From Clostridia bacterium (GTDB taxonomy: Bacteria; Bacillota; Clostridia; Oscillospirales; CAG-272): a DNA stretch of 64,000 nt. The notes below the pieces were generated by a model. That model was not told the DNA's origin. It did not search any database and saw nothing but the letters and a program-made list of their open reading frames with translations. Below are positions 1 through 64,000 of this stretch, piece after piece (positions within the stretch are counted from its first letter, which is position 1; every line of letters starts with the position of its first letter). The stretch spans positions 1 through 64,000 of the forward strand of contig JAFSYU010000060.1 of the NCBI GenBank assembly GCA_017443595.1, written 5' to 3'. The position numbers and the translations under genes were made by a program.

Positions 1-1
1 C

Positions 2-1252
2 CAGAGCGCTCCGATCTTCGGAAGCGATCAGTCTGCGGTTGCGCAGAACGTAAATACCGATACCCTTTGGGAACCGGGTAAAACTCAGGTCGCATACCTG
101 AAGCTCGTCAACAACGGCAATCTCTGGCTCAAATACAGCGTAGCTGTAGACGTTAAGAACGTTGCAAACGATCTTTATGAAGCAATGAGATATGAAATAA
201 TCCCCGATGCACAGCCTACTGCTGTTGCTGCTTGGGATGCTGCTGCCGGTGTTGCCGTTACGACCGGTAAACAGGCAACCGCCGCTGTTGATGTTCCGAT
301 GCCTCCCGAGGCAGAGCATTATTTCGCACTTGCTCTCCATATGCAGGAAGATGCCGGCAACGAGTATCAGACAGGCGAAGTTGACTTCGACCTCAAAATA
401 GTTGCAACACAGTACACTGCAGAACCCGACAGCTTCAACAATCAGTATGATGCTGATGCAGAATATCCGCCCATTGTTGTCGCTGACGCTGCAGAACTTG
501 CAACCGCTCTTGCAAACGGCGAAACGAATATTAAACTTACGCCGAATGTAGATTACGGTACACTTACTCTTGGTAATACAACCGATCTTGAAGATGTTAC
601 GATAGATGCAGAAGACGCCCAGATGCTTATGGATATTCAGAGCGGCGCAAAGCTTGAAAACGTAGTAATTAAAAATTATGAGCCTACGGGAGCTATCACG
701 GGTTCATATAACGGTTCTGTTACAATAAGAGATGGGGCAGACGTTAACATTACGTTTGAAGATTGTACCTTTAAGCCCGAAACCTCCAGCGCGTCTTGTA
801 TCAGAAGCTATGAGACTAACGCAAAGTTGCATTTTGAAGGATGTACTTTTGATGGCACCGGAAGCAGATATGCTTTCTACCGTTCCGGCGATGCCATTGA
901 TGAACTCGAATTTGTAAACTGCACATTCCAGAATTTCACAAAGAGAGTTATCATGTGGAACGGTTCAAGTGGTAAAGCCGCAAAAATTGTAATCGACGGC
1001 TGTACATTCAAAGATTCCAACCCCGTTGACGGTCTTTTGAAGATGGGAGGCGGCGGTCTCGGAGACAACTCCATATTCCAGTTCACCAACAACGCACTTT
1101 CCAACTTTGTACCGACAGAAGGCTTCTTTACAACAAATAAGAGCGATGTAACTGCACCGATTTATTTGAACAACGACACATTCACAGTTTCTGTTTCAGG
1201 AAACACCAAAGACGGCGTTGCATGGGATCCTCAGGGTCTCGTACTCAACTGA
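2..1252 (+). CDS. TasA/SipW-type exported protein with right-handed beta-helix repeats, 5' end missing
   Basis: The frame is open from base 2, so the N-terminus and signal peptide lie outside the window; the ATG at 185 is internal. Upstream codons encode LWEPGKTQVAYLKLVNNGNL and then a KYSV stretch, the W-PG...NxGxLxxKY pattern of the TasA/camelysin family whose export depends on a SipW-type signal peptidase. The motif MQEDAGNEYQ and the segment TQYTAEPDSFNNQYD also fit that family. From about base 480 a second region carries repeated CTF turns (EDCTFKPE, EGCTFDGT, VNCTFQNF, DGCTFKDS), typical of a parallel beta-helix. No sortase motif or C-terminal anchor is seen. Inference: an extracellular matrix or fibre-associated protein; the ligand is unknown. 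A strong terminator follows. Confidence 0.75.
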   Translation, partial: QSAPIFGSDQSAVAQNVNTDTLWEPGKTQVAYLKLVNNGNLWLKYSVAVDVKNVANDLYEAMRYEIIPDAQPTAVAAWDAAAGVAVTTGKQATAAVDVPMPPEAEHYFALALHMQEDAGNEYQTGEVDFDLKIVATQYTAEPDSFNNQYDADAEYPPIVVADAAELATALANGETNIKLTPNVDYGTLTLGNTTDLEDVTIDAEDAQMLMDIQSGAKLENVVIKNYEPTGAITGSYNGSVTIRDGADVNITFEDCTFKPETSSASCIRSYETNAKLHFEGCTFDGTGSRYAFYRSGDAIDELEFVNCTFQNFTKRVIMWNGSSGKAAKIVIDGCTFKDSNPVDGLLKMGGGGLGDNSIFQFTNNALSNFVPTEGFFTTNKSDVTAPIYLNNDTFTVSVSGNTKDGVAWDPQGLVLN

Positions 1253-1269
1253 GCTTTAGTTAACACAAG

Positions 1270-1297
1270 CTGTCCCGCATTTGCGGGACAGTTTTTT
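1270..1297 (+). terminator. Rho-independent terminator after the beta-helix protein
   Basis: A perfect 9-bp stem CTGTCCCGC/GCGGGACAG with a 4-nt loop is followed directly by six T residues. It starts 17 bases after the stop codon. Confidence 0.9.
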
Positions 1298-1402
1298 ATT
1301 GTAAATTTAAAAAACTCCACCCCTCTTTTCCCATCTCATCCCCCTTTTTTCAGACCGAAAGTACCGGACACAAAATTTAACTATATGTTAATAAATTATA
1401 TA

Positions 1403-1431
1403 TTGATAGAATAACGCCTTCATTATATAAT
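1403..1431 (+). promoter_or_regulatory. Sigma-A-type promoter for the cohesin-dockerin gene
   Basis: TTGATA (1403-1408), a 17-bp spacer and a perfect TATAAT (1426-1431) lie about 33 bases before the preferred ATG. The surrounding sequence is AT-rich. Confidence 0.7.
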
Positions 1432-1463
1432 CTAAATAAAGCATTATGAAAGGGAATATTAAA

Positions 1464-2360
1464 ATGAAAAAAATCTTCGGTATTATTCTTTGCGCGGTCA
1501 TGATCATTGCGGCGGCAGTTCCCGCTTACGCGGCGGTCAGAAGCTTTATTGCCGCGGATCTTGTTGACGGCAAACTCAACATAGTTGTGGACGGCGGCCT
1601 TGAAAAACTGGAAGCCTGTGCGGGCGACACGGTTGACGTACAGATCACTTTCAAGAAAAACAAGACCATAAGCTCGGCAAAGATCTTACTTACGTTTGAT
1701 AAAAACCTCTCCGTAGTAACGGAAAAAGATAAAAACGAAAACATTGTACCCAAAGTCAAATTTGATATAGATACAAAGCAGACGGACGGTTCGGAACAGA
1801 CCTGGGCAACGCTTTACGCGGACAAAAACCAGCTGCTCCTCAACTGGCTCACAGCTCTCGGCGAAGTTAAGGGTGACGTCGTTTACGCTACCGTGACCTT
1901 CAAAGTATCCGACAAGGCGGAAGTCGGCAAGCTCCTTGCCGTTACCGCGGAAGCCGACGCGGAAGATATTTACGATAAAGACGTTAAGAACACCGCTTTC
2001 AATATAGTGGACGGCGGCGTGACCGTAATTGAAAAAACGGTAGAGACCGATACGGAGACCGATAACGGCACCGATACGGAACCCGGCACCGACACAGATA
2101 TAACGACCGATACCGAGCCGACAAGCGATACGGAACCTGAAAGCGATACCGAGCCGATAGGTACGGATACAGAACCGAAGGAAGTCCTTAAGGGCGACTG
2201 CGACGGCAACGGCGAAGTCAACAACAAAGACGTTGTTACGCTGTTCAGATACGTTTCCGGCAACGACAAAGTCGAAGACGAAAGCGCGTATGATTTCAAC
2301 GGTGACAAAGAAGTAAACAACAAAGACGTTGTTGAACTGTTCCGTTACGTAAGCCAATAA
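1464..2360 (+). CDS. Secreted cohesin-domain protein with C-terminal type I dockerin
   Basis: The start is the ATG at 1464 rather than the one at 1446: AAAGGGA sits 8 bases before it, and the protein then begins with a standard signal peptide (MKKIFGIILC... AYAA). After the signal comes a cohesin-like beta-sandwich of roughly 160 residues (CAGDTVDVQITFKKN, ILLTFDKNLSV, VVYATVTFKVSD). A Thr/Asp/Glu/Pro linker with TDTEP repeats follows, then a dockerin with two Ca-binding repeats, GDCDGNGEVNNKDVV and DFNGDKEVNNKDVV, each followed by an (L)FRYVS helix. Cohesins bind dockerins in cellulosomes, so one chain with both could self-assemble or act as an adaptor; that role is inferred. It is monocistronic, between its own promoter and terminator. 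Confidence 0.85.
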   Translation: MKKIFGIILCAVMIIAAAVPAYAAVRSFIAADLVDGKLNIVVDGGLEKLEACAGDTVDVQITFKKNKTISSAKILLTFDKNLSVVTEKDKNENIVPKVKFDIDTKQTDGSEQTWATLYADKNQLLLNWLTALGEVKGDVVYATVTFKVSDKAEVGKLLAVTAEADAEDIYDKDVKNTAFNIVDGGVTVIEKTVETDTETDNGTDTEPGTDTDITTDTEPTSDTEPESDTEPIGTDTEPKEVLKGDCDGNGEVNNKDVVTLFRYVSGNDKVEDESAYDFNGDKEVNNKDVVELFRYVSQ

Positions 2361-2373
2361 TATAAAAAATTGA

Positions 2374-2399
2374 CCGGGAGGATCATCCTCCCGGTTTTT
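2374..2399 (+). terminator. Terminator after the cohesin-dockerin gene
   Basis: CCGGGAGGA and TCCTCCCGG form a 9-bp perfect stem around a 3-base loop, followed by TTTTTG. It begins 13 bases after the stop. Confidence 0.88.
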
Positions 2400-2421
2400 G
2401 TTTTGAAAAAGATTATATAAA

Positions 2422-2570
2422 ACTCCTTCCGTCACGGCAAGCCGCGCCACCTCCCTCAAGAGGGAGGCAAATCAAGGCTCCTCCTTCGGGGGAGCTGTTG
2501 CGTCAGCGACTGAGGGAGTTACTCCTTCCGTCACGGCAAGCCGCGCCACCTCCCTCAAGAGGGAGGCAAA
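2422..2570. repeat. Two direct copies of a dispersed palindromic repeat
   Basis: An identical 50-bp sequence beginning ACTCCTTCCGTCACGGCAAG occurs at 2422-2471 and 2521-2570. Each ends in CCTCCCTC...GAGGGAGG, a small palindrome. Between them (about 2478-2520) is another motif, CTCCTTCGGGGGAGCTG, ending in a GACTGAGGGAGTT edge. A diverged inverted relative is at 22102-22162. There is no coding potential; it looks like a REP- or MITE-like family sitting between convergent gene ends. Confidence 0.8.
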
Positions 2571-2572
2571 CG

Positions 2573-4078
2573 TCAGAACGTCATATTTTCCATATATTCC
2601 TCGGCGAATACGGGATCGGCGGCAAGCTCCGCCGTCTTTATGCTCCGCGCGACAGCCTCCGATTCGTCAAGAAGAGAAGAGCATAAAAGCATAGCCGACG
2701 CGCCGGCAAGCGACGCGTTGCCGAGCACCTTGACGCACCCCGTCATCTCGTCCGGAAACAGACCTATCCTGCCCGCGTTTTTAACGTCAAGATAACTGCC
2801 GAAGCCGCCGGCGATATAAAACCTTTCAATATCCGAAAAAGAAATGCCCGCGTGCGACAAAAGCGTTTTTATTCCCGCGTGTATCGCGCTTTTTGCAAGC
2901 TGCACCGCGCGTATATCCGCCTGCGTTATGACTACGGGCGGGATGATCACAGCCGGGTCGTCCTCCATATATCCCGTCTCGTCTATCGCGTCGACCTCGA
3001 GTAAGGCGGCGACTGCGTCAACTATTCCGCTGCCGCATATGCCGACGGGCTTTCCGCCGCCTATGACGTGCGTTTCAAGCTTACCGTCCTTCACGCTTAC
3101 GCGGTCTACTGCTCCGTCCGAGCCGCTCATACCCATACTTATACCCGCGCCTTCAAACGCCGGTCCAGCCGCCGTTGAGCAGGCGTAAAGCTCGTTTTTG
3201 CGTTTCAACACCGTTTCGCCGTTCGTGCCTATGTCGGTCAGGACGGCGTTTTTTTCATTTTTATATATCTGCGACGACATAACAGCGCACGTTATATCCG
3301 CGCCCACAAATGCCGATATGCAGCGCGGCAGATAAACGGGCGTACTGCTGACCAAAACGTCAAGACCGAGGCTTTTTGCGGTCACGGTCTCGCCGAACAG
3401 GCGCTTCGCATCAAACGGCGCGTGTGTCAAAGGCTCCGTGTCCGTGCCGGTAAGAAACGACAGCATTACCGTGTTGCCGGCTATTACCGCGCCGTCTATA
3501 TCGGCGGTTTTTATGCCGGCGTCGGAAGACGCGGCGCGTATCATATCGCACAAAACCCCCCGTATTACCTCTGAGAGCTTCACAGCGGCGCCTTTGAGCG
3601 CAGCCTCCATCCTTGTGACCACGTCCGCTCCGTACGCTCTCTGCGGATTTAAAGCGCTTGCAGAGGCTATAAGCGCGCCGTTTTTATCATACAGCCGCAG
3701 CGCGACGGTCGTCGTGCCTATGTCAACGGCTATCCCGTATTTTTCAAAAAGCGGTTTAAGCTCTATCTGCGGCATATTGCCGTCCGCCTGTATTTCTGCT
3801 TTGCCGGACACGGCCGAAACGAATTCGCAGTCGCCTGTTATATACGTTTGGCACGCGAGGCGGACGCCGCTGTCAAGCTCTTTTACGGATAAAACCTCTT
3901 TTTCTCTGTCCGTCGGCGCGGATACGCAGCCGCGGCATATAACGCGGCATTTGCCGCATCTTCCGTGACCGCCGCAGACAAGACCCGTTAAACCGCGTTC
4001 GCGGAGAAAAACGCCGGCGTTGGCGCCTTCCTCCGCTTCGTATATTTTATTGTTGAATACTACCTTACACGTTTTCAT
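2573..4078 (-). CDS. RACo-like activator of corrinoid proteins (2Fe-2S ferredoxin plus ASKHA domain, DUF4445 type)
   Basis: This 501-residue protein matches reductive activators of corrinoid-dependent methyltransferases, which use ATP to reduce accidentally oxidised Co(II) back to Co(I). The N-terminal domain has a plant-type 2Fe-2S site: Cys35, Cys41, Cys44 (CGGHGRCGKC) and Cys76 (LACQT). A linker follows, then an ASKHA ATPase core beginning YGIAVDIGTTTVALRLYD near residue 115, with further phosphate-binding loops (LTDIGTNGE, GICGSGIVD, IAGGFGSYLD). It is the last gene of the corrinoid operon, 3 bp after the DUF2284 gene and three genes after the methyltransferase whose corrinoid partner it should serve. 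The assignment is strong; the exact partner is inferred from position. Confidence 0.88.
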   Translation of the reverse strand: MKTCKVVFNNKIYEAEEGANAGVFLRERGLTGLVCGGHGRCGKCRVICRGCVSAPTDREKEVLSVKELDSGVRLACQTYITGDCEFVSAVSGKAEIQADGNMPQIELKPLFEKYGIAVDIGTTTVALRLYDKNGALIASASALNPQRAYGADVVTRMEAALKGAAVKLSEVIRGVLCDMIRAASSDAGIKTADIDGAVIAGNTVMLSFLTGTDTEPLTHAPFDAKRLFGETVTAKSLGLDVLVSSTPVYLPRCISAFVGADITCAVMSSQIYKNEKNAVLTDIGTNGETVLKRKNELYACSTAAGPAFEGAGISMGMSGSDGAVDRVSVKDGKLETHVIGGGKPVGICGSGIVDAVAALLEVDAIDETGYMEDDPAVIIPPVVITQADIRAVQLAKSAIHAGIKTLLSHAGISFSDIERFYIAGGFGSYLDVKNAGRIGLFPDEMTGCVKVLGNASLAGASAMLLCSSLLDESEAVARSIKTAELAADPVFAEEYMENMTF

Positions 4079-4081
4079 TTT

Positions 4082-4636
4082 TCAAATGTCGAACAGCACG
4101 GCGCCGAAATAAGTCACCGTGTTTACACCGTTTATGTATTTCATCCCGGCAGACTCGGCGAGTTTTGATACGTTTACGCCGTACGCTTCAAGAGACGGCG
4201 TTGCTTTACCGGGATTCCTGCACGGCTCGCCCGTCGCTTTAGCGCACACCTCGCACAGCCTGCAGCCGCCCGCGCCTAAAAACAGTTTTCTTTTGAGATC
4301 CACGTTTTCAAGCTCTTTTCTTACGTTGAGCATCAGCTTGTGATGCTTGAATGCCGCTTCCGCCATTCCCTCAAAATCATAGCTGTCCTCAAGCGTGTTC
4401 ACGCTTTGATAAACGAGAATGTATTGATATGAATGAAGTTCACAAATAAGCTCGTTTATGTCGCCGGCGTCCGGCGGACACATCCAGTTTTTGCCGTAAT
4501 TACCGCAGACGTTTTTTTCGCAGAGCGTGCGAAAATAAGTGTCGGTCACAACGTCCGACGTCGGTATGACGGAGGCTTTATAAGCGCCGTTTGATAAGGC
4601 GACGTTTGATAAGTATGTAAACCGGTCCCGCATCAC
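4082..4636 (-). CDS. DUF2284 cysteine-rich putative metal-binding protein
   Basis: A 184-residue cytosolic protein with the cysteine pattern of DUF2284: CEKNVCGNYGKNWMCPPD near residues 38-56, and CRLCEVCAKATGEPCRNPG around residues 122-142. The spacing suggests metal or Fe-S ligation. No enzyme activity is established for the family that I can name. The start codon overlaps the stop of the corrinoid protein gene by 4 bp (ATGA), so translation is coupled, and the RACo-like gene follows after 3 bp. Inference: an accessory redox or metal protein for the corrinoid system. Confidence 0.8.
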   Translation of the reverse strand: MMRDRFTYLSNVALSNGAYKASVIPTSDVVTDTYFRTLCEKNVCGNYGKNWMCPPDAGDINELICELHSYQYILVYQSVNTLEDSYDFEGMAEAAFKHHKLMLNVRKELENVDLKRKLFLGAGGCRLCEVCAKATGEPCRNPGKATPSLEAYGVNVSKLAESAGMKYINGVNTVTYFGAVLFDI

Positions 4637-5274
4637 TGCATGGCAAGACAGAACTGTACAGCCGCGTCCGCACAGGAAGCCGCGTCCGGCGTGTAGCAGT
4701 CCGCGCCTATCTGATCGCAGAACGCCTGGCTCACGGGCGCGCCGCCTATCATTATTTTGACCTTGTCGCGTATGCCGGCTTCCTCGGCTTTTTTAACGAC
4801 TTCGCCCATGACGCCCATGGTGGTGGTCAAAAGAGCGGAGCAGCATATTATCTGGCAGTTCTGCTCAACAGCTGTGTTTACGAAAGTGTCGGGAGAAACG
4901 TCTACGCCTAAGTCGATGACCTCAAGCCCCTTGCCCTCGAGCATCATTTTTACCAGGTTTTTGCCTATGTCGTGCAGATCGCCCTGCACCGTACCGAGAC
5001 ACACCTTGCCGACGGCTTTGACACCGGCTTTTTCAAGATACGGCTTTAACACCTGCGCGCCCATGTTCATCGCGCGCGCGGCGACGAGCACCTCGGGCAC
5101 GTAGACTTCGTTATTCTTGAATTTTTCGCCTATGATGTTCATGCCTGGAAGCATGCCTTCTTTAAGCACTGTTTCCGGCGGTATCCCCTCGTCAACAGCC
5201 TGCTGTACGAGTTCTTTTACTGCTTTTGCCTTACCGTGCTGAAGGTTATCGGAAATTTCTTCTAATATGCTCAT
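4633..5274 (-). CDS. Cobalamin-binding methyltransferase corrinoid protein (MtbC/MtaC-like)
   Basis: At 213 residues this has the classic two-domain layout: a helical cap (residues about 1-88, MLPGMNIIGEKFKNNEVYVP) and a Rossmann B12 domain. The B12 domain carries the His-on signature D99-L-H101-D-I-G104 (GDLHDIGKNLV), then GLEVIDLGVDVSP and CSALLTTTMG, and a C-terminal IGGAPVS loop. The protein carries the methyl group between a substrate-specific methyltransferase and the final acceptor. The ATG is preceded by AAGGAGA. A GC-rich repeat occupies the 137-bp gap to the preceding methyltransferase gene; DUF2284 and the activator lie downstream. Confidence 0.92.
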   Translation of the reverse strand: MSILEEISDNLQHGKAKAVKELVQQAVDEGIPPETVLKEGMLPGMNIIGEKFKNNEVYVPEVLVAARAMNMGAQVLKPYLEKAGVKAVGKVCLGTVQGDLHDIGKNLVKMMLEGKGLEVIDLGVDVSPDTFVNTAVEQNCQIICCSALLTTTMGVMGEVVKKAEEAGIRDKVKIMIGGAPVSQAFCDQIGADCYTPDAASCADAAVQFCLAMQ

Positions 5275-5285
5275 AGTTTCTCCTT

Positions 5286-5380
5286 TTTTGGGGGTTCCCC
5301 CGCCCCCCTATCCACCCCCAAACCCCCGCCTCCCCCCATTACAAACGGGGCTTTTGGGGACGGGCGATCAATGATCGCCC
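5286..5380. repeat. GC-rich dispersed repeat inside the corrinoid operon
   Basis: The intergenic gap contains GGGGGTTCCCCCG, then CGCCCCCCTATCCACCCC, then AACGGGGCTTTT, then a palindrome GGGCGATCAATGATCGCCC (5361-5379). The first three blocks recur in the same order at 60472-60578. The repeat lies in the leader of the corrinoid protein gene on the minus strand and could fold into strong hairpins that modulate read-through. No reading frame is apparent. Confidence 0.75.
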
Positions 5381-5411
5381 CTACGGGGATTAACAGGGTT
5401 ATATGTGTTAT

Positions 5412-6257
5412 TTAAAGCAGTTTCTTTATCTCTTTTATATATTCCGCGTCCGATCCGCAGCAGCCGCCTATGTACGATACGTATTCAAGCGCGGGTTTTA
5501 TATCGGCGGCAAACTGCTGCGCCGTATACGCCACAGCGGTCGATCCGTCCTCACTTAAGATCGGCTTTCCGGCGTTCGGCTTGAACAAAAGCGGCAGATC
5601 CGTTTTTTCGGAAAATTCTTTTATTATAGGCAGAGCGAGATCCGGGCCGAGCGAGCAGTTCAAGCCAATCGCATCTATACCGAGAGGTGCGAGCGTGTCG
5701 ATCGTATCCTGCACGGAGTTGCCGAACATCGTTTTTCCGCTTTTTTCAAACGTCATGGAGCACATTACGGGCAGACCGTATTTTTTGGCTTCCACGGTCG
5801 CCACGCGCATCATTTCAAGATCCATGAACGTCTGTATAAGGATCATATCCGCGCCGGCGCCGACGCCGGCGTCAAGCATTTCTCTGTATATTTCCGCGCA
5901 CTCGTCTTCTTCCATATCGCCGTAAGGCTCGAGCAGCTGCATGAGCGGACCGAGCGAAAGGCAGAGCTTTACGCCGGTGCCTTCAAGCACTTTTTTCCCG
6001 GCTTTCACGCCTGCGGCTACCACGTCGGCGGCGGTATACGGTGAAGAGCGTTTTACCGCGGGTCCGTTTGCGCCGAAGGTGTTTGCAAGTATTATCTCAC
6101 ATCCGGCTTCAAGATATCTTCTTGTCAGCTCTTCAACAAATTCCGGATGTTCAATATTGTATTTCCAGACAGGCTCTTTTTTTACGCCGTTAGCCTCGGC
6201 TATTCCCCATAAAGTAGTACCGACAGCGCCGTCCATAAGCGTTATTTTTCTTTTCAT
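5412..6257 (-). CDS. Homocysteine S-methyltransferase family protein
   Basis: A 281-residue TIM-barrel protein of the BHMT/MmuM/MetH-N-terminal family. Characteristic segments are MDGAVGTTLWG near the N-terminus, EAGCEIILANTFGAN, GLNCSLGPD (first zinc Cys) and IGGCCGSDAEY near the C-terminus (the Cys pair of the zinc site). The family transfers a methyl group to homocysteine to make methionine. The gene lies directly upstream of the corrinoid protein, so it may act like the MetH N-terminal domain with a separate B12 subunit, or start from another methyl donor. GGAGG is 6 bases before the ATG. The acceptor role is known for the family; coupling to this corrinoid protein is inferred. Confidence 0.85.
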   Translation of the reverse strand: MKRKITLMDGAVGTTLWGIAEANGVKKEPVWKYNIEHPEFVEELTRRYLEAGCEIILANTFGANGPAVKRSSPYTAADVVAAGVKAGKKVLEGTGVKLCLSLGPLMQLLEPYGDMEEDECAEIYREMLDAGVGAGADMILIQTFMDLEMMRVATVEAKKYGLPVMCSMTFEKSGKTMFGNSVQDTIDTLAPLGIDAIGLNCSLGPDLALPIIKEFSEKTDLPLLFKPNAGKPILSEDGSTAVAYTAQQFAADIKPALEYVSYIGGCCGSDAEYIKEIKKLL

Positions 6258-6270
6258 ACGATCCTCCGGT

Positions 6271-7914
6271 CTATACGGTTTTTATTATTTTTCCGGCGGT
6301 CACGCCGCCTTTGTTGTACGCATCGACAGTCACTTTGTATTTAACGCCGTTTATAAGACTTCTTATTTCGGCTTTAGTACCATTTATTATCTGATACTGC
6401 GTGTATAATTCGGCTTCATTCACGCCGAAGCGGACGAAATATCCCACAGCGTCCGGTATCTTATCCCACGTCACAGTCATATTTCTTTCGTCCTTGTCCC
6501 GTATCGCGGTAAATTCCGGCGCGCTTTGCGGTGCTTTGCCGTCGGACGGTCCGAATACGCGCAGTCCCGATACGCTGAATCTCCCGCCCGCGGGGAATTC
6601 CCCGTGATTCGTAAGCCTGATGTATCTGAAGCCTTCGTTTTCAAATTCAAAATACTCGTGCGGAAGATCCTCCGTATTATCGCGCTTATCGACAAGGATT
6701 CTCCAGACTTCGCCGTCGTCGGACGCCTCAAGCGTGTATTTATATGAAAATCCGTTTTCGCGTCCCTCGCAGGGCGTTATATCCGTATCGGCGAAATTGA
6801 TCTGAACGGACGATACGGCGTATTTTTTGCCGAGGTCGGCTTCTATTTGTTCGCCCGCCGCGCCGGTTTTCGCGCTCCACCACGTTTTCATATTCTCGTC
6901 AAACACAAGCTCGGGCTTGTGTCTGCCGTCAACCACAGACGAAGCCTTGACTTTCGCGTTATATGATAAAAGACTTAAACCCGCGTCCGCCTGCTCAAAC
7001 GGGTTTTTCGTTTCGTGCGGGAAAAACATGGGGTAATCGCCGCGCAGCGTGTTCGTGTAAAGCCGTCCGTCTATTATTTTCACGGGAAAAAGCGCAAGGC
7101 GGCGCTCGAACATGTGATTAACGCTTACCGACGTCGTATCCATTTTCCACAGATTTCCGTTTACGTCTTCAAACAGGCAGCCGTGACCCGCGCCGCGCAT
7201 GAAGCCGGTAGATTTGAACACGGTCGGACTGTTGTCGCAGTTTTCAAACGGACCCATGGGAGAGTCTGATACGGCGACGCCGTCGCAGTACGTGGAAAAC
7301 TCCGTCCCCGGCGTTGCGTACGTGAGATAATATTTGCCGTTTATCTTATTGACCCACGCGCCTTCAAGGCTCGGGCGGCGCTCAATTTCGTTGTTGTCGC
7401 CGCAGCGGTCGTAGCCGCGGTTTTGATAATCCGAATAAAACACTGGAACGGGACCTTCAAGCACGGCGAAGCCGTTATCGGGATCGAGCTTTGAGCAGTG
7501 GATCGAATAATCGCCCAGGCCCTCGTAAATATAGACCGAGCCGTCGTCGTCAAGCAGGAACGCCGGGTCGTGCCATTCGTAAGGGCGGCCGATGTTCACC
7601 CACGAATCCGGATCGAACGGGTCGTCCGAATATAAAACGCTGCCGCCCTGGCTGTGCGTTATATACATCCGCTCGCCTATAACGAGCGTCGCAGGCGCGA
7701 AAAGCGCGAATTCCGGCTGCTTTTGCAGATCGACTTTTATAAAATCCCAGTTCACGAGATCGTCAGATATCCAGTAGCCCGAGCCGTGCGATGCGAACAG
7801 GAAGTATTTATCCTTGTATCGCACTACGGCGGGATCGGCGGATTCGCGCCCGTTGTAGCCGCACTGATACTGATAATTTATGTTTACGGGATTGCAGAAC
7901 GTGCGCTTTTTCAT
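6271..7914 (-). CDS. Intracellular GH43-type glycosidase with F5/8C carbohydrate-binding and Fn3-like domains
   Basis: A 547-residue protein with no signal peptide. The five-bladed propeller of GH43 fills about residues 1-300, with likely catalytic base Asp27 (ESADPAVV), pKa modulator Asp116 (WHDPAFL) and general acid Glu184 (SLEGAWVNK). A discoidin-like F5/8C domain follows (about 325-455: VVDGRHKPELVFDENMKTWW, FRYIRLTNHGEFP) and then a fibronectin type III-like end (MTVTWDKIPDAVGYFVRFG). GH43 enzymes act on arabinose- or xylose-containing glycans. Its start overlaps the stop of the upstream UroD-type gene by 4 bp, so it is part of the methyl-transfer operon. The link between glycosidase and demethylation is inference. 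Confidence 0.85.
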   Translation of the reverse strand: MKKRTFCNPVNINYQYQCGYNGRESADPAVVRYKDKYFLFASHGSGYWISDDLVNWDFIKVDLQKQPEFALFAPATLVIGERMYITHSQGGSVLYSDDPFDPDSWVNIGRPYEWHDPAFLLDDDGSVYIYEGLGDYSIHCSKLDPDNGFAVLEGPVPVFYSDYQNRGYDRCGDNNEIERRPSLEGAWVNKINGKYYLTYATPGTEFSTYCDGVAVSDSPMGPFENCDNSPTVFKSTGFMRGAGHGCLFEDVNGNLWKMDTTSVSVNHMFERRLALFPVKIIDGRLYTNTLRGDYPMFFPHETKNPFEQADAGLSLLSYNAKVKASSVVDGRHKPELVFDENMKTWWSAKTGAAGEQIEADLGKKYAVSSVQINFADTDITPCEGRENGFSYKYTLEASDDGEVWRILVDKRDNTEDLPHEYFEFENEGFRYIRLTNHGEFPAGGRFSVSGLRVFGPSDGKAPQSAPEFTAIRDKDERNMTVTWDKIPDAVGYFVRFGVNEAELYTQYQIINGTKAEIRSLINGVKYKVTVDAYNKGGVTAGKIIKTV

Positions 7915-9029
7915 ATCGTTATTTTCTTGATCTCTTCCGCGTAATACTGCACAAGTTCAAATTTTGTTCCCGGCATAAGTCTGTGGTCGGGGCAGGGAAT
8001 AAAGCCGCCAAGCGACGCCAGACGCTTCATCCGTTCTATCTCTTTGTCAACCGCCGCTTTGTCAACGCGCAGCGCGGTCTTGTCCATACCGCCCACGCCT
8101 AAAACCTCTTTGCCGTATTTCTTTCTTGCCGACTCAAACTGGTCGCCCCAGACGCCGACCTCTATCGGAAACATCGTGTTGACGCCGTTTTGTACCCAGG
8201 TGTCAAGCAGTCTGTCCGTCACGCCGTCGCAGTCAAGCGAGATTATGTCTATGCCGTATTTGTGACACAGCTCTGTACGCTTTTTATAGTGTTTTGCACA
8301 TATTTCATCAAACAGTGAGGGGGAGATAAGCGGTCCGTTTTTGAAACAGATATCCTCCCAGTAGTGCGCAAAATCAAACTTCGCGCCGGTCTGAAGTATG
8401 GCTTCCGCACATTTGTACTGCATTTCGGCGTACGTGTCCACTATATCCGCGAAAAGCTCCTCGTCCTCGTCGTATATGAGATAGCTCATACCGGCGACAG
8501 TGCAGATATTGCGGATATTGCCCAAGACCGAACCGAGATGAAGTCCGACCGGTATATCGTAAGGTCTGTTATCGTTGAATTTCTTATAAAACTCAATATC
8601 AACGCGCTGTGGCGCGTACTGCATTTTAGGGCGGTAGTATTTTTCAAAACTCTCTCTGTCTTTTAACAGATAATCGTCTTCTGACGGTATGGACGTTATG
8701 CCCGGTTTGATCTTTTCTATAACTCCGTCGCCGTTTTGGATCCTTTGCGTGCCGTCCGGCAAAACTTCAATTACTTTTCTTTCAAATCCGGGCAAAAGGT
8801 GGTTGTTACTGCCGTACGTTCTGTAATAATTGAAATCCCAGCCTATGAGTTTGTCAAGCTCGCGTTCTTTTTCGGATCCGTCGTAATTGCCGACGGCAAG
8901 TTCAGCCGGTATTTTGCCAAGCTGTACCCATTCCGTCAAAAGCTCCGGCCAGTAGCCGAAATGTACGGCGGGCAATCTGTCTACCGGCTTGAAGTGAAGC
9001 AGAGCAAGCGCGCGTTCCCTGTTTGTCAT
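7911..9029 (-). CDS. UroD-family methyltransferase-like protein (MtaA/CmuA type)
   Basis: A 372-residue protein with the uroporphyrinogen decarboxylase fold as used by corrinoid:substrate methyltransferases. Visible hallmarks are the N-terminal MTNRERALALLHFKPVDRLP, ISLDCDGVTD in the middle, and LGVGGMDKTAL followed by GGFIPCPDHRLMP near the end (potential Cys/His zinc ligands). True heme-pathway HemE is unlikely because the neighbours are corrinoid proteins and no heme genes are present. The start is 3 bp from the paralogous gene upstream, with AAAGGA as ribosome binding site. Substrate unknown. Confidence 0.82.
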   Translation of the reverse strand: MTNRERALALLHFKPVDRLPAVHFGYWPELLTEWVQLGKIPAELAVGNYDGSEKERELDKLIGWDFNYYRTYGSNNHLLPGFERKVIEVLPDGTQRIQNGDGVIEKIKPGITSIPSEDDYLLKDRESFEKYYRPKMQYAPQRVDIEFYKKFNDNRPYDIPVGLHLGSVLGNIRNICTVAGMSYLIYDEDEELFADIVDTYAEMQYKCAEAILQTGAKFDFAHYWEDICFKNGPLISPSLFDEICAKHYKKRTELCHKYGIDIISLDCDGVTDRLLDTWVQNGVNTMFPIEVGVWGDQFESARKKYGKEVLGVGGMDKTALRVDKAAVDKEIERMKRLASLGGFIPCPDHRLMPGTKFELVQYYAEEIKKITI

Positions 9030-9032
9030 AAT

Positions 9033-10037
9033 TTATCCTTTTACTGCTTTTTCCGCGTATTCTTTAAGCATTTCAACGTAAATTCTGTATCTTTCAAGCG
9101 GCACGTCCGGCGGCGTCTGATGGTCGCAGCTCGGGATAAATCCGCCCGTTTTCATGACCGGCAAAAGCCGCTCAAATTCACCGCGCATATCGTCAACTCC
9201 GCGGCGCATGGTCATTTTATCAAACGCGCCTATGAATATGAATTTCGGATAAAGCTCGCGCAGAGCCACAACGTCAACGCCCGCCTGCCGTTCAAGCGGA
9301 AGCACGCCTTCGATACCCGCGCGCATCAGCCACGGTATCATTTTGCTCACGTCTCCGTCCGTGTCGACAATGACCTTTGTTCCGTGGGCTTTTATGTAAG
9401 GCACTATTTTTTCGTAGTAGGGAAGTAAGAATTCGTCAAAGCTGTCCTCGGAGATCATCGGGCCGTTGTTGTAGCTCATATCTTCTCCGAAAGTCATAAA
9501 GTCCGGCGTAATGACCGCATACATTTTTTCAAGCAGTTTGAGCTGGAAATCCGCAAGATCGTCTAACATCCTGTGATATAATTCCGGCTGATCGTAGAAG
9601 GAATAAAGGTGATTTTCAATGCCTAAGATAGTGCGCGGGAACCAGAAACCGCCGTCAAGCGAAAACCATACGGGATAATCTCCGTTATCGTGGCCGGCTT
9701 TCAGCGTTTTCATGACCTCTATATGAGCCTCGGCTTCTTCAAGCGGATAAAGATACGGAAGTATTTTTTCGTACTCTTCCTCGTCCTCGGCTATCGGACC
9801 GCCGTTGAAAGCGGGCTGCGGACAGTCTGATCTTCTGTGCGGGAACCAGAACTGATAATGCTGATCGAGCTTCAGATACGGCGCAACGTCATGAAAACCG
9901 AGGGTGTCCGGCAGACCCTGTTTCTGCCACTCCATAATAGTTCTGTCCCACCACCAGGACGCCCACTCTATTGCCGGAAGTCTGTCGTCCGGCAGGGTGT
10001 TGTTGAAAACCGCGGTAAATCTTTCCCTGCTTTTCAT
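9033..10037 (-). CDS. UroD-family methyltransferase-like protein, first gene of the corrinoid operon
   Basis: A 334-residue paralogue of the next gene. It begins MKSRERFTAVFNNTLPDDRLP and has VIVDTDGDVSKM, then IGAFDKMTMRRG and GGFIPSCDHQTPP near the C-terminus, all UroD-fold landmarks. Two divergent UroD-type proteins side by side suggest either two substrates or a heteromeric pair. An AAGGGA ribosome binding site lies 8-9 bases before the ATG at 10037, and a good promoter lies about 30 bases further upstream. No cobalamin riboswitch fits in this short leader. Function by family and context only. Confidence 0.8.
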   Translation of the reverse strand: MKSRERFTAVFNNTLPDDRLPAIEWASWWWDRTIMEWQKQGLPDTLGFHDVAPYLKLDQHYQFWFPHRRSDCPQPAFNGGPIAEDEEEYEKILPYLYPLEEAEAHIEVMKTLKAGHDNGDYPVWFSLDGGFWFPRTILGIENHLYSFYDQPELYHRMLDDLADFQLKLLEKMYAVITPDFMTFGEDMSYNNGPMISEDSFDEFLLPYYEKIVPYIKAHGTKVIVDTDGDVSKMIPWLMRAGIEGVLPLERQAGVDVVALRELYPKFIFIGAFDKMTMRRGVDDMRGEFERLLPVMKTGGFIPSCDHQTPPDVPLERYRIYVEMLKEYAEKAVKG

Positions 10038-10065
10038 ATTCTTATCCCTTATAACGTTTTTTTAT

Positions 10066-10094
10066 ATTTTAACAGATTGAAAATATAAAATCAA
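10066..10094 (-). promoter_or_regulatory. Promoter of the corrinoid methyl-transfer operon
   Basis: Read on the minus strand: TTGATT (10089-10094), a 17-bp spacer and TAAAAT (10066-10071), about 29 bases upstream of the first ATG. It is back to back with the pyruvate kinase promoter. Confidence 0.65.
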
Positions 10095-10134
10095 GTAGTT
10101 TAAGCAAATATAAATGAAAAAAAGTGAAATATTA

Positions 10135-10163
10135 TTGATTTTTTTATTTTCATCTGCTATAAT
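10135..10163 (+). promoter_or_regulatory. Promoter of pyruvate kinase
   Basis: TTGATT (10135-10140), a 17-bp spacer and TATAAT (10158-10163) with an extended TGC before the -10. It lies inside the longest possible frame, so the ATG at 10114 cannot be the start. Confidence 0.8.
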
Positions 10164-10197
10164 TGTTCAACAGAGAATAATACGGGAGATTATTGAT

Positions 10198-11622
10198 ATG
10201 AAAAAAACTAAAATCATATGTACCATAGGACCCGCTTGCGAGGACCAGGAAACTATAGAAAAGATGATACTTGCGGGTATGAACGTGGCGAGATTCAACT
10301 TCTCTCACGGCACGCACGAGAGCCATAAGGCCATGATGGACACCGTAAAGCGCGCAAGAGAAAAGCTCGGTATGCCCGTTGCCATCATGCTTGATACAAA
10401 AGGACCGGAATACAGGATAGGCGTGTTCAAGGATAAAGAACCCGTAACGTTAAACGAGGGAGATAAATTCACGTTTACATCCGAGGATATTATCGGCGAC
10501 AATACGAGAGTATCCGTATCATATAAAAATCTGGCAAAAGAGCTTGTACCGGGCGATACGGTGCTGTTGAACAACGGTCTTGTAGTCTGCAGAGTTGACG
10601 AAACTACCGATACGGACGTTATAACGACCGTTACGTACGGCGGCCAGATAAGCAACAGAAAGAGCATGGCGTTCCCGAACAAAGTGTTAAATCAGGTTTA
10701 TCTGTCCGAAAAGGATAAGGAAGATCTGCTCTTCGGTATTGAAAACGACGTGGATTTCGTCGCCTGTTCTTTCGTTTCATACGCGGATAATTTAAACGAG
10801 ATACGCGATTTTATGAAAGCCCACGGTGGAGACGGTATAGACCTTATAGCAAAAATAGAAAACAGAACGGGCGTTGACAACATAGACAGCATAATTGACG
10901 CAAGCGACGGAATCATGGTCGCCCGCGGAGATATGGGCGTTGAGATACCGTTCGAGCATCTGCCCGCGATACAGAAATCAATGATAACAACGTGCCGTTT
11001 CAAAGGCAAACGCGTCATAACCGCAACGGAGATGCTTGAATCCATGATAAGCAAACCGCGCCCCACAAGAGCTGAGATATCGGACGTTGCAAACGCAGTA
11101 TATGACGGAACGAGCGCCATAATGCTCTCCGGCGAGACGGCAATGGGCAAATATCCGGTGCAGACCGTTGAGGCTATGGCGAGGATAGCCGTGGCGGCGG
11201 AAAACGATATTGACTATGCGGAGCGCTTCCGCGTATCAAAGTTCAAGATCAAAAACGAGCTTGACGCTATTTCACATTCCGCGTGCGCTCTGTCTATCGA
11301 CCTTGACGCAAAGCTCATAGCCGTATGTACGCTCTCCGGCGAGACCGCGAGATTTATTTCGCGTTTCAGAACGCCTAAGCTCATACTCGCACTTACGACG
11401 AAAAACCACGAAAAAGCGTGGAGACAGCTTTCGCTTTCCTGGGGCGTATATCCCATAATGACGGATGAATTCCAGTCTACGGACGTTATGTTCTATAACG
11501 CCACGCAGAGCGCAAAGAATCTGGGACTTGCCGCACCCGGCGACGTAATAGTCATAACCGGCGGTATAGCGGGCGGAACGTCCGGCAATACGAGCGTGCT
11601 GAAGTTTGAAACGATAAAATAA
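10198..11622 (+). CDS. pyk: Pyruvate kinase
   Basis: Converts phosphoenolpyruvate and ADP to pyruvate and ATP, the last step of glycolysis, in the cytosol. The start is the ATG at 10198, with GGGAG 9 bases upstream and downstream of the promoter, giving 474 residues, the usual length without the extra PEP-utiliser domain of Bacillus enzymes. Landmarks: MKKTKIICTIGPACEDQETI, NVARFNFSHGTHESH, MLDTKGPEYRIG, the active-site signature IDLIAKIENRTGVDN, VARGDMGVEIP, and TATEMLESMI with KPRPTRAEISDVANAV. The C-terminal alpha/beta domain (ISHSACALSIDLDAKLI) is complete. It is monocistronic; no clear terminator hairpin follows, only repeat-derived sequence. Confidence 0.97.
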   Translation: MKKTKIICTIGPACEDQETIEKMILAGMNVARFNFSHGTHESHKAMMDTVKRAREKLGMPVAIMLDTKGPEYRIGVFKDKEPVTLNEGDKFTFTSEDIIGDNTRVSVSYKNLAKELVPGDTVLLNNGLVVCRVDETTDTDVITTVTYGGQISNRKSMAFPNKVLNQVYLSEKDKEDLLFGIENDVDFVACSFVSYADNLNEIRDFMKAHGGDGIDLIAKIENRTGVDNIDSIIDASDGIMVARGDMGVEIPFEHLPAIQKSMITTCRFKGKRVITATEMLESMISKPRPTRAEISDVANAVYDGTSAIMLSGETAMGKYPVQTVEAMARIAVAAENDIDYAERFRVSKFKIKNELDAISHSACALSIDLDAKLIAVCTLSGETARFISRFRTPKLILALTTKNHEKAWRQLSLSWGVYPIMTDEFQSTDVMFYNATQSAKNLGLAAPGDVIVITGGIAGGTSGNTSVLKFETIK

Positions 11623-11639
11623 TTTAAAATTAAGAAATC

Positions 11640-11780
11640 AGAATGTTAGGGCGGGGGCTTGCTCACGCTGAAAGAGTAAAGAATAAAGAATAAAAATCGG
11701 TGTCGGCTGCGCCGACGAATGCCGCCGACGCGCGCGACTAAAGCCGCAATAAAGCCTCCTGGTGTATTATCGGGGCATTT
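11640..11780. repeat. Intergenic dispersed repeat with GTCGGC palindromes
   Basis: The gap after pyk contains AAAAATCGGTGTCGGC followed by GCGCCGAC, a short palindrome. The same AAATAAAAATCGGTGTCGGC block occurs at 60416-60435 followed by AAAGCCGAC. No gene and no confident promoter are visible here. Confidence 0.55.
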
Positions 11781-11812
11781 GACAGACGCTTTGTTTTTAA
11801 CGGAGATAAAAT

Positions 11813-12289
11813 ATGTATAGAGAAATGAGACGGCTCAAACAGCAGATAAGCGCAAATGAATGTATACGTGTGCTTAAAGAGCAGAAAAGAGGCGTTCTTT
11901 CAATGATTGGAGACGGCGGTTATCCTTACGGGATCCCGCTCGATCACTGGTATTCGGAAGAAGATAACGCGTTATATTTTCACTGTGCGAAAACCGGGCA
12001 TAAGATAGACGCCGTGACCGCTTGTGACAAGGTCAGTTACTGTGTTACGGATCAGGGGTACAGAAGAGAAGGCGAATGGGCTTTGAATATAAGCAGCGTA
12101 ATCGTATTCGGACGTATAAGTATAATTGACGATGAGAATATGAAAATGCAGATATGCAAAAATATCGCAAAGAAATTCACGGACGATGAGGATTATATTC
12201 AAAAAGAAATAAAAAGCTCTTTTCCGTCAGTGTGTTGTCTTAAACTTAAAATAGAGCATATGACCGGAAAGCTTGTCAACGAATCATAA
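11813..12289 (+). CDS. PNPOx-like flavin-binding protein (NimA-related)
   Basis: A 158-residue split-barrel protein of the pyridoxamine-phosphate-oxidase superfamily, in the branch of small FMN-binding proteins that includes 5-nitroimidazole reductase NimA. Landmarks: MRRLKQQISANECIRVLKEQ, RGVLSMIGDGGYPYGIPLDH, LYFHCAKTGHKIDAV and VSYCVTDQGYRREGEWA. Likely cytosolic, reducing a small substrate with FMN; the substrate is not predictable. GGAG precedes the ATG by 8 bases. It is the first gene of the run that continues with the DUF4838 lipoprotein 10 bp downstream, a pairing whose logic is unclear. Confidence 0.85.
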   Translation: MYREMRRLKQQISANECIRVLKEQKRGVLSMIGDGGYPYGIPLDHWYSEEDNALYFHCAKTGHKIDAVTACDKVSYCVTDQGYRREGEWALNISSVIVFGRISIIDDENMKMQICKNIAKKFTDDEDYIQKEIKSSFPSVCCLKLKIEHMTGKLVNES

Positions 12290-12299
12290 AGGTATAATT

Positions 12300-14165
12300 A
12301 TGTTTAAAAAACGGATAATATGCCTGATTTTAGCGCTTGCAATGATTATTTTGTCCGCGTGCACCGCGGCGGATGATACGGCGGCGGAAAGTCAAACGGA
12401 AAAAGTGATGACAGAAACTGAAACGGATATTGAAACGGAAACAGAGGCCGGGACGGAGGAAACCGAAATGAAATGGGAAGGCGCGCACGTTAAAAAACTG
12501 ACGGTAAACGGGATCGATATAAGCGAATATAAAGTCGTCTGCGAAAACAGCGACGTCAATATCGTTTTAAAACGCGCAAAGAACGATCTTATTTCATATA
12601 TACGGACCGCGACCGGGATAACGCTTGAAGAGGCCGGGGACGGCGCAAAAAGCGAACACGAGATATGCATAGGCGTTACCGACCGCGATACCGAAAAAAT
12701 CAAAGAAGAGCGGCAAAAGCTCATAAACAACGGCTATCTTATCTGTTTTGACGACGGAAGGCTTTATATCACGGGCAATACCGTCACCGGTACGTTATAC
12801 GGTGTATATTCTTTTCTTGAAGATAACGTCGGCTGCAGATTCTATTCGTCAACGTACGAGACCGTAAAATTTGCAAAAAGCATAGATATCCCGGCAGATA
12901 CTTTCAAAGCCTTTTCGCCTAAACTCATATACCGCGACCCGTACTGGTTCGATACGTTCACGCCCGCGTTTGCCGCAAAGCTGAAGATAAACGGCGCGGT
13001 GAACAGGACGATGAACGGATACGGCTCCTCGTACACTTACGCCGGACCTTTCGTTCACAGCCTGCCCTCGCTTGCCGGAACGGACAGAACGCCGAACGTC
13101 CAGCCGTGCCTTACGGACCCCGCAGTTTATGAAAAAGTGCTCGGCAACGTAAGAAAATACCTGAAAGAAAATCCAAGCGCCAAGATCGTATCAGTTTCGC
13201 AGAACGATTCATATCCGGACGGCCTCGGCTGTCAGTGTGAAAACTGCAAAAAGATAGACGAAGAAGAGGGCACGCCAATGGGCTCGCTCCTCACGTTCGT
13301 AAACAGGATAGCAAACGATATAAAAGACGATTATCCGAACGTTCTGGTGGATACGCTTGCGTACAGATACACGAGAAAAGCGCCGAAAAACATAAAGCCG
13401 GCGGATAACGTTATAATCCGTCTGTGTTCTATAGAATGCTGTTTTTCTCATCCGCTCGACTCGGACTGCGAGGCGAACAAAGCGTTTACCGCGGATATTG
13501 AAGAATGGTCAAAGATCTGCAAAAACCTGTTTGTCTGGGATTATACCACGGATTTTCTGTATTACGTAAACCCGTTTCCCAATCTTGACGTTCTGTACGA
13601 TAACGTAAGATATTTTACGTCTCATAACGTTATAGGTCTCTTCGAGCAGGGAAATTATCAGTCTATATCCGGCGAGTTCGGAGAGCTGCGCGCGTATCTT
13701 TTGGCAAAGCTGCTCTGGGATCCGGATATGAGTAGGGAAGAGTATTACAGCTACATGGACGATTTTCTGCAGGGCTATTACGGCGACGGTTGGGAATATA
13801 TACGCGAATATATAGACAAAATATGCAAAAACGCCGCAAATAACGATATAGGCATATACAGCGATATAAACACCGTTTTAGGCATAAAAAATATGAAAAC
13901 AAAAGAGCGCGTAAGCTATATCAACGAGCTTGAAGCGCTGTGGGACAAAGCGCTTGAGTTATCGGATGAAGAGCATTTTGCAAACGTGGAAAAATCGTCT
14001 TTGCAGATAAGATACGCGTCTTTGCTTATCAAATGGACCGCAAGTTCGCCTAAAAAACTGGAAGAGCTGCATAAATTGATGCAGAAGTACAATATAACCC
14101 ATTTCAGAGAGGGAGTAAAGACTCCGGAAGCTCCCGATTACAGTAAGAGCCTTTCAACGTGGTGA
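12300..14165 (+). CDS. DUF4838 lipoprotein, putative glycoside hydrolase-like
   Basis: The start at 12300 (after AAAGGT) gives a lipoprotein signal peptide with lipobox LSAC and Cys21; the earlier in-frame ATG at 12273 overlaps the previous gene and lacks this logic. A Glu/Thr linker follows, then an N-terminal domain like the GH20 beta-hexosaminidase alpha/beta domain (LISYIRTATGITLEE, NNGYLICFDDGRLYITGN, GTLYGVYSFLEDNVGCRFY). The DUF4838 TIM-barrel core comes next (IVSVSQNDS, CQCENCKKIDEEEGTPMG, VLVDTLAYRYTRKAPKNIKP, FVWDYTTDFLYYVNPFPNL, NVIGLFEQGNYQS). Surface-anchored, 621 residues. The family is associated with polysaccharide breakdown, but its activity is not settled. Confidence 0.85.
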   Translation: MFKKRIICLILALAMIILSACTAADDTAAESQTEKVMTETETDIETETEAGTEETEMKWEGAHVKKLTVNGIDISEYKVVCENSDVNIVLKRAKNDLISYIRTATGITLEEAGDGAKSEHEICIGVTDRDTEKIKEERQKLINNGYLICFDDGRLYITGNTVTGTLYGVYSFLEDNVGCRFYSSTYETVKFAKSIDIPADTFKAFSPKLIYRDPYWFDTFTPAFAAKLKINGAVNRTMNGYGSSYTYAGPFVHSLPSLAGTDRTPNVQPCLTDPAVYEKVLGNVRKYLKENPSAKIVSVSQNDSYPDGLGCQCENCKKIDEEEGTPMGSLLTFVNRIANDIKDDYPNVLVDTLAYRYTRKAPKNIKPADNVIIRLCSIECCFSHPLDSDCEANKAFTADIEEWSKICKNLFVWDYTTDFLYYVNPFPNLDVLYDNVRYFTSHNVIGLFEQGNYQSISGEFGELRAYLLAKLLWDPDMSREEYYSYMDDFLQGYYGDGWEYIREYIDKICKNAANNDIGIYSDINTVLGIKNMKTKERVSYINELEALWDKALELSDEEHFANVEKSSLQIRYASLLIKWTASSPKKLEELHKLMQKYNITHFREGVKTPEAPDYSKSLSTW

Positions 14166-14169
14166 CCGT

Positions 14170-14472
14170 ATGGAATACGCTTATTCAATGATCATGTTCA
14201 TAATGGCGGGCGCGCTGCTTCTGTACGCCGGTCTTACGGCGGCGACGAAAAAACTGATATTGCCGTATAGATACACGGTATCGTATAAAGCGCGGGACAA
14301 AAAGCTGTATGCGACTCAGTTTGCAAAAGCCATAGCGGTTATAGCCGCCGCGTTCTTTATAAGCGGCTTGGTAGGTCTTACAAAGATCTACGTCTTAGCC
14401 GTGATACTGCTCATTGCCGGCATCATAGGCGGTATAATAATAGCCGCTCGGCTTGTAAAAAAGGCGATGTGA
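14170..14472 (+). CDS. Small three-helix membrane protein of unknown function
   Basis: One hundred residues with hydrophobic segments at about 5-25 (MIMFIMAGALLLYAGLTAA), 55-72 (AIAVIAAAFFISGLVGL) and 75-93 (VLAVILLIAGIIGGIIIAA), separated by a basic loop. It resembles the small DUF3784-like membrane proteins of Firmicutes, but I cannot assign a family with confidence. It starts 4 bp after the DUF4838 stop, so it is co-transcribed and perhaps translationally coupled. Confidence 0.6.
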   Translation: MEYAYSMIMFIMAGALLLYAGLTAATKKLILPYRYTVSYKARDKKLYATQFAKAIAVIAAAFFISGLVGLTKIYVLAVILLIAGIIGGIIIAARLVKKAM

Positions 14473-14500
14473 CGCTTTAACGATAGGAAGTTTTAATCAA

Positions 14501-15838
14501 ATGAAATACTTGATAGGTCTTGACATCGGTACTTCCGCCGTCAAGGGCGCGCTTGCGGCCGAGGACGGCAGAGTCATAAAAGTTACGGACAGAAAACTTA
14601 CATATATAACAGACGGCACGTTCAGACTGCTTGACCCGGATCATTTCTGTGAAACGTGCTTTGACGCAATAGCGGAGCTTGCCGCGGCGGCTGACGGAGC
14701 TATCGCCGCACTTTGCTGCTGCCACGCGTCGGGCAACCCTTTGTTTCTTGACAAAGACGGCAAGCCTTTGACGCGCATAATAGGCTGGCAGAGCGTTATA
14801 CCGTGGGAAGATATAAACGCCGTTTACACAAAAGAGGAACAAAACGCCTTTTACCGCACGGTCGGCTGGGGATTCTTCAACGGTATGCCCGCGGCTGATC
14901 TGGCTTACATAAAAATACACCGCCCGGACGTGCTTGAAAATACAAGTTTTTTATGCATGAGCGCGGAATATTTAAATCATAAAATAACGGGCAAATGGGG
15001 CATATCTCATTCAATGGGAACGCCGTCGTATCTTATGGATCAGGAAAAAGGCGTTTATAACACCGCCGTTCTTGAAAAATTCGGACTTTCCCCGGAAATG
15101 CTGCCGCCGGTATTTGAAAAAGGCACGGTTTTAGGCACCGTTTTGCCCGGTATGGCTGAAAAACTCGGGCTTTCCTCTGATACAAAGGTAGTTTTAGGCA
15201 GTTTCGATCATCCGTCCGGCGCGCTCGGCGCGGGCGTGCTTCAGCCCGGGCAGCTGCTTTTATCCTGCGGAACGTCGTGGGTGGAGCTTTTTCCGGTGCA
15301 GTCGCGGGAACACGCGTTATCCACCGGAGGTCTTGTCGACAGATTCGCCTTGAACGGCCCGAAGTGGTGCGTTATGAGTTCGCTTGAATCAATATCTGAT
15401 AAAATAGACGAGCGCAGAGATCACTTTTTCGGCTCCGTTCCGCACAAGTATTTCGACGGACTTGCAGGCGAGGCAAAACCGGGCAGCAACGGTCTTGTTA
15501 TTGACTTTACGGGCGAAGATTACAAACGCGCGGAAGGTCACGATAAGCGCGATATTGCGCGCGCGATACTGGAAGGCGCGGCAAGACTGCTAAAAAACAA
15601 CTTGAAAGATCTTGAAAAATGCGGGCTCAAAGCGGACAGCATTACCGCTATCGGCGGCATTACGAATTCAAAGATCGCTGTCGGCATAATTTCGGAAGTG
15701 CTGCAGCGTGAGATCAAAGTCGTAAACGGCCAGTCCGCGGGCGCGGTCGGCTCGTGTCTGCTCGGCGGTATGGGCATAGGACTGTATAAAAACGAAGCGG
15801 AGGCGTTTGGTGCAATGTCCTCGCATTTAAAGGTGTAA
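14501..15838 (+). CDS. FGGY-family carbohydrate kinase
   Basis: A 445-residue ASKHA sugar kinase related to xylulokinase and gluconokinase. It starts with the phosphate-1 motif MKYLIGLDIGTSAVKGALA. ILGWQ-like IIGWQSVIPWEDI, the substrate-region GSFDHPSGALGAG, the phosphate-2/adenosine motif LSCGTSWVELF, and a C-terminal ITAIGGITNSKI plus SAGAVGSCLLGG follow. It phosphorylates a sugar or sugar acid with ATP; the exact sugar cannot be read. It is followed after 2 bp by the SIS-domain isomerase, which would logically handle the phosphorylated product. Confidence 0.88.
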   Translation: MKYLIGLDIGTSAVKGALAAEDGRVIKVTDRKLTYITDGTFRLLDPDHFCETCFDAIAELAAAADGAIAALCCCHASGNPLFLDKDGKPLTRIIGWQSVIPWEDINAVYTKEEQNAFYRTVGWGFFNGMPAADLAYIKIHRPDVLENTSFLCMSAEYLNHKITGKWGISHSMGTPSYLMDQEKGVYNTAVLEKFGLSPEMLPPVFEKGTVLGTVLPGMAEKLGLSSDTKVVLGSFDHPSGALGAGVLQPGQLLLSCGTSWVELFPVQSREHALSTGGLVDRFALNGPKWCVMSSLESISDKIDERRDHFFGSVPHKYFDGLAGEAKPGSNGLVIDFTGEDYKRAEGHDKRDIARAILEGAARLLKNNLKDLEKCGLKADSITAIGGITNSKIAVGIISEVLQREIKVVNGQSAGAVGSCLLGGMGIGLYKNEAEAFGAMSSHLKV

Positions 15839-15840
15839 AA

Positions 15841-16434
15841 ATGAAAAAAGAAACAACAGAAATGGCAAAAAAAGCGTATATAACGGAGAGTGAATGTATA
15901 CGCGAGGCGGCTGAATATTTTGATACGGAAGCGTACGGAAAAGCGGTCGATCTGCTTATAAAAGCGGAGAGGATAGGCGCGTCCGGCTGCGGTCATTCCG
16001 GCATTTTATGTCAGCATTTCGCGCATCTTATGTGCTGCATAGAACAGCCCGCGAAGTTCATCTCGCCCGCCGAGGCGATACACGGCGGCACGGGCTTTTT
16101 GCAGAAAGGCGACGTTATGCTTTTCGCCTCGCGCGGCGGCAAGACCGCGGAGCTTTTGCCGATACTTGACATCTGCAAAAAGAAAGGCGTTAATATAATA
16201 ACCGTAACGGAAAATACGGATTCTCCGCTTGCAGCCGGCGCGGACGTTGTGTTAAAACAGCACGTCAACCGCGAGACGGACAGATATAACTGCCAGGGCA
16301 CGACGTCAACCACGTCGCTTGCCGTCATTTTCCACGTTTTACAGACGATGTTGATAGAAGAAACGGGATTTAAAAACGAACAGTTTGCCGTGATCCACCC
16401 CGGCGGCGCCGTGGGTGAGCGGCTTAACAAATAA
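15841..16434 (+). CDS. SIS-domain sugar-phosphate isomerase (KpsF/GutQ-like, no CBS domains)
   Basis: A 197-residue protein made of one SIS domain. ASGCGHSGILCQHFAHLM contains the phosphosugar-binding turn, AEAIHGGTGFLQKGDVMLFA and SRGGKTAELLPILDICKKKG are typical SIS strands, and the C-terminal HPGGAVGERL closely matches the HPGGALGRRL hallmark of arabinose-5-phosphate isomerases. The CBS pair of KpsF is absent. It probably interconverts a ketose and aldose phosphate made by the adjacent kinase; the specific substrate is inferred only. Confidence 0.85.
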   Translation: MKKETTEMAKKAYITESECIREAAEYFDTEAYGKAVDLLIKAERIGASGCGHSGILCQHFAHLMCCIEQPAKFISPAEAIHGGTGFLQKGDVMLFASRGGKTAELLPILDICKKKGVNIITVTENTDSPLAAGADVVLKQHVNRETDRYNCQGTTSTTSLAVIFHVLQTMLIEETGFKNEQFAVIHPGGAVGERLNK

Positions 16435-16453
16435 ACATTAAGGAGACAAAAAA

Positions 16454-17074
16454 ATGGAATTCAAGGTTTATCAAAAAGAGTTAGAGCTTCAGTCAAGAGG
16501 TTGGATACCCACCTTTCACGACGTATCAAAAGAGGTCATAGAGATAGTCAAAGCGTCCGGCGTAAAAAACGGAACGGTAACTATCGCGTCGCATCATACG
16601 ACGTGCTCCGTTATGATACAGGAGTGCAGCCACGATATAGACAGCTTTGATATCGAATATCTGCAGCACGATCTGCTCGATATCATGAGAAAAATGATAC
16701 CGGACTTTGAACAAGAGCATCAGTACCGCCACCCCGGTCCCATACATCTGCAGTTCGGACGCCACGTGGACGAGCCGGGCGACTTCACGAGCATGAACAC
16801 GGACGGACATCTGCGCTCCGTTTTCTTCGGCAGAAGCGAATGTATGACGATAAAGGACGGCGTGCTTGACGGCGGCGAATTCGCGCATATCTATTTCGTT
16901 GACTGGGATCACGTACGCGCCAGAAGAAGACAGCTCAATATAACCGTAATGGGCACGACCGAGGACGTCGAAGACAGAAAGTGGAACGACGGAAAAGTCA
17001 TAAACACCCTCCGCAAATACACGGACGAGGAAAAAGCTGACGACGTTCACTACACGCTGCAGCAGAAGAGATAA
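16454..17074 (+). CDS. YjbQ-family protein with extended C-terminus
   Basis: Matches the YjbQ/UPF0047 family (reported weak thiamine-phosphate-synthase-like activity): VTIASHHTTCSVMIQE, MIPDFEQEHQYRHP, NTDGHLRSVFFGRSECM, and DGGEFAHIYFVDWDHVRARR. Most family members I know are near 130-140 residues; this one has 206, with an inserted loop (HLQFGRHVDEPGDFTSM) and an extra polar tail after NITVMGT. It has AAGGAGA upstream and sits 19 bp after the SIS gene as last member of the operon. Its role beside a sugar kinase and isomerase is not known. Confidence 0.85.
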   Translation: MEFKVYQKELELQSRGWIPTFHDVSKEVIEIVKASGVKNGTVTIASHHTTCSVMIQECSHDIDSFDIEYLQHDLLDIMRKMIPDFEQEHQYRHPGPIHLQFGRHVDEPGDFTSMNTDGHLRSVFFGRSECMTIKDGVLDGGEFAHIYFVDWDHVRARRRQLNITVMGTTEDVEDRKWNDGKVINTLRKYTDEEKADDVHYTLQQKR

Positions 17075-17093
17075 TAATACGCAAATGAGACGC

Positions 17094-17145
17094 GGACGAG
17101 CAATGCTCGCCGCTGCGGGCGGGGCGTCGAGGCGCCGCTCCCTAC
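17094..17145. repeat. GC-rich palindromic intergenic repeat
   Basis: CGAGCAATGCTCG and GGCGTCGAGGCGCC are adjacent palindromes in the 109-bp gap between the YjbQ gene and the hydrolase gene. They resemble GGGCGATCAATGATCGCCC at 5361-5379 in layout (inverted arms around an ATG-like centre). Confidence 0.45.
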
Positions 17146-17183
17146 CGAATTTTTAATTTATTATTAAACCGGAGGTTAACCGT

Positions 17184-18044
17184 ATGAGATCCTTTGACGG
17201 AAAAGAGCTGTATACCGAGCTTTGGGACGACGTGGAAAACCCGAAGGGCGTCGTTCAGCTTTGTCACGGTATGGCGGAGTATCTTAAAAGATACGACGAT
17301 TTTGCAAAGTTTTTAAACAAAAACGGCTACATAGTTTTCGGCGACGATCACAGAAGCTACGGCAGAACGGACAACAACGCCGGCATATGCGACGGAGAAT
17401 ACGTGGGTGACACGATAAAGGACCTGCTGTTTATAAACGATTACCTTAAAAAGCAGTATCCCAACCTGCCGATCCTCTTCTTCGGTCACAGCTACGGAAG
17501 CTGTTTAGGGCAGAGATTCGTACAGTTTGACACGGGGATAAAGTGCTGTGTGCTTACCGGAACGCTCACCGTTCCGCACTTTATCGCGCGCGTCGGTCAG
17601 GGTATAATGGCGCCGGTAAAGGCTATCGCGCCAAAGCTGAAATTCGGCATTTCCGGTAAGAAGTTCGAGGATGAAAAGGACGCCCCCGATTCATGGCTGA
17701 CAAAAGACGTTGAAGTGCGGCGCCAGTACCGCGACGACCCGCTCTGCGGCGGCAAATCGTCCGTTAAATACTACTACGGATTTTTGAAACTCATGGGCGA
17801 CGCGGCGGCGAAAAAGAATATAATGCAGATAAAAGACGGTCTGCCTATCGGTATTTTCAGCGGTGCTGACGACAGCGTGGGCAATTTCGGAAAATATCCG
17901 ACCACCGTTTACAACAGACTGAAAAAATACGGCAAAAACGCGTATTTGAAGCTGTATGAAAACGACCGTCACGAGATCTTGAACGAGCTTGATAAGGATA
18001 CGGTATACGCCGATATCTTAGACTTTTTCAATAAGTCGTTATAA
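17184..18044 (+). CDS. Alpha/beta hydrolase, lysophospholipase/monoacylglycerol lipase-like
   Basis: A 286-residue cytosolic serine hydrolase of the Hydrolase_4 group. Nucleophile Ser103 lies in GHSYGS; the acid is likely in FSGADDSVGN and the histidine in NDRHEIL. VQLCHGMAEYLKRYDDFA near the N-terminus carries the HG oxyanion motif and the AEY-RY signature of monoglyceride lipase-like proteins. GGAGG lies 8 bases before the ATG. It is separated from the upstream operon by a repeat-like spacer and ends in a shared terminator. Substrate is probably a lipid or other ester, not determinable. Confidence 0.85.
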   Translation: MRSFDGKELYTELWDDVENPKGVVQLCHGMAEYLKRYDDFAKFLNKNGYIVFGDDHRSYGRTDNNAGICDGEYVGDTIKDLLFINDYLKKQYPNLPILFFGHSYGSCLGQRFVQFDTGIKCCVLTGTLTVPHFIARVGQGIMAPVKAIAPKLKFGISGKKFEDEKDAPDSWLTKDVEVRRQYRDDPLCGGKSSVKYYYGFLKLMGDAAAKKNIMQIKDGLPIGIFSGADDSVGNFGKYPTTVYNRLKKYGKNAYLKLYENDRHEILNELDKDTVYADILDFFNKSL

Positions 18045-18054
18045 GAATAATAAA

Positions 18055-18100
18055 ACCGGGATCACGCCGCTTTTCGCGGTACGGATCCCGGTAGTTTTTT
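18055..18100. terminator. Terminator between convergent hydrolase and TfoX-like genes
   Basis: ACCGGGATC (18055-18063) pairs with GGATCCCGGT (18083-18092), with an inner CCGC/GCGG helix. TAGTTTTTT follows on the plus strand and an A-rich flank on the other side could serve the minus-strand gene. Confidence 0.75.
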
Positions 18101-18104
18101 GTCC

Positions 18105-18422
18105 TCAGCCGCGTCTTTTTTTCGGCGGCGGCAGCTCGCTGTATATAGCGTTGAAAAGAGTACAGAGAAACTCCGCGTCGTCAATATCTTCAACTAAGAT
18201 CATGGGTTTTGCGCTGTCGTACGGCAGCTCGTATACGGCGTTCGGCATAAGTCTTCTTGCCGAGGGAGTGTCTTTTACAAGGAATCTGTCGTCGTATATC
18301 CCGCCAGCGATTTTGTCTTTGTAATAGATAATGTATTCTCCCATCATATACCTGTACGATATCCCGTCAAGCCCGGACAACTGCTCAAGAACAAAATCAA
18401 GATATTCTTTTGAAGATGCCAT
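18105..18422 (-). CDS. TfoX/Sxy N-terminal domain protein
   Basis: Starting at the ATG at 18422 (GGGGG five bases upstream on the minus strand) gives 105 residues, MASSKEYLDFVLEQLSGLDG... The sequence fits the TfoX N-terminal domain: YRYMMGEYIIYYKDKIAGGI, DDRFLVKDTPSARRLM and YELPYDSAKPMILVEDID. TfoX in Proteobacteria regulates competence, but stand-alone N-terminal-domain proteins like this are widespread in Firmicutes with no assigned role. It ends in the Lys/Arg tail PPPKKRRG. It has its own promoter. Confidence 0.82.
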   Translation of the reverse strand: MASSKEYLDFVLEQLSGLDGISYRYMMGEYIIYYKDKIAGGIYDDRFLVKDTPSARRLMPNAVYELPYDSAKPMILVEDIDDAEFLCTLFNAIYSELPPPKKRRG

Positions 18423-18464
18423 AAATACCCCCGAAAAATAAAGCATTTTTACCTATTACGTCAT

Positions 18465-18493
18465 ATTGTATCATACAAAATCATAATTGTAAA
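18465..18493 (-). promoter_or_regulatory. Promoter of the TfoX-like gene
   Basis: On the minus strand TTTACA (18488-18493), a 17-bp spacer and TACAAT (18465-18470), with an upstream ATGA extension of the -10. Confidence 0.6.
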
Positions 18494-18534
18494 GACACAG
18501 CGGCAAAATAGATATATGATTTTAAAAAAAAGAC

Positions 18535-18563
18535 TTGACAAAGACGTACATTTGTGCTATAAT
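18535..18563 (+). promoter_or_regulatory. Consensus promoter of tRNA-Pro
   Basis: Perfect TTGACA (18535-18540), a 17-bp spacer and perfect TATAAT (18558-18563) with an extended TGC. It lies 20 bases before the mature tRNA 5' end, as expected for a stable RNA gene. Confidence 0.9.
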
Positions 18564-18582
18564 CTCTCTCGCAATTGAGAAT

Positions 18583-18655
18583 CTGGGTGTGGCGCAGATG
18601 GTAGCGCGCTACCTTGGGGTGGTAGAGGCCGCTGGTTCAAATCCAGTCACTCAGA
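18583..18655 (+). tRNA. tRNA-Pro (anticodon GGG)
   Basis: The full cloverleaf can be drawn. Acceptor CTGGGTG pairs with CACTCAG (one G-T pair), D-arm GCGC/GCGC, anticodon stem CTACC/GGTAG with loop TTGGGGT and anticodon GGG at 18616-18618, T-arm GCTGG-TTCAAAT-CCAGT, discriminator A. CCA is not encoded. A strong promoter precedes it and a strong terminator follows within 10 bases. Two extra copies of its 3' half lie downstream. Confidence 0.95.
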
Positions 18656-18966
18656 TAAAAATACAGACGGGCGGCTTTTGCCGCCCGTCTGTGTTTCTAT
18701 GTGCTTGAATTTGAACCAGATATAATACTACCCTGTGGTACGGGGTTCCCCGACGCGAAAAGCGGCGGGGGTTCCCGGTAGGGCCGCTGGTTCAAATCCA
18801 GTCACTCAGATAAAAATACAGACGGGCGGCTTTTGCCGCCCGACTGTGTTTCTATGTGCTTGAATTTGAACCGGATATAATACTACTCTGTGGTACGGGG
18901 TTCCCCGACGCGAAAAGCGGCGGGGGTTCCCGGTAGGGCCGCTGGTTCAAATCCAGTCACTCAGAT
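18627..18966 (+). repeat. Tandem 155-bp repeat containing the tRNA-Pro 3' end and terminator
   Basis: The block starting GGCCGCTGGTTCAAATCC at 18627, inside the real tRNA, recurs at 18782 and 18937, exactly 155 bp apart each time. Each unit holds the variable-loop/T-arm/acceptor 3' strand, a terminator hairpin (18663-18692; second copy with one mismatch) and a spacer. The spacer contains ATTTGAACCAG (18709-18719), which is inverted relative to the T-arm CTGGTTCAAAT (18787-18797), as well as GGGGTTCCCCG motifs and CTACC...GGTAG. The third copy is truncated just after the acceptor strand and followed by a different terminator. These copies lack the 5' half and are not functional tRNAs. Confidence 0.92.
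18663..18695 (+). terminator. tRNA-Pro terminator
   Basis: A 13-bp perfect stem, ACAGACGGGCGGC with GCCGCCCGTCTGT, around TTTT, followed by GTTTCT. A second copy, with one stem mismatch, lies 155 bp downstream at about 18818-18847. Confidence 0.85.
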
Positions 18967-18971
18967 AAAGT

Positions 18972-19005
18972 ACAGCCGAGCAGTAAAACTGCTCGGCTGT
19001 AATTT
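18972..19005 (+). terminator. Terminator closing the tRNA repeat array
   Basis: ACAGCCGAGCAG (18972-18983) pairs with CTGCTCGGCTGT (18989-19000), a 12-bp perfect stem, followed by AATTTATTTT. Its stem differs from the two upstream array terminators. Confidence 0.85.
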
Positions 19006-19074
19006 ATTTTGCTATGCATATAAAATTTACAATATACGGTCATAAAAATTTGCTATTGGTATTATATGAGATCG

Positions 19075-19102
19075 TTGACTTTATCAAATTAAAATATATA
19101 AT
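19075..19102 (+). promoter_or_regulatory. Putative promoter of the lipoprotein-protease pair
   Basis: TTGACT (19075-19080), a 16-bp spacer and TATAAT (19097-19102), in AT-rich DNA about 105 bases before the lipoprotein ATG. Other TA-rich -10-like boxes lie nearby, so the exact start is uncertain. Confidence 0.5.
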
Positions 19103-19206
19103 ATTTATATATGATAAAATAGCGGATATTGTGTCGGTCGTATGGATACGATCGGTAACGGTACCGCCGGATGAACGGTTTTTTATATGCAGAAAGGAAC
19201 AAAAAA

Positions 19207-19929
19207 ATGAAAAAACTGATCTGTTTCACACTTGTCGCGATCATGATATTCGCACTCGTATCCTGCGGCGCAAAAACGCTTACGGAAGACGAGCTGTTTA
19301 ACAACGCCGTGCGCGACGCGGTGTTTGTTGAAGAAGACGAGATATTGCCGCTTGTAAATATTTCAAAGGACGATAAAAACGTAATCTGGAGCGAGGACGG
19401 AAAAAGCGTTCTTGTAGCATTCATGCATAAATATCCCGACAGTTATCCCGCAGGGGAAAATATAGAGCTTGTATGGGGCAACGTATGGTGCGTATCCGCC
19501 GGTGAGTTCCACAACTGGATGAAAAACAACAACGAAAAAGTCGAAGACTGGACAAAGCGTCTGCATCAGGTCATGGGTATGCCGTATACGAAAAATTACA
19601 CAACGGTAACGGCTCTGTGGGTAGACGCGTCTCTCATCTACCGTCCCGCATACGAAACGGACGCGAGATCAGAGATGAAAACCACGTATCAGAAAACCGG
19701 CGACGATGAATTTGACGATATGTATAAAGAATGGTTTGACGGCAATATAATCTGGTCGTATTTTGACAGCGCGTTCCCGTGGACAAGGCTTGGCTACACA
19801 TACGACTGGGCGGACAACGGACAGGAATACGGTTTGACCGAATTCCTTATATTCTCAGGCGCGGAGGCAAAGGTCGAATATACATACACGGTTGATGAAT
19901 TTGTAAATTTCACAAGAGGCGCAAAATAA
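19207..19929 (+). CDS. Lipoprotein of unknown function
   Basis: The ATG at 19207 follows AAAGGA and gives MKKLICFTLVAIMIF... with lipobox LVSC and lipidated Cys20; the upstream ATG at 19171 would bury the signal. The 240-residue protein is acidic and Trp-rich (VIWSEDGKSVLVAFMHKYPD, NVWCVSAGEFHNWMKNNN, GYTYDWADNGQEYGLTEFLI). I do not recognise a named domain. The GLTEFLIFSGAEAKVEYTYT end suggests a compact extracellular domain. It is 21 bp upstream of the S41 protease and probably co-transcribed, so the two may work together at the membrane surface. Confidence 0.75.
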   Translation: MKKLICFTLVAIMIFALVSCGAKTLTEDELFNNAVRDAVFVEEDEILPLVNISKDDKNVIWSEDGKSVLVAFMHKYPDSYPAGENIELVWGNVWCVSAGEFHNWMKNNNEKVEDWTKRLHQVMGMPYTKNYTTVTALWVDASLIYRPAYETDARSEMKTTYQKTGDDEFDDMYKEWFDGNIIWSYFDSAFPWTRLGYTYDWADNGQEYGLTEFLIFSGAEAKVEYTYTVDEFVNFTRGAK

Positions 19930-19950
19930 ATTAAATAACGGAGACCGCTT

Positions 19951-21975
19951 ATGAAAAAATTTTTATCAGCTCTTTGCGTGACCGTCGTTATCGGTATGCT
20001 TTCGTGCGCTCTCGGTACGTTAAGCGTATTTGCAGAAGAGCCGGAATATGAAAAAAGAGAGATAACAACTTACGTCTTTTCACTTGAAAACGTAAAAACA
20101 ACGGAGTGCGTGTTTTCAGGCGTTTTGCCGGAAGTGCCGTATATAGATCCCGTGGATTATCTGTCCGCCGTTTTTACTAATGAATTTTCGCAGTGCAAAA
20201 ACGACGACGGTACTTATTCGGTAAAAATCGAAAATGGAACAATGACGCTCGATACCGTAAAAGACACGGTGTATTTTGATAATTTTGACAGCTTTTTCTC
20301 GCTTGACGCCAACATGGAGGGCTCCGACGTCAATATAGGTTTTATAGAATCCGTATCCGACAGCTTTCTCAAAGGACCGGGACCGCTTATGCTGGATCTC
20401 GGAAAATACGGTATTGACGTTATAGAATATGACGGCAGGGCGTATCTGCCGCTTACGACTGTATGCGTGGTGTTTTCTTCCACTTACAGCAACGCCGAAT
20501 ACGTTGACGGAAACATCTATTTCCTGCACTCAATGGATAATCTTGATTCTGACGGATATTTTGACAAAAGCTCCGTATATGAAACGGTCACCCGCAGTGA
20601 GGAAATGGCGGCTTTCACGTATGCAAATATTTGTTTGGCAATAGACTGCTTTTACGGAAAGCCCACAAACGCAAAAATAGCCTTGGACATAGCGAAAAAA
20701 GGATTTGATAAAACGTTGCAGGAGTGCAGTGATTTTACGCGTACCATAAGAGAAAAATTGCTGTCAGCGGACGTTTGTGATTATATGACGGCGCTTGTTG
20801 ATCTGACTGAGTATTTTGACGACGGCGGACACACGGTATTGTTCGCAGATTCCATGGGTGAATCCGCTCATTATAAGGAATCCGCGTTTTTTACCGAATT
20901 TTCGGCGCGTTATAAAAGCGACGACCCGCTTTATGCCAAAGCCGCGGAATCATATAAAACGTTCGCGGACAGATCGAATGAAAAAGAGCGGTTTTCGGCG
21001 GCGCGCGCCGAGGCGTATTCCAAATATGAAAAGGCGATCTCCTGGGATGAGACAACTTATCTGCTCATAAGCAATGATACCGCGGTATTCGTTTTTGACT
21101 CTTTTACGTTAGACACGCATAAACAGTTCCGTGAAGCGCTTTTGTACGCACAGGAAAACGGAATAAAGAATTTTGTTATAGACGTCTCCGGCAACGGCGG
21201 AGGATATGTCGCCGTCGCATTTTTTATGGAAGTTTCGATGACAAGCAAAAAAAACAACTCAAACGAATTCAAAAACTACGGCGTAAACGTGACCACCGGC
21301 GATATCAGAGAATCCGTGGCGCGGTACGATCTGAATCTTGACGGCAAAATAGACGAAGACGACAAGTCCGTTTCATACGATATGAATTTTGCCGTGCTCA
21401 CGTCAAAAAATTCCTTCTCAAGCGGAAATCTGCTGCCCGTGCTCGCCAAAGAAGACGGCATAGCCGTGATCGGCGAAGTCAGCGGCGGCGGAGCCTGCGC
21501 GATACAGAAATTGTATTTTGCAGACGCGCATTTCATTTATATGTCAAGCAACAGTAAATTCTACGTTTCAAGCGGAGCCGACGTCGATCTCGGAGCGCCC
21601 GTCGACTACGATCTTACCGAAAAAAACGAAGACGGCATTACGGATTACAGTAAAATGTTTGATATTGACAGCATAGGAGAAATGATAGAAGAGTTCTATG
21701 CGCCGGCTGATCACATAACGGATGAAACGGAATCGGAAAATGTGATGTCGGAAGAAGCTGCTTCAGAAGAAGAAACGGATGATGCAACGTCAGAAAATGA
21801 AACGGCAGCTGATACGACAGAGCCGGATACGGAAAAAGAACCGGATGATACAGACTCACAGATTACATCACCGGAGACAGGGGACAGCTTTGATCTGTAT
21901 ATGAGTATTGCTTTTGCGGCTATGGCTGCCTGCATTACCGCGGTTATCCTTCTTCGAAAAAAGAGAAGAGTATAA
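19951..21975 (+). CDS. Membrane-anchored S41-family (C-terminal processing-like) peptidase
   Basis: 674 residues with a signal peptide (MKKFLSALCVTVVIGML... VFAEE). The S41 core has VIDVSGNGGGYVAVAFFMEV (residues about 410-430), FAVLTSKNSFSSGNLLPVLA with likely catalytic Ser490, and IGEVSGGGACAIQ. An EF-hand-like DLNLDGKIDEDD is inserted in the catalytic domain and resembles a single Ca-binding loop. A Glu/Thr/Asp-rich stalk (about 590-645) leads to a C-terminal helix MSIAFAAMAACITAVILL and an RKKRRV stop-transfer tail. No PDZ domain is obvious. It should act outside the cell on peptides or proteins; target unknown. Partner: the lipoprotein upstream. Confidence 0.82.
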   Translation: MKKFLSALCVTVVIGMLSCALGTLSVFAEEPEYEKREITTYVFSLENVKTTECVFSGVLPEVPYIDPVDYLSAVFTNEFSQCKNDDGTYSVKIENGTMTLDTVKDTVYFDNFDSFFSLDANMEGSDVNIGFIESVSDSFLKGPGPLMLDLGKYGIDVIEYDGRAYLPLTTVCVVFSSTYSNAEYVDGNIYFLHSMDNLDSDGYFDKSSVYETVTRSEEMAAFTYANICLAIDCFYGKPTNAKIALDIAKKGFDKTLQECSDFTRTIREKLLSADVCDYMTALVDLTEYFDDGGHTVLFADSMGESAHYKESAFFTEFSARYKSDDPLYAKAAESYKTFADRSNEKERFSAARAEAYSKYEKAISWDETTYLLISNDTAVFVFDSFTLDTHKQFREALLYAQENGIKNFVIDVSGNGGGYVAVAFFMEVSMTSKKNNSNEFKNYGVNVTTGDIRESVARYDLNLDGKIDEDDKSVSYDMNFAVLTSKNSFSSGNLLPVLAKEDGIAVIGEVSGGGACAIQKLYFADAHFIYMSSNSKFYVSSGADVDLGAPVDYDLTEKNEDGITDYSKMFDIDSIGEMIEEFYAPADHITDETESENVMSEEAASEEETDDATSENETAADTTEPDTEKEPDDTDSQITSPETGDSFDLYMSIAFAAMAACITAVILLRKKRRV

Positions 21976-22003
21976 CTAAGGAAAAAACAAAACAAAATAA
22001 AAA

Positions 22004-22223
22004 ACGGCGGGAGATCTGAGATCTCCCGTCGTTAAGAGTGAAGACAAACTCCCTATGTCATCCGGGAAGTATCCCGGATGACAACTCCCTCGGTGAGGGA
22101 ACCTTGATTTGCCTCCATCCTTGAGGGAGGTGGATCGCGCGAAGCGCGAGACGAAAGGAGTTTTTTGAAAGATTTTTACTTTGTCTAAAAGTTGAACGGC
22201 GGTAGATCTGAGATCTCCCGTCG
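22004..22223. repeat. Hairpin repeat pair AGATCTGAGATCTCCCGTCG flanking a dispersed palindromic element
   Basis: The 20-bp sequence occurs at 22012-22031 and 22204-22223. The first copy forms a 12-bp stem (22004-22015 with 22021-22032) downstream of the protease; the second lies 15 bp beyond the stop of the minus-strand DHH gene and can form a hairpin there. Both may serve as terminators for the two convergent genes. Between them, at 22102-22162, lies an inverted diverged relative of the 2422-2477 repeat (TTGAGGGAGGTGG core, AAAGGAGTT end), plus ATCCGGGAAGTATCCCGGAT at 22062-22081. No gene is present in this 263-bp gap. Confidence 0.75.
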
Positions 22224-22238
22224 CCGTTGTTCATATTA

Positions 22239-23168
22239 TCAGGCGTTGAGTGCTTCTATTATGTTTACAAGTTCTTTGTCAACAACGTCGTTTTCAAGCT
22301 GGCACGTACCGGCGTTGTTGTGACCGCCGCCGCCGTATTTGAGGCAAAGCTCGCCGATATCTACCTTTGAAGCTTTATTGAATATGGATTTGCCTATCAT
22401 TACCGCCGTGTTCTGCTGATGGAATCCCCACGCAACGTGTACGGATATCTGCGTTTCGGGATACAGAGCGTATATCATAAAGCGGTTGCCGGCGTGTATT
22501 ATTTCTTCATTGCGCAGATCAAGTACAACAACTTTGCCGTGTACTTTCGCTATGCGTTTCAGCTGCGCTTCAAACAGCTCGGCCTGTTCGCGGTAGAGAT
22601 CTACGCGTTCTTTTACGTCCGGCAGATCGAGTATCTCGTCAATGGTGTGGTTCATGCAGTAGCCGATGAGCTCCATCATAAGATCGTAGTTTGAAATGCG
22701 GAAATTTCGGAATCTTCCTAATCCCGTGCGCGGGTCCATAAGGAAATGGAGAAGTACCCAGCCTTCGGGATGAAGCACTTCCTCAAGCGTGAAATCCGCG
22801 CTGTCTCCCTTGTCGACCGCCGCCATAAGCTCGTCGCTTACGCTTTTGAACGTGTTTTTGCCGCCGTAGTAATCGTATACAACGCGCGCGGCGCTGCGTG
22901 CGTGCGGATCTATTATCAGCTTACCGCCTACTTCTTTGGCTTTAAGACGGTCGATCTCGGATTCATGATGGTCAAAAGCTATCGCCACGCGCGGATCGTA
23001 GGGAAGGTTTGTGGTGATATCGTTTTCAGAAAGTTCTATTTTTCCGTCCTGAACGTCTTTGGGGTGTACGAATTTGATCTCTTCGATCATGGAAAGTTCG
23101 CGGAGCATCATTGCGCAGGCAAGCCCGTCAAAGTCGCTGCGCGTAACAAGTCTCATTTTTTTGTCCAT
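22239..23168 (-). CDS. DHH-family phosphoesterase (exopolyphosphatase/oligonucleotidase-like)
   Basis: 309 residues. The DHH N-terminal domain shows VTRSDFDGLACAMML, NLPYDPRVAIAFDHHESE with the metal-binding DHH, and PHARSAARVVYDYYGG; the DHHA1-type C-terminus shows KYGGGGHNNAGTCQLEND. Members hydrolyse phosphodiester or polyphosphate bonds with Mn ions (nanoRNase, c-di-AMP phosphodiesterase, exopolyphosphatase). This layout, without a membrane or GGDEF part, is the soluble exopolyphosphatase-like kind; substrate not determined. AGGAGG lies 5 bases before the ATG and a good promoter upstream. Monocistronic. Confidence 0.88.
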   Translation of the reverse strand: MDKKMRLVTRSDFDGLACAMMLRELSMIEEIKFVHPKDVQDGKIELSENDITTNLPYDPRVAIAFDHHESEIDRLKAKEVGGKLIIDPHARSAARVVYDYYGGKNTFKSVSDELMAAVDKGDSADFTLEEVLHPEGWVLLHFLMDPRTGLGRFRNFRISNYDLMMELIGYCMNHTIDEILDLPDVKERVDLYREQAELFEAQLKRIAKVHGKVVVLDLRNEEIIHAGNRFMIYALYPETQISVHVAWGFHQQNTAVMIGKSIFNKASKVDIGELCLKYGGGGHNNAGTCQLENDVVDKELVNIIEALNA

Positions 23169-23218
23169 ATTAACCTCCTGACAGATAAGCTGATAATGCC
23201 AGCCGTATCATTTTTTTA

Positions 23219-23247
23219 ATTATATCATGATTATTTATTTTTTTCAA
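23219..23247 (-). promoter_or_regulatory. Promoter of the DHH phosphoesterase
   Basis: On the minus strand TTGAAA (23242-23247), a 17-bp spacer and TATAAT (23219-23224), preceded by ATGA (extended -10). Confidence 0.8.
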
Positions 23248-23371
23248 GAGGTTATCGTCAATTCGCTGAATTATTTATTGTTAATCGGCATAAGGATGTG
23301 TAATAATGATTATTTTTATATATTATTTAATACAAATTTACAAAAAATGATACTTTTTATTCTGAATTGTG

Positions 23372-23400
23372 TTGACAAAGGTCAAGCCGGATGATATAAT
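23372..23400 (+). promoter_or_regulatory. Strong promoter of the surface-protein cluster
   Basis: Perfect TTGACA (23372-23377), a 17-bp spacer and perfect TATAAT (23395-23400) with ATGA just before it. A leader of about 110 bases separates it from the ATG at 23516. I looked for a known riboswitch in this leader and see none. The 347-base gap 23169-23515 otherwise holds only AT-rich sequence and the divergent DHH promoter. Confidence 0.85.
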
Positions 23401-23515
23401 CATTTAGAGTATATTATAATGAGCCTAATTATATAAAGTTGCTTTTACGGAGCATAAAAAAACGCCGTTATATGACCGTTATTTATTATCATTTAACAGT
23501 ATTGAAGGTATTATC

Positions 23516-24508
23516 ATGTTGTTTTCTAAAGACAATAAAGCAAACAGAGCTATTATAGGCAGAGCCGCATTTGTTGCCGTATTGTTTATTGCGGTGCTTT
23601 TTGCGGTCATGCTTGTTCTGCGCCTCAATTCAAGTCTCGGCTGGTTTGCTTCAAATCTTAACGTTTCAGCCGACGGCATGGCAATAGCCGCGTCAAGCGA
23701 TCAATATATAATTTATATTGAAAGAACAGCGCGTTATGATGAAACGCTTGCAGCCGGTAATAAGCCGCTGTATGATGGTATAAGTGATTTGAAGACCAAA
23801 CTTGCTTCAAACGAGTCATTATACGGATATAGTCTGACCGCAAATTCTACACAGGACGTTGATAAACTTGCCTATGAGATCGTAAATGAAGTAACAGACA
23901 AAGCAGATGCTAACAATGACAATATCGATGAAGTATACTATTATCTGAGCCCGGGTTCGTGTGGAACGGTAACTTTTTATCTTAAACCGAAAAGCAACGA
24001 GGATATTGTTGCAAATCTTGAATTGTCTATCGGGTGTTTTGTAAACGAATATGAAGGTAACAATAAAGTAGTAAAGGAAGTTACAAATGAAACGGTTTTG
24101 AATCTGCTTAAAGGGCACATATTGTTTTTCAGCGAGAGGTCCGGAGTAGGATATGACGATTATATATACAGCGGTTTTCTTGCAGACGGCATGTTTACAT
24201 ACGATACGTCGCAAAACACAAAAAGCTCGAAAACAGGTTTTACAGACTGCTATGAAATAACTCTTTACTGGGAATGGCCGAGGACATATAGCGATATTGT
24301 TGATAATATAAGCTCTCAAGGAGAAACTGCAAAGAGATATCCGAACGATCTCGGTAGTTTTATGAATGCCAACAGAGGATGCTTTCTCGCTAATTATATC
24401 AACAGTAATGACATAGATGAACTTAACGACGGTTATAACGATGGAGACCAGGTAATAGGTGAAAAAGCAAATTATATAGTGGCGTTCATCATCCCGCACG
24501 GACAATAA
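23516..24508 (+). CDS. Signal-anchored surface protein with TasA/SipW-like GWFASN motif
   Basis: 330 residues. A basic N-terminus (MLFSKDNKANRAIIGR) is followed by one long hydrophobic helix (AAFVAVLFIAVLFAVMLVLR) and then SSLGWFASNLNVSADGM, the aromatic-W-F-x-x-N...A-x-GM pattern seen right after the signal of alternate-signal (SipW-cognate) exported proteins in Clostridia. The rest is an acidic, Tyr/Asn-rich extracellular region (SPGSCGTVTFYLKPKSNED) with no enzyme motif. First gene of four behind a strong promoter; gap to the next gene is 35 bp. Likely a structural or adaptor component of a surface assembly; inferred. Confidence 0.7.
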   Translation: MLFSKDNKANRAIIGRAAFVAVLFIAVLFAVMLVLRLNSSLGWFASNLNVSADGMAIAASSDQYIIYIERTARYDETLAAGNKPLYDGISDLKTKLASNESLYGYSLTANSTQDVDKLAYEIVNEVTDKADANNDNIDEVYYYLSPGSCGTVTFYLKPKSNEDIVANLELSIGCFVNEYEGNNKVVKEVTNETVLNLLKGHILFFSERSGVGYDDYIYSGFLADGMFTYDTSQNTKSSKTGFTDCYEITLYWEWPRTYSDIVDNISSQGETAKRYPNDLGSFMNANRGCFLANYINSNDIDELNDGYNDGDQVIGEKANYIVAFIIPHGQ

Positions 24509-24543
24509 AATCTTGATTTATAATAACACGGAGAGAAGCAGCG

Positions 24544-25305
24544 ATGATTACAACCGATAAAGAAGTAAAAAGACATCTGATAAAACTGATATCCGTATTT
24601 GTATCTTTACTTATGGCGGCAGTCTTTTTTGCCGCCCAGACTTTCGGTTGGTTTGCTTTGAAGAGAACGCTTGCTCCTTATGCTCCTATTGCAAGACCGG
24701 AAGCTCTGTTTATCGGTGCAGGACACAGAAATTTCGATGCAGAAGCTCATGAGTTTAAGGATTCTCACTTTGAAGATATTATTTACTTATATTTAAGCGG
24801 TATTGACGCCAAGGCAGACAAAGAATATTATGATTACGTTTTCTGCGTATACGGTAAAATGATATCGGGATTTAATCTCCAACTCGGTTATACTACAAAC
24901 AACCAGTTCACGTATAAAATATATTCGGCAACCGAGACTGATACACAGCCGACAGGAGAAAACGTTGAATATGTTGCATATACAACTCACACGGAGTCAC
25001 CGGAAACGTTTTATTATACACCGGCGAGACTCTTGACAGGTGATTTTTTAAACGACCAAACGGTAGGCGAGGAAACTCTTGCCGATAATACCGAGCATAC
25101 GGCGACTTACGGTTCTTATAACAACGTTAATAAATATGCGGAACCGCTTTACTGGCAAACGTCAAGTGCTGAGCCCGGTTATGCTCGCGGAGACTTTATA
25201 AACTACTATATTTTAAGAGTTTATTTAAACGGAAAAACGGTAAATGACCGTGAGACTGACGTTATCTGTATAACGGCAAAGTCCGCTACGTATACCGGTT
25301 CTTAA
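24544..25305 (+). CDS. Signal-anchored surface protein, second of the cluster
   Basis: 253 residues with the same plan as the gene before: charged start (MITTDKEVKRHLIKL), a hydrophobic helix (ISVFVSLLMAAVFFAAQ), then TFGWFALKRTLAPYAP, which repeats the GWFA motif at the membrane exit. The outer region includes FKDSHFEDIIYLYLSGIDAK and ends YILRVYLNGKTVNDRETDVI, suggesting a beta-sandwich. GGAGA lies about 7 bases before the ATG. The absence of a normal AxA signal-peptidase site suggests either SipW-type processing or retention as an anchor. No homologue recognised by name. Confidence 0.68.
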   Translation: MITTDKEVKRHLIKLISVFVSLLMAAVFFAAQTFGWFALKRTLAPYAPIARPEALFIGAGHRNFDAEAHEFKDSHFEDIIYLYLSGIDAKADKEYYDYVFCVYGKMISGFNLQLGYTTNNQFTYKIYSATETDTQPTGENVEYVAYTTHTESPETFYYTPARLLTGDFLNDQTVGEETLADNTEHTATYGSYNNVNKYAEPLYWQTSSAEPGYARGDFINYYILRVYLNGKTVNDRETDVICITAKSATYTGS

Positions 25306-25374
25306 TTTGTTTCATACAACGTCGATGCAAGACGCACGTATCAGCAGGGCAAAACGTTAAAGAGGTTTGTTTTT

Positions 25375-26394
25375 ATGAATAACAGATCAAACAATATAGT
25401 GTCAAAAAAGAAATTCAGAAACATACTGATAATAGTTACAGCAATATGCGTTATTTCAATTGTTTTGGGATTCGTAACCGTATCACTGTTTACGAGCAGT
25501 TTGCAGGCTCAGCGTACTATTGCGGCATACGATACCGAAGGCGACCGTTTTTCGTCAAACCTGTTGCTGAAAAGCAGCAGCAAGGATAACGTCAGAACCG
25601 AATACACTACAAACACAACAATGCCGGTAACCGCAGTCGTGACCTTATGCAACTATCAGCAGGGTATGCAGACGCTTCCTTTCCCGGACGAGTTCACTTA
25701 TACTCTCACGGCACGACTTGTAAAATATAATGAAACAAGCGTTCCGCCGGATTATGTTGAGGTAAATTCATCTTATATATCAGTATTGGAATCATCATCG
25801 CAGTACAGCTATACCGTAACGGTAAATAACGGAACAAGTTCAACAACTCTCGGCAGTTCAACAAATGTTTCCGGTACCTTTTCCGGATCGTTTGCTAAGA
25901 ATCAGCAAACCGGAAAAATGGAAGGTCATACTGACAGTTACACCATTTCTTTCAGTACGGATTTTATCACAGATCCGCAAAATCTTTATCTTGAACTTAT
26001 AGCTGAACCTCCTTCGAACTCCCCACTCCCCGTTTTGCGCGGTATAATAAAACCGGAACTTCGCGCGGCGGGAGCCTCAAATCTCTGGACCGGTACTTTC
26101 CGTGATGATAAAAACGTTGCCCCAAATTCATACGACGGATACAATTATCTTATAACCGGCACGGGTTCGGGAACCGTCACAGTCACGTGGAACAGCACAA
26201 AGGTGGTTTTAAGTGAAGTATCAAAAAATACGCTTCTTTCGATACCCGAAGCGAGGCAAATCGGAGATTCGATCACGTTTCCCGTTGATTCCGACGACGA
26301 AAGCCGATATGATCTGCAGTTTTATAAAGTTGATATACCTACCGGCACGATGTGGAACGTTATGGATTCCTATGTAACGTTTAATTTTTCATGA
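25375..26394 (+). CDS. Signal-anchored surface protein, third of the cluster
   Basis: 339 residues. N-terminus MNNRSNNIVSKKKFRN, then a transmembrane helix (ILIIVTAICVISIVLGFVTVSLF), then a Ser/Thr-rich beta-strand-rich extracellular region (YTVTVNNGTSSTTLGSSTNV, TGSGTVTVTWNSTKVVLSEV). The C-terminus (FYKVDIPTGTMWNVMDSYVT) looks like an Ig- or Cna-like sandwich. The GWF motif of the two preceding proteins is missing. It shares operon position and topology with them, 69 bp after the second gene and 43 bp before the giant gene. Function unknown; probably a subunit of the same surface structure. Confidence 0.66.
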   Translation: MNNRSNNIVSKKKFRNILIIVTAICVISIVLGFVTVSLFTSSLQAQRTIAAYDTEGDRFSSNLLLKSSSKDNVRTEYTTNTTMPVTAVVTLCNYQQGMQTLPFPDEFTYTLTARLVKYNETSVPPDYVEVNSSYISVLESSSQYSYTVTVNNGTSSTTLGSSTNVSGTFSGSFAKNQQTGKMEGHTDSYTISFSTDFITDPQNLYLELIAEPPSNSPLPVLRGIIKPELRAAGASNLWTGTFRDDKNVAPNSYDGYNYLITGTGSGTVTVTWNSTKVVLSEVSKNTLLSIPEARQIGDSITFPVDSDDESRYDLQFYKVDIPTGTMWNVMDSYVTFNFS

Positions 26395-26437
26395 TTTTGA
26401 TTTTTAATATATTCTATTCTGTATTACGGGTGACGCT

Positions 26438-29400
26438 ATGTTAAACAATTCATCAAAGAGCAATTTTATTAAAAGAAATGCGGTTAAAGCGATAACACTT
26501 GCGTTATCGTTTGTTTTCGTGTTTTCCGTTATAACCGCCTTTATAATAAATGCCGGAATGTCCGTCAAAGCGGAAGAGATCGCAAGAGAGTATAATATAC
26601 GCAGCGCTGCAGATCTTAAAGAATATTCAAGACAGTACAAACTCGGTTATAGAAATAAAAATGATGTTTTAAATATCTCGATCAATGAAGGTGATGTCGT
26701 TTCCGATGACGGATTTATCAGTATCGGAACGATCATGCAAAACGGAGTTTCGAGTCCTTATCCTTTTTCCGGTACTATCAACGTACCTACAGCAGGTGTT
26801 GACGTATTTCATTTGTTTGACTGTCCTTTATTTGACTATGTTTCAACCGATATGAAGATCACCGGCGCCGGGACAATAAAAATTATGCGTGAAAAGCTGC
26901 CGGAAACTCCGGCAGAAGGCGCGTTAACGCATGGCGCTCTTTTTGCAAATCACGTCGTTGCGGGAACAAGTGCTGCAAACTGGAGCATCTCTTTGCTCGC
27001 TTTAACCGGTAACGGTACTCAGTCAGAGTCGTTTGAAGGATTGATCGGCGATATTGAGAATAATGCAAACGTAACCATTACGTTTACCAATGAAGCACCG
27101 ATCAACGTTTCCGGTGAAGGAAACATAGGTTTGATCTGCGGCGCACTTGGAGAAGGCTCAACGCTTAACGTTACAACTTCGGGATCAGGCGCGAATATTT
27201 CCGTTACGTCGACCGGCGGTCACGCAGGCGGACTTGTCGGTGAAATGAAAAGCGGATCAACGCTTAAATTCAATTCCGCAAATAATTCAAAAGTTACAAG
27301 CGTAACGTCCGGTGCTTCAAAATACGCCGGCGGCGTTATCGGGTATGCTGATAATATAACGCTCCAATATGGTTCAGGGATAACGGATTACGCAGTTTCA
27401 GGCACGGTAATTGGTGGTATGGGAGCCGGCGGTGTTTTCGGATACTATAAAAACACGTCTTCACCCGCAACCTTTACGCTTGAAGATACTTTTGCAATCG
27501 CAAGCGGAATGAGTATTTCAAGCAATGCGAGCAGCGGATATACAGGCGGTGTTTTCGGACTTCTTGAAAATACCGGAGCTTCATTAACGTTTGACGGAAA
27601 TGATGAAAGCATTAACGTTAATCTGAATCAAGGTACATACCGCGGTGGTATATGCGGCGGATTCCAGACAAATGCTTTGACAAATACCTTTGAGGTATAT
27701 GACACAAATACAACGGTAAACGCATCCGGCGATTATTCCGCCGGTCTTGTAGGCGCACTTACGAATAACACGGCGGCATACGTAAATATCCACGACGTTA
27801 TATGTATGTCTAATAACGCATCGCTTGGTGCCGGAATTATAGGTACCGTCGGCAATAAAGGTTCATTTGTCGATATGACGGGTAATATAACCGTATCCTG
27901 CGCGTCGGATTGCAAGATCGATGCGGGGTTGATAAGCAATATGACTCAGGGCGTGTTGCGTATGAGTGGCGTTTTCAATCTTTCCGGATTCGTTAATAAA
28001 GACGCCGCCAGCGGTTATCTTGTCAAAGAGAGAGGCAGAGCGCTCGTATACGCTTTAGGAGACGGTAAAGGCACAAACAACGGCTGGACTTTCAAGCGTA
28101 ATACAGGTATCTCCATTGACGATATACATTCATGGGGCGAAGTTGTCCGTATGGATGGAACGATACTTAAAGAATCGGATCTTGTAACGGTTGATATGGA
28201 CGCGCATACCGTGACTGTTGCCGGCGCGGTAGAGACTATGAGTACGGTCACGGATTTTACAAAAACCGCGCTTAACATTTCTTTGAATACAGAAAACAAT
28301 ACCGGAACAGGAGCTTTACAGTTCAACTCAAGCAACGCAAGTTCAACTTTGCTCGGAAGTTCAAGTACACTCAAGCTTGGCGCCGATATAAGCCTTGCCG
28401 GTACGGGAATCACCGGTCTCACGCGAGATAATACGCGAGATAATGTAGATATCGGCGTATTGTTCAAAGGCACTTTTGACGGACAAAACCATACCTTGAC
28501 TTTTGCAACGGGTGAAAACTACGGTTTGAAGGAAGACGGAACTGCGCTTCCAGCCGGCAGTACCCAAGGCAATATTCATCAGCATACGTATAACGGACTT
28601 TTTGCAAAAACGTCCGGTGCTACTATCCAGAACGTCACGCTTTCCGGTAATTTCTATATAAATCAGACAACTGGTGACGTGCGTCTCGGCGGCGTGACCG
28701 CTTATGCGACAAACGGTCTGGAGATAAACAAAGTTACCGCCGATTTTAACGGAAGAATAAAAGTAAATAACAGCAGCGGATATTATGCCGGTGCCGTAGG
28801 CGTTGCCGCCGGATCGGGTCTGGACGTGGATATTATTGGCTCGTCAAACTTGCATCCGGTCTTTACTGATATTTCAACGACTGCCAGCCAGAGCCCCGCG
28901 TATTTCAGCGGCGCCATCGGGTATGTCGGAGGAAGTTCAGATCAGGACATTAATTTTGCATCTTCTACGCTAGGATTGACTTATAATAAAACGGGAAATG
29001 CAAACCGTGCGTCTTTGTTCGGTTGTGCGATTGGCAGCGTAGCAAACTGCGCTTATGCTAAAGACAGCCGTAAAATCAATTTGTCAACAATTACGACAGA
29101 TCTTACCGTCACCGGAGCAACAGCGCGTGACAGAGAAATCGGCGGTATACTCGGCGTTGACTGGTACGCCGCGGACGCAACGTTAAATGGCGTTACGGTA
29201 AACAGTAACATTACCGCAGCAGGCGATGCGGATTTCGGCGGTCTTGTACACGCCGCGACAGGTCGTTGGGACGTAAAGCAAATAGCGTTAACGTCTGCAG
29301 GATATAATCTTAGTTCAGCATCTGACTCTACGTTCGGATTTATTGCAAACAAAACGAGTGTTAACGGAGACAATAAAAGCGCACTGTATCTTGACGTTGA

Positions 29401-32400
29401 CAATACCGGCAGCAATTATAATATAGCGGCGCTTACGTTTACAGGCGGTCCGACGTTTAGCGTATACGATGAGATAGTGGCTTACAGCGGATTTAATAAC
29501 GCATCTAATATTGTAAGCAACGGGCATTCGATCATTTCCATAACAACGTCAAACGATATAATAAATACCAACAATACATATAATACTTATCTTAACAAAA
29601 CAACGTACGGTCAAACAGCCGCAAATAAAATAAACCCCAAAACAAGGTACTATTATAATGTAAATAATGCTCGCGAAATAGCCGGAGACGACACCGAAGA
29701 GGATTATAATAAATACAATTTCTACGTATGGTCACTTAAGACGTACGCGCACAACTCTTTGGCTGCGTGGTTCCCGTCAACAAACACGTTTACAGGTGAT
29801 CTTGATATGACCGGCATATCGTATTATCCCGTTGATCTTACGGAAAGCGTGACGTTCGGCGACGGCAGCACAGCAACGGTGATAAAGCTGGATAACGTGC
29901 TGATGGAGGATAACGTAAAATACGCCTATACCGGCGCAGACGGCCGCACGACGCGCAGTAATACGAACCAGCATTATCTTATGCATACCGCGCTGTTCCG
30001 CAATGACGGCGGCTCCAATATAACTTTGAATAAAGTATCCCTGCAGGGCAACGTTCCGAATCTTTCTACGAATGACAGCAGCTTCTGCGGTTTTATCGTC
30101 GCGGGAACACTCGGTAATTCAGAAGATTATAACGTAAAATTCAACGGCAGCGATATCACGCTTGACGGCGTGCATATTGTGACGAGCACAGGAGCGGATC
30201 TGACGACTAACGCTTACGCGCCGCTTCTTATAAACAAAATAGGCAAAAAATCTTCGTTAACGCTTGACGGCGTCGCACAGTCGATGACTGCTTATTCTAC
30301 GTATGCGTCCGGCAACAAATACGCCGCATCGAGCCTTATAGGCGACGTGGGAAGCAGTTCGGCTCGCGCAATTTATCTCAGCTTTGCCGATATGAAGCTT
30401 GACGGACGTTCAGCTGCGAATTCTATCGGCAATATGGATACGGCATACGGAACGGATAGATCCATATTCAGCCGCGCCACGTTTTTGAACAGCTTTTTAT
30501 ACGCGGGTGAAAGCTCGGGTTCTTATAACTATGAGATCTCCGAGGACTGGACAGATTCGTCGCCCACAGCCACAGCTATCCATAACGTTACGTACGGTAA
30601 AGAAATATCAACGTCCGCAGAATTTGCAAATAAGCAGAAGAAATATATTAATAATACAGATTATTTTACACATCCGACGTCTTATCAATCAACGACAGAA
30701 TATGATTTCAGCACCGGATTTTTGCCGCACGTATACGTGGCGTATAATCTTTCGGAATCCAAACATGAGATAGCCGTCAACGTATCGGTAACCGCAGAAA
30801 TACAAGGATGCGGTAAATATAACGATCCTTATATTATTGACGACGACTCAAAACTGCCCATAATCTCCAAAATAATCCACGGCGGTGCAGGCGTGGCAGA
30901 TACGACAACGCTGTATTTACCGGATGATCTTGCAAGTATTCTGAACAATTCAAGCAGCTATACAGCTACAGGTTACATCAAGTATAAGTTCAGTTCAAAA
31001 GTAAGTTCCAGTCAGTTTATCGACGCGGGAAATGCGACGACACAGACCGCATATACGTATGATAAAGTACGCGAATATCTCGCCGGTGCGTATTACGTTA
31101 TAACCAAGGATATAAAACTTGATAAGGATTATATAGGACTTGGCGAAACGATCAGTAATGATAACGATAATCAGAAGAAGTTTGTATTCCGCGGCGTAAT
31201 TATCGGAAGAAATATAACCGTTACTAATGAATCAGTCAACCCGCTTATCCATACGTCCGTGGGAAGCGTTATAAAGGACCTGACCGTTAAAGTCGACGTT
31301 AAAAACGGTTTATCCGAAAACACGAATTATATATCTCTGGCGGCGCCGACAGGCTCGAATACGTATGAGTATTTAAGCGGTATAAAAGCATACGGCGCGG
31401 TCATCGGTCAGATACTCGGCGGCGATAATATCATAGACAATGTGGAAACCGTATTTACAAATGTGCATTTTGATATAACCGGTTCAGATAACACAACAAA
31501 TTACGAACGCCTGACTCCTATAGGCGGATACGTCGGCGCGCTTGTAAACGGCGGTTTGATCTTCCGCAATATGGTCAAAACAAATAACGATCAAACAACT
31601 ACTGTATTCAAAGGACTTACGAGCAGCTTTGAAGCAAGGATCGCGGCAGACAGCGGATATTTATATATAAACCCGATAATCGGCAGAGTTATAGCCGGAT
31701 ACGCGTTTTACGAGACAAATGACGCAACCTATTCCGTTAAGTCAACGCTTGATAACGGAAATAAGAATTACGTTATATCCGATCTTACCGCAAACGATAC
31801 ATATCTTGCATCAAAAGGCAAACTCACTATAACTTACAGCTCAACAGGATATACTATTGAAGTCCCGGACGGTCAGGCGATGTATCTGCTTGGTGCCATT
31901 ATAAACAGCGGCGCCGCGGCAGCTAACGACCAAACATATGCAATCAATCCAAATAGCGAAAAAGCATATTATGCTCTATTAGAGTTTTGGCAAGCATATC
32001 GCTCTAATACGACAGTGCGTGGCGGCTCATATTACACAACGGTCGGCTCATCAACCGGAACCGATTATACAAGCGCGCAAGATGATAGATACACAACTGA
32101 TAGAAAGTGTATTCCATATATCATTAGAAAATACACTATAAACAAAAAAACAGAAAATGGTGTAACTTCAAACAGTAGTATTTACTATGCGCGTTATCTC
32201 GGAAAGGCGCAGTACAATATAATCAACGTAACAGGCGATTGTGACGTTGCCGCAGGCTTCCGCGGTATAGGAGATATATTTTATAATAATGAATTAGTAA
32301 GATTGCGTATTTCACAAATGAACGGCGGCAATCATACGATCACACTTCATATGCGATATATCGACTACGATCAAACTGCTCAAAAATATATTGCAGTTGA

Positions 32401-35400
32401 TGGATCTGGCGATAATGATACAGCAAGTTCAAGTACATCCGGTTTCGGTCTGTTCAACGTTCTGTTTATGGATGGCGTCAGCAAAGAAAACAGCACCAAT
32501 AGTATAAACAGTTTTACACTCAACGGAAGTATATATTACGACGTTTTACAGCTTAAGACCGGTAATGCCAGTTTATATAGGTATACTAAGGCAGTTGACG
32601 GTGTTGGTTCATATAGTACGTTGAATGTTGGTGGAGTTATAGGTACGCTTCATGGAGATTATTATTTAAAAGATTTAACTATAAATAATATAGTGTTTGA
32701 AGGCGCAAAATTCGTAGGCGGTCTTATAGGTTATGCAAGAAGCAATGACAACGCAATACGTGTAATTGATGATTGCGGAACCGGAGAATCGACTACGGGT
32801 ATAAATATCACTGCCGGTGTATCTGCGGGCGGACTTGTTGGTTTTATGCAAAGAAGAGTTACCATAAAAGGAGATACAACAAGTCCAACGAAACTGCTGA
32901 TTAATTCCATAAATGTAAAAGGTAAAATAACAAATGATATTACACAACTTCAATATCTAAAAGCCAAGGATGTTTATTCGGTTGGGGGTATTATCGGCAC
33001 GACTGACCCTAAATTTGAAGCTGAAATAAGCAATTATAGAATTGTTGGTAAAAGCGGAAATACAAAACATTTGTACGTATCAGAAGAGGCCGCATCAACG
33101 CACGGTGGAGGGGTCATCGGAACAATCAAAAATACATGGATAACGTTAACGAATATCAGTATTGAGAACCTGAATATTGAAGCTACGTACGCAGGTGGTC
33201 TTGTTGGCAGTCATTATTGCGACAAGCAATATAAAAGTAATGTAAGTTATAATAATAACTGTGCTATTTGGACAATAGAAAACTGCACCGTTGACGGTAA
33301 TACCGGTAATGGATCCGGCAAATCAACAATCAAAGGATATCTTTCCGCCGGAGGTATCACCGGAGAAATGAACCAGTATAATACTCAAACTCTTGCCGGT
33401 TACGCTAAACTTGTCATCAATAATACAACTGTAAAGAACTATAAAATTACGTCGTCAACAACGGATAATAATGATAAACAAGCAGCAGGCGGAGTTATTG
33501 GTCTGGCCGTGGGTGGTCAAAATGATGACACCATGATTTTTGATCTATCACTACAAGATTTGTTGATAGATAAATGTGCAATATCAACCGCTGCAACAGG
33601 AACAGGTACAAACAGCACAAACGGTACCGGAGGATTATTCGGAACAATCAAATTTACGATAATCAAAGGTCATAATATACTTATTAACGAGACATCTATC
33701 GTTGGTGACGAAAATACCGCAAACTACACCGCAACTGTCATAGGAAACAACCGTTACGATAACAGTACAGATAAAAAATCGTTTGTAAAACTCGTTGGCG
33801 TATCTGCAAATCTGACAGGTGCAACTACCGCGACGACAAAATCAAAAGTCGTCGGCAATACGAGCAGTGAGACGGATAAAGTTGACGTTAACGACGGATA
33901 CGTCGTATTCGCAGATTACGGCGGTGTAAACACGATCACAAATACAACCCACCACGTTGTAAAAAATGATAATACTTCAATAAGAAAAGCTGAAGATGAC
34001 GAAAAACAGCCTGTTGACGCAGCGTCACCGTACGTGACGGTCAATCCGTATTATTTGTCAACAAGTAATAAGTTTGAATTATCAAGCGACGGTGTTGCGG
34101 ATACTAAAGAACATCTGCCGATACAGACTATTCTAACAGACGGTAGGACCGGCAGATATAAATACGCCGCGGACAGTGACTATACGGGAAGCGGCGGAGA
34201 TAAAAACCTTACCGTTGTAGACAATAATAAAACCAAGTTTGCGATGCTTTCAACAGAAGTTTCATATTTCGGTCCGGATTTCCCCGTACTTGTGCTTGAC
34301 GGCACCGAAACTAACGACGATATTGATAAGCTTATAACGGCTTATATCAGAATGTTGACTAATACAAAATTTGCATACGGAGATACAGCCGCAAATACAG
34401 ATAAATATGATATTCTGATATACAGAATGGTGTATGACGGACAAGGCGGATTTACACCGTATCTGACCGAAACAAGTCTGAAACGTAACACAGACTACAG
34501 TAACAATGCCACAACCAGTAAATTCTACAGAGACAAAACATTGTTTGACAGCGGTAAAGAACAGTTTACGCTGATTGACGTGCGTTTCTATGACCCGGGA
34601 AATAACGCTAATACCGCGTATCACCTCTATATACCGGTATTTGTCAAAAAGGTACTGCAGTACAGGTTTGATATCGCTGCGCTGAGCGGTACGTCGTATT
34701 ATCAGAATCTGTATTCAAGCCGTTACGGTGAACCACTGATAGAAAACGCCGGAACGCCCGTGACCGTATATTTCCAGTATGCGTATACAAGAACTGCCGC
34801 GGACTGGAAAGATGCAATAGAAGCGGGAGAAAATATTGCAACGAATTACAGCAAAACTCTGGTTTTAGACAAAGCCAATACAAACGCCGTTATCAAAGAT
34901 TTAGTTGTCAAAGACTCAAATGACGTTATAATACATGATGCAATACTCGTGCTCGTGGATCCAAATGATAACTGCAAACCGTATTATGCAAAATTCAGCG
35001 ATGCTTTCAATACGGATACAAGAATACTTGACCTGAGTGCGTTCAAAGAAACTATGACCGCAGACGGACAAGGCGGATATACGTTCAGCGGTGACTCTTT
35101 TACTCCGCAGGCATTGAGTCAGCTTTTAAATATAACGGCGACGCAGAATAATGCAAGCGGATTATTCGTTATAGATGACGAAGATCCCACCGTAAAAGTC
35201 GGGAATACCGGTTACCGTCTGGCGACTGATTCTAACGAAGATGCCGGCGCTGACAAGTATAATCTAAATGTCACGGCGGTCAATAATGAAAGATATTATT
35301 TATCTATATACACGGAAGCGGACACAAATTACGATTTGTTCCATTACTATATTATAAAAAGCCCTTCTCAGTTCAGCGATGCAAATCTTGCTCCTGCAAA

Positions 35401-36685
35401 GATAACGGATACGCAAGGCCACACCATGGCGCACCTTATCATGGGGAAGATATTCGATCACTCGGATTTTAAGATAACAAGCTACAGTAATGATCTGTTA
35501 AATCCGAATCCTATAATGACAGATACAAACAACATTCTGAACTTTAATATGTCAGCTCGGATAGGATTGGCGGATGAACTCGGTACTCTTAAATCCGAAA
35601 TAAAGGATCAGGTCACCGCGACAAACGTATACCAAAGTTTTGTAGTATACCTTAACCGTAAAGAAAACGATGAACTCAGTAAGGTAATACTCGGATCGCC
35701 TTCCGGCGTCGGTACATACTATATTGATTATACTTTGGACGAAATCAAAGCAGGCGACGGGCAGGCATACGGTGTTATCCGTATCACACAAAACTATGCT
35801 GAATTTGTCACAGGTGATATAAGCAGCTGTTTTGAAGCTGATGCGCAGACCGGTGAGATCAGAGACTTTGAGATCAACTCGGAATTAACTCTTACGTACT
35901 CATCAAGTGCTATTCCCACCCAGTTCCCGGGACGTAGTTCTACGGCCGGAAACGACAACGGAGTAACGGTTTCCGGCTCGTCCAATATCGCGTTCCAACC
36001 TGCTGCAACGACGTACAGTAAGAACACTGTAGGAGACGATGAAAGCCCGGCAAGATCATATTATTCCGAAAGCTCACCTGAAACTGCAACACTTGACCTG
36101 AGCCCTGTAGGAAACCGCGAAGGTGACTTTACACCTCTCGGAATAAACGCGCTCAACATAGACGGTGCATCAATAGCAAGCTTTGATATTCTGCCAACAC
36201 TTAATGTCGGCGTAATAAGTGGATATTTATTAAGCAATCCCAGTATTCCTTTTGATTCCGAGACAAATTCATATAATTATACTGATGCAATAGTCAAAAT
36301 CGAGCTGCGGCAAAAGCAGGCGGACGGTACGTACGGTACTCCTATTGATATGAGATCATATATGGATTCTTTCGGATTTGAAGGGTGTACTACAGGTCTA
36401 TCATATGATAATACGGCTGGTGCGTATGCATATACGCAGATCATTCCAAAAGCGCAATTGGAAGAAACCGCATCTTCTATTACGCTCCCCGTAATGAAGT
36501 GCAGTGTTATAACAGGAGATCGGTTTGAAGATGCCGGTTATACATACGGAAACTTCAAAATTACAGTAACGGTGTACTTAAGAGATGCGAATGATGAAAA
36601 AATTTCGATTACCCAGGCGTCAAACTATGTAATATATACAAACGCAAAGGTGCTCACAGATTTTATCAACCAAACACAACAATAA
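26438..36685 (+). CDS. Giant (3,415-residue) extracellular repeat protein
   Basis: Basic N-terminus, hydrophobic signal (AITLALSFVFVFSVITAFII) and SVKAEE form a plausible export signal. Residues about 200-560 hold 45-55-residue repeats ending in GGLVG, GGVIG, GGVFG or GGICG (GLUG-like turns, as in beta-helix adhesins). At about 660, 1130, 1520 and 1930 come longer modules of the pattern FKGTFDGQNHTLTF ... GLFAKTSGATIQNVTLSGN, each followed by GG-turn repeats. The last 800 residues lack these repeats and look like stacked beta domains (TLDLSPVGNREGDFTPLGIN). No LPxTG, C-terminal helix or dockerin is seen, so wall attachment is unexplained. One uninterrupted frame with an AT-rich internal segment around 31.9-33.7 kb. 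Probable adhesin or matrix protein; ligand unknown. Confidence 0.8.
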   Translation: MLNNSSKSNFIKRNAVKAITLALSFVFVFSVITAFIINAGMSVKAEEIAREYNIRSAADLKEYSRQYKLGYRNKNDVLNISINEGDVVSDDGFISIGTIMQNGVSSPYPFSGTINVPTAGVDVFHLFDCPLFDYVSTDMKITGAGTIKIMREKLPETPAEGALTHGALFANHVVAGTSAANWSISLLALTGNGTQSESFEGLIGDIENNANVTITFTNEAPINVSGEGNIGLICGALGEGSTLNVTTSGSGANISVTSTGGHAGGLVGEMKSGSTLKFNSANNSKVTSVTSGASKYAGGVIGYADNITLQYGSGITDYAVSGTVIGGMGAGGVFGYYKNTSSPATFTLEDTFAIASGMSISSNASSGYTGGVFGLLENTGASLTFDGNDESINVNLNQGTYRGGICGGFQTNALTNTFEVYDTNTTVNASGDYSAGLVGALTNNTAAYVNIHDVICMSNNASLGAGIIGTVGNKGSFVDMTGNITVSCASDCKIDAGLISNMTQGVLRMSGVFNLSGFVNKDAASGYLVKERGRALVYALGDGKGTNNGWTFKRNTGISIDDIHSWGEVVRMDGTILKESDLVTVDMDAHTVTVAGAVETMSTVTDFTKTALNISLNTENNTGTGALQFNSSNASSTLLGSSSTLKLGADISLAGTGITGLTRDNTRDNVDIGVLFKGTFDGQNHTLTFATGENYGLKEDGTALPAGSTQGNIHQHTYNGLFAKTSGATIQNVTLSGNFYINQTTGDVRLGGVTAYATNGLEINKVTADFNGRIKVNNSSGYYAGAVGVAAGSGLDVDIIGSSNLHPVFTDISTTASQSPAYFSGAIGYVGGSSDQDINFASSTLGLTYNKTGNANRASLFGCAIGSVANCAYAKDSRKINLSTITTDLTVTGATARDREIGGILGVDWYAADATLNGVTVNSNITAAGDADFGGLVHAATGRWDVKQIALTSAGYNLSSASDSTFGFIANKTSVNGDNKSALYLDVDNTGSNYNIAALTFTGGPTFSVYDEIVAYSGFNNASNIVSNGHSIISITTSNDIINTNNTYNTYLNKTTYGQTAANKINPKTRYYYNVNNAREIAGDDTEEDYNKYNFYVWSLKTYAHNSLAAWFPSTNTFTGDLDMTGISYYPVDLTESVTFGDGSTATVIKLDNVLMEDNVKYAYTGADGRTTRSNTNQHYLMHTALFRNDGGSNITLNKVSLQGNVPNLSTNDSSFCGFIVAGTLGNSEDYNVKFNGSDITLDGVHIVTSTGADLTTNAYAPLLINKIGKKSSLTLDGVAQSMTAYSTYASGNKYAASSLIGDVGSSSARAIYLSFADMKLDGRSAANSIGNMDTAYGTDRSIFSRATFLNSFLYAGESSGSYNYEISEDWTDSSPTATAIHNVTYGKEISTSAEFANKQKKYINNTDYFTHPTSYQSTTEYDFSTGFLPHVYVAYNLSESKHEIAVNVSVTAEIQGCGKYNDPYIIDDDSKLPIISKIIHGGAGVADTTTLYLPDDLASILNNSSSYTATGYIKYKFSSKVSSSQFIDAGNATTQTAYTYDKVREYLAGAYYVITKDIKLDKDYIGLGETISNDNDNQKKFVFRGVIIGRNITVTNESVNPLIHTSVGSVIKDLTVKVDVKNGLSENTNYISLAAPTGSNTYEYLSGIKAYGAVIGQILGGDNIIDNVETVFTNVHFDITGSDNTTNYERLTPIGGYVGALVNGGLIFRNMVKTNNDQTTTVFKGLTSSFEARIAADSGYLYINPIIGRVIAGYAFYETNDATYSVKSTLDNGNKNYVISDLTANDTYLASKGKLTITYSSTGYTIEVPDGQAMYLLGAIINSGAAAANDQTYAINPNSEKAYYALLEFWQAYRSNTTVRGGSYYTTVGSSTGTDYTSAQDDRYTTDRKCIPYIIRKYTINKKTENGVTSNSSIYYARYLGKAQYNIINVTGDCDVAAGFRGIGDIFYNNELVRLRISQMNGGNHTITLHMRYIDYDQTAQKYIAVDGSGDNDTASSSTSGFGLFNVLFMDGVSKENSTNSINSFTLNGSIYYDVLQLKTGNASLYRYTKAVDGVGSYSTLNVGGVIGTLHGDYYLKDLTINNIVFEGAKFVGGLIGYARSNDNAIRVIDDCGTGESTTGINITAGVSAGGLVGFMQRRVTIKGDTTSPTKLLINSINVKGKITNDITQLQYLKAKDVYSVGGIIGTTDPKFEAEISNYRIVGKSGNTKHLYVSEEAASTHGGGVIGTIKNTWITLTNISIENLNIEATYAGGLVGSHYCDKQYKSNVSYNNNCAIWTIENCTVDGNTGNGSGKSTIKGYLSAGGITGEMNQYNTQTLAGYAKLVINNTTVKNYKITSSTTDNNDKQAAGGVIGLAVGGQNDDTMIFDLSLQDLLIDKCAISTAATGTGTNSTNGTGGLFGTIKFTIIKGHNILINETSIVGDENTANYTATVIGNNRYDNSTDKKSFVKLVGVSANLTGATTATTKSKVVGNTSSETDKVDVNDGYVVFADYGGVNTITNTTHHVVKNDNTSIRKAEDDEKQPVDAASPYVTVNPYYLSTSNKFELSSDGVADTKEHLPIQTILTDGRTGRYKYAADSDYTGSGGDKNLTVVDNNKTKFAMLSTEVSYFGPDFPVLVLDGTETNDDIDKLITAYIRMLTNTKFAYGDTAANTDKYDILIYRMVYDGQGGFTPYLTETSLKRNTDYSNNATTSKFYRDKTLFDSGKEQFTLIDVRFYDPGNNANTAYHLYIPVFVKKVLQYRFDIAALSGTSYYQNLYSSRYGEPLIENAGTPVTVYFQYAYTRTAADWKDAIEAGENIATNYSKTLVLDKANTNAVIKDLVVKDSNDVIIHDAILVLVDPNDNCKPYYAKFSDAFNTDTRILDLSAFKETMTADGQGGYTFSGDSFTPQALSQLLNITATQNNASGLFVIDDEDPTVKVGNTGYRLATDSNEDAGADKYNLNVTAVNNERYYLSIYTEADTNYDLFHYYIIKSPSQFSDANLAPAKITDTQGHTMAHLIMGKIFDHSDFKITSYSNDLLNPNPIMTDTNNILNFNMSARIGLADELGTLKSEIKDQVTATNVYQSFVVYLNRKENDELSKVILGSPSGVGTYYIDYTLDEIKAGDGQAYGVIRITQNYAEFVTGDISSCFEADAQTGEIRDFEINSELTLTYSSSAIPTQFPGRSSTAGNDNGVTVSGSSNIAFQPAATTYSKNTVGDDESPARSYYSESSPETATLDLSPVGNREGDFTPLGINALNIDGASIASFDILPTLNVGVISGYLLSNPSIPFDSETNSYNYTDAIVKIELRQKQADGTYGTPIDMRSYMDSFGFEGCTTGLSYDNTAGAYAYTQIIPKAQLEETASSITLPVMKCSVITGDRFEDAGYTYGNFKITVTVYLRDANDEKISITQASNYVIYTNAKVLTDFINQTQQ

Positions 36686-36688
36686 AGA

Positions 36689-36732
36689 ACAGTCAGTATG
36701 TCGTCACCATTGATCAGCGGCATACTGACTGT
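36689..36732 (+). terminator. Long-loop hairpin after the giant gene
   Basis: ACAGTCAGTATG (36689-36700) pairs perfectly with CATACTGACTGT (36721-36732) over a 20-base loop, 3 bases after the stop. A T-tract is missing (GTCACATAATT follows), so termination may be partial or the stem may instead protect the mRNA end. Confidence 0.55.
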
Positions 36733-36775
36733 GTCACATAATTGGGCTTGCAACGAAAAAATAGGAGAAAATGCT

Positions 36776-38089
36776 ATGCCTGACAAGGTTTTTACAGTAG
36801 GGGCTGCAAAGGCGGATATAACGCCGGAGGTGGGAACGCTGCTTTACGGTTACGTTCCGGATTCGGTCAGCACGTCGGTGCACGACGGGCTCGAGCTTAC
36901 CGCCGTCGCCTTTGCAGAGGGAGAAGAGAAGGCGCTTCTTATCTCGCTTTCCGTAGGCGATATACAAACGGAGCTTGCACAGACTTTGCGTAAGCTCGCC
37001 GGCGACGCCGCCGGGATCAGATACGAAAACGTTGTTATCGCCGCCACGCACACGCATTCCGCGCCAAACGTATCCGGCATGGAAGGCTGGGGTGACGTTG
37101 ATCACAAATATATTGATGAGATACTTATACCCGCGCTTTGCTCCGCGTCAAAACGCGCGGCGGAGAATATGCGTCCGGCGGAGATAGCCGTCGGCGTCGT
37201 TCACTCTGAGATCGGCATAAACAGAAGACAGCAGTTAAAAAACGGATTTATACAGTTAGGTCAAAATCCGTGGGGTTGTTTTGACCCGTTCATGACCCTG
37301 CTTTCCATACGCGGAGAAGATGATAAAAAAGGTATAGTAAACATAATACACTACGGCTGTCACGGTACTGCCGCCGGCAACAATAGAGAGATAACGCGTG
37401 ACTGGATAGGCGTTATGACGGACAGGCTGCAGCGCGAGACCGGCGTGCCTACCACGTTTTTTAACGGCGCTTTGGGCGACGTAGGACCGAGGCTGACGAA
37501 CGGTCAGACGACGGGCGATATAAGCCACGTTGAGGAGCTTGGAGGAGCCGCGGCGTCCGACGCTTTGCGCGTTTACAGATCGCTCGGCGTTTACAAAAAA
37601 GGCACGCTTAAAGTTATCCGCGCAGACGTAAGCATTCCGAGAAAGCCCCTGCCGCCGATAGAAGTATTGCAAGCGCAGATCGCACGCTTTACCGAGCCTG
37701 ACAAAGCGATAAATATTGACAGGCTGGAATACGCTCACCTGCGTTCCGCGCTTGACGAATATGAAGCGGGCTGTCCGCCCTATGAAGAAAAGTATACGTT
37801 CGATCAGACGATTATCTCGATCGGCGATATTGCAATAGTGCCGTTTCCGTTTGAGATATTCTCGGAAATATCTTTGCGTTTGCGCGAGTATTCGCCTTAC
37901 GCGTATACCCTGTCCGTATCTAATGCAAACGGATATTCCGCATATCTGCCGTCACAGGATCAGATAGTCAGGGGCGGATATGAAGTCGGCTGTTTCAGAT
38001 ACAGCGGCGCGCATCCTCTTGTTGACAACGCGGATCAGATACTGATAGAAGAAAACTTGAAACTGCTTGAAAAAGCGTACACAGAATAA
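36776..38089 (+). CDS. Neutral/alkaline ceramidase N-terminal-domain-like hydrolase
   Basis: The start at 36776 follows AGGAGA; the longer frame from 36698 would run through the hairpin. The 437-residue protein starts with FTVGAAKADITPEVGT, typical of the neutral ceramidase N-terminal domain, and has the zinc-site stretches AATHTHSAPNVSG and NIIHYGCHGTAAGNN plus FFNGALGDVGPR. It lacks a signal peptide and the ceramidase C-terminal domain. Many bacterial members with this single domain sit in carbohydrate clusters and are probably not ceramidases, so the substrate stays open. The DegT aminotransferase follows after 12 bp. Confidence 0.82.
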   Translation: MPDKVFTVGAAKADITPEVGTLLYGYVPDSVSTSVHDGLELTAVAFAEGEEKALLISLSVGDIQTELAQTLRKLAGDAAGIRYENVVIAATHTHSAPNVSGMEGWGDVDHKYIDEILIPALCSASKRAAENMRPAEIAVGVVHSEIGINRRQQLKNGFIQLGQNPWGCFDPFMTLLSIRGEDDKKGIVNIIHYGCHGTAAGNNREITRDWIGVMTDRLQRETGVPTTFFNGALGDVGPRLTNGQTTGDISHVEELGGAAASDALRVYRSLGVYKKGTLKVIRADVSIPRKPLPPIEVLQAQIARFTEPDKAINIDRLEYAHLRSALDEYEAGCPPYEEKYTFDQTIISIGDIAIVPFPFEIFSEISLRLREYSPYAYTLSVSNANGYSAYLPSQDQIVRGGYEVGCFRYSGAHPLVDNADQILIEENLKLLEKAYTE

Positions 38090-38101
38090 AGGAGAAAAAA
38101 T

Positions 38102-39298
38102 ATGTACAAAGTTGGTCAGAACGAGATTGAAGCGTTCAGCCGCGCACTTCTGAGCCGTGACTTTTTTAAGATAAACAGCGCCGGACGTGAAGTTCATAAT
38201 TTTGAGGAAGAGTGGAAAAAAATAACGGGCGCCGGATACGCGCTTACCATGACTTCCGGATTTGCGGCGCTGACGTCAGCGCTCGTAGCTATGGGCATAG
38301 GTCCGGGAGACGAGGTCATCGTACCGGGCTATACGTATATAGCGTCCGCTCTGGCGGTAGTCGCGGCGGGTGCGATACCGGTCATCGCAGAAGTTGACGA
38401 GACGCTTACGCTCGACCCGAAAGACGTGGAAAAGAAGATCTCGTCTCATACAAAAGCTGTAATGCCGGTGTATATACAGGGATTTCCCGCGGATCTTGAC
38501 GCTCTGACGGCTTTGTCTGAAAAATACGGATTTAAAATAATAGAAGACGCCTGCCAGGCGGACGGCGGTCAGTATCACGGAAAATATCTTGGTACAATAG
38601 GCGACGCCGGCGCGTATTCCTTCAACTACTTCAAGATAATCACGTCCGGAGAGGGCGGAGCAATGGTGACCAACGACCGCACGATATACGAGCGCGCGCT
38701 CATTTACCACGACGCCGGAGCCGTTGCGTTTTTCGGCGATCAGTTGAACGGTATAGAGCAGCCTTTGTTCGGCGGTTCCGAGTTCCGCGTATCAGACCTT
38801 ACCGGCGCCGTTCTGCGCGAGCAGCTTAAGCGTATGCCGGGCATTTTATCCGATCTCAGATCAAACAGAAACAAGCTTTCAGAAGCGTTGTTTTACGGTT
38901 CTTCCGTTATAAAAGCCGGAGGCGTCAGCCTGACTCAGGCGCCGTCTCACGATATCGAAGGCGACTGCGGCACGACTTTGCCCCTGCGGTTTGAAAGTGA
39001 AGCGGACTGCCGCAAGTACTGTGAATATGCCGCAAACAACGGCATAGGGCTTACGGTGCCGATAGATACGGGAAAACACGTTTACACAAACTGGACGCAA
39101 ATTATGGAAAAGCGCGGAGCGCTCCATCCGGCAATGGATCCGTTTTTGATGGAGGCAAACAAGGGGCTGCAGCACGACTATAAAGCTGATATGTGTCCGC
39201 GCACGCTCGATCTGCTTTCGCGCACCGCGTACGTTATGATAAATCCGGACTGGAGCGACGGTGATATAAAACAGATAGCCGCTTCAATGACAAAATAA
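38102..39298 (+). CDS. DegT/DnrJ/EryC1/StrS-family PLP aminotransferase
   Basis: 398 residues, a fold-type I PLP enzyme. Landmarks: MTSGFAALTSALVAMGIGPG (cofactor phosphate loop), DEVIVPGYTYIASALAVVAA, the Asp149 stretch IIEDACQADGG, and the Schiff-base lysine Lys178 in YSFNYFKIITSGEGGAM. These enzymes aminate keto-sugars or cyclitols for surface glycans or secondary metabolites, usually with glutamate as donor. AAAGGAG lies 7 bases before the ATG and the gene is 12 bp after the ceramidase-like gene. No other nucleotide-sugar genes are nearby, so the substrate is not evident. Confidence 0.9.
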   Translation: MYKVGQNEIEAFSRALLSRDFFKINSAGREVHNFEEEWKKITGAGYALTMTSGFAALTSALVAMGIGPGDEVIVPGYTYIASALAVVAAGAIPVIAEVDETLTLDPKDVEKKISSHTKAVMPVYIQGFPADLDALTALSEKYGFKIIEDACQADGGQYHGKYLGTIGDAGAYSFNYFKIITSGEGGAMVTNDRTIYERALIYHDAGAVAFFGDQLNGIEQPLFGGSEFRVSDLTGAVLREQLKRMPGILSDLRSNRNKLSEALFYGSSVIKAGGVSLTQAPSHDIEGDCGTTLPLRFESEADCRKYCEYAANNGIGLTVPIDTGKHVYTNWTQIMEKRGALHPAMDPFLMEANKGLQHDYKADMCPRTLDLLSRTAYVMINPDWSDGDIKQIAASMTK

Positions 39299-39322
39299 AG
39301 TATTATAAAGTAACATAAAAGG

Positions 39323-39356
39323 GACGGCGGACGCGCAAAGCCGCTGCGTCCGCCCT
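39323..39356 (+). terminator. GC-rich hairpin after the aminotransferase
   Basis: GGCGGACGC (39326-39334) pairs with GCGTCCGCC (39345-39353) over a 10-base loop, with a weak CTCTTAC tail. It may be a poor terminator or repeat-derived. Confidence 0.45.
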
Positions 39357-39385
39357 CTTACAAATAAGCGGCTCTGCAGGTTTCA

Positions 39386-40591
39386 GTGAGTAAAAAAGCT
39401 ATCATTATGCTGCCCGGTATAATGGGCAGCACCATTTACGCAAAGTCTTCTTTTAAAATAGGAAGCATAAGTCTTTCAAAGTACGACCGTATCTGGGATC
39501 CTCCGATAAACGTGATCACTGCAAGACACAAAGTGTTTTCAATGAAATGCGACTCCGAGGGAAAGCCTCTTTACGACGTCGGTACGCTTGAACCGATAGT
39601 AAACAATAAAAAAGAACCTTACCGTCAGTTCGGCGGGCTGAATATATATAAAAATCTGTATTTTAGGCTGTATAATGATTTTTATCCGGAATATGATATA
39701 ATACTTTATGAATATGACTGGAGAAACGATCCTTACGATACGGCTCAGATGCTTGACGGATATATAGAAGCAAACGGATACACGGAGATCATTTTTATTT
39801 CTCACAGCATGGGAGGCAACGTATCGTCATATTATATGACACTCGGTGAGGACAGGCTGAAAAAGGTAAAAAAGCATATTTCAATAGGCACGCCGTATCT
39901 CGGCACGGAGAGACTGGCGTACGTGTACGATACCGGCGACGCGGTAAGATATTCGTTTTTGGGAATAAATCTGGTGCTGCCTTTTATAGGCGACGCTATC
40001 AAGTCCGTTATGCCGAATTTTCCGGGAATATATTCGCTTTTGCCCGTAAAAACAAGGTTTTCTCCGTATCTGTTGGAAAAACGCGCGAAAAAAAAGCCGG
40101 AGCTGAAAATGAATTATAAGCAGACTCTGCACGCTTTGTCCACGTTTCTCCACAAGTGGAACGGCAGCCTTTACGCGTCCGCCGTGTCGCGCCAGGAGCT
40201 CGTATTCTGCGACGGCGTCCATATAACGAGCAGGACGGATTCGTATCATATAGTCGGCGACGGTCTGAAAACACCGGATAAGCTTATCATTAAAGAGGAC
40301 CTCTCCTCAAGAAAGAAAAAGACTATCAAAATCGATTCGTGCTTCACGGAGGGAGACGGTATGATCTCCCTGCGCAGCGCGCTCATAGGCGGAGAGATAA
40401 AGTCAAACGTGCTTTATAAATACAGCGCCAAAAACGTTGACGCGGATCATATAAATATTATAAAAGGCGCAGACGACGGAAAAACGGTCGAATTCATCTG
40501 CGACGTTATAAAAGGTATCAACGTATTCTCATACAAAGACGATGAGTTTTTCAACAGATATTCGGGATACAAAGAGAGAAAACAGGTATAA
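39386..40591 (+). CDS. LCAT-like alpha/beta hydrolase
   Basis: 401 residues with a GTG start at 39386 (weak CAGG upstream). It begins KKAIIMLPGIMGSTIYAKSS, the oxyanion loop of lecithin:cholesterol acyltransferase-like hydrolases, and has the nucleophile elbow FISHSMGGN with Ser141. DGMISLRSALIGG and ADHINIIKG near the C-terminus should hold the acid and histidine (ADH). No signal peptide. It probably cleaves or transfers acyl groups on lipids or other esters; substrate unknown. The last gene of this plus-strand block. Confidence 0.83.
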   Translation: MSKKAIIMLPGIMGSTIYAKSSFKIGSISLSKYDRIWDPPINVITARHKVFSMKCDSEGKPLYDVGTLEPIVNNKKEPYRQFGGLNIYKNLYFRLYNDFYPEYDIILYEYDWRNDPYDTAQMLDGYIEANGYTEIIFISHSMGGNVSSYYMTLGEDRLKKVKKHISIGTPYLGTERLAYVYDTGDAVRYSFLGINLVLPFIGDAIKSVMPNFPGIYSLLPVKTRFSPYLLEKRAKKKPELKMNYKQTLHALSTFLHKWNGSLYASAVSRQELVFCDGVHITSRTDSYHIVGDGLKTPDKLIIKEDLSSRKKKTIKIDSCFTEGDGMISLRSALIGGEIKSNVLYKYSAKNVDADHINIIKGADDGKTVEFICDVIKGINVFSYKDDEFFNRYSGYKERKQV

Positions 40592-40597
40592 AATTAA

Positions 40598-40618
40598 AGC
40601 GGGCGTAAAGCGCCCGCT
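40598..40618. terminator. Bidirectional terminator between convergent genes
   Basis: AGCGGGCG (40598-40605) pairs with CGCCCGCT (40611-40618) over a 5-base loop. TATGATTTTTT follows on the plus strand and TTAATTTTAT on the minus strand, so it can stop both the hydrolase and the deo operon. Confidence 0.75.
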
Positions 40619-40637
40619 TATGATTTTTTACCTGGAA

Positions 40638-41939
40638 TTATCGTATGATTTTATAAACAAGTTCCTGCTTTTCGGGCGGATTCTCGCCGAAGCTGAGGGC
40701 GGAGCGGAAGGTTTTTTCGGCTTGTTGGATCTTTGATACGCTGCAAGTATGGAGGCGGCAGAGCACGTCTCCTTTTTTTACGAGATCGCCGGGCTTTTTC
40801 TCGATCACTATGCCGGCGGAATAGTCTATGCTGTCCTCTTTTGAGGCGCGCCCCGCGCCTAATATCATCGCGGCGGTACCTATAAGGTGCGCGTCCGTCT
40901 TTGTCAGATATCCGTCCGTATCCGATAATACCGGATATATCAGAGAAGCGGACGGCAAAAGCTCCGTATCGCACAAACACTGCGGATCGGCGCCCTGCGC
41001 GGATACCCACTCTTTCATTTTTTCAAACGCCGTCCCGTCCGAAATCACGCCTTTTACAAGCTTTTCAGCATCTTTTGCGTCAATACCTTTGAGCTGCGCC
41101 AGCATTTCCGAAGCCAAAACAACGCAGACGCGCGCAAGCTCGTCGTCCTGTCTGCCGCGCAGTACGTTTATCGCTTCTTTCACCTCAAGCGAGTTTCCTA
41201 TACAGGAGCCGAGCGGGACTTCCATATTCGTAAGCACCGCCGTGACGTTTCTGCCGCAGCCTTTGCCTATTTTTACCATATTTTCTGCGAGTATTACGGC
41301 GTCCTCTTTCGTTTTCATAAACGCGCCGCTGCCGTATTTGACGTCAAGAACTATGTTCTTTGATCCCGCCGCAAGTTTTTTGCTCATGATACTTGCGGTT
41401 ATCAGCGGGATCGAGTCCACGGTCGCCGTAACGTCGCGCAGAGCGTACAGCTTTTTATCAGCGGGTGTCAAATTACCGGTCTGACCGATAACGGCGATAC
41501 CGATATTATTAACCTGAGAGATGAATTCATCTTCCGATAGCGACGTGCGGTAACCCGGTATGGATTCCAGCTTGTCAACTGTTCCGCCGGTATGGCCTAA
41601 ACCTCTGCCGGACATTTTTGTAACTATACCGCCTAAACACGCTACGATAGGCGCGACTATAAGAGTCGTTTTGTCTCCCACGCCGCCGGTGGAATGTTTG
41701 TCCGCCGTCAGATCGCCGAAGCGCGACAGATCGAGCATATCGCCGGATTCCGCCATACATTCAGTCAGCGTTACGGTCTCTTTTTCCGTCATGCCGCGGA
41801 AGAATATCGCCATACACAAGGCGGAAGCCTGATAATCCGGTATCTCGCCTTTTGTATAACCGTCAATAAAAAACTTTATCTCATCGTCCGTAAGCGCTTT
41901 TCCGTCACGCTTTTTTTCAATAATATCATACATTCTCAT
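40638..41939 (-). CDS. deoA: Pyrimidine-nucleoside (thymidine) phosphorylase
   Basis: Phosphorolyses thymidine, deoxyuridine and, for the Pdp type, uridine to free base and (deoxy)ribose-1-phosphate. The start at 41939 (GGGGTG 7 bases upstream) gives MRMYDIIEKKRDGKALTDDE and 433 residues, the normal length; the earlier frame start would overlap the upstream gene. Landmarks: KHSTGGVGDKTTLIVAP (phosphate site), the family signature SGRGLGHTGGTVDKLESIPG, KKLAAGSKNIVLDVKYGSGA, and a C-terminal IVIEKKPGDLVKKGDVL. Last gene of the deo operon, 13 bp after the fused phosphopentomutase gene. Confidence 0.95.
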   Translation of the reverse strand: MRMYDIIEKKRDGKALTDDEIKFFIDGYTKGEIPDYQASALCMAIFFRGMTEKETVTLTECMAESGDMLDLSRFGDLTADKHSTGGVGDKTTLIVAPIVACLGGIVTKMSGRGLGHTGGTVDKLESIPGYRTSLSEDEFISQVNNIGIAVIGQTGNLTPADKKLYALRDVTATVDSIPLITASIMSKKLAAGSKNIVLDVKYGSGAFMKTKEDAVILAENMVKIGKGCGRNVTAVLTNMEVPLGSCIGNSLEVKEAINVLRGRQDDELARVCVVLASEMLAQLKGIDAKDAEKLVKGVISDGTAFEKMKEWVSAQGADPQCLCDTELLPSASLIYPVLSDTDGYLTKTDAHLIGTAAMILGAGRASKEDSIDYSAGIVIEKKPGDLVKKGDVLCRLHTCSVSKIQQAEKTFRSALSFGENPPEKQELVYKIIR

Positions 41940-41952
41940 AAGAACACCCCCG

Positions 41953-43521
41953 TTATTTACCAAGTGAAAATGAATAAGGAATAAGATCCTTGAGCTTCTT
42001 TCTGTCAAACGTTTTTTTGCTTTTCATCATAAGAACAGGCATATCCGGATCGCAAAACTCAGATAAGACCTGTCTGCATACGCCGCACGGCGGAAATATT
42101 CCGCTTATCTTGCCGTCTTTGCCTCCGCAGACGGCAAGCATTTTAAAATCACGTATACCCTCGCTTACCGCTTTGAAAACGGCCGTGCGTTCCGCGCAGA
42201 CGGTAGGAGAAAACGCCGCGTTTTCTATATTGCAGCCGGTGTAGATCCTGCCGCAGGAGCAGAGGAGCGCGGCGCCCACTTTGTATCCGGAATACGGCGA
42301 ATAAGAATTTGCCATTGCGGAAAATGCGGCGTCACAGAGTTTTTTCTCGTCATCCGTCGGCTTCAGTACGTCGTCTAAAAAGCTTTCTCCGTCGCCTCTG
42401 TAGCCGCTGTGCAGATATGCAGAGACGGTCGCGGCAATATCGCAAAAGCCCGAGCGCGTGCCGAGATTTACGGGTTTTATATTATTTCCGTACATTATCA
42501 AAGGAACGTACTCTCTGCTGTGGTCGGTATGTGAATCGCCGGGATCGCAGCCGTGGTCCGCGGTGATCATCAGCACGTCGTCTTTTTTCATTTTTGCGGT
42601 GAACGACGGAAGCCAACGGTCAAATTCGGCAAACGCCGCCGCGTAGCCGTCAATATCCTGCCTGTGACCGTAGAGCATATCGAAATCCACGAGATTTATA
42701 AAGCAAAGCCCTTCAAAATCCTTGTCAAGCGCGCCGAGCGCGGCCGCCATCCCCTCGGTATTGCCGTGCGTCATGATATGCTCCGTGACGCCGCGCCCGG
42801 CAAAAATATCGTTTATTTTTCCTATTGCGTAAACGGTCTTGCCTTCGGCTTTCAGCGCGTCAAGCAAAGTTTCCTTCGGCGGCAGAAGCGAAAAATCGTG
42901 CCTGTCCGCAGTTCTTGTAAAACTGCCGTGCTCACCCGTAAAAGGCCTTGCGATCACTCTGCCTACCGCGTGTTTTCCTTTAAGTATCTCACGCGCCGCG
43001 CGGCAGTATTCGTACAACTTTTCAAGCGGCACTTTATTTGTATGCGCCGCTATCTGGAAAACGCTGTCCGCGGACGTGTAAACTATCAGCTTGCCTGTTT
43101 TTAAATGTTCATCGCCGTAATCCGCTATTACCTGCGTGCCGGAATACGGCTTGTTGCAAAGCACGCCGCAGCCGGTCTTTTTTTCAAATTCATTTATTAT
43201 ATCGTCCGGGAATCCGTCTGGATACGTCGGCAAAGGCGAAGGCGAGACGATACCGGCGATCTCCCAGTGACCTATCGTAGTGTCTTTGCCCATGGAACGC
43301 TCCTGCAGACGCGCAACGGCGGCAAGCGGCCTTTTTTCCGGCTGCAGATAATCAACGCCGTCAATATTGCCCATACCCATTTTTTTCATTGAAGAAAAAC
43401 GGAAATTGCCTGAATATGATATACGTTTTAGAGTATTGCAGTCATGATCCTTGAAAAGAGCCGCGTCCGGCTCTTCTCCTATACCGAGCGAATCCAAAAC
43501 AATTATAAATACACGTTTCAT
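41953..43521 (-). CDS. deoB-cdd: Fused phosphopentomutase and cytidine deaminase
   Basis: Two complete enzymes in one 522-residue chain. Residues 1 to about 387 are phosphopentomutase DeoB (MKRVFIIVLDSLGIGEEPDA metal/nucleophile region, KDTTIGHWEIAG with the phosphorylated Thr, MITADHGCDPGDSHTDHSRE metal ligands, TRSGFCDIAATVSAYL). After LKPTDDEKK comes cytidine deaminase (about 388-522): YSPYSGYKVGAALL, NIENAAFSPTVCAERTA with Cys442 and catalytic Glu, and PPCGVCRQVL with Cys479/Cys482 for zinc. The junction is near base 42360; there is no internal stop. Joined functions: cytidine to uridine, and (deoxy)ribose-1-P to the 5-phosphate. AAAGGA precedes the ATG. Confidence 0.95.
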   Translation of the reverse strand: MKRVFIIVLDSLGIGEEPDAALFKDHDCNTLKRISYSGNFRFSSMKKMGMGNIDGVDYLQPEKRPLAAVARLQERSMGKDTTIGHWEIAGIVSPSPLPTYPDGFPDDIINEFEKKTGCGVLCNKPYSGTQVIADYGDEHLKTGKLIVYTSADSVFQIAAHTNKVPLEKLYEYCRAAREILKGKHAVGRVIARPFTGEHGSFTRTADRHDFSLLPPKETLLDALKAEGKTVYAIGKINDIFAGRGVTEHIMTHGNTEGMAAALGALDKDFEGLCFINLVDFDMLYGHRQDIDGYAAAFAEFDRWLPSFTAKMKKDDVLMITADHGCDPGDSHTDHSREYVPLIMYGNNIKPVNLGTRSGFCDIAATVSAYLHSGYRGDGESFLDDVLKPTDDEKKLCDAAFSAMANSYSPYSGYKVGAALLCSCGRIYTGCNIENAAFSPTVCAERTAVFKAVSEGIRDFKMLAVCGGKDGKISGIFPPCGVCRQVLSEFCDPDMPVLMMKSKKTFDRKKLKDLIPYSFSLGK

Positions 43522-43602
43522 ATTATTTCCTTTGAAATTAAAACGGTTTTTGCAAAATCACCGGACGCCGCGTTATATGCGGTGTCTTACAGTCTGCCGT
43601 TT

Positions 43603-44259
43603 TCAGTTTTCAAGCGCTTTTGCAAGTTTTACCACGCGGCTCGTCCCGAGCCTTGACGCGCCGAGCGTTATGAATTTTTCAGCGTCTTCAAGAGAAGATA
43701 TACCGCCCGCCGCTTTTATTTTCAAGGTAGGAGCGCAGTGCTTTTTCATAAGTGCCACGTCGTCAAACGTCGCGCCGCCGGTCGAAAATCCGGTGGACGT
43801 TTTTATATAATCCGCGCCTGATTCGGAAACCACTTCGCACATTTTTATCTTTTCTTCCTCGGATAAAAGGCACGTTTCAATAATGACCTTAAGGATCCTG
43901 TCGCTGCAGATCATTTTTACCGTTTTGATCTCTTCAAGCACTTTGTCGTAAAGACCGTCCTTTACCCATCCGAGATTTATCACCATGTCTATTTCGTCCG
44001 CGCCGTTTTCCTTTGCTTCAAACGCCATCTGCACTTTTGCCGATGAGGTGTCGTAGCCGTTCGGGAATCCTATGACCGTGCAGATCTTCAACCTGTCGCC
44101 CACGTATTTTTTTGCCTGTTTTACGTATGACGCCGGTATGCAGACAGACGCAACGCCGTATTTAATACCGTCGTCGCACAGCTCTTTTATCTGCTCCCAC
44201 GTTGCGGTCTGCGATAAAAGCGTATGGTCGCATTTGCTCAGTATTTCCTTAAGTTCCAT
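43603..44259 (-). CDS. deoC: Deoxyribose-phosphate aldolase
   Basis: Splits 2-deoxyribose-5-phosphate into glyceraldehyde-3-phosphate and acetaldehyde. 218 residues, normal for the bacterial short form. Landmarks: [45 protein letters not shown] (Asp91 region), KVIIETCLL, and the Schiff-base Lys153 in [29 protein letters not shown] and [11 protein letters not shown] complete the phosphate site. First gene of the minus-strand deo operon; AAGGAG sits about 8 bases before the ATG; the gap to the fused deoB-cdd is 81 bp. Confidence 0.97.
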
Positions 44260-44290
44260 TGCAAGATCTCCTTTTGTTGATTATATACGG

Positions 44291-44319
44291 ATTATATCAT
44301 ACGTAAGCCGATATTTCAA
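44291..44319 (-). promoter_or_regulatory. Promoter of the deo operon
   Basis: On the minus strand TTGAAA (44314-44319), a 17-bp spacer and TATAAT (44291-44296), extended by ATGA. No separate operator palindrome stands out. Confidence 0.78.
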
Positions 44320-44371
44320 TACGTTGTGTGTAAAATTATATATTTTTTATCCTGCGCGTCACACCTTTATA

Positions 44372-44399
44372 TTGACAAAAGGATTTTATATGATATAAT
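44372..44399 (+). promoter_or_regulatory. Promoter of the 16-kb glycan/glucuronate operon
   Basis: Perfect TTGACA (44372-44377), a 16-bp spacer and TATAAT (44394-44399), extended by ATGA, about 29 bases before the preferred ATG. It is the only clear promoter I see before base 60359 on this strand. Confidence 0.82.
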
Positions 44400-44427
44400 G
44401 AATAAAAACAAACCGGAGGATACGGGA

Positions 44428-45867
44428 ATGGAAAACAAATACCCAAATGAAGCTCCCATAACGTCACCGCAGGAATGTCAAACGGAATGCGGCTGGTTTG
44501 ACGACGTAAGACGTCAGAACGGCTTTGTTGATATGCGTCCGTTCGCGGACGACAAGACCGTTCTGAAAAACCCGCACAAGGGCTGGTTCTGGCATTTTAT
44601 AGACAACGGTTACAGATGCGGAATGTACAGAGACAGAGTACAGCCGGGCGATCACGTTGAGTATTTTCCCGGTATGAACCACCTGTATCTGCGCTTTGAC
44701 TGGTCCGACGTTGAAAAAGAAGAGGGCGTATACGACTTTGAATTTTTAGATAAGATAATGGAGGAATGGGGACCTTACGGTTACCGCTTTTCACTGCGCG
44801 CCGTATGCTATGAAACAACGCCGGGACTGGAATTTGCAACGCCGGAATACGTCTTCAAAAAAGGCGCAAAATGCTACCGCATAGGCGGAAACAAGATCCA
44901 GCCGGATTATTCCGACCCGATATTTTTGTCATATTTGGAAAAATTCATGGAGAAATTCGGTGAAAAGTACAATAACGACGACAGGATCGAGCTTGTCGAC
45001 ATAGGTACGTACGGCACCTGGGGCGAAGGTCACACGGTAGAGGGCGACAGCGTCATATATCCCGTTGAAACGATAAAAAAGCATATAGATCTGCACTGCA
45101 AATACTTCCCGGACAAGTTCGTCATTTTAAACGACGACCATATAGTCGGCAGGATCGCGCACGGAGAAGAATGCCAGCAGATACTTGATTACGCGTACGA
45201 GCGCGGGCTCGGTCTTCAGGACGACTCGCTGTGCTGCGATTATTATTCCGTCGTAAACGGCTACGATACGCTGCGCGCGCCGTGGGCGTTTCAGAAGCTG
45301 TGCGGAAACGCGCCGTCCGTTATGGAATTCGCGCATTACGCCTACATCCACCCGCGTTATGAGGATTTTTACAGGAACGGTCTTACCGTGATCGAATCGC
45401 TGAAAAACACCTGCATGACTTACGCCGGCTTCCACGGTTATCCCGACATTTTCTATGAAAGCGATAAATGGCTTGCCGAATACTGCGCAAACCGGCTCGG
45501 TTACTGGTATTTCATAGAAAGCGCCGTTATACCGGAGCTTAACGACACGGCGCACAACAGCGTTTATATAACGGTAAAAAACAAAGGCTGGTCAAAGGCT
45601 TACAGAGATCACAAAATAGTTTTTGCTATCAAAGGCAAAGACGGTTTCTGCAAAGTCATACCGACGGACAAAACGGTGGATGAACTCTGCAGTGAAGAGT
45701 CAAAAACGTATAACGCAAAGCTCGATCTGCGCGGCGTGCCGGAGGGCGATTACGATATATGCGTCGGTATTTTTGAAGGTGAAACGCCGCTTCTTTTAGC
45801 TCTAAAAGACGAAATAAAAGATAATGACTTTTACCGCATAACGCAAAGAAGGGTTAACAAAACATAA
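44428..45867 (+). CDS. DUF4832-containing glycosidase-like protein
   Basis: The start at 44428 has GGAGGA 7 bases upstream and lies after the promoter, which rules out the ATG at 44326. 479 residues with the typical opening NPHKGWFWHFIDNG, a TIM-barrel-like region (LYLRFDWSDVEKEEGVYDFE, VDIGTYGTWGEGHT, VILNDDHIVGR, CCDYYSVVNGYDTLRAPW) and a C-terminal beta domain (NSVYITVKNKGWSKAYRDHK). DUF4832/DUF4874 proteins resemble clan GH-A glycosidases, with Glu in GTWGEGH a candidate catalytic residue. There is no signal peptide, so it would act in the cytosol. First gene of the long operon; activity is unproven. Confidence 0.8.
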   Translation: MENKYPNEAPITSPQECQTECGWFDDVRRQNGFVDMRPFADDKTVLKNPHKGWFWHFIDNGYRCGMYRDRVQPGDHVEYFPGMNHLYLRFDWSDVEKEEGVYDFEFLDKIMEEWGPYGYRFSLRAVCYETTPGLEFATPEYVFKKGAKCYRIGGNKIQPDYSDPIFLSYLEKFMEKFGEKYNNDDRIELVDIGTYGTWGEGHTVEGDSVIYPVETIKKHIDLHCKYFPDKFVILNDDHIVGRIAHGEECQQILDYAYERGLGLQDDSLCCDYYSVVNGYDTLRAPWAFQKLCGNAPSVMEFAHYAYIHPRYEDFYRNGLTVIESLKNTCMTYAGFHGYPDIFYESDKWLAEYCANRLGYWYFIESAVIPELNDTAHNSVYITVKNKGWSKAYRDHKIVFAIKGKDGFCKVIPTDKTVDELCSEESKTYNAKLDLRGVPEGDYDICVGIFEGETPLLLALKDEIKDNDFYRITQRRVNKT

Positions 45868-45870
45868 AAA

Positions 45871-46167
45871 ATGTCACTATTCGGGAAAAAATTCAAGCTT
45901 GATTACGGATATCAAAGAGACTTGTATAAAAGAGCAAAGGACGGTTACAGAGCCGGCTCGCACGTAAAACTTTACTATTGCGCCGTCGGCACGGATACCG
46001 ATTATTCGTTTTATTTAAACGACCAAAGATTAAACCCGCTCTACAGCGACCGTCACGGCTATATTATAAAATTCAAAATGCCGGATCATGATTCAAAGCT
46101 GCAGTGCAGGTCGGTAAACAGTATGTTTTATATGGAGAACGGACAAAAAGAAAATGAAAACATCTGA
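45871..46167 (+). CDS. Short hypothetical protein
   Basis: 98 residues (MSLFGKKFKLDYGYQRDLYK...), soluble, basic and Tyr-rich, with VKLYYCAVGTDTDYSFYLND in the middle and an acidic end. Three bases separate it from the DUF4832 stop, and its 3' end overlaps the next start by 14 bp. The ribosome binding site is weak, so it likely depends on translational coupling. No recognisable family. Confidence 0.6.
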   Translation: MSLFGKKFKLDYGYQRDLYKRAKDGYRAGSHVKLYYCAVGTDTDYSFYLNDQRLNPLYSDRHGYIIKFKMPDHDSKLQCRSVNSMFYMENGQKENENI

Positions 46168-47155
46168 TCTTAAATTCGGAATAATGGAAAAAGGCAAAAG
46201 AAATCTGATAACGGACGTGGCGGGCGTCACGGTCGGTCACTGCACGTTGTCTGACGGAGCGATACAGACCGGCGTGACGGCAATTCTGCCGCATCAGGGC
46301 GATCTGTTCCATGAAAGATGCCCTGCGGCGGCGCACGTTATAAACGGTTTCGGAAAAAGCGCGGGACTTATACAGATACAGGAGCTCGGCAGTATAGAAA
46401 CGCCGCTTATACTTACAAACACGCTGAGCGTCGGCGACGCGTTTTCCGCATGCGTCAAATATATGGTAAAAAGAAACCCGACGATAGGGCGGGAAGAATG
46501 CTCCGTAAACCCCGTTATACTTGAATGCAACGACGGATGGTTAAACGATATACAGGCGCTCTCCGTCAAAGACGAGCACGTTTTCAAGGCGCTGCAAACG
46601 GCGGGCGAGGATTTCGCGCTCGGCGCCGTCGGCGCCGGCCGCGGTATGAGCTGTTATAACCTTAAGGGCGGTATCGGTTCCGCTTCGCGCGTGTTCGAGC
46701 GGTGCGGGAAAACGTACACTCTCGGCGCTCTCGTTATGACAAATTTCGGCTCGCTTATAGATCTGACTGTCTGCGGCGACCGCGTAGGCAGGCGTCTTAC
46801 CGCCGAGGCGGAAGAATCAAAAGGCTCGTGTATAATGGTAATAGCAACGGACGCGCCGCTGTCGTCGCGTCAGCTTCTGCGCGTGACTCACAGGGCGCAG
46901 AGCGGTCTTGCGCGCACGGGCGCCGTGACGGAAGCCGGATCCGGCGAGGTAGTCGTGGCGTTCACCACCGCTAACAGACTGAAAAACGACGAACCGTTAT
47001 GGCAAAAGGAAGTTTTGAACGAAAACCTGCTTGAACCGGTGTTCCGCGCCGCCACCGAATGTGTTGAAGAAGCGATAATCCGCTCCATGCTTGAAGCGGA
47101 AACGGTCACGGGCTTCGCCGGCCACACGCGCACGGCGTTAAAAGAGCTTATCTGA
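46154..47155 (+). CDS. P1-family (DmpA-like) peptidase
   Basis: 333 residues of the L-aminopeptidase/D-esterase DmpA fold, an Ntn-like enzyme that self-cleaves into two chains. Landmarks: LITDVAGVTVGHCTLSDG, VNGFGKSAGLIQIQELG-like HVINGFGKSAGLIQ, GAGRGMSCYNLKGGIGSASR, VMTNFGSLIDLTVCG (probable cleavage region), and ATDAPLSSRQLLRVTHRAQS. It cleaves short or D-amino-acid-containing peptides in known members. A peptidase inside a sugar operon is unexpected; it might release a peptide or amide from a glycan. It overlaps the short gene upstream by 14 bp. Confidence 0.85.
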   Translation: MKTSDLKFGIMEKGKRNLITDVAGVTVGHCTLSDGAIQTGVTAILPHQGDLFHERCPAAAHVINGFGKSAGLIQIQELGSIETPLILTNTLSVGDAFSACVKYMVKRNPTIGREECSVNPVILECNDGWLNDIQALSVKDEHVFKALQTAGEDFALGAVGAGRGMSCYNLKGGIGSASRVFERCGKTYTLGALVMTNFGSLIDLTVCGDRVGRRLTAEAEESKGSCIMVIATDAPLSSRQLLRVTHRAQSGLARTGAVTEAGSGEVVVAFTTANRLKNDEPLWQKEVLNENLLEPVFRAATECVEEAIIRSMLEAETVTGFAGHTRTALKELI

Positions 47156-47168
47156 TATGGTGAACTGT

Positions 47169-47843
47169 ATGAAAAAAGCATTTATTTATGTTATAATTTG
47201 CGCCGTCGTTATATCGGTTTTTTCCGCCGTATGCGCGGCGGAAAACGGCGTTGACTACGGAGACGGAGTTATAAAAAACGTCGTTTTGTCAAATGACGGA
47301 GTGCTGAGGTGGGATCCTTATGACAAAGCGGAGGATTACTGGATAGGCATAAACGGCGGATTTACTCCGGCAAGCATCGGAATGAACTTGAAAGATCTTA
47401 TTACCGAAACGGGAACGTACAGGATAGATCTTGAAGCGTATGCGGAAGAAGGAGAAAAATTCATCGCCGCGTGGTCGGATAAGATAGTATACGACGGCTC
47501 GGTATTCAAACTCGAATCGTATACGGAGCAGACCACCGCGGAGGAGACCACGGAAGAGATAACGGAAGAAACTACGGAAGAAACACAGGAGCAAACCTCG
47601 GAAGAAGAGACTGAAGAAGGAACCGAAGCGCTGACGGAAGAGGAGACTTTCGAGACGCAGACCGAAAGAACGGAGACGGCATCCGAAAAAACGGAGACCG
47701 AAGCGGAAGCAGAGACGGAAGAGAAGAGCACGGAAAGCAAAGGCGGCGGCGCAAAATGGATGATCGCCGGTATCTGCATAGGCGTAGCCGTAACGGCGGT
47801 CGTCGCGGTGCTTATAGTACAGAAGAAAGCAAAGGGCAAATAA
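47169..47843 (+). CDS. Membrane-anchored exported protein with acidic stalk
   Basis: 224 residues if started at 47169, where GGTGA is 5 bases upstream and MKKAFIYVIICAVVISVFSA begins a signal peptide (cut near VCAAE). A small beta domain of about 85 residues follows, Fn3-like (VVLSNDGVLRWDPYDKAEDY, TGTYRIDLEAYAEEGEKFI). Then a long Glu/Thr stalk (residues about 118-190) and a C-terminal helix WMIAGICIGVAVTAVVAVLI with KKAKGK tail. It is the only exported product I see in this operon. Function unknown; possible substrate-binding surface protein. Its stop overlaps the next ATG by 1 bp. Confidence 0.68.
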   Translation: MKKAFIYVIICAVVISVFSAVCAAENGVDYGDGVIKNVVLSNDGVLRWDPYDKAEDYWIGINGGFTPASIGMNLKDLITETGTYRIDLEAYAEEGEKFIAAWSDKIVYDGSVFKLESYTEQTTAEETTEEITEETTEETQEQTSEEETEEGTEALTEEETFETQTERTETASEKTETEAEAETEEKSTESKGGGAKWMIAGICIGVAVTAVVAVLIVQKKAKGK

Positions 47844-48610
47844 TGAAATTCGGTGTGTGCTGTGTGCCGGACAATTTTGTCCCGGCAAAAAAAGCGGGGC
47901 TCGACTACGCGGAAATATCAATGGCGTATCTGCACGGCAGAAGCAGCGCGGAATTGTGTAAAATAAGACAAAAAGCGGCTGAAAACGGTTTATCCATAGA
48001 CGGCTTCAACGGATTTTTCGGCTCCGGTATCTCGCTGTATAACGACGCGCTTGAAACGGTGCTTGATTATTCAAAAGTAAATTTTGAGACAGCGAATATT
48101 TTAGGCGGGCGGTACTGCGTTTTAGGCTGCGGCTGGCTGAGAAAAACTCCCGAAGGCAAAGACAAGGCGGAGACGGAAAAGCGCTTTGCGTTTATCTTGT
48201 CTCAGATAGCGGAGCTTGCCGGAGCATACGGCGTTGAGCTCATACTTGAGCCGCTTTGCAAGGAAGAAACGGATGTTATAAACACGTTTGAAGAGGGCTT
48301 GCGCCTTTGCCGCGCCGCGGATATAAAATCGCTCGGCTGTCTTGTTGACTTTTACCATTTTTACAAAAACGGCGAGGATCTTTCCGTATTCGATAATCTG
48401 AGAGAAGGCGAGCCGCGCCACGTTCATTTAGCGCGCGCAAACGACGACAGAGCAGCGCCGGGACAAGAGGACAGAGAAACTCTGCAAAAGTGGGCGGAAA
48501 AACTCAAAAAAGCAGGATACGACAGGCGTATCTCGCTTGAATGCAGATGGAGCGCGGATTTTGAAAGCGATCTTATTACCGCCGCCTCGCTGTTGAAAGA
48601 AATATTTTAG
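47843..48610 (+). CDS. Sugar phosphate isomerase/epimerase-type TIM-barrel protein
   Basis: 255 residues starting at 47843 (TAATG overlap with the previous stop, AAAGGG 7 bases upstream). The Xylose isomerase-like AP-endonuclease 2 fold shows in YAEISMAYLHGRSSAELCKI, LGCGWLRKTPEGKDKAET, LILEPLCKEETDVINTFEEG, LGCLVDFYHFYKNGE (metal-ligand Asp/His), and HVHLARANDD. The C-terminal RRISLECRWSADFESDL gives the last Glu. It probably isomerises or epimerises a free or phosphorylated keto-sugar, with two paralogues downstream. Substrate unknown. Confidence 0.8.
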   Translation: MKFGVCCVPDNFVPAKKAGLDYAEISMAYLHGRSSAELCKIRQKAAENGLSIDGFNGFFGSGISLYNDALETVLDYSKVNFETANILGGRYCVLGCGWLRKTPEGKDKAETEKRFAFILSQIAELAGAYGVELILEPLCKEETDVINTFEEGLRLCRAADIKSLGCLVDFYHFYKNGEDLSVFDNLREGEPRHVHLARANDDRAAPGQEDRETLQKWAEKLKKAGYDRRISLECRWSADFESDLITAASLLKEIF

Positions 48611-48619
48611 GGGTGGGTT

Positions 48620-49783
48620 ATGGATATAATAAACGAAAATACGCTTAAAATAACGGAATATAAGCTGCTCGGCAAACTGCCGGATCCGTTTATGCTGGAC
48701 TGCGGCAGACGCATATCGTCGCCCGGCGAATGGGAAAAACGAAGAGAAGAGATGTATAAAACGGCGATCGAGCTTCAGTACGGCACCATGCCGCCCGCAC
48801 CCGAGTTTTTTGAGCTGGAAACGCTGCTTGACTGGTCGCCCGCCTGCCGCGGTTATATCATACACGCCGGAACTAAGCAAAAACAGATTTCTTTCCGTAT
48901 GCAGATACTGCTGCCGGAAAAGCACGACGGCAAATTTCCCGTAATAGTAGACGGGGATATGTGCTGGATGTACTATATGGACCGTGAATTTTTAAACACG
49001 GCTCTTGATAAAGGAGTCGGCTGGGTATTGTTTGACCGCACGGAGCTTGCGCACGATATAAATACGGAGGGCAGAAGAAAAGGCGCGCTGTATAACGTAT
49101 ATCCCGAATATACATTCGGCGCTCTCGGCGCCTGGGCGTGGGGATACAGCCGCTGTGTGGACGCGCTTGAAAAGCTGGATATCCCCGTTGACATGGACTT
49201 TATAGCGTTCACCGGACATTCGCGCGGCGGCAAGACCGCGGCGCTCGCCGGTGCGATAGACAAACGCGCGAGAATCGTAAATCCCAACGAGACGTGCGCC
49301 GGAGCCTGCGGATGCTACCGCGTACATATGAGAGGCGAGGAGGAGCCGGGCGGCATAGCCGAATCGAGAAGCGAAACGCTGGACGACCTGATGCGCTCTT
49401 TCGGGTTCTGGATGGGAGAAGGTATGGAGGAATACCGCAAGTGCGAGGAAAAGCTTCCGTTCGATACGCATTTTCTGAAGGCGATGACAGCGCCGAGAAC
49501 GCTTTTTATCTCGGAAGCCGCGGGCGATATCTGGGGCAATCCGGTGGGCTCGTATCAAACGACCGTCGCGGCGAAGGAGGTATATGATTATCTCGGCGTC
49601 GGCGACAGGCTCTTCTGGTATTACAGACGCGGGGTCCACGGACACAGGATCGAGGACGTAGAGATGCTGGTCAACGTTATACGCCATGAAAAATACGGCG
49701 ATCGGATAGATAAGCGTATGTTCAGACTTCCGTTCAAAGATCCCGGAAAGGCTTACGACTGGAGCGCGCCGGAGGAGAAATGA
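48620..49783 (+). CDS. CE15-like glucuronoyl esterase-type alpha/beta hydrolase
   Basis: 387 residues without signal peptide. The nucleophile elbow FTGHSRGGKTAALAGAIDKR strongly resembles the CE15 pattern G-x-SRxGK-x-A, and the histidine lies in RGVHGHRIED. MLDCGRRISSPGEWEKRREE and the GWVLFDRTEL and GALGAWAWGYSRCVDALEKL stretches also fit. Known CE15 enzymes cut ester links between (4-O-methyl-)glucuronate and lignin alcohols and are secreted. This intracellular form likely works on an imported ester or a related carboxy-sugar; the match to glucuronate enzymes downstream supports the uronate link. Specificity is inferred. Confidence 0.8.
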   Translation: MDIINENTLKITEYKLLGKLPDPFMLDCGRRISSPGEWEKRREEMYKTAIELQYGTMPPAPEFFELETLLDWSPACRGYIIHAGTKQKQISFRMQILLPEKHDGKFPVIVDGDMCWMYYMDREFLNTALDKGVGWVLFDRTELAHDINTEGRRKGALYNVYPEYTFGALGAWAWGYSRCVDALEKLDIPVDMDFIAFTGHSRGGKTAALAGAIDKRARIVNPNETCAGACGCYRVHMRGEEEPGGIAESRSETLDDLMRSFGFWMGEGMEEYRKCEEKLPFDTHFLKAMTAPRTLFISEAAGDIWGNPVGSYQTTVAAKEVYDYLGVGDRLFWYYRRGVHGHRIEDVEMLVNVIRHEKYGDRIDKRMFRLPFKDPGKAYDWSAPEEK

Positions 49784-49784
49784 A

Positions 49785-50639
49785 ATGATAAAACTGTGTG
49801 CGTTTTCCGATGAAGCGTCGCCGACGCTGCAGGGACAGATAAAAGCGCTTTTAAGAAATGAAATATATTATACAGAGCTGCGCGGCGTTGACGGCGTAAA
49901 CGTTGCAGATCTGAGGGCAGAAGACGCGGAAAGAATAAAAAAAGAACTTCATTATAACGGAATAAAAGTCTGGTCGCTCGGCTCGCCGTACGGAAAAGTA
50001 TCTTTATCGGACGGTTTTGATGAAGACGCTTTGTTTACACAGTTAAAACACCTGTGTATGCTTTGCGGTATATTTGAATGTGATAAAATACGCGTATTCA
50101 GCTTTTATAACGCGGCCGATAAAAAAGAAAAAGTGTTTGATCTGCTGAATAGATCGGTAGAAATAGCAGGCGGCTGCGGCGTAAAGCTGTATCATGAAAA
50201 CGAAAAGGATATATACGGGGAAAAGTCTGAGCAGGTGTCAGAGCTTTATGATAACGTCCCGGGCTTGAAATTCGTATACGACCCCGCAAACTTTCTGCAG
50301 GCGCACCAGACCGCGGAGCATACGCTTGACGCGCTGTTCGGCATAACGTCTTATTTTCACGTAAAAGACGTTATTTCGGCTACGCAGCAGCTCGTCCCCG
50401 CCGGACACGGCGACGGTCATATTTCCGATATATTGCAAAAAATAGATTTTGACACAACTTTAACGGTGGAGCCGCATCTTGCCGTGTTTGAAGGCTACGC
50501 ACAGATAGACGGGCGCGAGATGAAAAACAAATATGCATATAAAACCAACGGCGAGGCGTTTGACGCCGCCGTTTCCGCACTTAAAAAACTGCTGTATGAA
50601 AACGGTTATGAATACAAAAACGGAGGCTATACTAAATAA
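49785..50639 (+). CDS. Sugar phosphate isomerase/epimerase-type TIM-barrel protein, second copy
   Basis: 284 residues; GGAGGA 8 bases before the ATG. Xylose isomerase-like barrel: MIKLCAFSDEASPTLQGQIK, YYTELRGVDGVNVADLRAED, GVKLYHENEKDIYGE (His-Glu metal ligands), LKFVYDPANFLQAHQTAEHT, SYFHVKDVI, LVPAGHGDGHI, and the end LTVEPHLAV. The HENE...DPANF and HVKD-PAGHGDG pattern is the canonical one for this family with a divalent metal. It is 1 bp after the esterase gene and its stop overlaps the next ATG. Substrate unknown. Confidence 0.85.
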   Translation: MIKLCAFSDEASPTLQGQIKALLRNEIYYTELRGVDGVNVADLRAEDAERIKKELHYNGIKVWSLGSPYGKVSLSDGFDEDALFTQLKHLCMLCGIFECDKIRVFSFYNAADKKEKVFDLLNRSVEIAGGCGVKLYHENEKDIYGEKSEQVSELYDNVPGLKFVYDPANFLQAHQTAEHTLDALFGITSYFHVKDVISATQQLVPAGHGDGHISDILQKIDFDTTLTVEPHLAVFEGYAQIDGREMKNKYAYKTNGEAFDAAVSALKKLLYENGYEYKNGGYTK

Positions 50640-51418
50640 TGAAATTCGGCATAAATTTATATTCGCTTCGGACTTTGATCGGCAACGAAGAGGACTTTTT
50701 AAAAACGGCTGCGGCGCTTTCCGGCATGGGTTACGATACGCTGCAGTTTTCCGGCGCGCCGTACGATCCGGAAGTAATACGCCGCGTAAGCAAAGCGACC
50801 GGAATGCCGATAGTCGTAACGCACGTACCGATGGAGCGGATAATAAACGATACGGACGCGCTGATGAAAGAGCATGACGGCTTCGGCTGCCGCTGCATAG
50901 GCTTGGGCGCAATGCCGCCCGCGATAGTCTGTGATGAGGTGAATTTCAAAACAACGGTGGAAAAATTAAACGCTGCCGGCAAAAAAATGAAAGGCAACGG
51001 CTTCATATTCTGTTATCACAACCACCATTTCGAGCAGTACCGTATAAACGGACAGACAGCGCTTGATTACATAATAGAAAACGCGGAAAACGTGCATTTC
51101 ACCGCGGACGTCTACTGGCTGCAGTACGGCGGCGCGGACGTTTTGAAAACCTTAAATAAAATGAGCGGCAGAGTTGACTGCATACATTTAAAGGATTACA
51201 GGATTAACGTCAGAAAGGACGAAAACGGCAGCGTCAGCTACGTTCCCGGCTTTGCCCCCGTGGGCGACGGCGTGCTTGATTTCAGAGCAATAATAGATAC
51301 CGCAAAACAGTGCGGCACAAAGCATTTTCTCGTAGAACAGGACGACGCGGTAAGCTATCCCGAACCGTTAGAGAAGGTAAAACGCAGTATAAGCTATTTA
51401 AAGGAGAATTTCAGATAA
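50639..51418 (+). CDS. Sugar phosphate isomerase/epimerase-type TIM-barrel protein, third copy
   Basis: 259 residues (MKFGINLYSLRTLIGNEEDF). Same fold as its neighbour: GFIFCYHNHHFEQYRINGQT with NHHFE ligand motif, VHFTADVYWLQYGGADVLKT with the Asp, VDCIHLKDYRI, VPGFAPVGDGVLDFRAII, and LVEQDDAVSYPEPLE at the end. The HLKDY...PVGDG...VEQD order matches inosose or keto-sugar isomerases (IolE/IolH-like relatives), which fits the two Gfo/Idh oxidoreductases that follow. Its stop overlaps the next start by 1 bp. Confidence 0.85.
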   Translation: MKFGINLYSLRTLIGNEEDFLKTAAALSGMGYDTLQFSGAPYDPEVIRRVSKATGMPIVVTHVPMERIINDTDALMKEHDGFGCRCIGLGAMPPAIVCDEVNFKTTVEKLNAAGKKMKGNGFIFCYHNHHFEQYRINGQTALDYIIENAENVHFTADVYWLQYGGADVLKTLNKMSGRVDCIHLKDYRINVRKDENGSVSYVPGFAPVGDGVLDFRAIIDTAKQCGTKHFLVEQDDAVSYPEPLEKVKRSISYLKENFR

Positions 51419-52602
51419 TGGATAAAGTAAGATTCGGTATAATAGGTTTAGGAAATCAGGGCTCCATGTACGCCGCGCATCTTTTCGGCGGCGGCAAAAT
51501 AGAACACGGAACCGTGACGGCGCTCTGTGATATAAACCCGGCGAAAATCACCGCCATGAAGGACAGATTAAAAGACGACGGTATAAAGTATTTTGAAAAT
51601 TATATCGACCTGCTCGACAGCGGTCTTGTTGATGCGGCTTTGATAGAAGTACCGCATTATCTGCATCCCTGTATGGTCATAGAATGCCTTAAACGCGGCA
51701 TTCACGTTATATGCGACAAACCCGCAGGCGTTTACACAAAACAGGTGCGTGAAATGAATGAGGCGGCGAAAAAAAGCAAAGCGTTATTCGCCATGATGTT
51801 TAATCAGCGCACCAACTGCTTGTACAGAAAAATGAGGGAAATAATAGCGGAAGGCGGCATAGGCGAGCTTCAGCGCGTTACCTGGATAATTACCGACTGG
51901 TACAGAACGCAGAAGTATTACGACAGCGGATCGTGGCGCGCTACCTGGGAAGGCGAAGGCGGCGGCGTTCTTATAAATCAGTGCCCGCACCAGCTTGATC
52001 TCGTCCAGTGGGTCGTAGGCAAACTCCCGTCGTCCGTACGCGGCTTCTGTCAGTACGGCAAATGGCACGATATAGAAGTTGAGGACGAGGTCACGGCGTA
52101 TCTTAAATACGACAACGGCGCCACGGGCGTGTTTATAACCACAACCGGCGAAACTCCGGGGACGAACCGTTTTGAAGTCTCCGGCACCTGCGGCAAGCTC
52201 GTATGTGAAAACGGCGAGCTCAAATGGTATAAAAACAGGCAGGACAGTCAGGTATTTTCAAAGACGAGCGAAGCCGGTTTTGCAACGCCCGGCACGGACG
52301 TCATAACCGTTGAAACGGACGGGCTTAACAGACAGCACGAGGGTATTATAAATAATTTTGCCGATGCGATACTCGGATTGCAGCCGCTTTTCGTTGACGG
52401 AAAAGAGGGAGTAAACGGCGTAGAACTGATGAACGCAATAGAACTGTCCGGCTGGAAAGACGGGGAAGAGGTATCTTTGCCCGTAAACGGGGAAGAATAT
52501 CTGTCTTACCTTAACGAACACAGAAAGACCTCGCGCTACAAAGCCGCATCCGACGATACCGTAGCCGATACGACCGGCACGTTTGAGAGTAAAAAGCTAT
52601 GA
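51418..52602 (+). CDS. Gfo/Idh/MocA-family oxidoreductase
   Basis: 394 residues, started at 51418 by overlap with the previous stop. The N-terminal Rossmann fold has FGIIGLGNQGSMYAAHLF (GxGxxG-type NAD site) and CDINPAKITAMKDRL; HVICDKPAGVYTKQVREM holds the family CDKP motif with catalytic Lys; GGGVLINQCPHQLDLVQWVV holds the catalytic His. Members oxidise or reduce a sugar hydroxyl with NAD(P). With its adjacent paralogue and the TIM-barrel isomerases it could run a oxidise-isomerise-reduce conversion of a modified sugar. Substrate unknown. Overlap of 4 bp with the next gene. Confidence 0.88.
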   Translation: MDKVRFGIIGLGNQGSMYAAHLFGGGKIEHGTVTALCDINPAKITAMKDRLKDDGIKYFENYIDLLDSGLVDAALIEVPHYLHPCMVIECLKRGIHVICDKPAGVYTKQVREMNEAAKKSKALFAMMFNQRTNCLYRKMREIIAEGGIGELQRVTWIITDWYRTQKYYDSGSWRATWEGEGGGVLINQCPHQLDLVQWVVGKLPSSVRGFCQYGKWHDIEVEDEVTAYLKYDNGATGVFITTTGETPGTNRFEVSGTCGKLVCENGELKWYKNRQDSQVFSKTSEAGFATPGTDVITVETDGLNRQHEGIINNFADAILGLQPLFVDGKEGVNGVELMNAIELSGWKDGEEVSLPVNGEEYLSYLNEHRKTSRYKAASDDTVADTTGTFESKKL

Positions 52603-53555
52603 GAGCGGCCGTTATAGGCGCAGGAGTCATAGGAACGCTTCACGCGGAGATACTGGCTGAAAAAAATATGCTCTGCGCCGTCTGTGATATTGACGAAACC
52701 AAACTGAAAAAATACAACTGCGCGGGTTTTACCGATTATAAAACAATGATAGATACGGTAAAGCCGGACTGCGTCCATATCTGCACCCCGCATTATCTTC
52801 ACGCGGAAATGGTGATTTACGCGCTTGACAGGGGCGTAAACGTCCTATGCGAAAAACCGCTCTGCATCAAAAGAGAACAGATAAAAGCGATAATTGAAGC
52901 GGAAAAGCGCTCAAAAGCTCAGCTCGGCGTGTGTTTGCAGAACAGATACAACAAAGAAAACGTATTCGTAAAAGAATACCTAAAAGACAAAAACGTAAAA
53001 TGCGCCGCCGCGCACGTCGCGTGGCGCAGAACGAAAGAGTATTATAACTCGGCAGACTGGCGCGGAAAATACGCCACGGAGGGCGGTGGAGTGCTTATAA
53101 ACCAGGCGCTTCACACGCTTGACCTTTTGCAGTATTTTGCCGGAATGCCGGATAAGATAACTGCAAGCGTATCGAATCTTACGCTCAAAGACAGCATAGA
53201 GGTGGAAGATACGGCGGTTATTCAAAGCACGTCCGGCGCCGGCATCTCGCTTTTCGCGTCGGTCGGCTGCGCCGCTGATATGCCCGTAGTCATAACCGTA
53301 AAAACGGATAATGAAACAATACAGATTTACCCCGGCGCCGTTATGATAAACGGCGTTATGGCGGTTATTGAAAAAACAACTGAAAAACCGCGCGGTAAAG
53401 AGTGCTACGGATCAAGCCACGGACTTTTAATAGAAGATTTCTATAAACGTATTGCGGAAAACAGGCGTTTTGAAATTGACGGAGAAGAAGCGTCAAAAGT
53501 CGTAAGGCTCGTATTGGCGGCGTACGATAGCGGCGGGAATGAAACAGAGGTCTGA
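52599..53555 (+). CDS. Gfo/Idh/MocA-family oxidoreductase, second copy
   Basis: 318 residues, translationally coupled (ATGA overlap) to the first copy. MRAAVIGAGVIGTLHAEILA is the NAD site, VLCEKPLCIKREQIKAI the EKP motif, and GGGVLINQALHTLDLLQYFA the same catalytic block as in the neighbour. It is shorter by about 75 residues, with a smaller C-terminal beta-sheet domain. A pair of divergent paralogues next to each other suggests complementary half-reactions (oxidation then reduction) rather than redundancy; this is inference. Confidence 0.88.
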   Translation: MRAAVIGAGVIGTLHAEILAEKNMLCAVCDIDETKLKKYNCAGFTDYKTMIDTVKPDCVHICTPHYLHAEMVIYALDRGVNVLCEKPLCIKREQIKAIIEAEKRSKAQLGVCLQNRYNKENVFVKEYLKDKNVKCAAAHVAWRRTKEYYNSADWRGKYATEGGGVLINQALHTLDLLQYFAGMPDKITASVSNLTLKDSIEVEDTAVIQSTSGAGISLFASVGCAADMPVVITVKTDNETIQIYPGAVMINGVMAVIEKTTEKPRGKECYGSSHGLLIEDFYKRIAENRRFEIDGEEASKVVRLVLAAYDSGGNETEV

Positions 53556-53556
53556 T

Positions 53557-55551
53557 ATGACGGCAAAATGGATAACTTCACCGCAATTTGCCGGCTTAAC
53601 GCCTATAAATATCTTCCACCGCGAAAGACAGATAAACGATATACGTAACGATACGGAGCATGAAAACAGCGTTATCTTATTCAGAAAAAAGATAACGCTT
53701 GACAAATTGCCGCAAACAGCGGAATTGTCCGTTACCGCGGACGATCTTTATAAGCTTTATATAAACGGCGTATTCGTCACGGAAGGCCCGTCGCCCGCGT
53801 ATCATTTCAGATACAGGTACGATACGGTCGATATAAGCGAGTACCTTAAAACAGGCGAAAATACGCTTGCTTTTCTGACTTATTATTCCGGGTTAATAAA
53901 CCGCGTCTGTCAAAGCGGCGACCGCCGTCACGGGCTCTGCTGTGAGCTTGTCTGCGATGGAATGAACTTCATGCAGTCGGACGAGAGTTTTTTATGTAAA
54001 AAACATACGGGCTTTACGGCATCCGGCAAAGTCGGTTACGACACGCAGTTTTTGCAAATCTGCGACAGCCGATGTGACGAGGACGGTTTTGAGCGTCCGG
54101 ATCATGACGACAGCAGATGGGAAAAAGCCGTTTTTGTAAAAAACGACGACCATATTTTTGCGGACGGTATATCAAAACACGTAGTATTTGAAAAAATAAA
54201 ACCCGCTTTAACCGAGAAAAGAAATAACGCGCTTTTCATTGATTTCGGCGGTGTTTACGTCGGTTATCTTTGCGCAAAAGCTAAGGGCAAAAGCGGAGAA
54301 GAGGTAATTATCCGCTGCGGACAGGAATTGAGATCGGACGGTACGGTCAGATATAACGTCCGCGCAAACTGCGCCTACGAAGAAAAATGGATCTTATCCG
54401 GCAAAGAAGACGCACTTTATCAAATAGATTATAAATCTTTCCGCTATGCCGAACTTGTTTCAGACGCGGAATTATACGATATTTACCTTTTATCACGCCA
54501 TTATCCGTTTGAGCTTAAAGCTGAAATAAGACCGGAATGGGATGACGACACGGATATAAAAAAAGTGTTTGATCTCTGCGTAAGATCTCAGAAATACGGC
54601 GTGCAGGAAATGGTAACGGACTGCATGGAACGCGAAAAAGGCGTGTATTTAGGCGACGGATGCTATACGTCTCTGTGCAATTTCATACTTACAAAAGACG
54701 ATAAGCTGATGCGGCAGTTTATAGAGGACGCGTTTGCTTCTTCGTTTATTTCAGATACTTTGATGAGCTGCTTGAACTGCTCTTATATGCAGGAAATTGC
54801 GGAATATCCGCTCATACTCGTCGGGCTTCTGCTCTGGCATTACAGGCTTACAAAAGACAAAGAGTTTTTGCAAAAAAACGCGGAAAGGTCCGCAAAACTG
54901 CTTGACGCATACGGCAGATATGAAGAAAACGGGCTGTTATACGACACGCATCAGTGGTGCGTCACCGAATGGCCGGGCAATTACCGCGACGGATACGCCG
55001 TAAATAACGACGGAAACAAACCCCTGCCTGAGCCGCACGTCGCAATGAACGCGTATTATATAAACGCGATAAAAGCGCAGAACGAAATGCAAAAAATGCT
55101 CGGTCTGCCGGAATACAAAGACGTAAAACCGCTTATAAAAGAGTTTAACAAGGCGTTTTACGACAGCGAAAAACACTTATACAAAGACGGTCTGACAACG
55201 GATCATATAAGTTATATAGGCAACGCTTTCCCGTTCGGTTTCGGTCTTTGTGACGATCCGGTCTTCTATGAAAAAATGACGGACTGGTTTGCCGAAAAAG
55301 GCGTGACCGGCACGTCGCTTTTCGCAACGTTCCCGCTTCTTACCGGCTTTGTCCGTCTTGACCGGCTTGATCTGATAAAGGAAGCGATAAAAGATCAAAA
55401 AGCGTGGCTGAATATGGTAAAAGAAGGCGGCACGGCGACTTTTGAGTGTTGGTCTGCCGACGGGAAATGGAACACGTCGCTTTTCCACTTGCAGAATACG
55501 CATATAGCGACCTTTATTTCCGATAGCGATCTTTCATTCATCCCCGTATAA
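53557..55551 (+). CDS. GH78-like alpha-L-rhamnosidase, intracellular
   Basis: The start at 53557 follows GAGGT and the previous stop; 664 residues, no signal peptide. N-terminal beta-domain of the Bac_rhamnosid_N type (LSVTADDLYKLYINGVFVTE, YDTVDISEYLKTGENTLAFL), then a second sandwich (LFIDFGGVYVGYLCAKAKGK), then the (alpha/alpha)6 barrel with MVTDCMEREKGVYLGDGCYT, the counterpart of the DCPxRDERxGW catalytic stretch of GH78, DTHQWCVTEWPGNYRDG, and MVKEGGTATFECWSADGKW. The deviating catalytic stretch leaves substrate open; rhamnose or a rhamnogalacturonan/uronate-linked fragment is likely. One base separates it from the upstream gene. Confidence 0.78.
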   Translation: MTAKWITSPQFAGLTPINIFHRERQINDIRNDTEHENSVILFRKKITLDKLPQTAELSVTADDLYKLYINGVFVTEGPSPAYHFRYRYDTVDISEYLKTGENTLAFLTYYSGLINRVCQSGDRRHGLCCELVCDGMNFMQSDESFLCKKHTGFTASGKVGYDTQFLQICDSRCDEDGFERPDHDDSRWEKAVFVKNDDHIFADGISKHVVFEKIKPALTEKRNNALFIDFGGVYVGYLCAKAKGKSGEEVIIRCGQELRSDGTVRYNVRANCAYEEKWILSGKEDALYQIDYKSFRYAELVSDAELYDIYLLSRHYPFELKAEIRPEWDDDTDIKKVFDLCVRSQKYGVQEMVTDCMEREKGVYLGDGCYTSLCNFILTKDDKLMRQFIEDAFASSFISDTLMSCLNCSYMQEIAEYPLILVGLLLWHYRLTKDKEFLQKNAERSAKLLDAYGRYEENGLLYDTHQWCVTEWPGNYRDGYAVNNDGNKPLPEPHVAMNAYYINAIKAQNEMQKMLGLPEYKDVKPLIKEFNKAFYDSEKHLYKDGLTTDHISYIGNAFPFGFGLCDDPVFYEKMTDWFAEKGVTGTSLFATFPLLTGFVRLDRLDLIKEAIKDQKAWLNMVKEGGTATFECWSADGKWNTSLFHLQNTHIATFISDSDLSFIPV

Positions 55552-55566
55552 AAGGAGGAAAACCCT

Positions 55567-56925
55567 TTGAAATTTTTTGACGATAACGTCCTGCTCTGCA
55601 GCCGCGCGGCTGAAAAGCTGTATAATGAAGCAAAAGACTGTCCGATAATTGATTATCACTGCCACCTCGATCCGCGCGCGATAGCGGAAAACGACAGGAT
55701 AAATGATATAGGCAGACTGTGGCTTGAAGCGGACCACTACAAATGGCGCGCCATGAGGCTCTGCGGCGTTGACGAGTATTATATAACAGGCGACGCGCCG
55801 TACAAAGTCAAGTTTATGAAATACGCGGAGATAATGCCTATGTTATGCGGCAATCCGCTTTACTATTTCACGCATTTTGAATTAAAACAGATATTCAACA
55901 TAACCGAGCCGCTTTGCGCGGATACGGCGGAGAAGATATACGAAAAAGCAAATGATATTTTATCTTCTCTTACCGTGTCCGATCTGCTTGAAAAATACAA
56001 CGTCAGCCTTGTCGCCACTACGGACGACCCGGCGGACAGCCTGAAATATCACGGCATATACGGCAAGACCGCCGTCAGCCCGACTTTCCGCCCGGACAGA
56101 TATTACTGCCCTGACGACGACGCTTTAACGGACCTCGGCAGAGCCGCGGGATCTGAAATAAAGACGCTGCCCGATATGTTAAAAGCTCTTAGCGAAAGGC
56201 TTGACTTTTTCATATCAAAAGGCTGTTTTATGTCGGATCACGGCTTTGAACGCTTTCCGACGGAATTCATATCGGCTGATGAAGCAAACGCCCTGTTTTT
56301 ACAGCGAAAGTCGCTGTGTGAAAAGCAGAAAAACGCGCTTTTCGGCTATATCCTGCGGTATCTTTTAGTTGAATACAATAAACGCGGCATGACCGCGCAG
56401 CTTCATTTTTCCGTCCGCCGCAACGTAAATTCGGAAATGTTTTCCGTTACGGGCAAAGACAGCGGATTTGACGTCATAGGCTCGCCGGAAGACCCGGCGG
56501 CTGCGGAAAGGTTTTTAAACAGCATACCGGATAAAGACCGCCCGCCGGTCATCCTGTACGCGTTGAATGACGAGCCCGTAAAAGCGCTTGCAAGTATATG
56601 CGGAGCTTTCAGAGGCGTGCGCATAGGTGCGGCGTGGTGGTTCAACGACACGGTTTCCGGCATAAGAAGAAATCTTGATATAATATCCGAGTATTCCGTA
56701 CTGGGAACAAGCCCGGGAATGCTTACGGATTCGCGCAGTTTTGCCGGATATTCGCGCTTTGACTTTTTCAGACGCATACTCTGTAATCACGTCGGCGATC
56801 TTGTAAGCAAGGGCGAATACGATGAAGACGCGGCAAAGGAGCTTATTTACGGTATTTGCTTTAAAAACGCGGAAAAGCTCGCGGAGCAAAGCATCTTATA
56901 CAGAAAACTCAAAGGAGAAAAATAA
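55567..56925 (+). CDS. uxaC: Glucuronate isomerase
   Basis: Isomerises D-glucuronate to D-fructuronate (and galacturonate to tagaturonate). TTG start at 55567 with AGGAGG 8 bases upstream; no better ATG. 452 residues (family near 465). Landmarks: CPIIDYHCHLDPRAIAEN (metal His pair), GRLWLEADHYKWRAMRLCGV, VVATTDDP-like VSLVATTDDPADSLKYH, AQLHFSVRRNVNSEM, and GIRRNLDIISEYSVLGTSPG with LTDSRSFAGYSRFDFFRRIL. Next gene uxuA starts 1 bp after the stop. It opens the complete glucuronate branch of the operon. Confidence 0.95.
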   Translation: MKFFDDNVLLCSRAAEKLYNEAKDCPIIDYHCHLDPRAIAENDRINDIGRLWLEADHYKWRAMRLCGVDEYYITGDAPYKVKFMKYAEIMPMLCGNPLYYFTHFELKQIFNITEPLCADTAEKIYEKANDILSSLTVSDLLEKYNVSLVATTDDPADSLKYHGIYGKTAVSPTFRPDRYYCPDDDALTDLGRAAGSEIKTLPDMLKALSERLDFFISKGCFMSDHGFERFPTEFISADEANALFLQRKSLCEKQKNALFGYILRYLLVEYNKRGMTAQLHFSVRRNVNSEMFSVTGKDSGFDVIGSPEDPAAAERFLNSIPDKDRPPVILYALNDEPVKALASICGAFRGVRIGAAWWFNDTVSGIRRNLDIISEYSVLGTSPGMLTDSRSFAGYSRFDFFRRILCNHVGDLVSKGEYDEDAAKELIYGICFKNAEKLAEQSILYRKLKGEK

Positions 56926-56926
56926 T

Positions 56927-57973
56927 ATGAAAATGACGTTCCGCTGGTACGGCGAAAACGACGTAATACCGCTTTCATACATACGTCAGATACCCGGTAT
57001 GTCGGGCGTCGTCACCGCGGTCTACGACACGCCTGTGGGCGAGGTATGGGAACCGGAGAAGATAGAGCGCTTGTATTCTTTATGCAAAGAAAACGGCCTT
57101 GAATTTGAGGTGATCGAATCCGTACCTGTGCACGAAGACATAAAATCAGGCGCGCAAAACCGCGATAAACTGATAGAAAACTACGCAAAAACGCTTGAAA
57201 ATCTCGGTAAATCCGGCGTAAAATGCGTCTGCTACAACTTCATGCCGGTGTTTGACTGGCTCCGTACAGATCTGCATAAAAAAGCGGCTGACGGCAGTAC
57301 GTCGCTGTCGTATAAGCACGAACAGCTTATGAGCCTTGACGTAAACGATCTGCACCTGCCCGGCTGGGATGAAAGCTACAAGCCGGAGCAGCTTAAAGGT
57401 CTGCTTGATTCGTATAAAGGCATAACGCACGAAAAACTGTTTGAAAACTTAGTGTATTTCTTAAAAGGCATAATGCCGGTGTGCGTAGAATACGGCATAA
57501 ATATGGCTATCCACCCGGACGATCCGCCGTGGGATATGTTCGGTCTGCCGAGGATAATAACGTGCGAGGAAAGCTATGATAAACTTTTTGAGGCCGTGCC
57601 ACAGATAAACAACGGCATAACGTTCTGCACCGGCTCGCTTGGCGCGTCGCGCAAAAACGATCTTGTCAAAATGGCAAAAAAATACGCAAAACGCATACAT
57701 TTCGCGCACTTAAGACAGATAAAATACGATAACGAGCTTGATTTTACGGAATCCGGACATATGACAAATACCGGCAGTCTTGATATTTACGGCATAGTAA
57801 AAGCGCTGGTATACGGCGGCTTTGACGGCTACGTCCGCCCCGACCACGGAAGAAACATCTGGGGAGAAGACGGCAAACCCGGCTACGGGCTCTACGACAG
57901 AGCGCTCGGCGCGGCGTATTTGAACGGTCTGTTTGAAGCCGTTGAAAACGAATATAAGGAGGCAAACAAATGA
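56927..57973 (+). CDS. uxuA: Mannonate dehydratase
   Basis: Dehydrates D-mannonate to 2-keto-3-deoxygluconate. The start is at 56927 (AAAGGAG upstream), giving 348 residues, near the shorter Gram-positive type. Landmarks: MTFRWYGENDVIPLSYIRQI, VKCVCYNFMPVFDWLRTDL, GINMAIHPDDPPWDMFGLPR (metal ligands), NNGITFCTGSLGASRKND, IHFAHLRQIKY and RPDHGRNIWGEDGKPGYGLY. All conserved ligand stretches are intact. Coupled to uxaC (1 bp) and overlapping the SDR gene by 4 bp. Confidence 0.95.
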   Translation: MKMTFRWYGENDVIPLSYIRQIPGMSGVVTAVYDTPVGEVWEPEKIERLYSLCKENGLEFEVIESVPVHEDIKSGAQNRDKLIENYAKTLENLGKSGVKCVCYNFMPVFDWLRTDLHKKAADGSTSLSYKHEQLMSLDVNDLHLPGWDESYKPEQLKGLLDSYKGITHEKLFENLVYFLKGIMPVCVEYGINMAIHPDDPPWDMFGLPRIITCEESYDKLFEAVPQINNGITFCTGSLGASRKNDLVKMAKKYAKRIHFAHLRQIKYDNELDFTESGHMTNTGSLDIYGIVKALVYGGFDGYVRPDHGRNIWGEDGKPGYGLYDRALGAAYLNGLFEAVENEYKEANK

Positions 57974-58800
57974 AATTACCTTTTGAAATAGACTTAAGCG
58001 GAAAGACCGCGGTCATAACCGGCGCGGGCGGCGTTATCTGCAGCGAGCTTGCAGAAGCGCTGGCAAAATGCGGCTGCAAAGTCGCGCTGCTTGATATAAA
58101 CGAGGAAGCGGCAGCCGCCGCGGCAAAAAAAGCCGGAAACGGCGCGATAGCCGTAAAATGCGACTGCCTGGATAAAGGCAGTCTTGAAAACGCGAAAAAA
58201 GAGGTGACGGCAAAATTCGGCACGGTCGACATACTTATAAACGGCGCCGGCGGCAACCATCCGTCCGCGACGTGCGACAACGAATATATGTACCCGGACC
58301 TTGAATGTGAAAAGGACTTTTTCAAGCTGTCGGAAGCGGGACTGCGCTTTGTGTTTGATCTCAATATAACCTCGGCGTTTCTCACCACTCAGGTCTTTGC
58401 CGCGGATATGGTGAAAACCGGCGGAAATATAATAAATATCTCAAGTATGAACGCATACAGACCGCTTACCAAGATCCCCGCGTACAGCGCGGCAAAAGCC
58501 GGCATAAGCAATTTCACGCAGTGGCTCGCCGTACATTTCGCTCCGTGCGGGATAAGATGCAACGCCATAGCCCCCGGCTTTTTCGTTACGAATCAGAACA
58601 GAGCGCTTCTGTTTAAAGAAAACGGCGAACCCACAGCGAGAACGGGCAAGATCTTAGCCGCAACTCCTATGAAACGCTTCGGCGAGGTATCGGAGCTTGT
58701 CGGAACGCTTTTGTGGCTCGTATGTGATGAGGCGAGCGGATTCGTCACCGGCAGTACGATAGCCGTCGACGGCGGTTTTGCCGCGTATTCGGGTGTCTGA
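57970..58800 (+). CDS. uxuB: SDR-type D-mannonate oxidoreductase (fructuronate reductase)
   Basis: 276 residues, a short-chain dehydrogenase that fills the UxuB step (fructuronate to mannonate, NADH) in Gram-positives. Landmarks: VITGAGGVICSELAEALAKC (NAD loop), LLDINEEAAAAAA, DILINGAGGNHPSATCDNEY, NIINISSMNAYRPLTKIPAY with the Ser-Tyr-x3-Lys set (YSAAK), and FVTGSTIAVDGGFAAYSG. Its GNHPSAT and MYPDLECEKDFFKLS insertion are typical of this clade. The step assignment rests on position between uxuA and eda. ATGA overlap upstream and 1-bp gap downstream. Confidence 0.88.
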   Translation: MKLPFEIDLSGKTAVITGAGGVICSELAEALAKCGCKVALLDINEEAAAAAAKKAGNGAIAVKCDCLDKGSLENAKKEVTAKFGTVDILINGAGGNHPSATCDNEYMYPDLECEKDFFKLSEAGLRFVFDLNITSAFLTTQVFAADMVKTGGNIINISSMNAYRPLTKIPAYSAAKAGISNFTQWLAVHFAPCGIRCNAIAPGFFVTNQNRALLFKENGEPTARTGKILAATPMKRFGEVSELVGTLLWLVCDEASGFVTGSTIAVDGGFAAYSGV

Positions 58801-58801
58801 T

Positions 58802-59365
58802 ATGGAGAAAAGAATTCCCGTAACGGTAATAAAACAGTTATCGGATACGGATATGATAATGAAAGCGCTGAAACGTTCGGGCATTTACACGTCCGAAATA
58901 ACGTTTCGTACGGACTGCGCGCCTGAAGCGATAGCGTACGCGATAAAAAATCACCCGGATATGTGTATAGGCGCCGGAACGGTGCTGAATGTAGATACGT
59001 GCGAAAAAGCGATAGACGCCGGAGCAAAATTCATCGTTTCTCCGGGGCTATCGGCCGAAGTTGCAAACGTATGCAAAAAGCGCGGCATTCCGTATTATCC
59101 CGGCTGTGTCACACCGACGGAGATAATGTCGGCGCTGCAGCTCGGGTTTGATATAATCAAATTCTTCCCTGCGGACGTTTACGGCGGCGTAAAAGCGATA
59201 AAAGCGTTTTCTTCCGTTTTCGCGAAAGTTAAATTCATACCCACGGGCGGCGTTAACGCGGAAAACGAGGGCGAATATCTGTCTTTGTCTAACGTCGCGG
59301 CGGTCGGCGGGACGTATCTTGTCGCGGACGCGCTCAAAAAGTATAAGGAGGCTCAAAATGGCTGA
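58802..59365 (+). CDS. eda: KDPG aldolase
   Basis: Splits 2-keto-3-deoxy-6-phosphogluconate into pyruvate and glyceraldehyde-3-phosphate. 187 residues from the ATG at 58802; slightly shorter than the usual 205-215, with a trimmed N-terminus. Landmarks: YTSEITFRTDCAPEAIAYA (Glu of the E-x-T-x-R site), MCIGAGTVLNVDTCEKAIDA, FIVSPGLSAEVANVCKKRGI, YYPGCVTPTEIMSALQLGFD, IIKFFPADVYGGVKAIKA (Schiff-base Lys), and FIPTGGVNAENEGEYL. Its last bases overlap the kdgK start by 8 bp. Confidence 0.93.
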   Translation: MEKRIPVTVIKQLSDTDMIMKALKRSGIYTSEITFRTDCAPEAIAYAIKNHPDMCIGAGTVLNVDTCEKAIDAGAKFIVSPGLSAEVANVCKKRGIPYYPGCVTPTEIMSALQLGFDIIKFFPADVYGGVKAIKAFSSVFAKVKFIPTGGVNAENEGEYLSLSNVAAVGGTYLVADALKKYKEAQNG

Positions 59366-60359
59366 TCTTGTTACATTCGGTGAAATAATGCTCAGACTTT
59401 CACCCGAATACGGATACAGGCTGTTTCAGAACGATACGCTGAAAACCTGCTTCGGCGGAAGCGAGGCAAACGTCGCCGTTTTCTGCGCGCAGACCGGTAT
59501 AACAAGCAAATACGTGACGAAACTGCCGGATGATCCGCTCGGATCCGCCGCAAAAGCGGAGCTTAATAAATACGGCGTTGACACGTCTGATATACTTACG
59601 GGCGGCGAGAGGCTCGGCACGTACTACTACGAAAAAGGCGCCGGGCATAGACCGGCCGTCTGCGTGTACGATCGCAAACATTCCTCTTTTTCACAGTCAA
59701 AAACAGAGGAATACGACTGGGAAAACATATTTAAAGGCGCAAAGGCGTTCCATTTTTCCGGCATTACGCCCGTTTTATCGGCAGAGCTTGCGGACGTTTG
59801 TTTTGACGCCTGTAAAACCGCAAAAAAACTCGGCTTAACGGTTTTCTTTGACTTGAACCACCGCACAAAGCTCTGCGGCAGAGAAGAGATGAAGAAGATC
59901 GCACAGCGCTTTTTGCCGTATATAGACGTGTTCATATCAAGCGTATACCAGGCAAACGACGTGTTTGAGCTCGGTGTAAATACGGAAGAGGCGGAAAAAG
60001 CCTGCATTTCACTATCAAAAGAAATGATGAAAAAATACGGCTTAAAAACCGTTTCACTTACCGTAAGAAAGACGTTTTCGGCGGATAAAAACGGCTTTTA
60101 CGGCATGATCTGCGACGGCGGAAACGCGTATTTTTCAAAAAAATACGAGACGGATATAATTGACCGCGTAGGTTCGGGCGACGCGTACGACGGCGCGATG
60201 ATACGCTCGTATTTACTCGGTCACGACCCGAAAACGTCGGTAGAGCTTGCCGCGGCAGCGGCTGCTTTGAAACACTCCGTGCAGGGCGATTTCAGCCGCG
60301 TTACGGCAGAAGAGCTTGAAGCGTTTGCCGCTGGCGGCGACGGGAGAGTGCAGAGGTAA
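59358..60359 (+). CDS. kdgK: 2-keto-3-deoxygluconate kinase (PfkB family)
   Basis: Phosphorylates KDG to KDPG with ATP. The start at 59358 has AAGGAG 7 bases upstream; 333 residues. PfkB/ribokinase landmarks: VTFGEIMLRLSPEYGYRLFQ, TCFGGSEANVAVFCAQTGI, YVTKLPDDPLGSAAKAELNK, FFDLNHRTKLCGREEMKKI and the C-terminal catalytic stretch IDRVGSGDAYDGAMIRSYLL with the Asp base (GSGDAYDGA). FGEIMLRLSP openings are typical of KdgK. Final gene of the operon; a weak GGAGGGG/CCTCTCC hairpin lies just downstream. Confidence 0.92.
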   Translation: MADLVTFGEIMLRLSPEYGYRLFQNDTLKTCFGGSEANVAVFCAQTGITSKYVTKLPDDPLGSAAKAELNKYGVDTSDILTGGERLGTYYYEKGAGHRPAVCVYDRKHSSFSQSKTEEYDWENIFKGAKAFHFSGITPVLSAELADVCFDACKTAKKLGLTVFFDLNHRTKLCGREEMKKIAQRFLPYIDVFISSVYQANDVFELGVNTEEAEKACISLSKEMMKKYGLKTVSLTVRKTFSADKNGFYGMICDGGNAYFSKKYETDIIDRVGSGDAYDGAMIRSYLLGHDPKTSVELAAAAAALKHSVQGDFSRVTAEELEAFAAGGDGRVQR

Positions 60360-60415
60360 TCACATCAGGGGAGGGGTCACCTCTCCATGTTAAATAATAA
60401 ATAAAAAAGAAAAGA

Positions 60416-60590
60416 AATAAAAATCGGTGTCGGCAAAGCCGACAATCTGTGCGCCGTTCCGGCGCGCTTGGGGTTCCCCCGCCCGTGAACCTCCGCCGCT
60501 GATTGCGGCGGAGAACCCCGGTCGCCCCCCTATCCACCCCAAACCCCGCCATCCCCCCGTTGATCACAACGGGGCTTTTTTGCGTCGGCA
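60416..60590. repeat. Repeat-rich intergenic region
   Basis: The 331-base gap 60360-60690 between kdgK and the convergent flavoprotein gene holds no gene I can support. It contains AAATAAAAATCGGTGTCGGC (also at 11689-11707), the palindrome GGCGCGCTTGGGG edge, CCTCCGCCGCTGATTGCGGC (a GCCGC palindrome), and then CGCCCCCCTATCCACCCC...AACGGGGCTTTTTT (60522-60578), the same block order as at 5300-5355. The ACGGGGCTTTTTT end could act as a terminator-like element. Confidence 0.7.
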
Positions 60591-60690
60591 GGGATCGGCG
60601 CCTCGACGAACCGTCTGCCTTCTCGGTCGGAGAAGGTGGCGGCGAAGCCGACGGATGAGGCTTTGCTTAAAATAAATCTACCCTTCAGAA

Positions 60691-62151
60691 TCAGGGATTC
60701 AGAGGCGCGCCTTCTCTTAATGCTGAATTCTTGATTTTTAATTTTTCGATCCTGTTTATCGTTTTTATCGCGTCGCGTCCGGCTGAGGCGGCTATGGGCA
60801 GGCCTCCGGGCGGCTGCAGCCACTGTGTCGCAAAGAAAACGTTGTCAAATCCGTCGGCGCGGTTGTTCAGACGCTTCGGTATAAACCCGGCTGAAAACGC
60901 AAAGCTCATATAAGTTCCCGAGCCTGAGTCCGTATACCTTTTGTAAGTCGCCGGCGTCCACATATCTATAAGCTTAAGTTTCCCGGAAAGCTCCGGGAAA
61001 GTCTTAACAATAAATGCGTAAACAGCTTCATAAAGCTGTTTCTTTTTATTTTCATACAGGCTGTTATTATCAGACATTATTATAAAATCCCTGCAAGACT
61101 GCTCGCCGCAGAAAAAGAACGCCTGAAGCACTGTCTCACCGTCCGGCGCAAAACCCGGCTCGTGACTGAATTCACGCAGAGCTATATATTCTGCGCCGAG
61201 CCCGTCGGAAAGCTCTTTATCGAGCCGCAGAAGAAGGTCGCCTTTGAATGAAAGCGGAGCGGAGCAGGCAAACGCAAAATGCACGCTTGAAAACTTTTTA
61301 AGTCTTTTGTCGTTATACAGCTTTAAAAATCTGTCCGGCAGCGGTTTTCCCGTAAGCGATTTATATGATAAAAGATCCGTTGTTATTATAAAGTGATCGG
61401 CAAAATCCACCGTCCCGTCAGACAGCAGTACAGCGCCCGCGGTCCTTTTGCCGTGTATCAGTTCGCGCACTTCCGTGCCCGTGCAAAGCCTGCCGCCCAG
61501 ATAAATAAATCTGTTTGTCATGCGCTCCGCCATCGCTTTTGAGCCGCCGCGCGGCAGATCGGCGTTGCCGTAACAAAAGCTCGCAAACACGAACACGAGT
61601 GCTGCGGCGGAAAAGCCGTCCGTCAGAAAAGAAGACAAAAAACCGCGTATAAGAGGATGTCTGAATCTGTCTGCAAGCTCGCCCGTACTCATCCTTGTGC
61701 ATTTATAAAGTTCAAACAGTCCGCGAAAATTTTGCCCGCAAAGCCCGCAGAGAAAAGCGGCGCCGTTTACCGCGTTTATAAGCGCTTTTGTTGCTTTTTC
61801 ATCTCCCGGTGAAAGCGATAAAAGCTGTTTTTCGAATTTGTTTATATCCCTGTATAAGGAAACGCTTTGCCCGTCTTCATAATACGTGTAAAGCGACTGC
61901 GGTTCGTATACCCCGGTGCTGCCGAGCGCGCCGAGCCGTTCCCACATTTTATACGTTTCCGTTTTCCTGTTCGTTCCCGTCAGCCAGTGCACGCAGTTGT
62001 CTATATGATACGGCCCGCGCTGCCAGCCTGTCAGATTTCCGCCCGCGACGGTATGCGCTTCGTATACCGTTACGTCATGCCCGGACATTTTTGCGTAGAT
62101 CCCGGCGGAAAGACCGGCAACACCGCCGCCTATAACTATGATTTTTGCCAT
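60691..62151 (-). CDS. CrtI/phytoene desaturase-like FAD oxidoreductase
   Basis: 486 residues. An N-terminal dinucleotide fold (IIVIGGGVAGLSAGIYAKMS, ending in an acidic VYEAHTVAGGNLTGW) and a C-terminal FAD-binding stretch (VFFATQWLQPPGGLPIAAS, then GRDAIKTI) match phytoene desaturase/retinol saturase-like amine-oxidase-family proteins. No crtB, crtE or other carotenoid genes are nearby, so a carotenoid role is not supported; many Clostridia carry such orphans with unknown substrate. AAGGGGG precedes the ATG. Monocistronic, convergent with the long operon. Confidence 0.85.
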   Translation of the reverse strand: MAKIIVIGGGVAGLSAGIYAKMSGHDVTVYEAHTVAGGNLTGWQRGPYHIDNCVHWLTGTNRKTETYKMWERLGALGSTGVYEPQSLYTYYEDGQSVSLYRDINKFEKQLLSLSPGDEKATKALINAVNGAAFLCGLCGQNFRGLFELYKCTRMSTGELADRFRHPLIRGFLSSFLTDGFSAAALVFVFASFCYGNADLPRGGSKAMAERMTNRFIYLGGRLCTGTEVRELIHGKRTAGAVLLSDGTVDFADHFIITTDLLSYKSLTGKPLPDRFLKLYNDKRLKKFSSVHFAFACSAPLSFKGDLLLRLDKELSDGLGAEYIALREFSHEPGFAPDGETVLQAFFFCGEQSCRDFIIMSDNNSLYENKKKQLYEAVYAFIVKTFPELSGKLKLIDMWTPATYKRYTDSGSGTYMSFAFSAGFIPKRLNNRADGFDNVFFATQWLQPPGGLPIAASAGRDAIKTINRIEKLKIKNSALREGAPLNP

Positions 62152-62293
62152 ATTTCCCCCTTGTTTTATTCTATTATTCCCTTTTTTTATAAAAAAAGAT
62201 CATTATTTGAAACAGAAATAATTTACATAATTTCAACCACTGAAAGAATATTATGTGTTAGAATAAAAGCAGTACGTAAAGGAGGTTTGGATA

Positions 62294-63472
62294 ATGAAAA
62301 AAATAATCTGCATTGCTTTATGCCTTATATTTGTCATAGCGGCTTTTGCCGGATGCGCGGAAAAACAGCTCACGTTTGAGGAAGCCGCGTCCGCGGGCAA
62401 GGAGTTTATAAAAAGCGAAGGTATAAAGGACGTCAAATACGAGACTGAGGCGGACGGCACAAAGCTGATACTTGAAGGCAAGTACGACCATACAAACGAT
62501 CGCGCCGTGTTTTCCGTAAGCATAGACACAAAGGATACTACGCAGACGTTTAAGGATATGCTGAAATTAAACGGCAGAGATCTGTATATCAAAATACCGG
62601 ATCTGTCCGGGCTCGACAACGTTTTCGGCAATATAATGCCGGCCGGCGGTACGATGGATTTCGGTACGTCAGGCACGGAAGGCGTTGAAGGACTTATAAA
62701 CAGCGTTGAAGGGTTAGGCGACTGGGAACAGCTTTTAGGCAGTTACGGCGTCGGTGAAGAAAAAGAAGAAAGCGAAGACGCCGGTACGGGTCTGGAAACC
62801 ATCGGCGCACTGCCCGGCGCAGGCTACGGCCTTACCGATGAGATAGTAGGGAAATACATACTTGTAAAACTGCCGGAAAACAAGCCGGAAACTATAAAAG
62901 GAATATTGTCCGATGCGGAAGATCAGATGTATGAAAAAGCCGAGAAGCTTGAATCTGAAGAGGATTATCCCTACGTTGTAAAATACACGCAGCAGAGTGC
63001 GTACGATCTTGTTTTATCGGTCCTTGACGGTATAAAAGAGAAGAAAAGCGATATAGCGGCCGAGATATCCGCGCTTGTCGCCGAGCATCTCGGAGAAGAG
63101 AATTTCAAATCTTTAAACGAATTAAACGATAAACCGTTAAGCGAAATGATAAGCGACGGTATAGACGAGTTTTTCAAAAAAGTCACCCCGGAAGACATAG
63201 CGCCGGAGGATGCGGAAGGATTTGAGGTAATACAGAAAATATCGTACGATACGGGCAAAAAACTGCAGTACGTTTTCTTATACGATCTTAAAGACGGCGA
63301 AAACAAACACAACGTAAAATCGGCTTTAACGGTTGCCGCTGCGGAAGAAGACGCTGTGTTTGCGGAAAAATGCACGCCGGCTGAGGATGAGATATTTGAT
63401 TTTGCCGGATATTTAAAAAATCTGCTAAACACTATGAAATCACTTAAAAGCTTACAAAACCTGTTTAACTGA
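62294..63472 (+). CDS. Lipoprotein of unknown function
   Basis: 392 residues; AAAGGAGG lies 8 bases before the ATG. The signal peptide MKKIICIALCLIFVIAAF ends in lipobox AGC with Cys21. The mature part is acidic, with TFEEAASAGKEFIKSEG, KYETEADGTKLILEGKYDH, IKIPDLSGLDNVF and a C-terminal region ISYDTGKKLQYVFLYDLKDG, suggesting two alpha/beta lobes. I do not recognise a family. It stands alone between the flavoprotein and argS, with a good terminator after it. Confidence 0.75.
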   Translation: MKKIICIALCLIFVIAAFAGCAEKQLTFEEAASAGKEFIKSEGIKDVKYETEADGTKLILEGKYDHTNDRAVFSVSIDTKDTTQTFKDMLKLNGRDLYIKIPDLSGLDNVFGNIMPAGGTMDFGTSGTEGVEGLINSVEGLGDWEQLLGSYGVGEEKEESEDAGTGLETIGALPGAGYGLTDEIVGKYILVKLPENKPETIKGILSDAEDQMYEKAEKLESEEDYPYVVKYTQQSAYDLVLSVLDGIKEKKSDIAAEISALVAEHLGEENFKSLNELNDKPLSEMISDGIDEFFKKVTPEDIAPEDAEGFEVIQKISYDTGKKLQYVFLYDLKDGENKHNVKSALTVAAAEEDAVFAEKCTPAEDEIFDFAGYLKNLLNTMKSLKSLQNLFN

Positions 63473-63526
63473 AAACAGGCGGAAAGTAATTACGGTCCTT
63501 TTAAACAAAAAACACATACTTAACGG

Positions 63527-63552
63527 ACGGGCGGTTTGGCCCGCCCGTTTTT
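63527..63552 (+). terminator. Terminator after the lipoprotein gene
   Basis: ACGGGCGG (63527-63534) pairs with CCGCCCGT (63541-63548), loop of 6, followed by TTTTT starting at 63548. Confidence 0.85.
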
Positions 63553-63646
63553 AATCGTTTTATTGCATAAACGGTCGGTTTTATTTAAAATAATGCAAAA
63601 AAATACCGATTTTGCAATTTTGATATGAGAAATTTTGCAAAAACTA

Positions 63647-63675
63647 TTGCTTTTTTTTATATTTTAGTATATAAT
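63647..63675 (+). promoter_or_regulatory. Promoter of argS
   Basis: TTGCTT (63647-63652), a 17-bp spacer and TATAAT (63670-63675), 35 bases before the ATG. No T-box leader fits in the short untranslated region. Confidence 0.72.
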
Positions 63676-63710
63676 AAAACACCACTTTAAAATAGAGGAT
63701 CGAATCAAAA

Positions 63711-64000
63711 ATGAAATCTTTGAAGAAAAAAGTTGCGGAAGCGGTTTATAAAGGGCTTTTGAATATAGCGCCCGGCGCCGCGGTAACGGCAGATGAAATA
63801 ATAACGTATCTTGCATATCCCCCGGATGATAAAATGGGAGACATAGCGCTTCCGTGCTTCAAATTCGCAAAAGAACTTAAAATGGCGCCGCCTGCTATTG
63901 CGGCAAAGCTCGCGGAAAACTTCAGCTGCGAAGGCATACGGAGCGCGGAGGTCGCGGGCGGATATCTGAACCTTAAAATTGACCGCGGAGCACTCTGCGA
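63711..64000 (+). CDS. argS: Arginyl-tRNA synthetase, N-terminal part (3' end outside window)
   Basis: The first 96 residues are present: MKSLKKKVAEAVYKGLLNIA, then YPPDDKMGDIALPCFKFAKE, PPAIAAKLAE, and VAGGYLNLKID, the N-terminal additional domain (Add-1) that recognises the tRNA D-loop in ArgRS (P-x-D-x-x-x-GD...G-F/Y-L/I-N). The frame stays open to the window end. AGAGGA lies 11 bases before the ATG. The enzyme charges tRNA-Arg; the HIGH and KMSKS sites lie beyond the window. Confidence 0.9.
   Translation, partial: MKSLKKKVAEAVYKGLLNIAPGAAVTADEIITYLAYPPDDKMGDIALPCFKFAKELKMAPPAIAAKLAENFSCEGIRSAEVAGGYLNLKIDRGALC

Follow-up and report, generated by a model that had tools for sequence, protein, structure and literature searches.

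A corrinoid demethylation operon with an embedded GH43 glycosidase in Clostridia and its possible action on O-methyl sugars

The closest described systems are the aromatic O-demethylases of acetogens, MtvABC, OdmABCD and VdmABCD, and the chloromethane system CdmBCA, in which a UroD-superfamily MTI, a small corrinoid protein and a RACo-type activator are encoded in one cluster. The characterised UroD-superfamily O-demethylases MtvB, OdmB and VdmB have methoxyaromatic substrates, and zinc is dispensable in some O-demethylases and in CdmB (PMC13222342). In type 1 mlp clusters, several UroD-superfamily proteins occur together with a corrinoid protein and an activase and with no nearby folate methylase (PMC10418091). 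The Mlps carry an H-C-C zinc site and were read as S/Se enzymes; H-C-C sites accompany S/Se substrates, and replacement by carboxylates accompanies O-demethylases (Kountz and Balskus, PMC10418091).

A locus that combines these features was analysed in a stretch of 64,000 nt from a Clostridia bacterium (assembly GCA_017443595.1, contig JAFSYU010000060.1), hereafter the window. As in the acetogen and chloromethane systems, a single cluster encodes the UroD-type proteins together with a corrinoid protein and an activator of the RACo type; as in the type 1 mlp clusters, there are several UroD-superfamily proteins without a folate methylase nearby. The reading proposed here, to which a probability of about 0.5 is given, is a cytoplasmic, corrinoid-dependent system that would O-demethylate methylated sugars of plant-glycan origin and channel the methyl group into methionine.

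Layout of the operon

The operon was a run of seven co-directional genes on the minus strand (2573-10037), and all open reading frames were found at their coordinates and strand. These genes and the associated features of the window were as follows.

9033-10037, minus strand: UroD1, UroD-superfamily methyltransferase, probable MT1 (substrate demethylase); Pfam URO-D, 6.6e-17
7911-9029, minus strand: UroD2, UroD-superfamily methyltransferase, probable MT1; Pfam URO-D, 2.5e-9
6271-7914, minus strand: GH43 glycosidase; Pfam GH43, 2e-24, with F5/8 type C (CBM32-like) and Fn3 domains
5412-6257, minus strand: HcyMT, homocysteine S-methyltransferase domain protein, probable MT2; Pfam S-methyl_trans (PF02574), 6e-52
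4633-5274, minus strand: corrinoid protein, MtgC/MtbC-like; Pfam B12-binding, 3.8e-26, and B12-binding_2
4082-4636, minus strand: DUF2284, predicted metal-binding protein; Pfam, 1.9e-47
2573-4078, minus strand: RACo-type corrinoid reductive activator with an N-terminal 2Fe-2S domain; Pfam RACo_C_ter, 4.7e-69, Raco_middle and Fer2
10066-10094, minus strand: candidate sigma-70-like promoter with an extended -10, just 5' of UroD1; consensus scan only
2372-2396, no strand assigned: strong stem-loop 3' of RACo, probable bidirectional terminator; consensus scan only
14501-17074, plus strand: FGGY kinase, SIS isomerase and UPF0047 trio, possible accessory sugar genes; Pfam

The first-pass annotation had described a corrinoid methyl-transfer operon of seven tightly spaced minus-strand genes, and the coordinates, strand and Pfam families all agreed with its assignments. 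The methyltransferase proteins, the corrinoid protein and RACo were all present, and the locus is almost certainly a corrinoid demethylation operon. The intergenic distances by rising coordinate were 3, -4, 137, 13, -4 and 3 nt; tight spacing therefore held for most gaps (-4 to 13 nt) but not for the 137 nt between HcyMT and the corrinoid gene. The start of GH43 shared 4 bp with the end of UroD2, as had been described. Since these genes were retained in congeners, with identities mostly of 75-90%, the arrangement is not a product of chance. The genome that contains the window (2.48 Mb, 90% complete) had UroD1 and UroD2 as its only UroD-family matches; this and all later statements on whole genomes refer to family searches of the genome.

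Fold and metal site of the UroD-type proteins

Sequence searches of the PDB, by single sequence and by profile, gave no significant relative of UroD1 or UroD2, and a comparison of folds was therefore needed. The AlphaFold model of UroD1 (pLDDT 92.3) was matched to UroD with a Z of 26.0 and to MtaA of M. mazei (4ay8) with a Z of 22.6, which identified a UroD-superfamily barrel. The model of UroD2 was weak (pLDDT 63), and its best fold matches were UroD. With the TIGR01463 model, UroD1 scored 41 bits against a cut-off of 235, and UroD2 gave no match.

The metal site was read from an alignment of 166 UroD-type proteins, in which three columns corresponded to the zinc ligands His, Cys and Cys of MtaA and of UroD3, an MtaA-like protein (match to 4ay7 at 3.5e-17). 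These columns were occupied by D225-x-D227 and H306 in UroD1, and by D266-x-D268 and H349 in UroD2. The D/D/H pattern was found in 72 of 72 relatives of UroD2 and in 33 of 35 relatives of UroD1, and H/C/C was found at the same columns in UroD3 (34 of 34). Because zinc is not required by CdmB or by some O-demethylases, a zinc-ligand role of the residues in UroD1 and UroD2 is one that we infer. Within 39 loci containing both a corrinoid protein and RACo, UroD3 alone was present in 24, HcyMT alone in 4, neither in 11, and both in none; in other genera, UroD3 occupied the slot of HcyMT. On the strength of the D-D-H site, and because HcyMT and the MtaA-like protein never occurred together, UroD1 and UroD2 look like substrate demethylases.

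Two other identities were set aside. A true uroporphyrinogen decarboxylase of haem synthesis was rejected on the weak Pfam scores and the corrinoid operon context, and a type 1 mlp cluster was rejected on the zinc site, which is D/D/H and not H-C-C.

Glycosidases, distribution and substrate

The GH43 protein, which starts with MKKRTFCNPV, lacked a signal peptide, and the triad of catalytic residues D27, D116 and E184 was apparently intact in the alignment to 3kst and 4qqs. The order UroD1-UroD2 was kept in congeners, with GH43 (76-90% identity) located after this pair in G002, G004, G006, G007 and G010 and before HcyMT in G001. A glycosidase had been regarded as foreign to the known demethylation recipe; its retention in the operon of six congeners indicates that it is a real part of this one. 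Co-occurrence of GH43 with the methyltransferases elsewhere was thus found in the six congeners, but no operon GH43 was found outside the genus.

Further genes were inserted in the congener operons. The G007 operon contained GH95, a further UroD and GH43; those of G009 and G011 contained GH95, HcyMT, a cellulase-like PF12876 protein, the corrinoid protein and an 847-aa lipoprotein; that of G010 contained a cellulase-like protein in addition to GH43, and that of G001 ended with GH3. At least three glycosidase families were located between core genes in the genus, with 4-bp overlaps or short gaps. The inserted genes varied among congeners around an invariant methyl-transfer core, so that the glycosidases are modules that can replace one another. 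The GH43 orthologue of G009 and G011 was located in a separate cluster with GH43, arabinofuranosidase-like and FGGY-kinase genes, and GH43 of G051 was outside the operon. Judged by their N-termini, the inserted proteins are apparently cytoplasmic, with the exception of the lipoprotein (X847, N-terminus ...LSACTGS). X847 and another congener operon protein, X631, gave no match in Pfam or the PDB. A third protein, X409, was considered as a new sugar enzyme and set aside, as its alignment looks like that of a further UroD-superfamily protein, which is unproved.

A scan of a genome collection with the UroD2 alignment gave 208 relatives. The 80 listed of these 208 were almost all metagenome-assembled genomes from the rumen, cecum, colon or rectum of cattle, yak, buffalo, sheep, goat and deer; the few others among the 80 included Eisenbergiella porci. 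The wider core was composed of UroD2, the most conserved component of the module, with the corrinoid protein, DUF2284, the acceptor enzyme and RACo. Most UroD2 operons outside the genus were without a glycosidase. Carbohydrate genes were observed within or beside the core at several loci: a gene of the GH106 type that separates UroD2 from UroD4 (L149), and, directly beside the core, a heparinase II/III-type lyase and a KDPG aldolase fused to a PfkB kinase (L105) or an altronate dehydratase with a mannitol-dehydrogenase family gene (L166). GH127 with a transporter (L129), rhamnosidases (L143), and a sugar transporter with a sulfatase (L140) were also located beside the core. In L108, an FGGY-SIS fusion and UPF0047 were located directly upstream of UroD2, with 62, 85 and 92% identity (FGGY, SIS and UPF0047, respectively) to the trio at 14501-17074 of the window, and in L114 a UPF0047 gene with 92% identity to that of the window adjoined UroD2. 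The enrichment of carbohydrate genes in the flanks was not significant (about 8 of 29 annotated neighbours, compared with at most 5 of 25 length-matched controls from distant genes, E <= 1e-15), and the argument for a sugar therefore rests on the in-operon genes and the specific recurrent pairs.

Another, tightly packed operon of the window, at 44-60 kb, contained the only match of the genome to UxaC (55570-56877, 7.1e-131) and its only match to the glucuronoyl-esterase family PF22244 (48863-49597, 3.7e-46). The genes that follow were taken, from inspection of their sequences, as putative mannonate dehydratase, SDR, KDPG aldolase and KDG kinase genes. Since glucuronoyl esterases cleave 4-O-methyl-glucuronoyl esters, 4-O-methyl-glucuronate is the leading candidate among sugars in this genome, followed by 2-O-methyl-xylose or 2-O-methyl-fucose. 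GH115 was absent from the congeners searched and UxaC from G007, which makes 4-O-methyl-glucuronate weaker as a universal substrate, and a single substrate for all operons is unlikely. The other glycosidase families in the operons of sister species (GH95, PF12876, and GH3 at one end) favour a glycan substrate, and on the whole the genes lean towards an O-methyl sugar.

A serious though less probable alternative is that the glycosidases only release a methoxylated aromatic or an O-methylated aglycone from sugars, with homocysteine still receiving the methyl group. Ferulate, which is ester-linked to arabinose in grasses, would be one such aromatic, and it would fit GH43 arabinofuranosidases, whose arabinose-rich target glycans may bear feruloyl groups. 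MtvB, OdmB and VdmB demethylate methoxyaromatics (PMC13222342), and aromatic O-demethylation is well documented in the gut (PMC12915777). However, the operons of the genus showed neither an esterase gene nor any gene for the degradation of aromatics, and the inserted or adjoining genes were GH95, GH106, GH127, FGGY/SIS, KDPG aldolase-kinase and altronate dehydratase. A folate MTII and the Wood-Ljungdahl pathway, the usual companions of aromatic demethylases, were also missing.

The glycosidases are improbable as passengers in a glycosidase-rich genus, with a module that acts on a methylated amine, thiol or selenide or on methanol. The operons of most other genera without glycosidase, the location of GH43 elsewhere in G009, G011 and G051, and the flanks without significant carbohydrate enrichment are consistent with passengers, whereas the presence of at least three glycosidase families between core genes and the retention of GH43 there in six congeners are not. 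Moreover, the H-C-C site of the S/Se type was absent from UroD1 and UroD2, and the MtaB/MttB-type methanol and amine enzymes belong to other families, none of which was among the operon Pfam matches.

Methyl acceptor and proposed reaction

HcyMT was a single-domain protein of 281 aa with a zinc motif, NCS...GGCCG, that was found in all full-length relatives. The DxHxxG cobalamin-binding motif of the corrinoid protein was present in 58 of 58 relatives, and its nearest NCBIfam model was MtgC (1e-62, under the model cut-off). The DUF2284 gene adjoined the corrinoid gene and recurred in most loci. Since HcyMT and UroD3 were mutually exclusive, HcyMT fills the acceptor slot as the second methyltransferase of the relay.

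The first-pass annotation had placed the operon within the demethylation recipe of acetogens, with homocysteine or tetrahydrofolate as the methyl acceptor. CODH/ACS (PF03598) was found neither in the genome nor in 11 congeners. There was no pterin-binding (folate) methyltransferase in the operon, and the only one of the genome was part of a full-length MetH (902 aa) adjoining MTHFR, which leaves no dedicated enzyme for transfer of the methyl group to tetrahydrofolate. For these reasons homocysteine is the likelier of the two acceptors, and it is probably the acceptor used. An acetogen-type fate through tetrahydrofolate is very unlikely with CODH/ACS absent, the sole pterin-binding methyltransferase within MetH and HcyMT encoded in the operon itself, although FTHFS and MTHFR were present in the genome and a stand-alone 270-aa pterin-binding protein in some congeners. 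The core idea of the annotation thus stands, with homocysteine retained, and its acetogen frame falls.

MetE was absent from the genome. Both methionine routes, MetH/MTHFR and the operon, were present there, and the operon is not the sole one. In G007 (95% complete), the operon HcyMT was the sole S-methyl_trans protein, and MTHFR, pterin-binding proteins and MetE were all missing. Provided that the assembly can be trusted here, G007 would depend for its methionine on import or on methylation by way of the operon.

In the proposed sugar O-demethylation, UroD2 with UroD1 would transfer the methyl group from the ether of a plant-cell-wall O-methyl sugar, or a short oligosaccharide, to the corrinoid protein at its Co(I). 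From methyl-Co(III), HcyMT would pass the methyl group on to zinc-bound homocysteine to yield methionine, and RACo would spend ATP to bring accidentally oxidised Co(II) back to Co(I). GH43 may trim imported oligosaccharides, exposing the methylated residue or clearing its neighbours. The class of mechanism is solid and the acceptor likely; what we infer is the sugar-ether substrate, the function of GH43 and the direction in which the reaction runs.

Plant cell walls commonly contain methyl-etherified sugars. The only sugar O-demethylation known to us is the oxygen-dependent cytochrome P450 route of marine bacteria, and nothing fitting a corrinoid-dependent demethylation of sugars was found in the literature searched. 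As a tentative suggestion, gut Clostridia might draw methionine methyl groups from the O-methyl sugars of plant fibre through the UroD/corrinoid/HcyMT relay, which would be the sole de novo methyl source in species like G007. If so, the breakdown of methylated glycans could be completed in the anaerobic gut, a recurrent gene module of herbivore-gut Clostridia would be explained, and a folate-independent supply of methionine methyl groups would be added.

Unlike MtvABC, OdmABCD, VdmABCD and CdmBCA, the operon had HcyMT in place of a folate MTII, with no CODH/ACS in the genome, and it contained embedded glycosidases and two distant UroD proteins. It differed from type 1 mlp clusters in HcyMT as the acceptor enzyme, in the D-D-H sites of UroD1 and UroD2, and in that no sulfur or selenium genes were seen. 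The corrinoid protein was of the same family as those of the glycine betaine, dimethylamine and related systems (MtgC and MtbC), whose MT1s are MttB/MtbB/MtgB-type, whereas those of the operon were UroD-type. As in MetH, a homocysteine-binding zinc domain and a cobalamin domain would hand the methyl group to homocysteine. Unlike in MetH, these were separate polypeptides with no folate domain, RACo replaced the SAM-based reactivation, and the methyl group is proposed to come from an external compound through the UroD proteins.

Candidate operon for glucuronate utilisation

A tightly packed operon of 16 genes occupied window positions 44326–60359 on the plus strand, and was a candidate for (4-O-methyl-)glucuronate utilisation. 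The UxaC match in this operon was the only one in the genome. The operon also contained the following features:

44326–60359 (within), +, family match to PF22244 (glucuronoyl-esterase)
44326–60359 (within), +, apparent UxuA, SDR, KDPG aldolase, and KDG kinase
44326–60359 (within), +, GH78-like protein
44326–60359 (within), +, several GFO/IDH and sugar isomerase-like genes

Other sugar-related and secreted proteins in the window

The lipoprotein encoded at 12273–14165 (+) contained DUF4838 as well as a GH67 N-terminal-like domain; its GH67-type activity was putative. A trio of FGGY kinase, SIS isomerase, and UPF0047 lay at 14501–17074 (+). In a compared locus (L108, 7330–9966), the FGGY kinase and SIS isomerase were fused and adjoined the UroD-superfamily methyltransferase UroD2. 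UPF0047 was found beside a sugar kinase. A secreted protein with a dockerin domain (1446–2360, +), which adjoined the end of the methyl-transfer operon, hinted at cellulosome-like parts. An ORF of 3415 residues (26438–36685, +), secreted by appearance, was preceded by three small signal-bearing genes.

Proteins adjoining the methyl-transfer genes in relatives

An 847-residue lipoprotein within the operon (L073, 16355–18898; L031, 3773–6316), possibly a new glycosidase family, and a 631-residue protein directly preceding UroD1 (L027, 14911–16806; L075, 2–1528) gave no match in Pfam or PDB. The X409 family adjoined the core (L074, 16345–17574; also L113, L116, L120, L130, L146, and L150) and had no Pfam match; its HCTP and YYGCCE motifs were conserved, and it resembled a diverged protein with the UroD fold. 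In L139, L156, L157, and L159, a DUF5722 protein and a metallophosphatase-like gene were conserved upstream of the UroD genes of the core.

Some congener genomes (G001, G003, G006, G008, and G010) contained a weak MTHFR-like gene and a 270-residue pterin-binding protein, which shared one contig in several of them. This pair resembles partial methyl branches of the Wood–Ljungdahl pathway.
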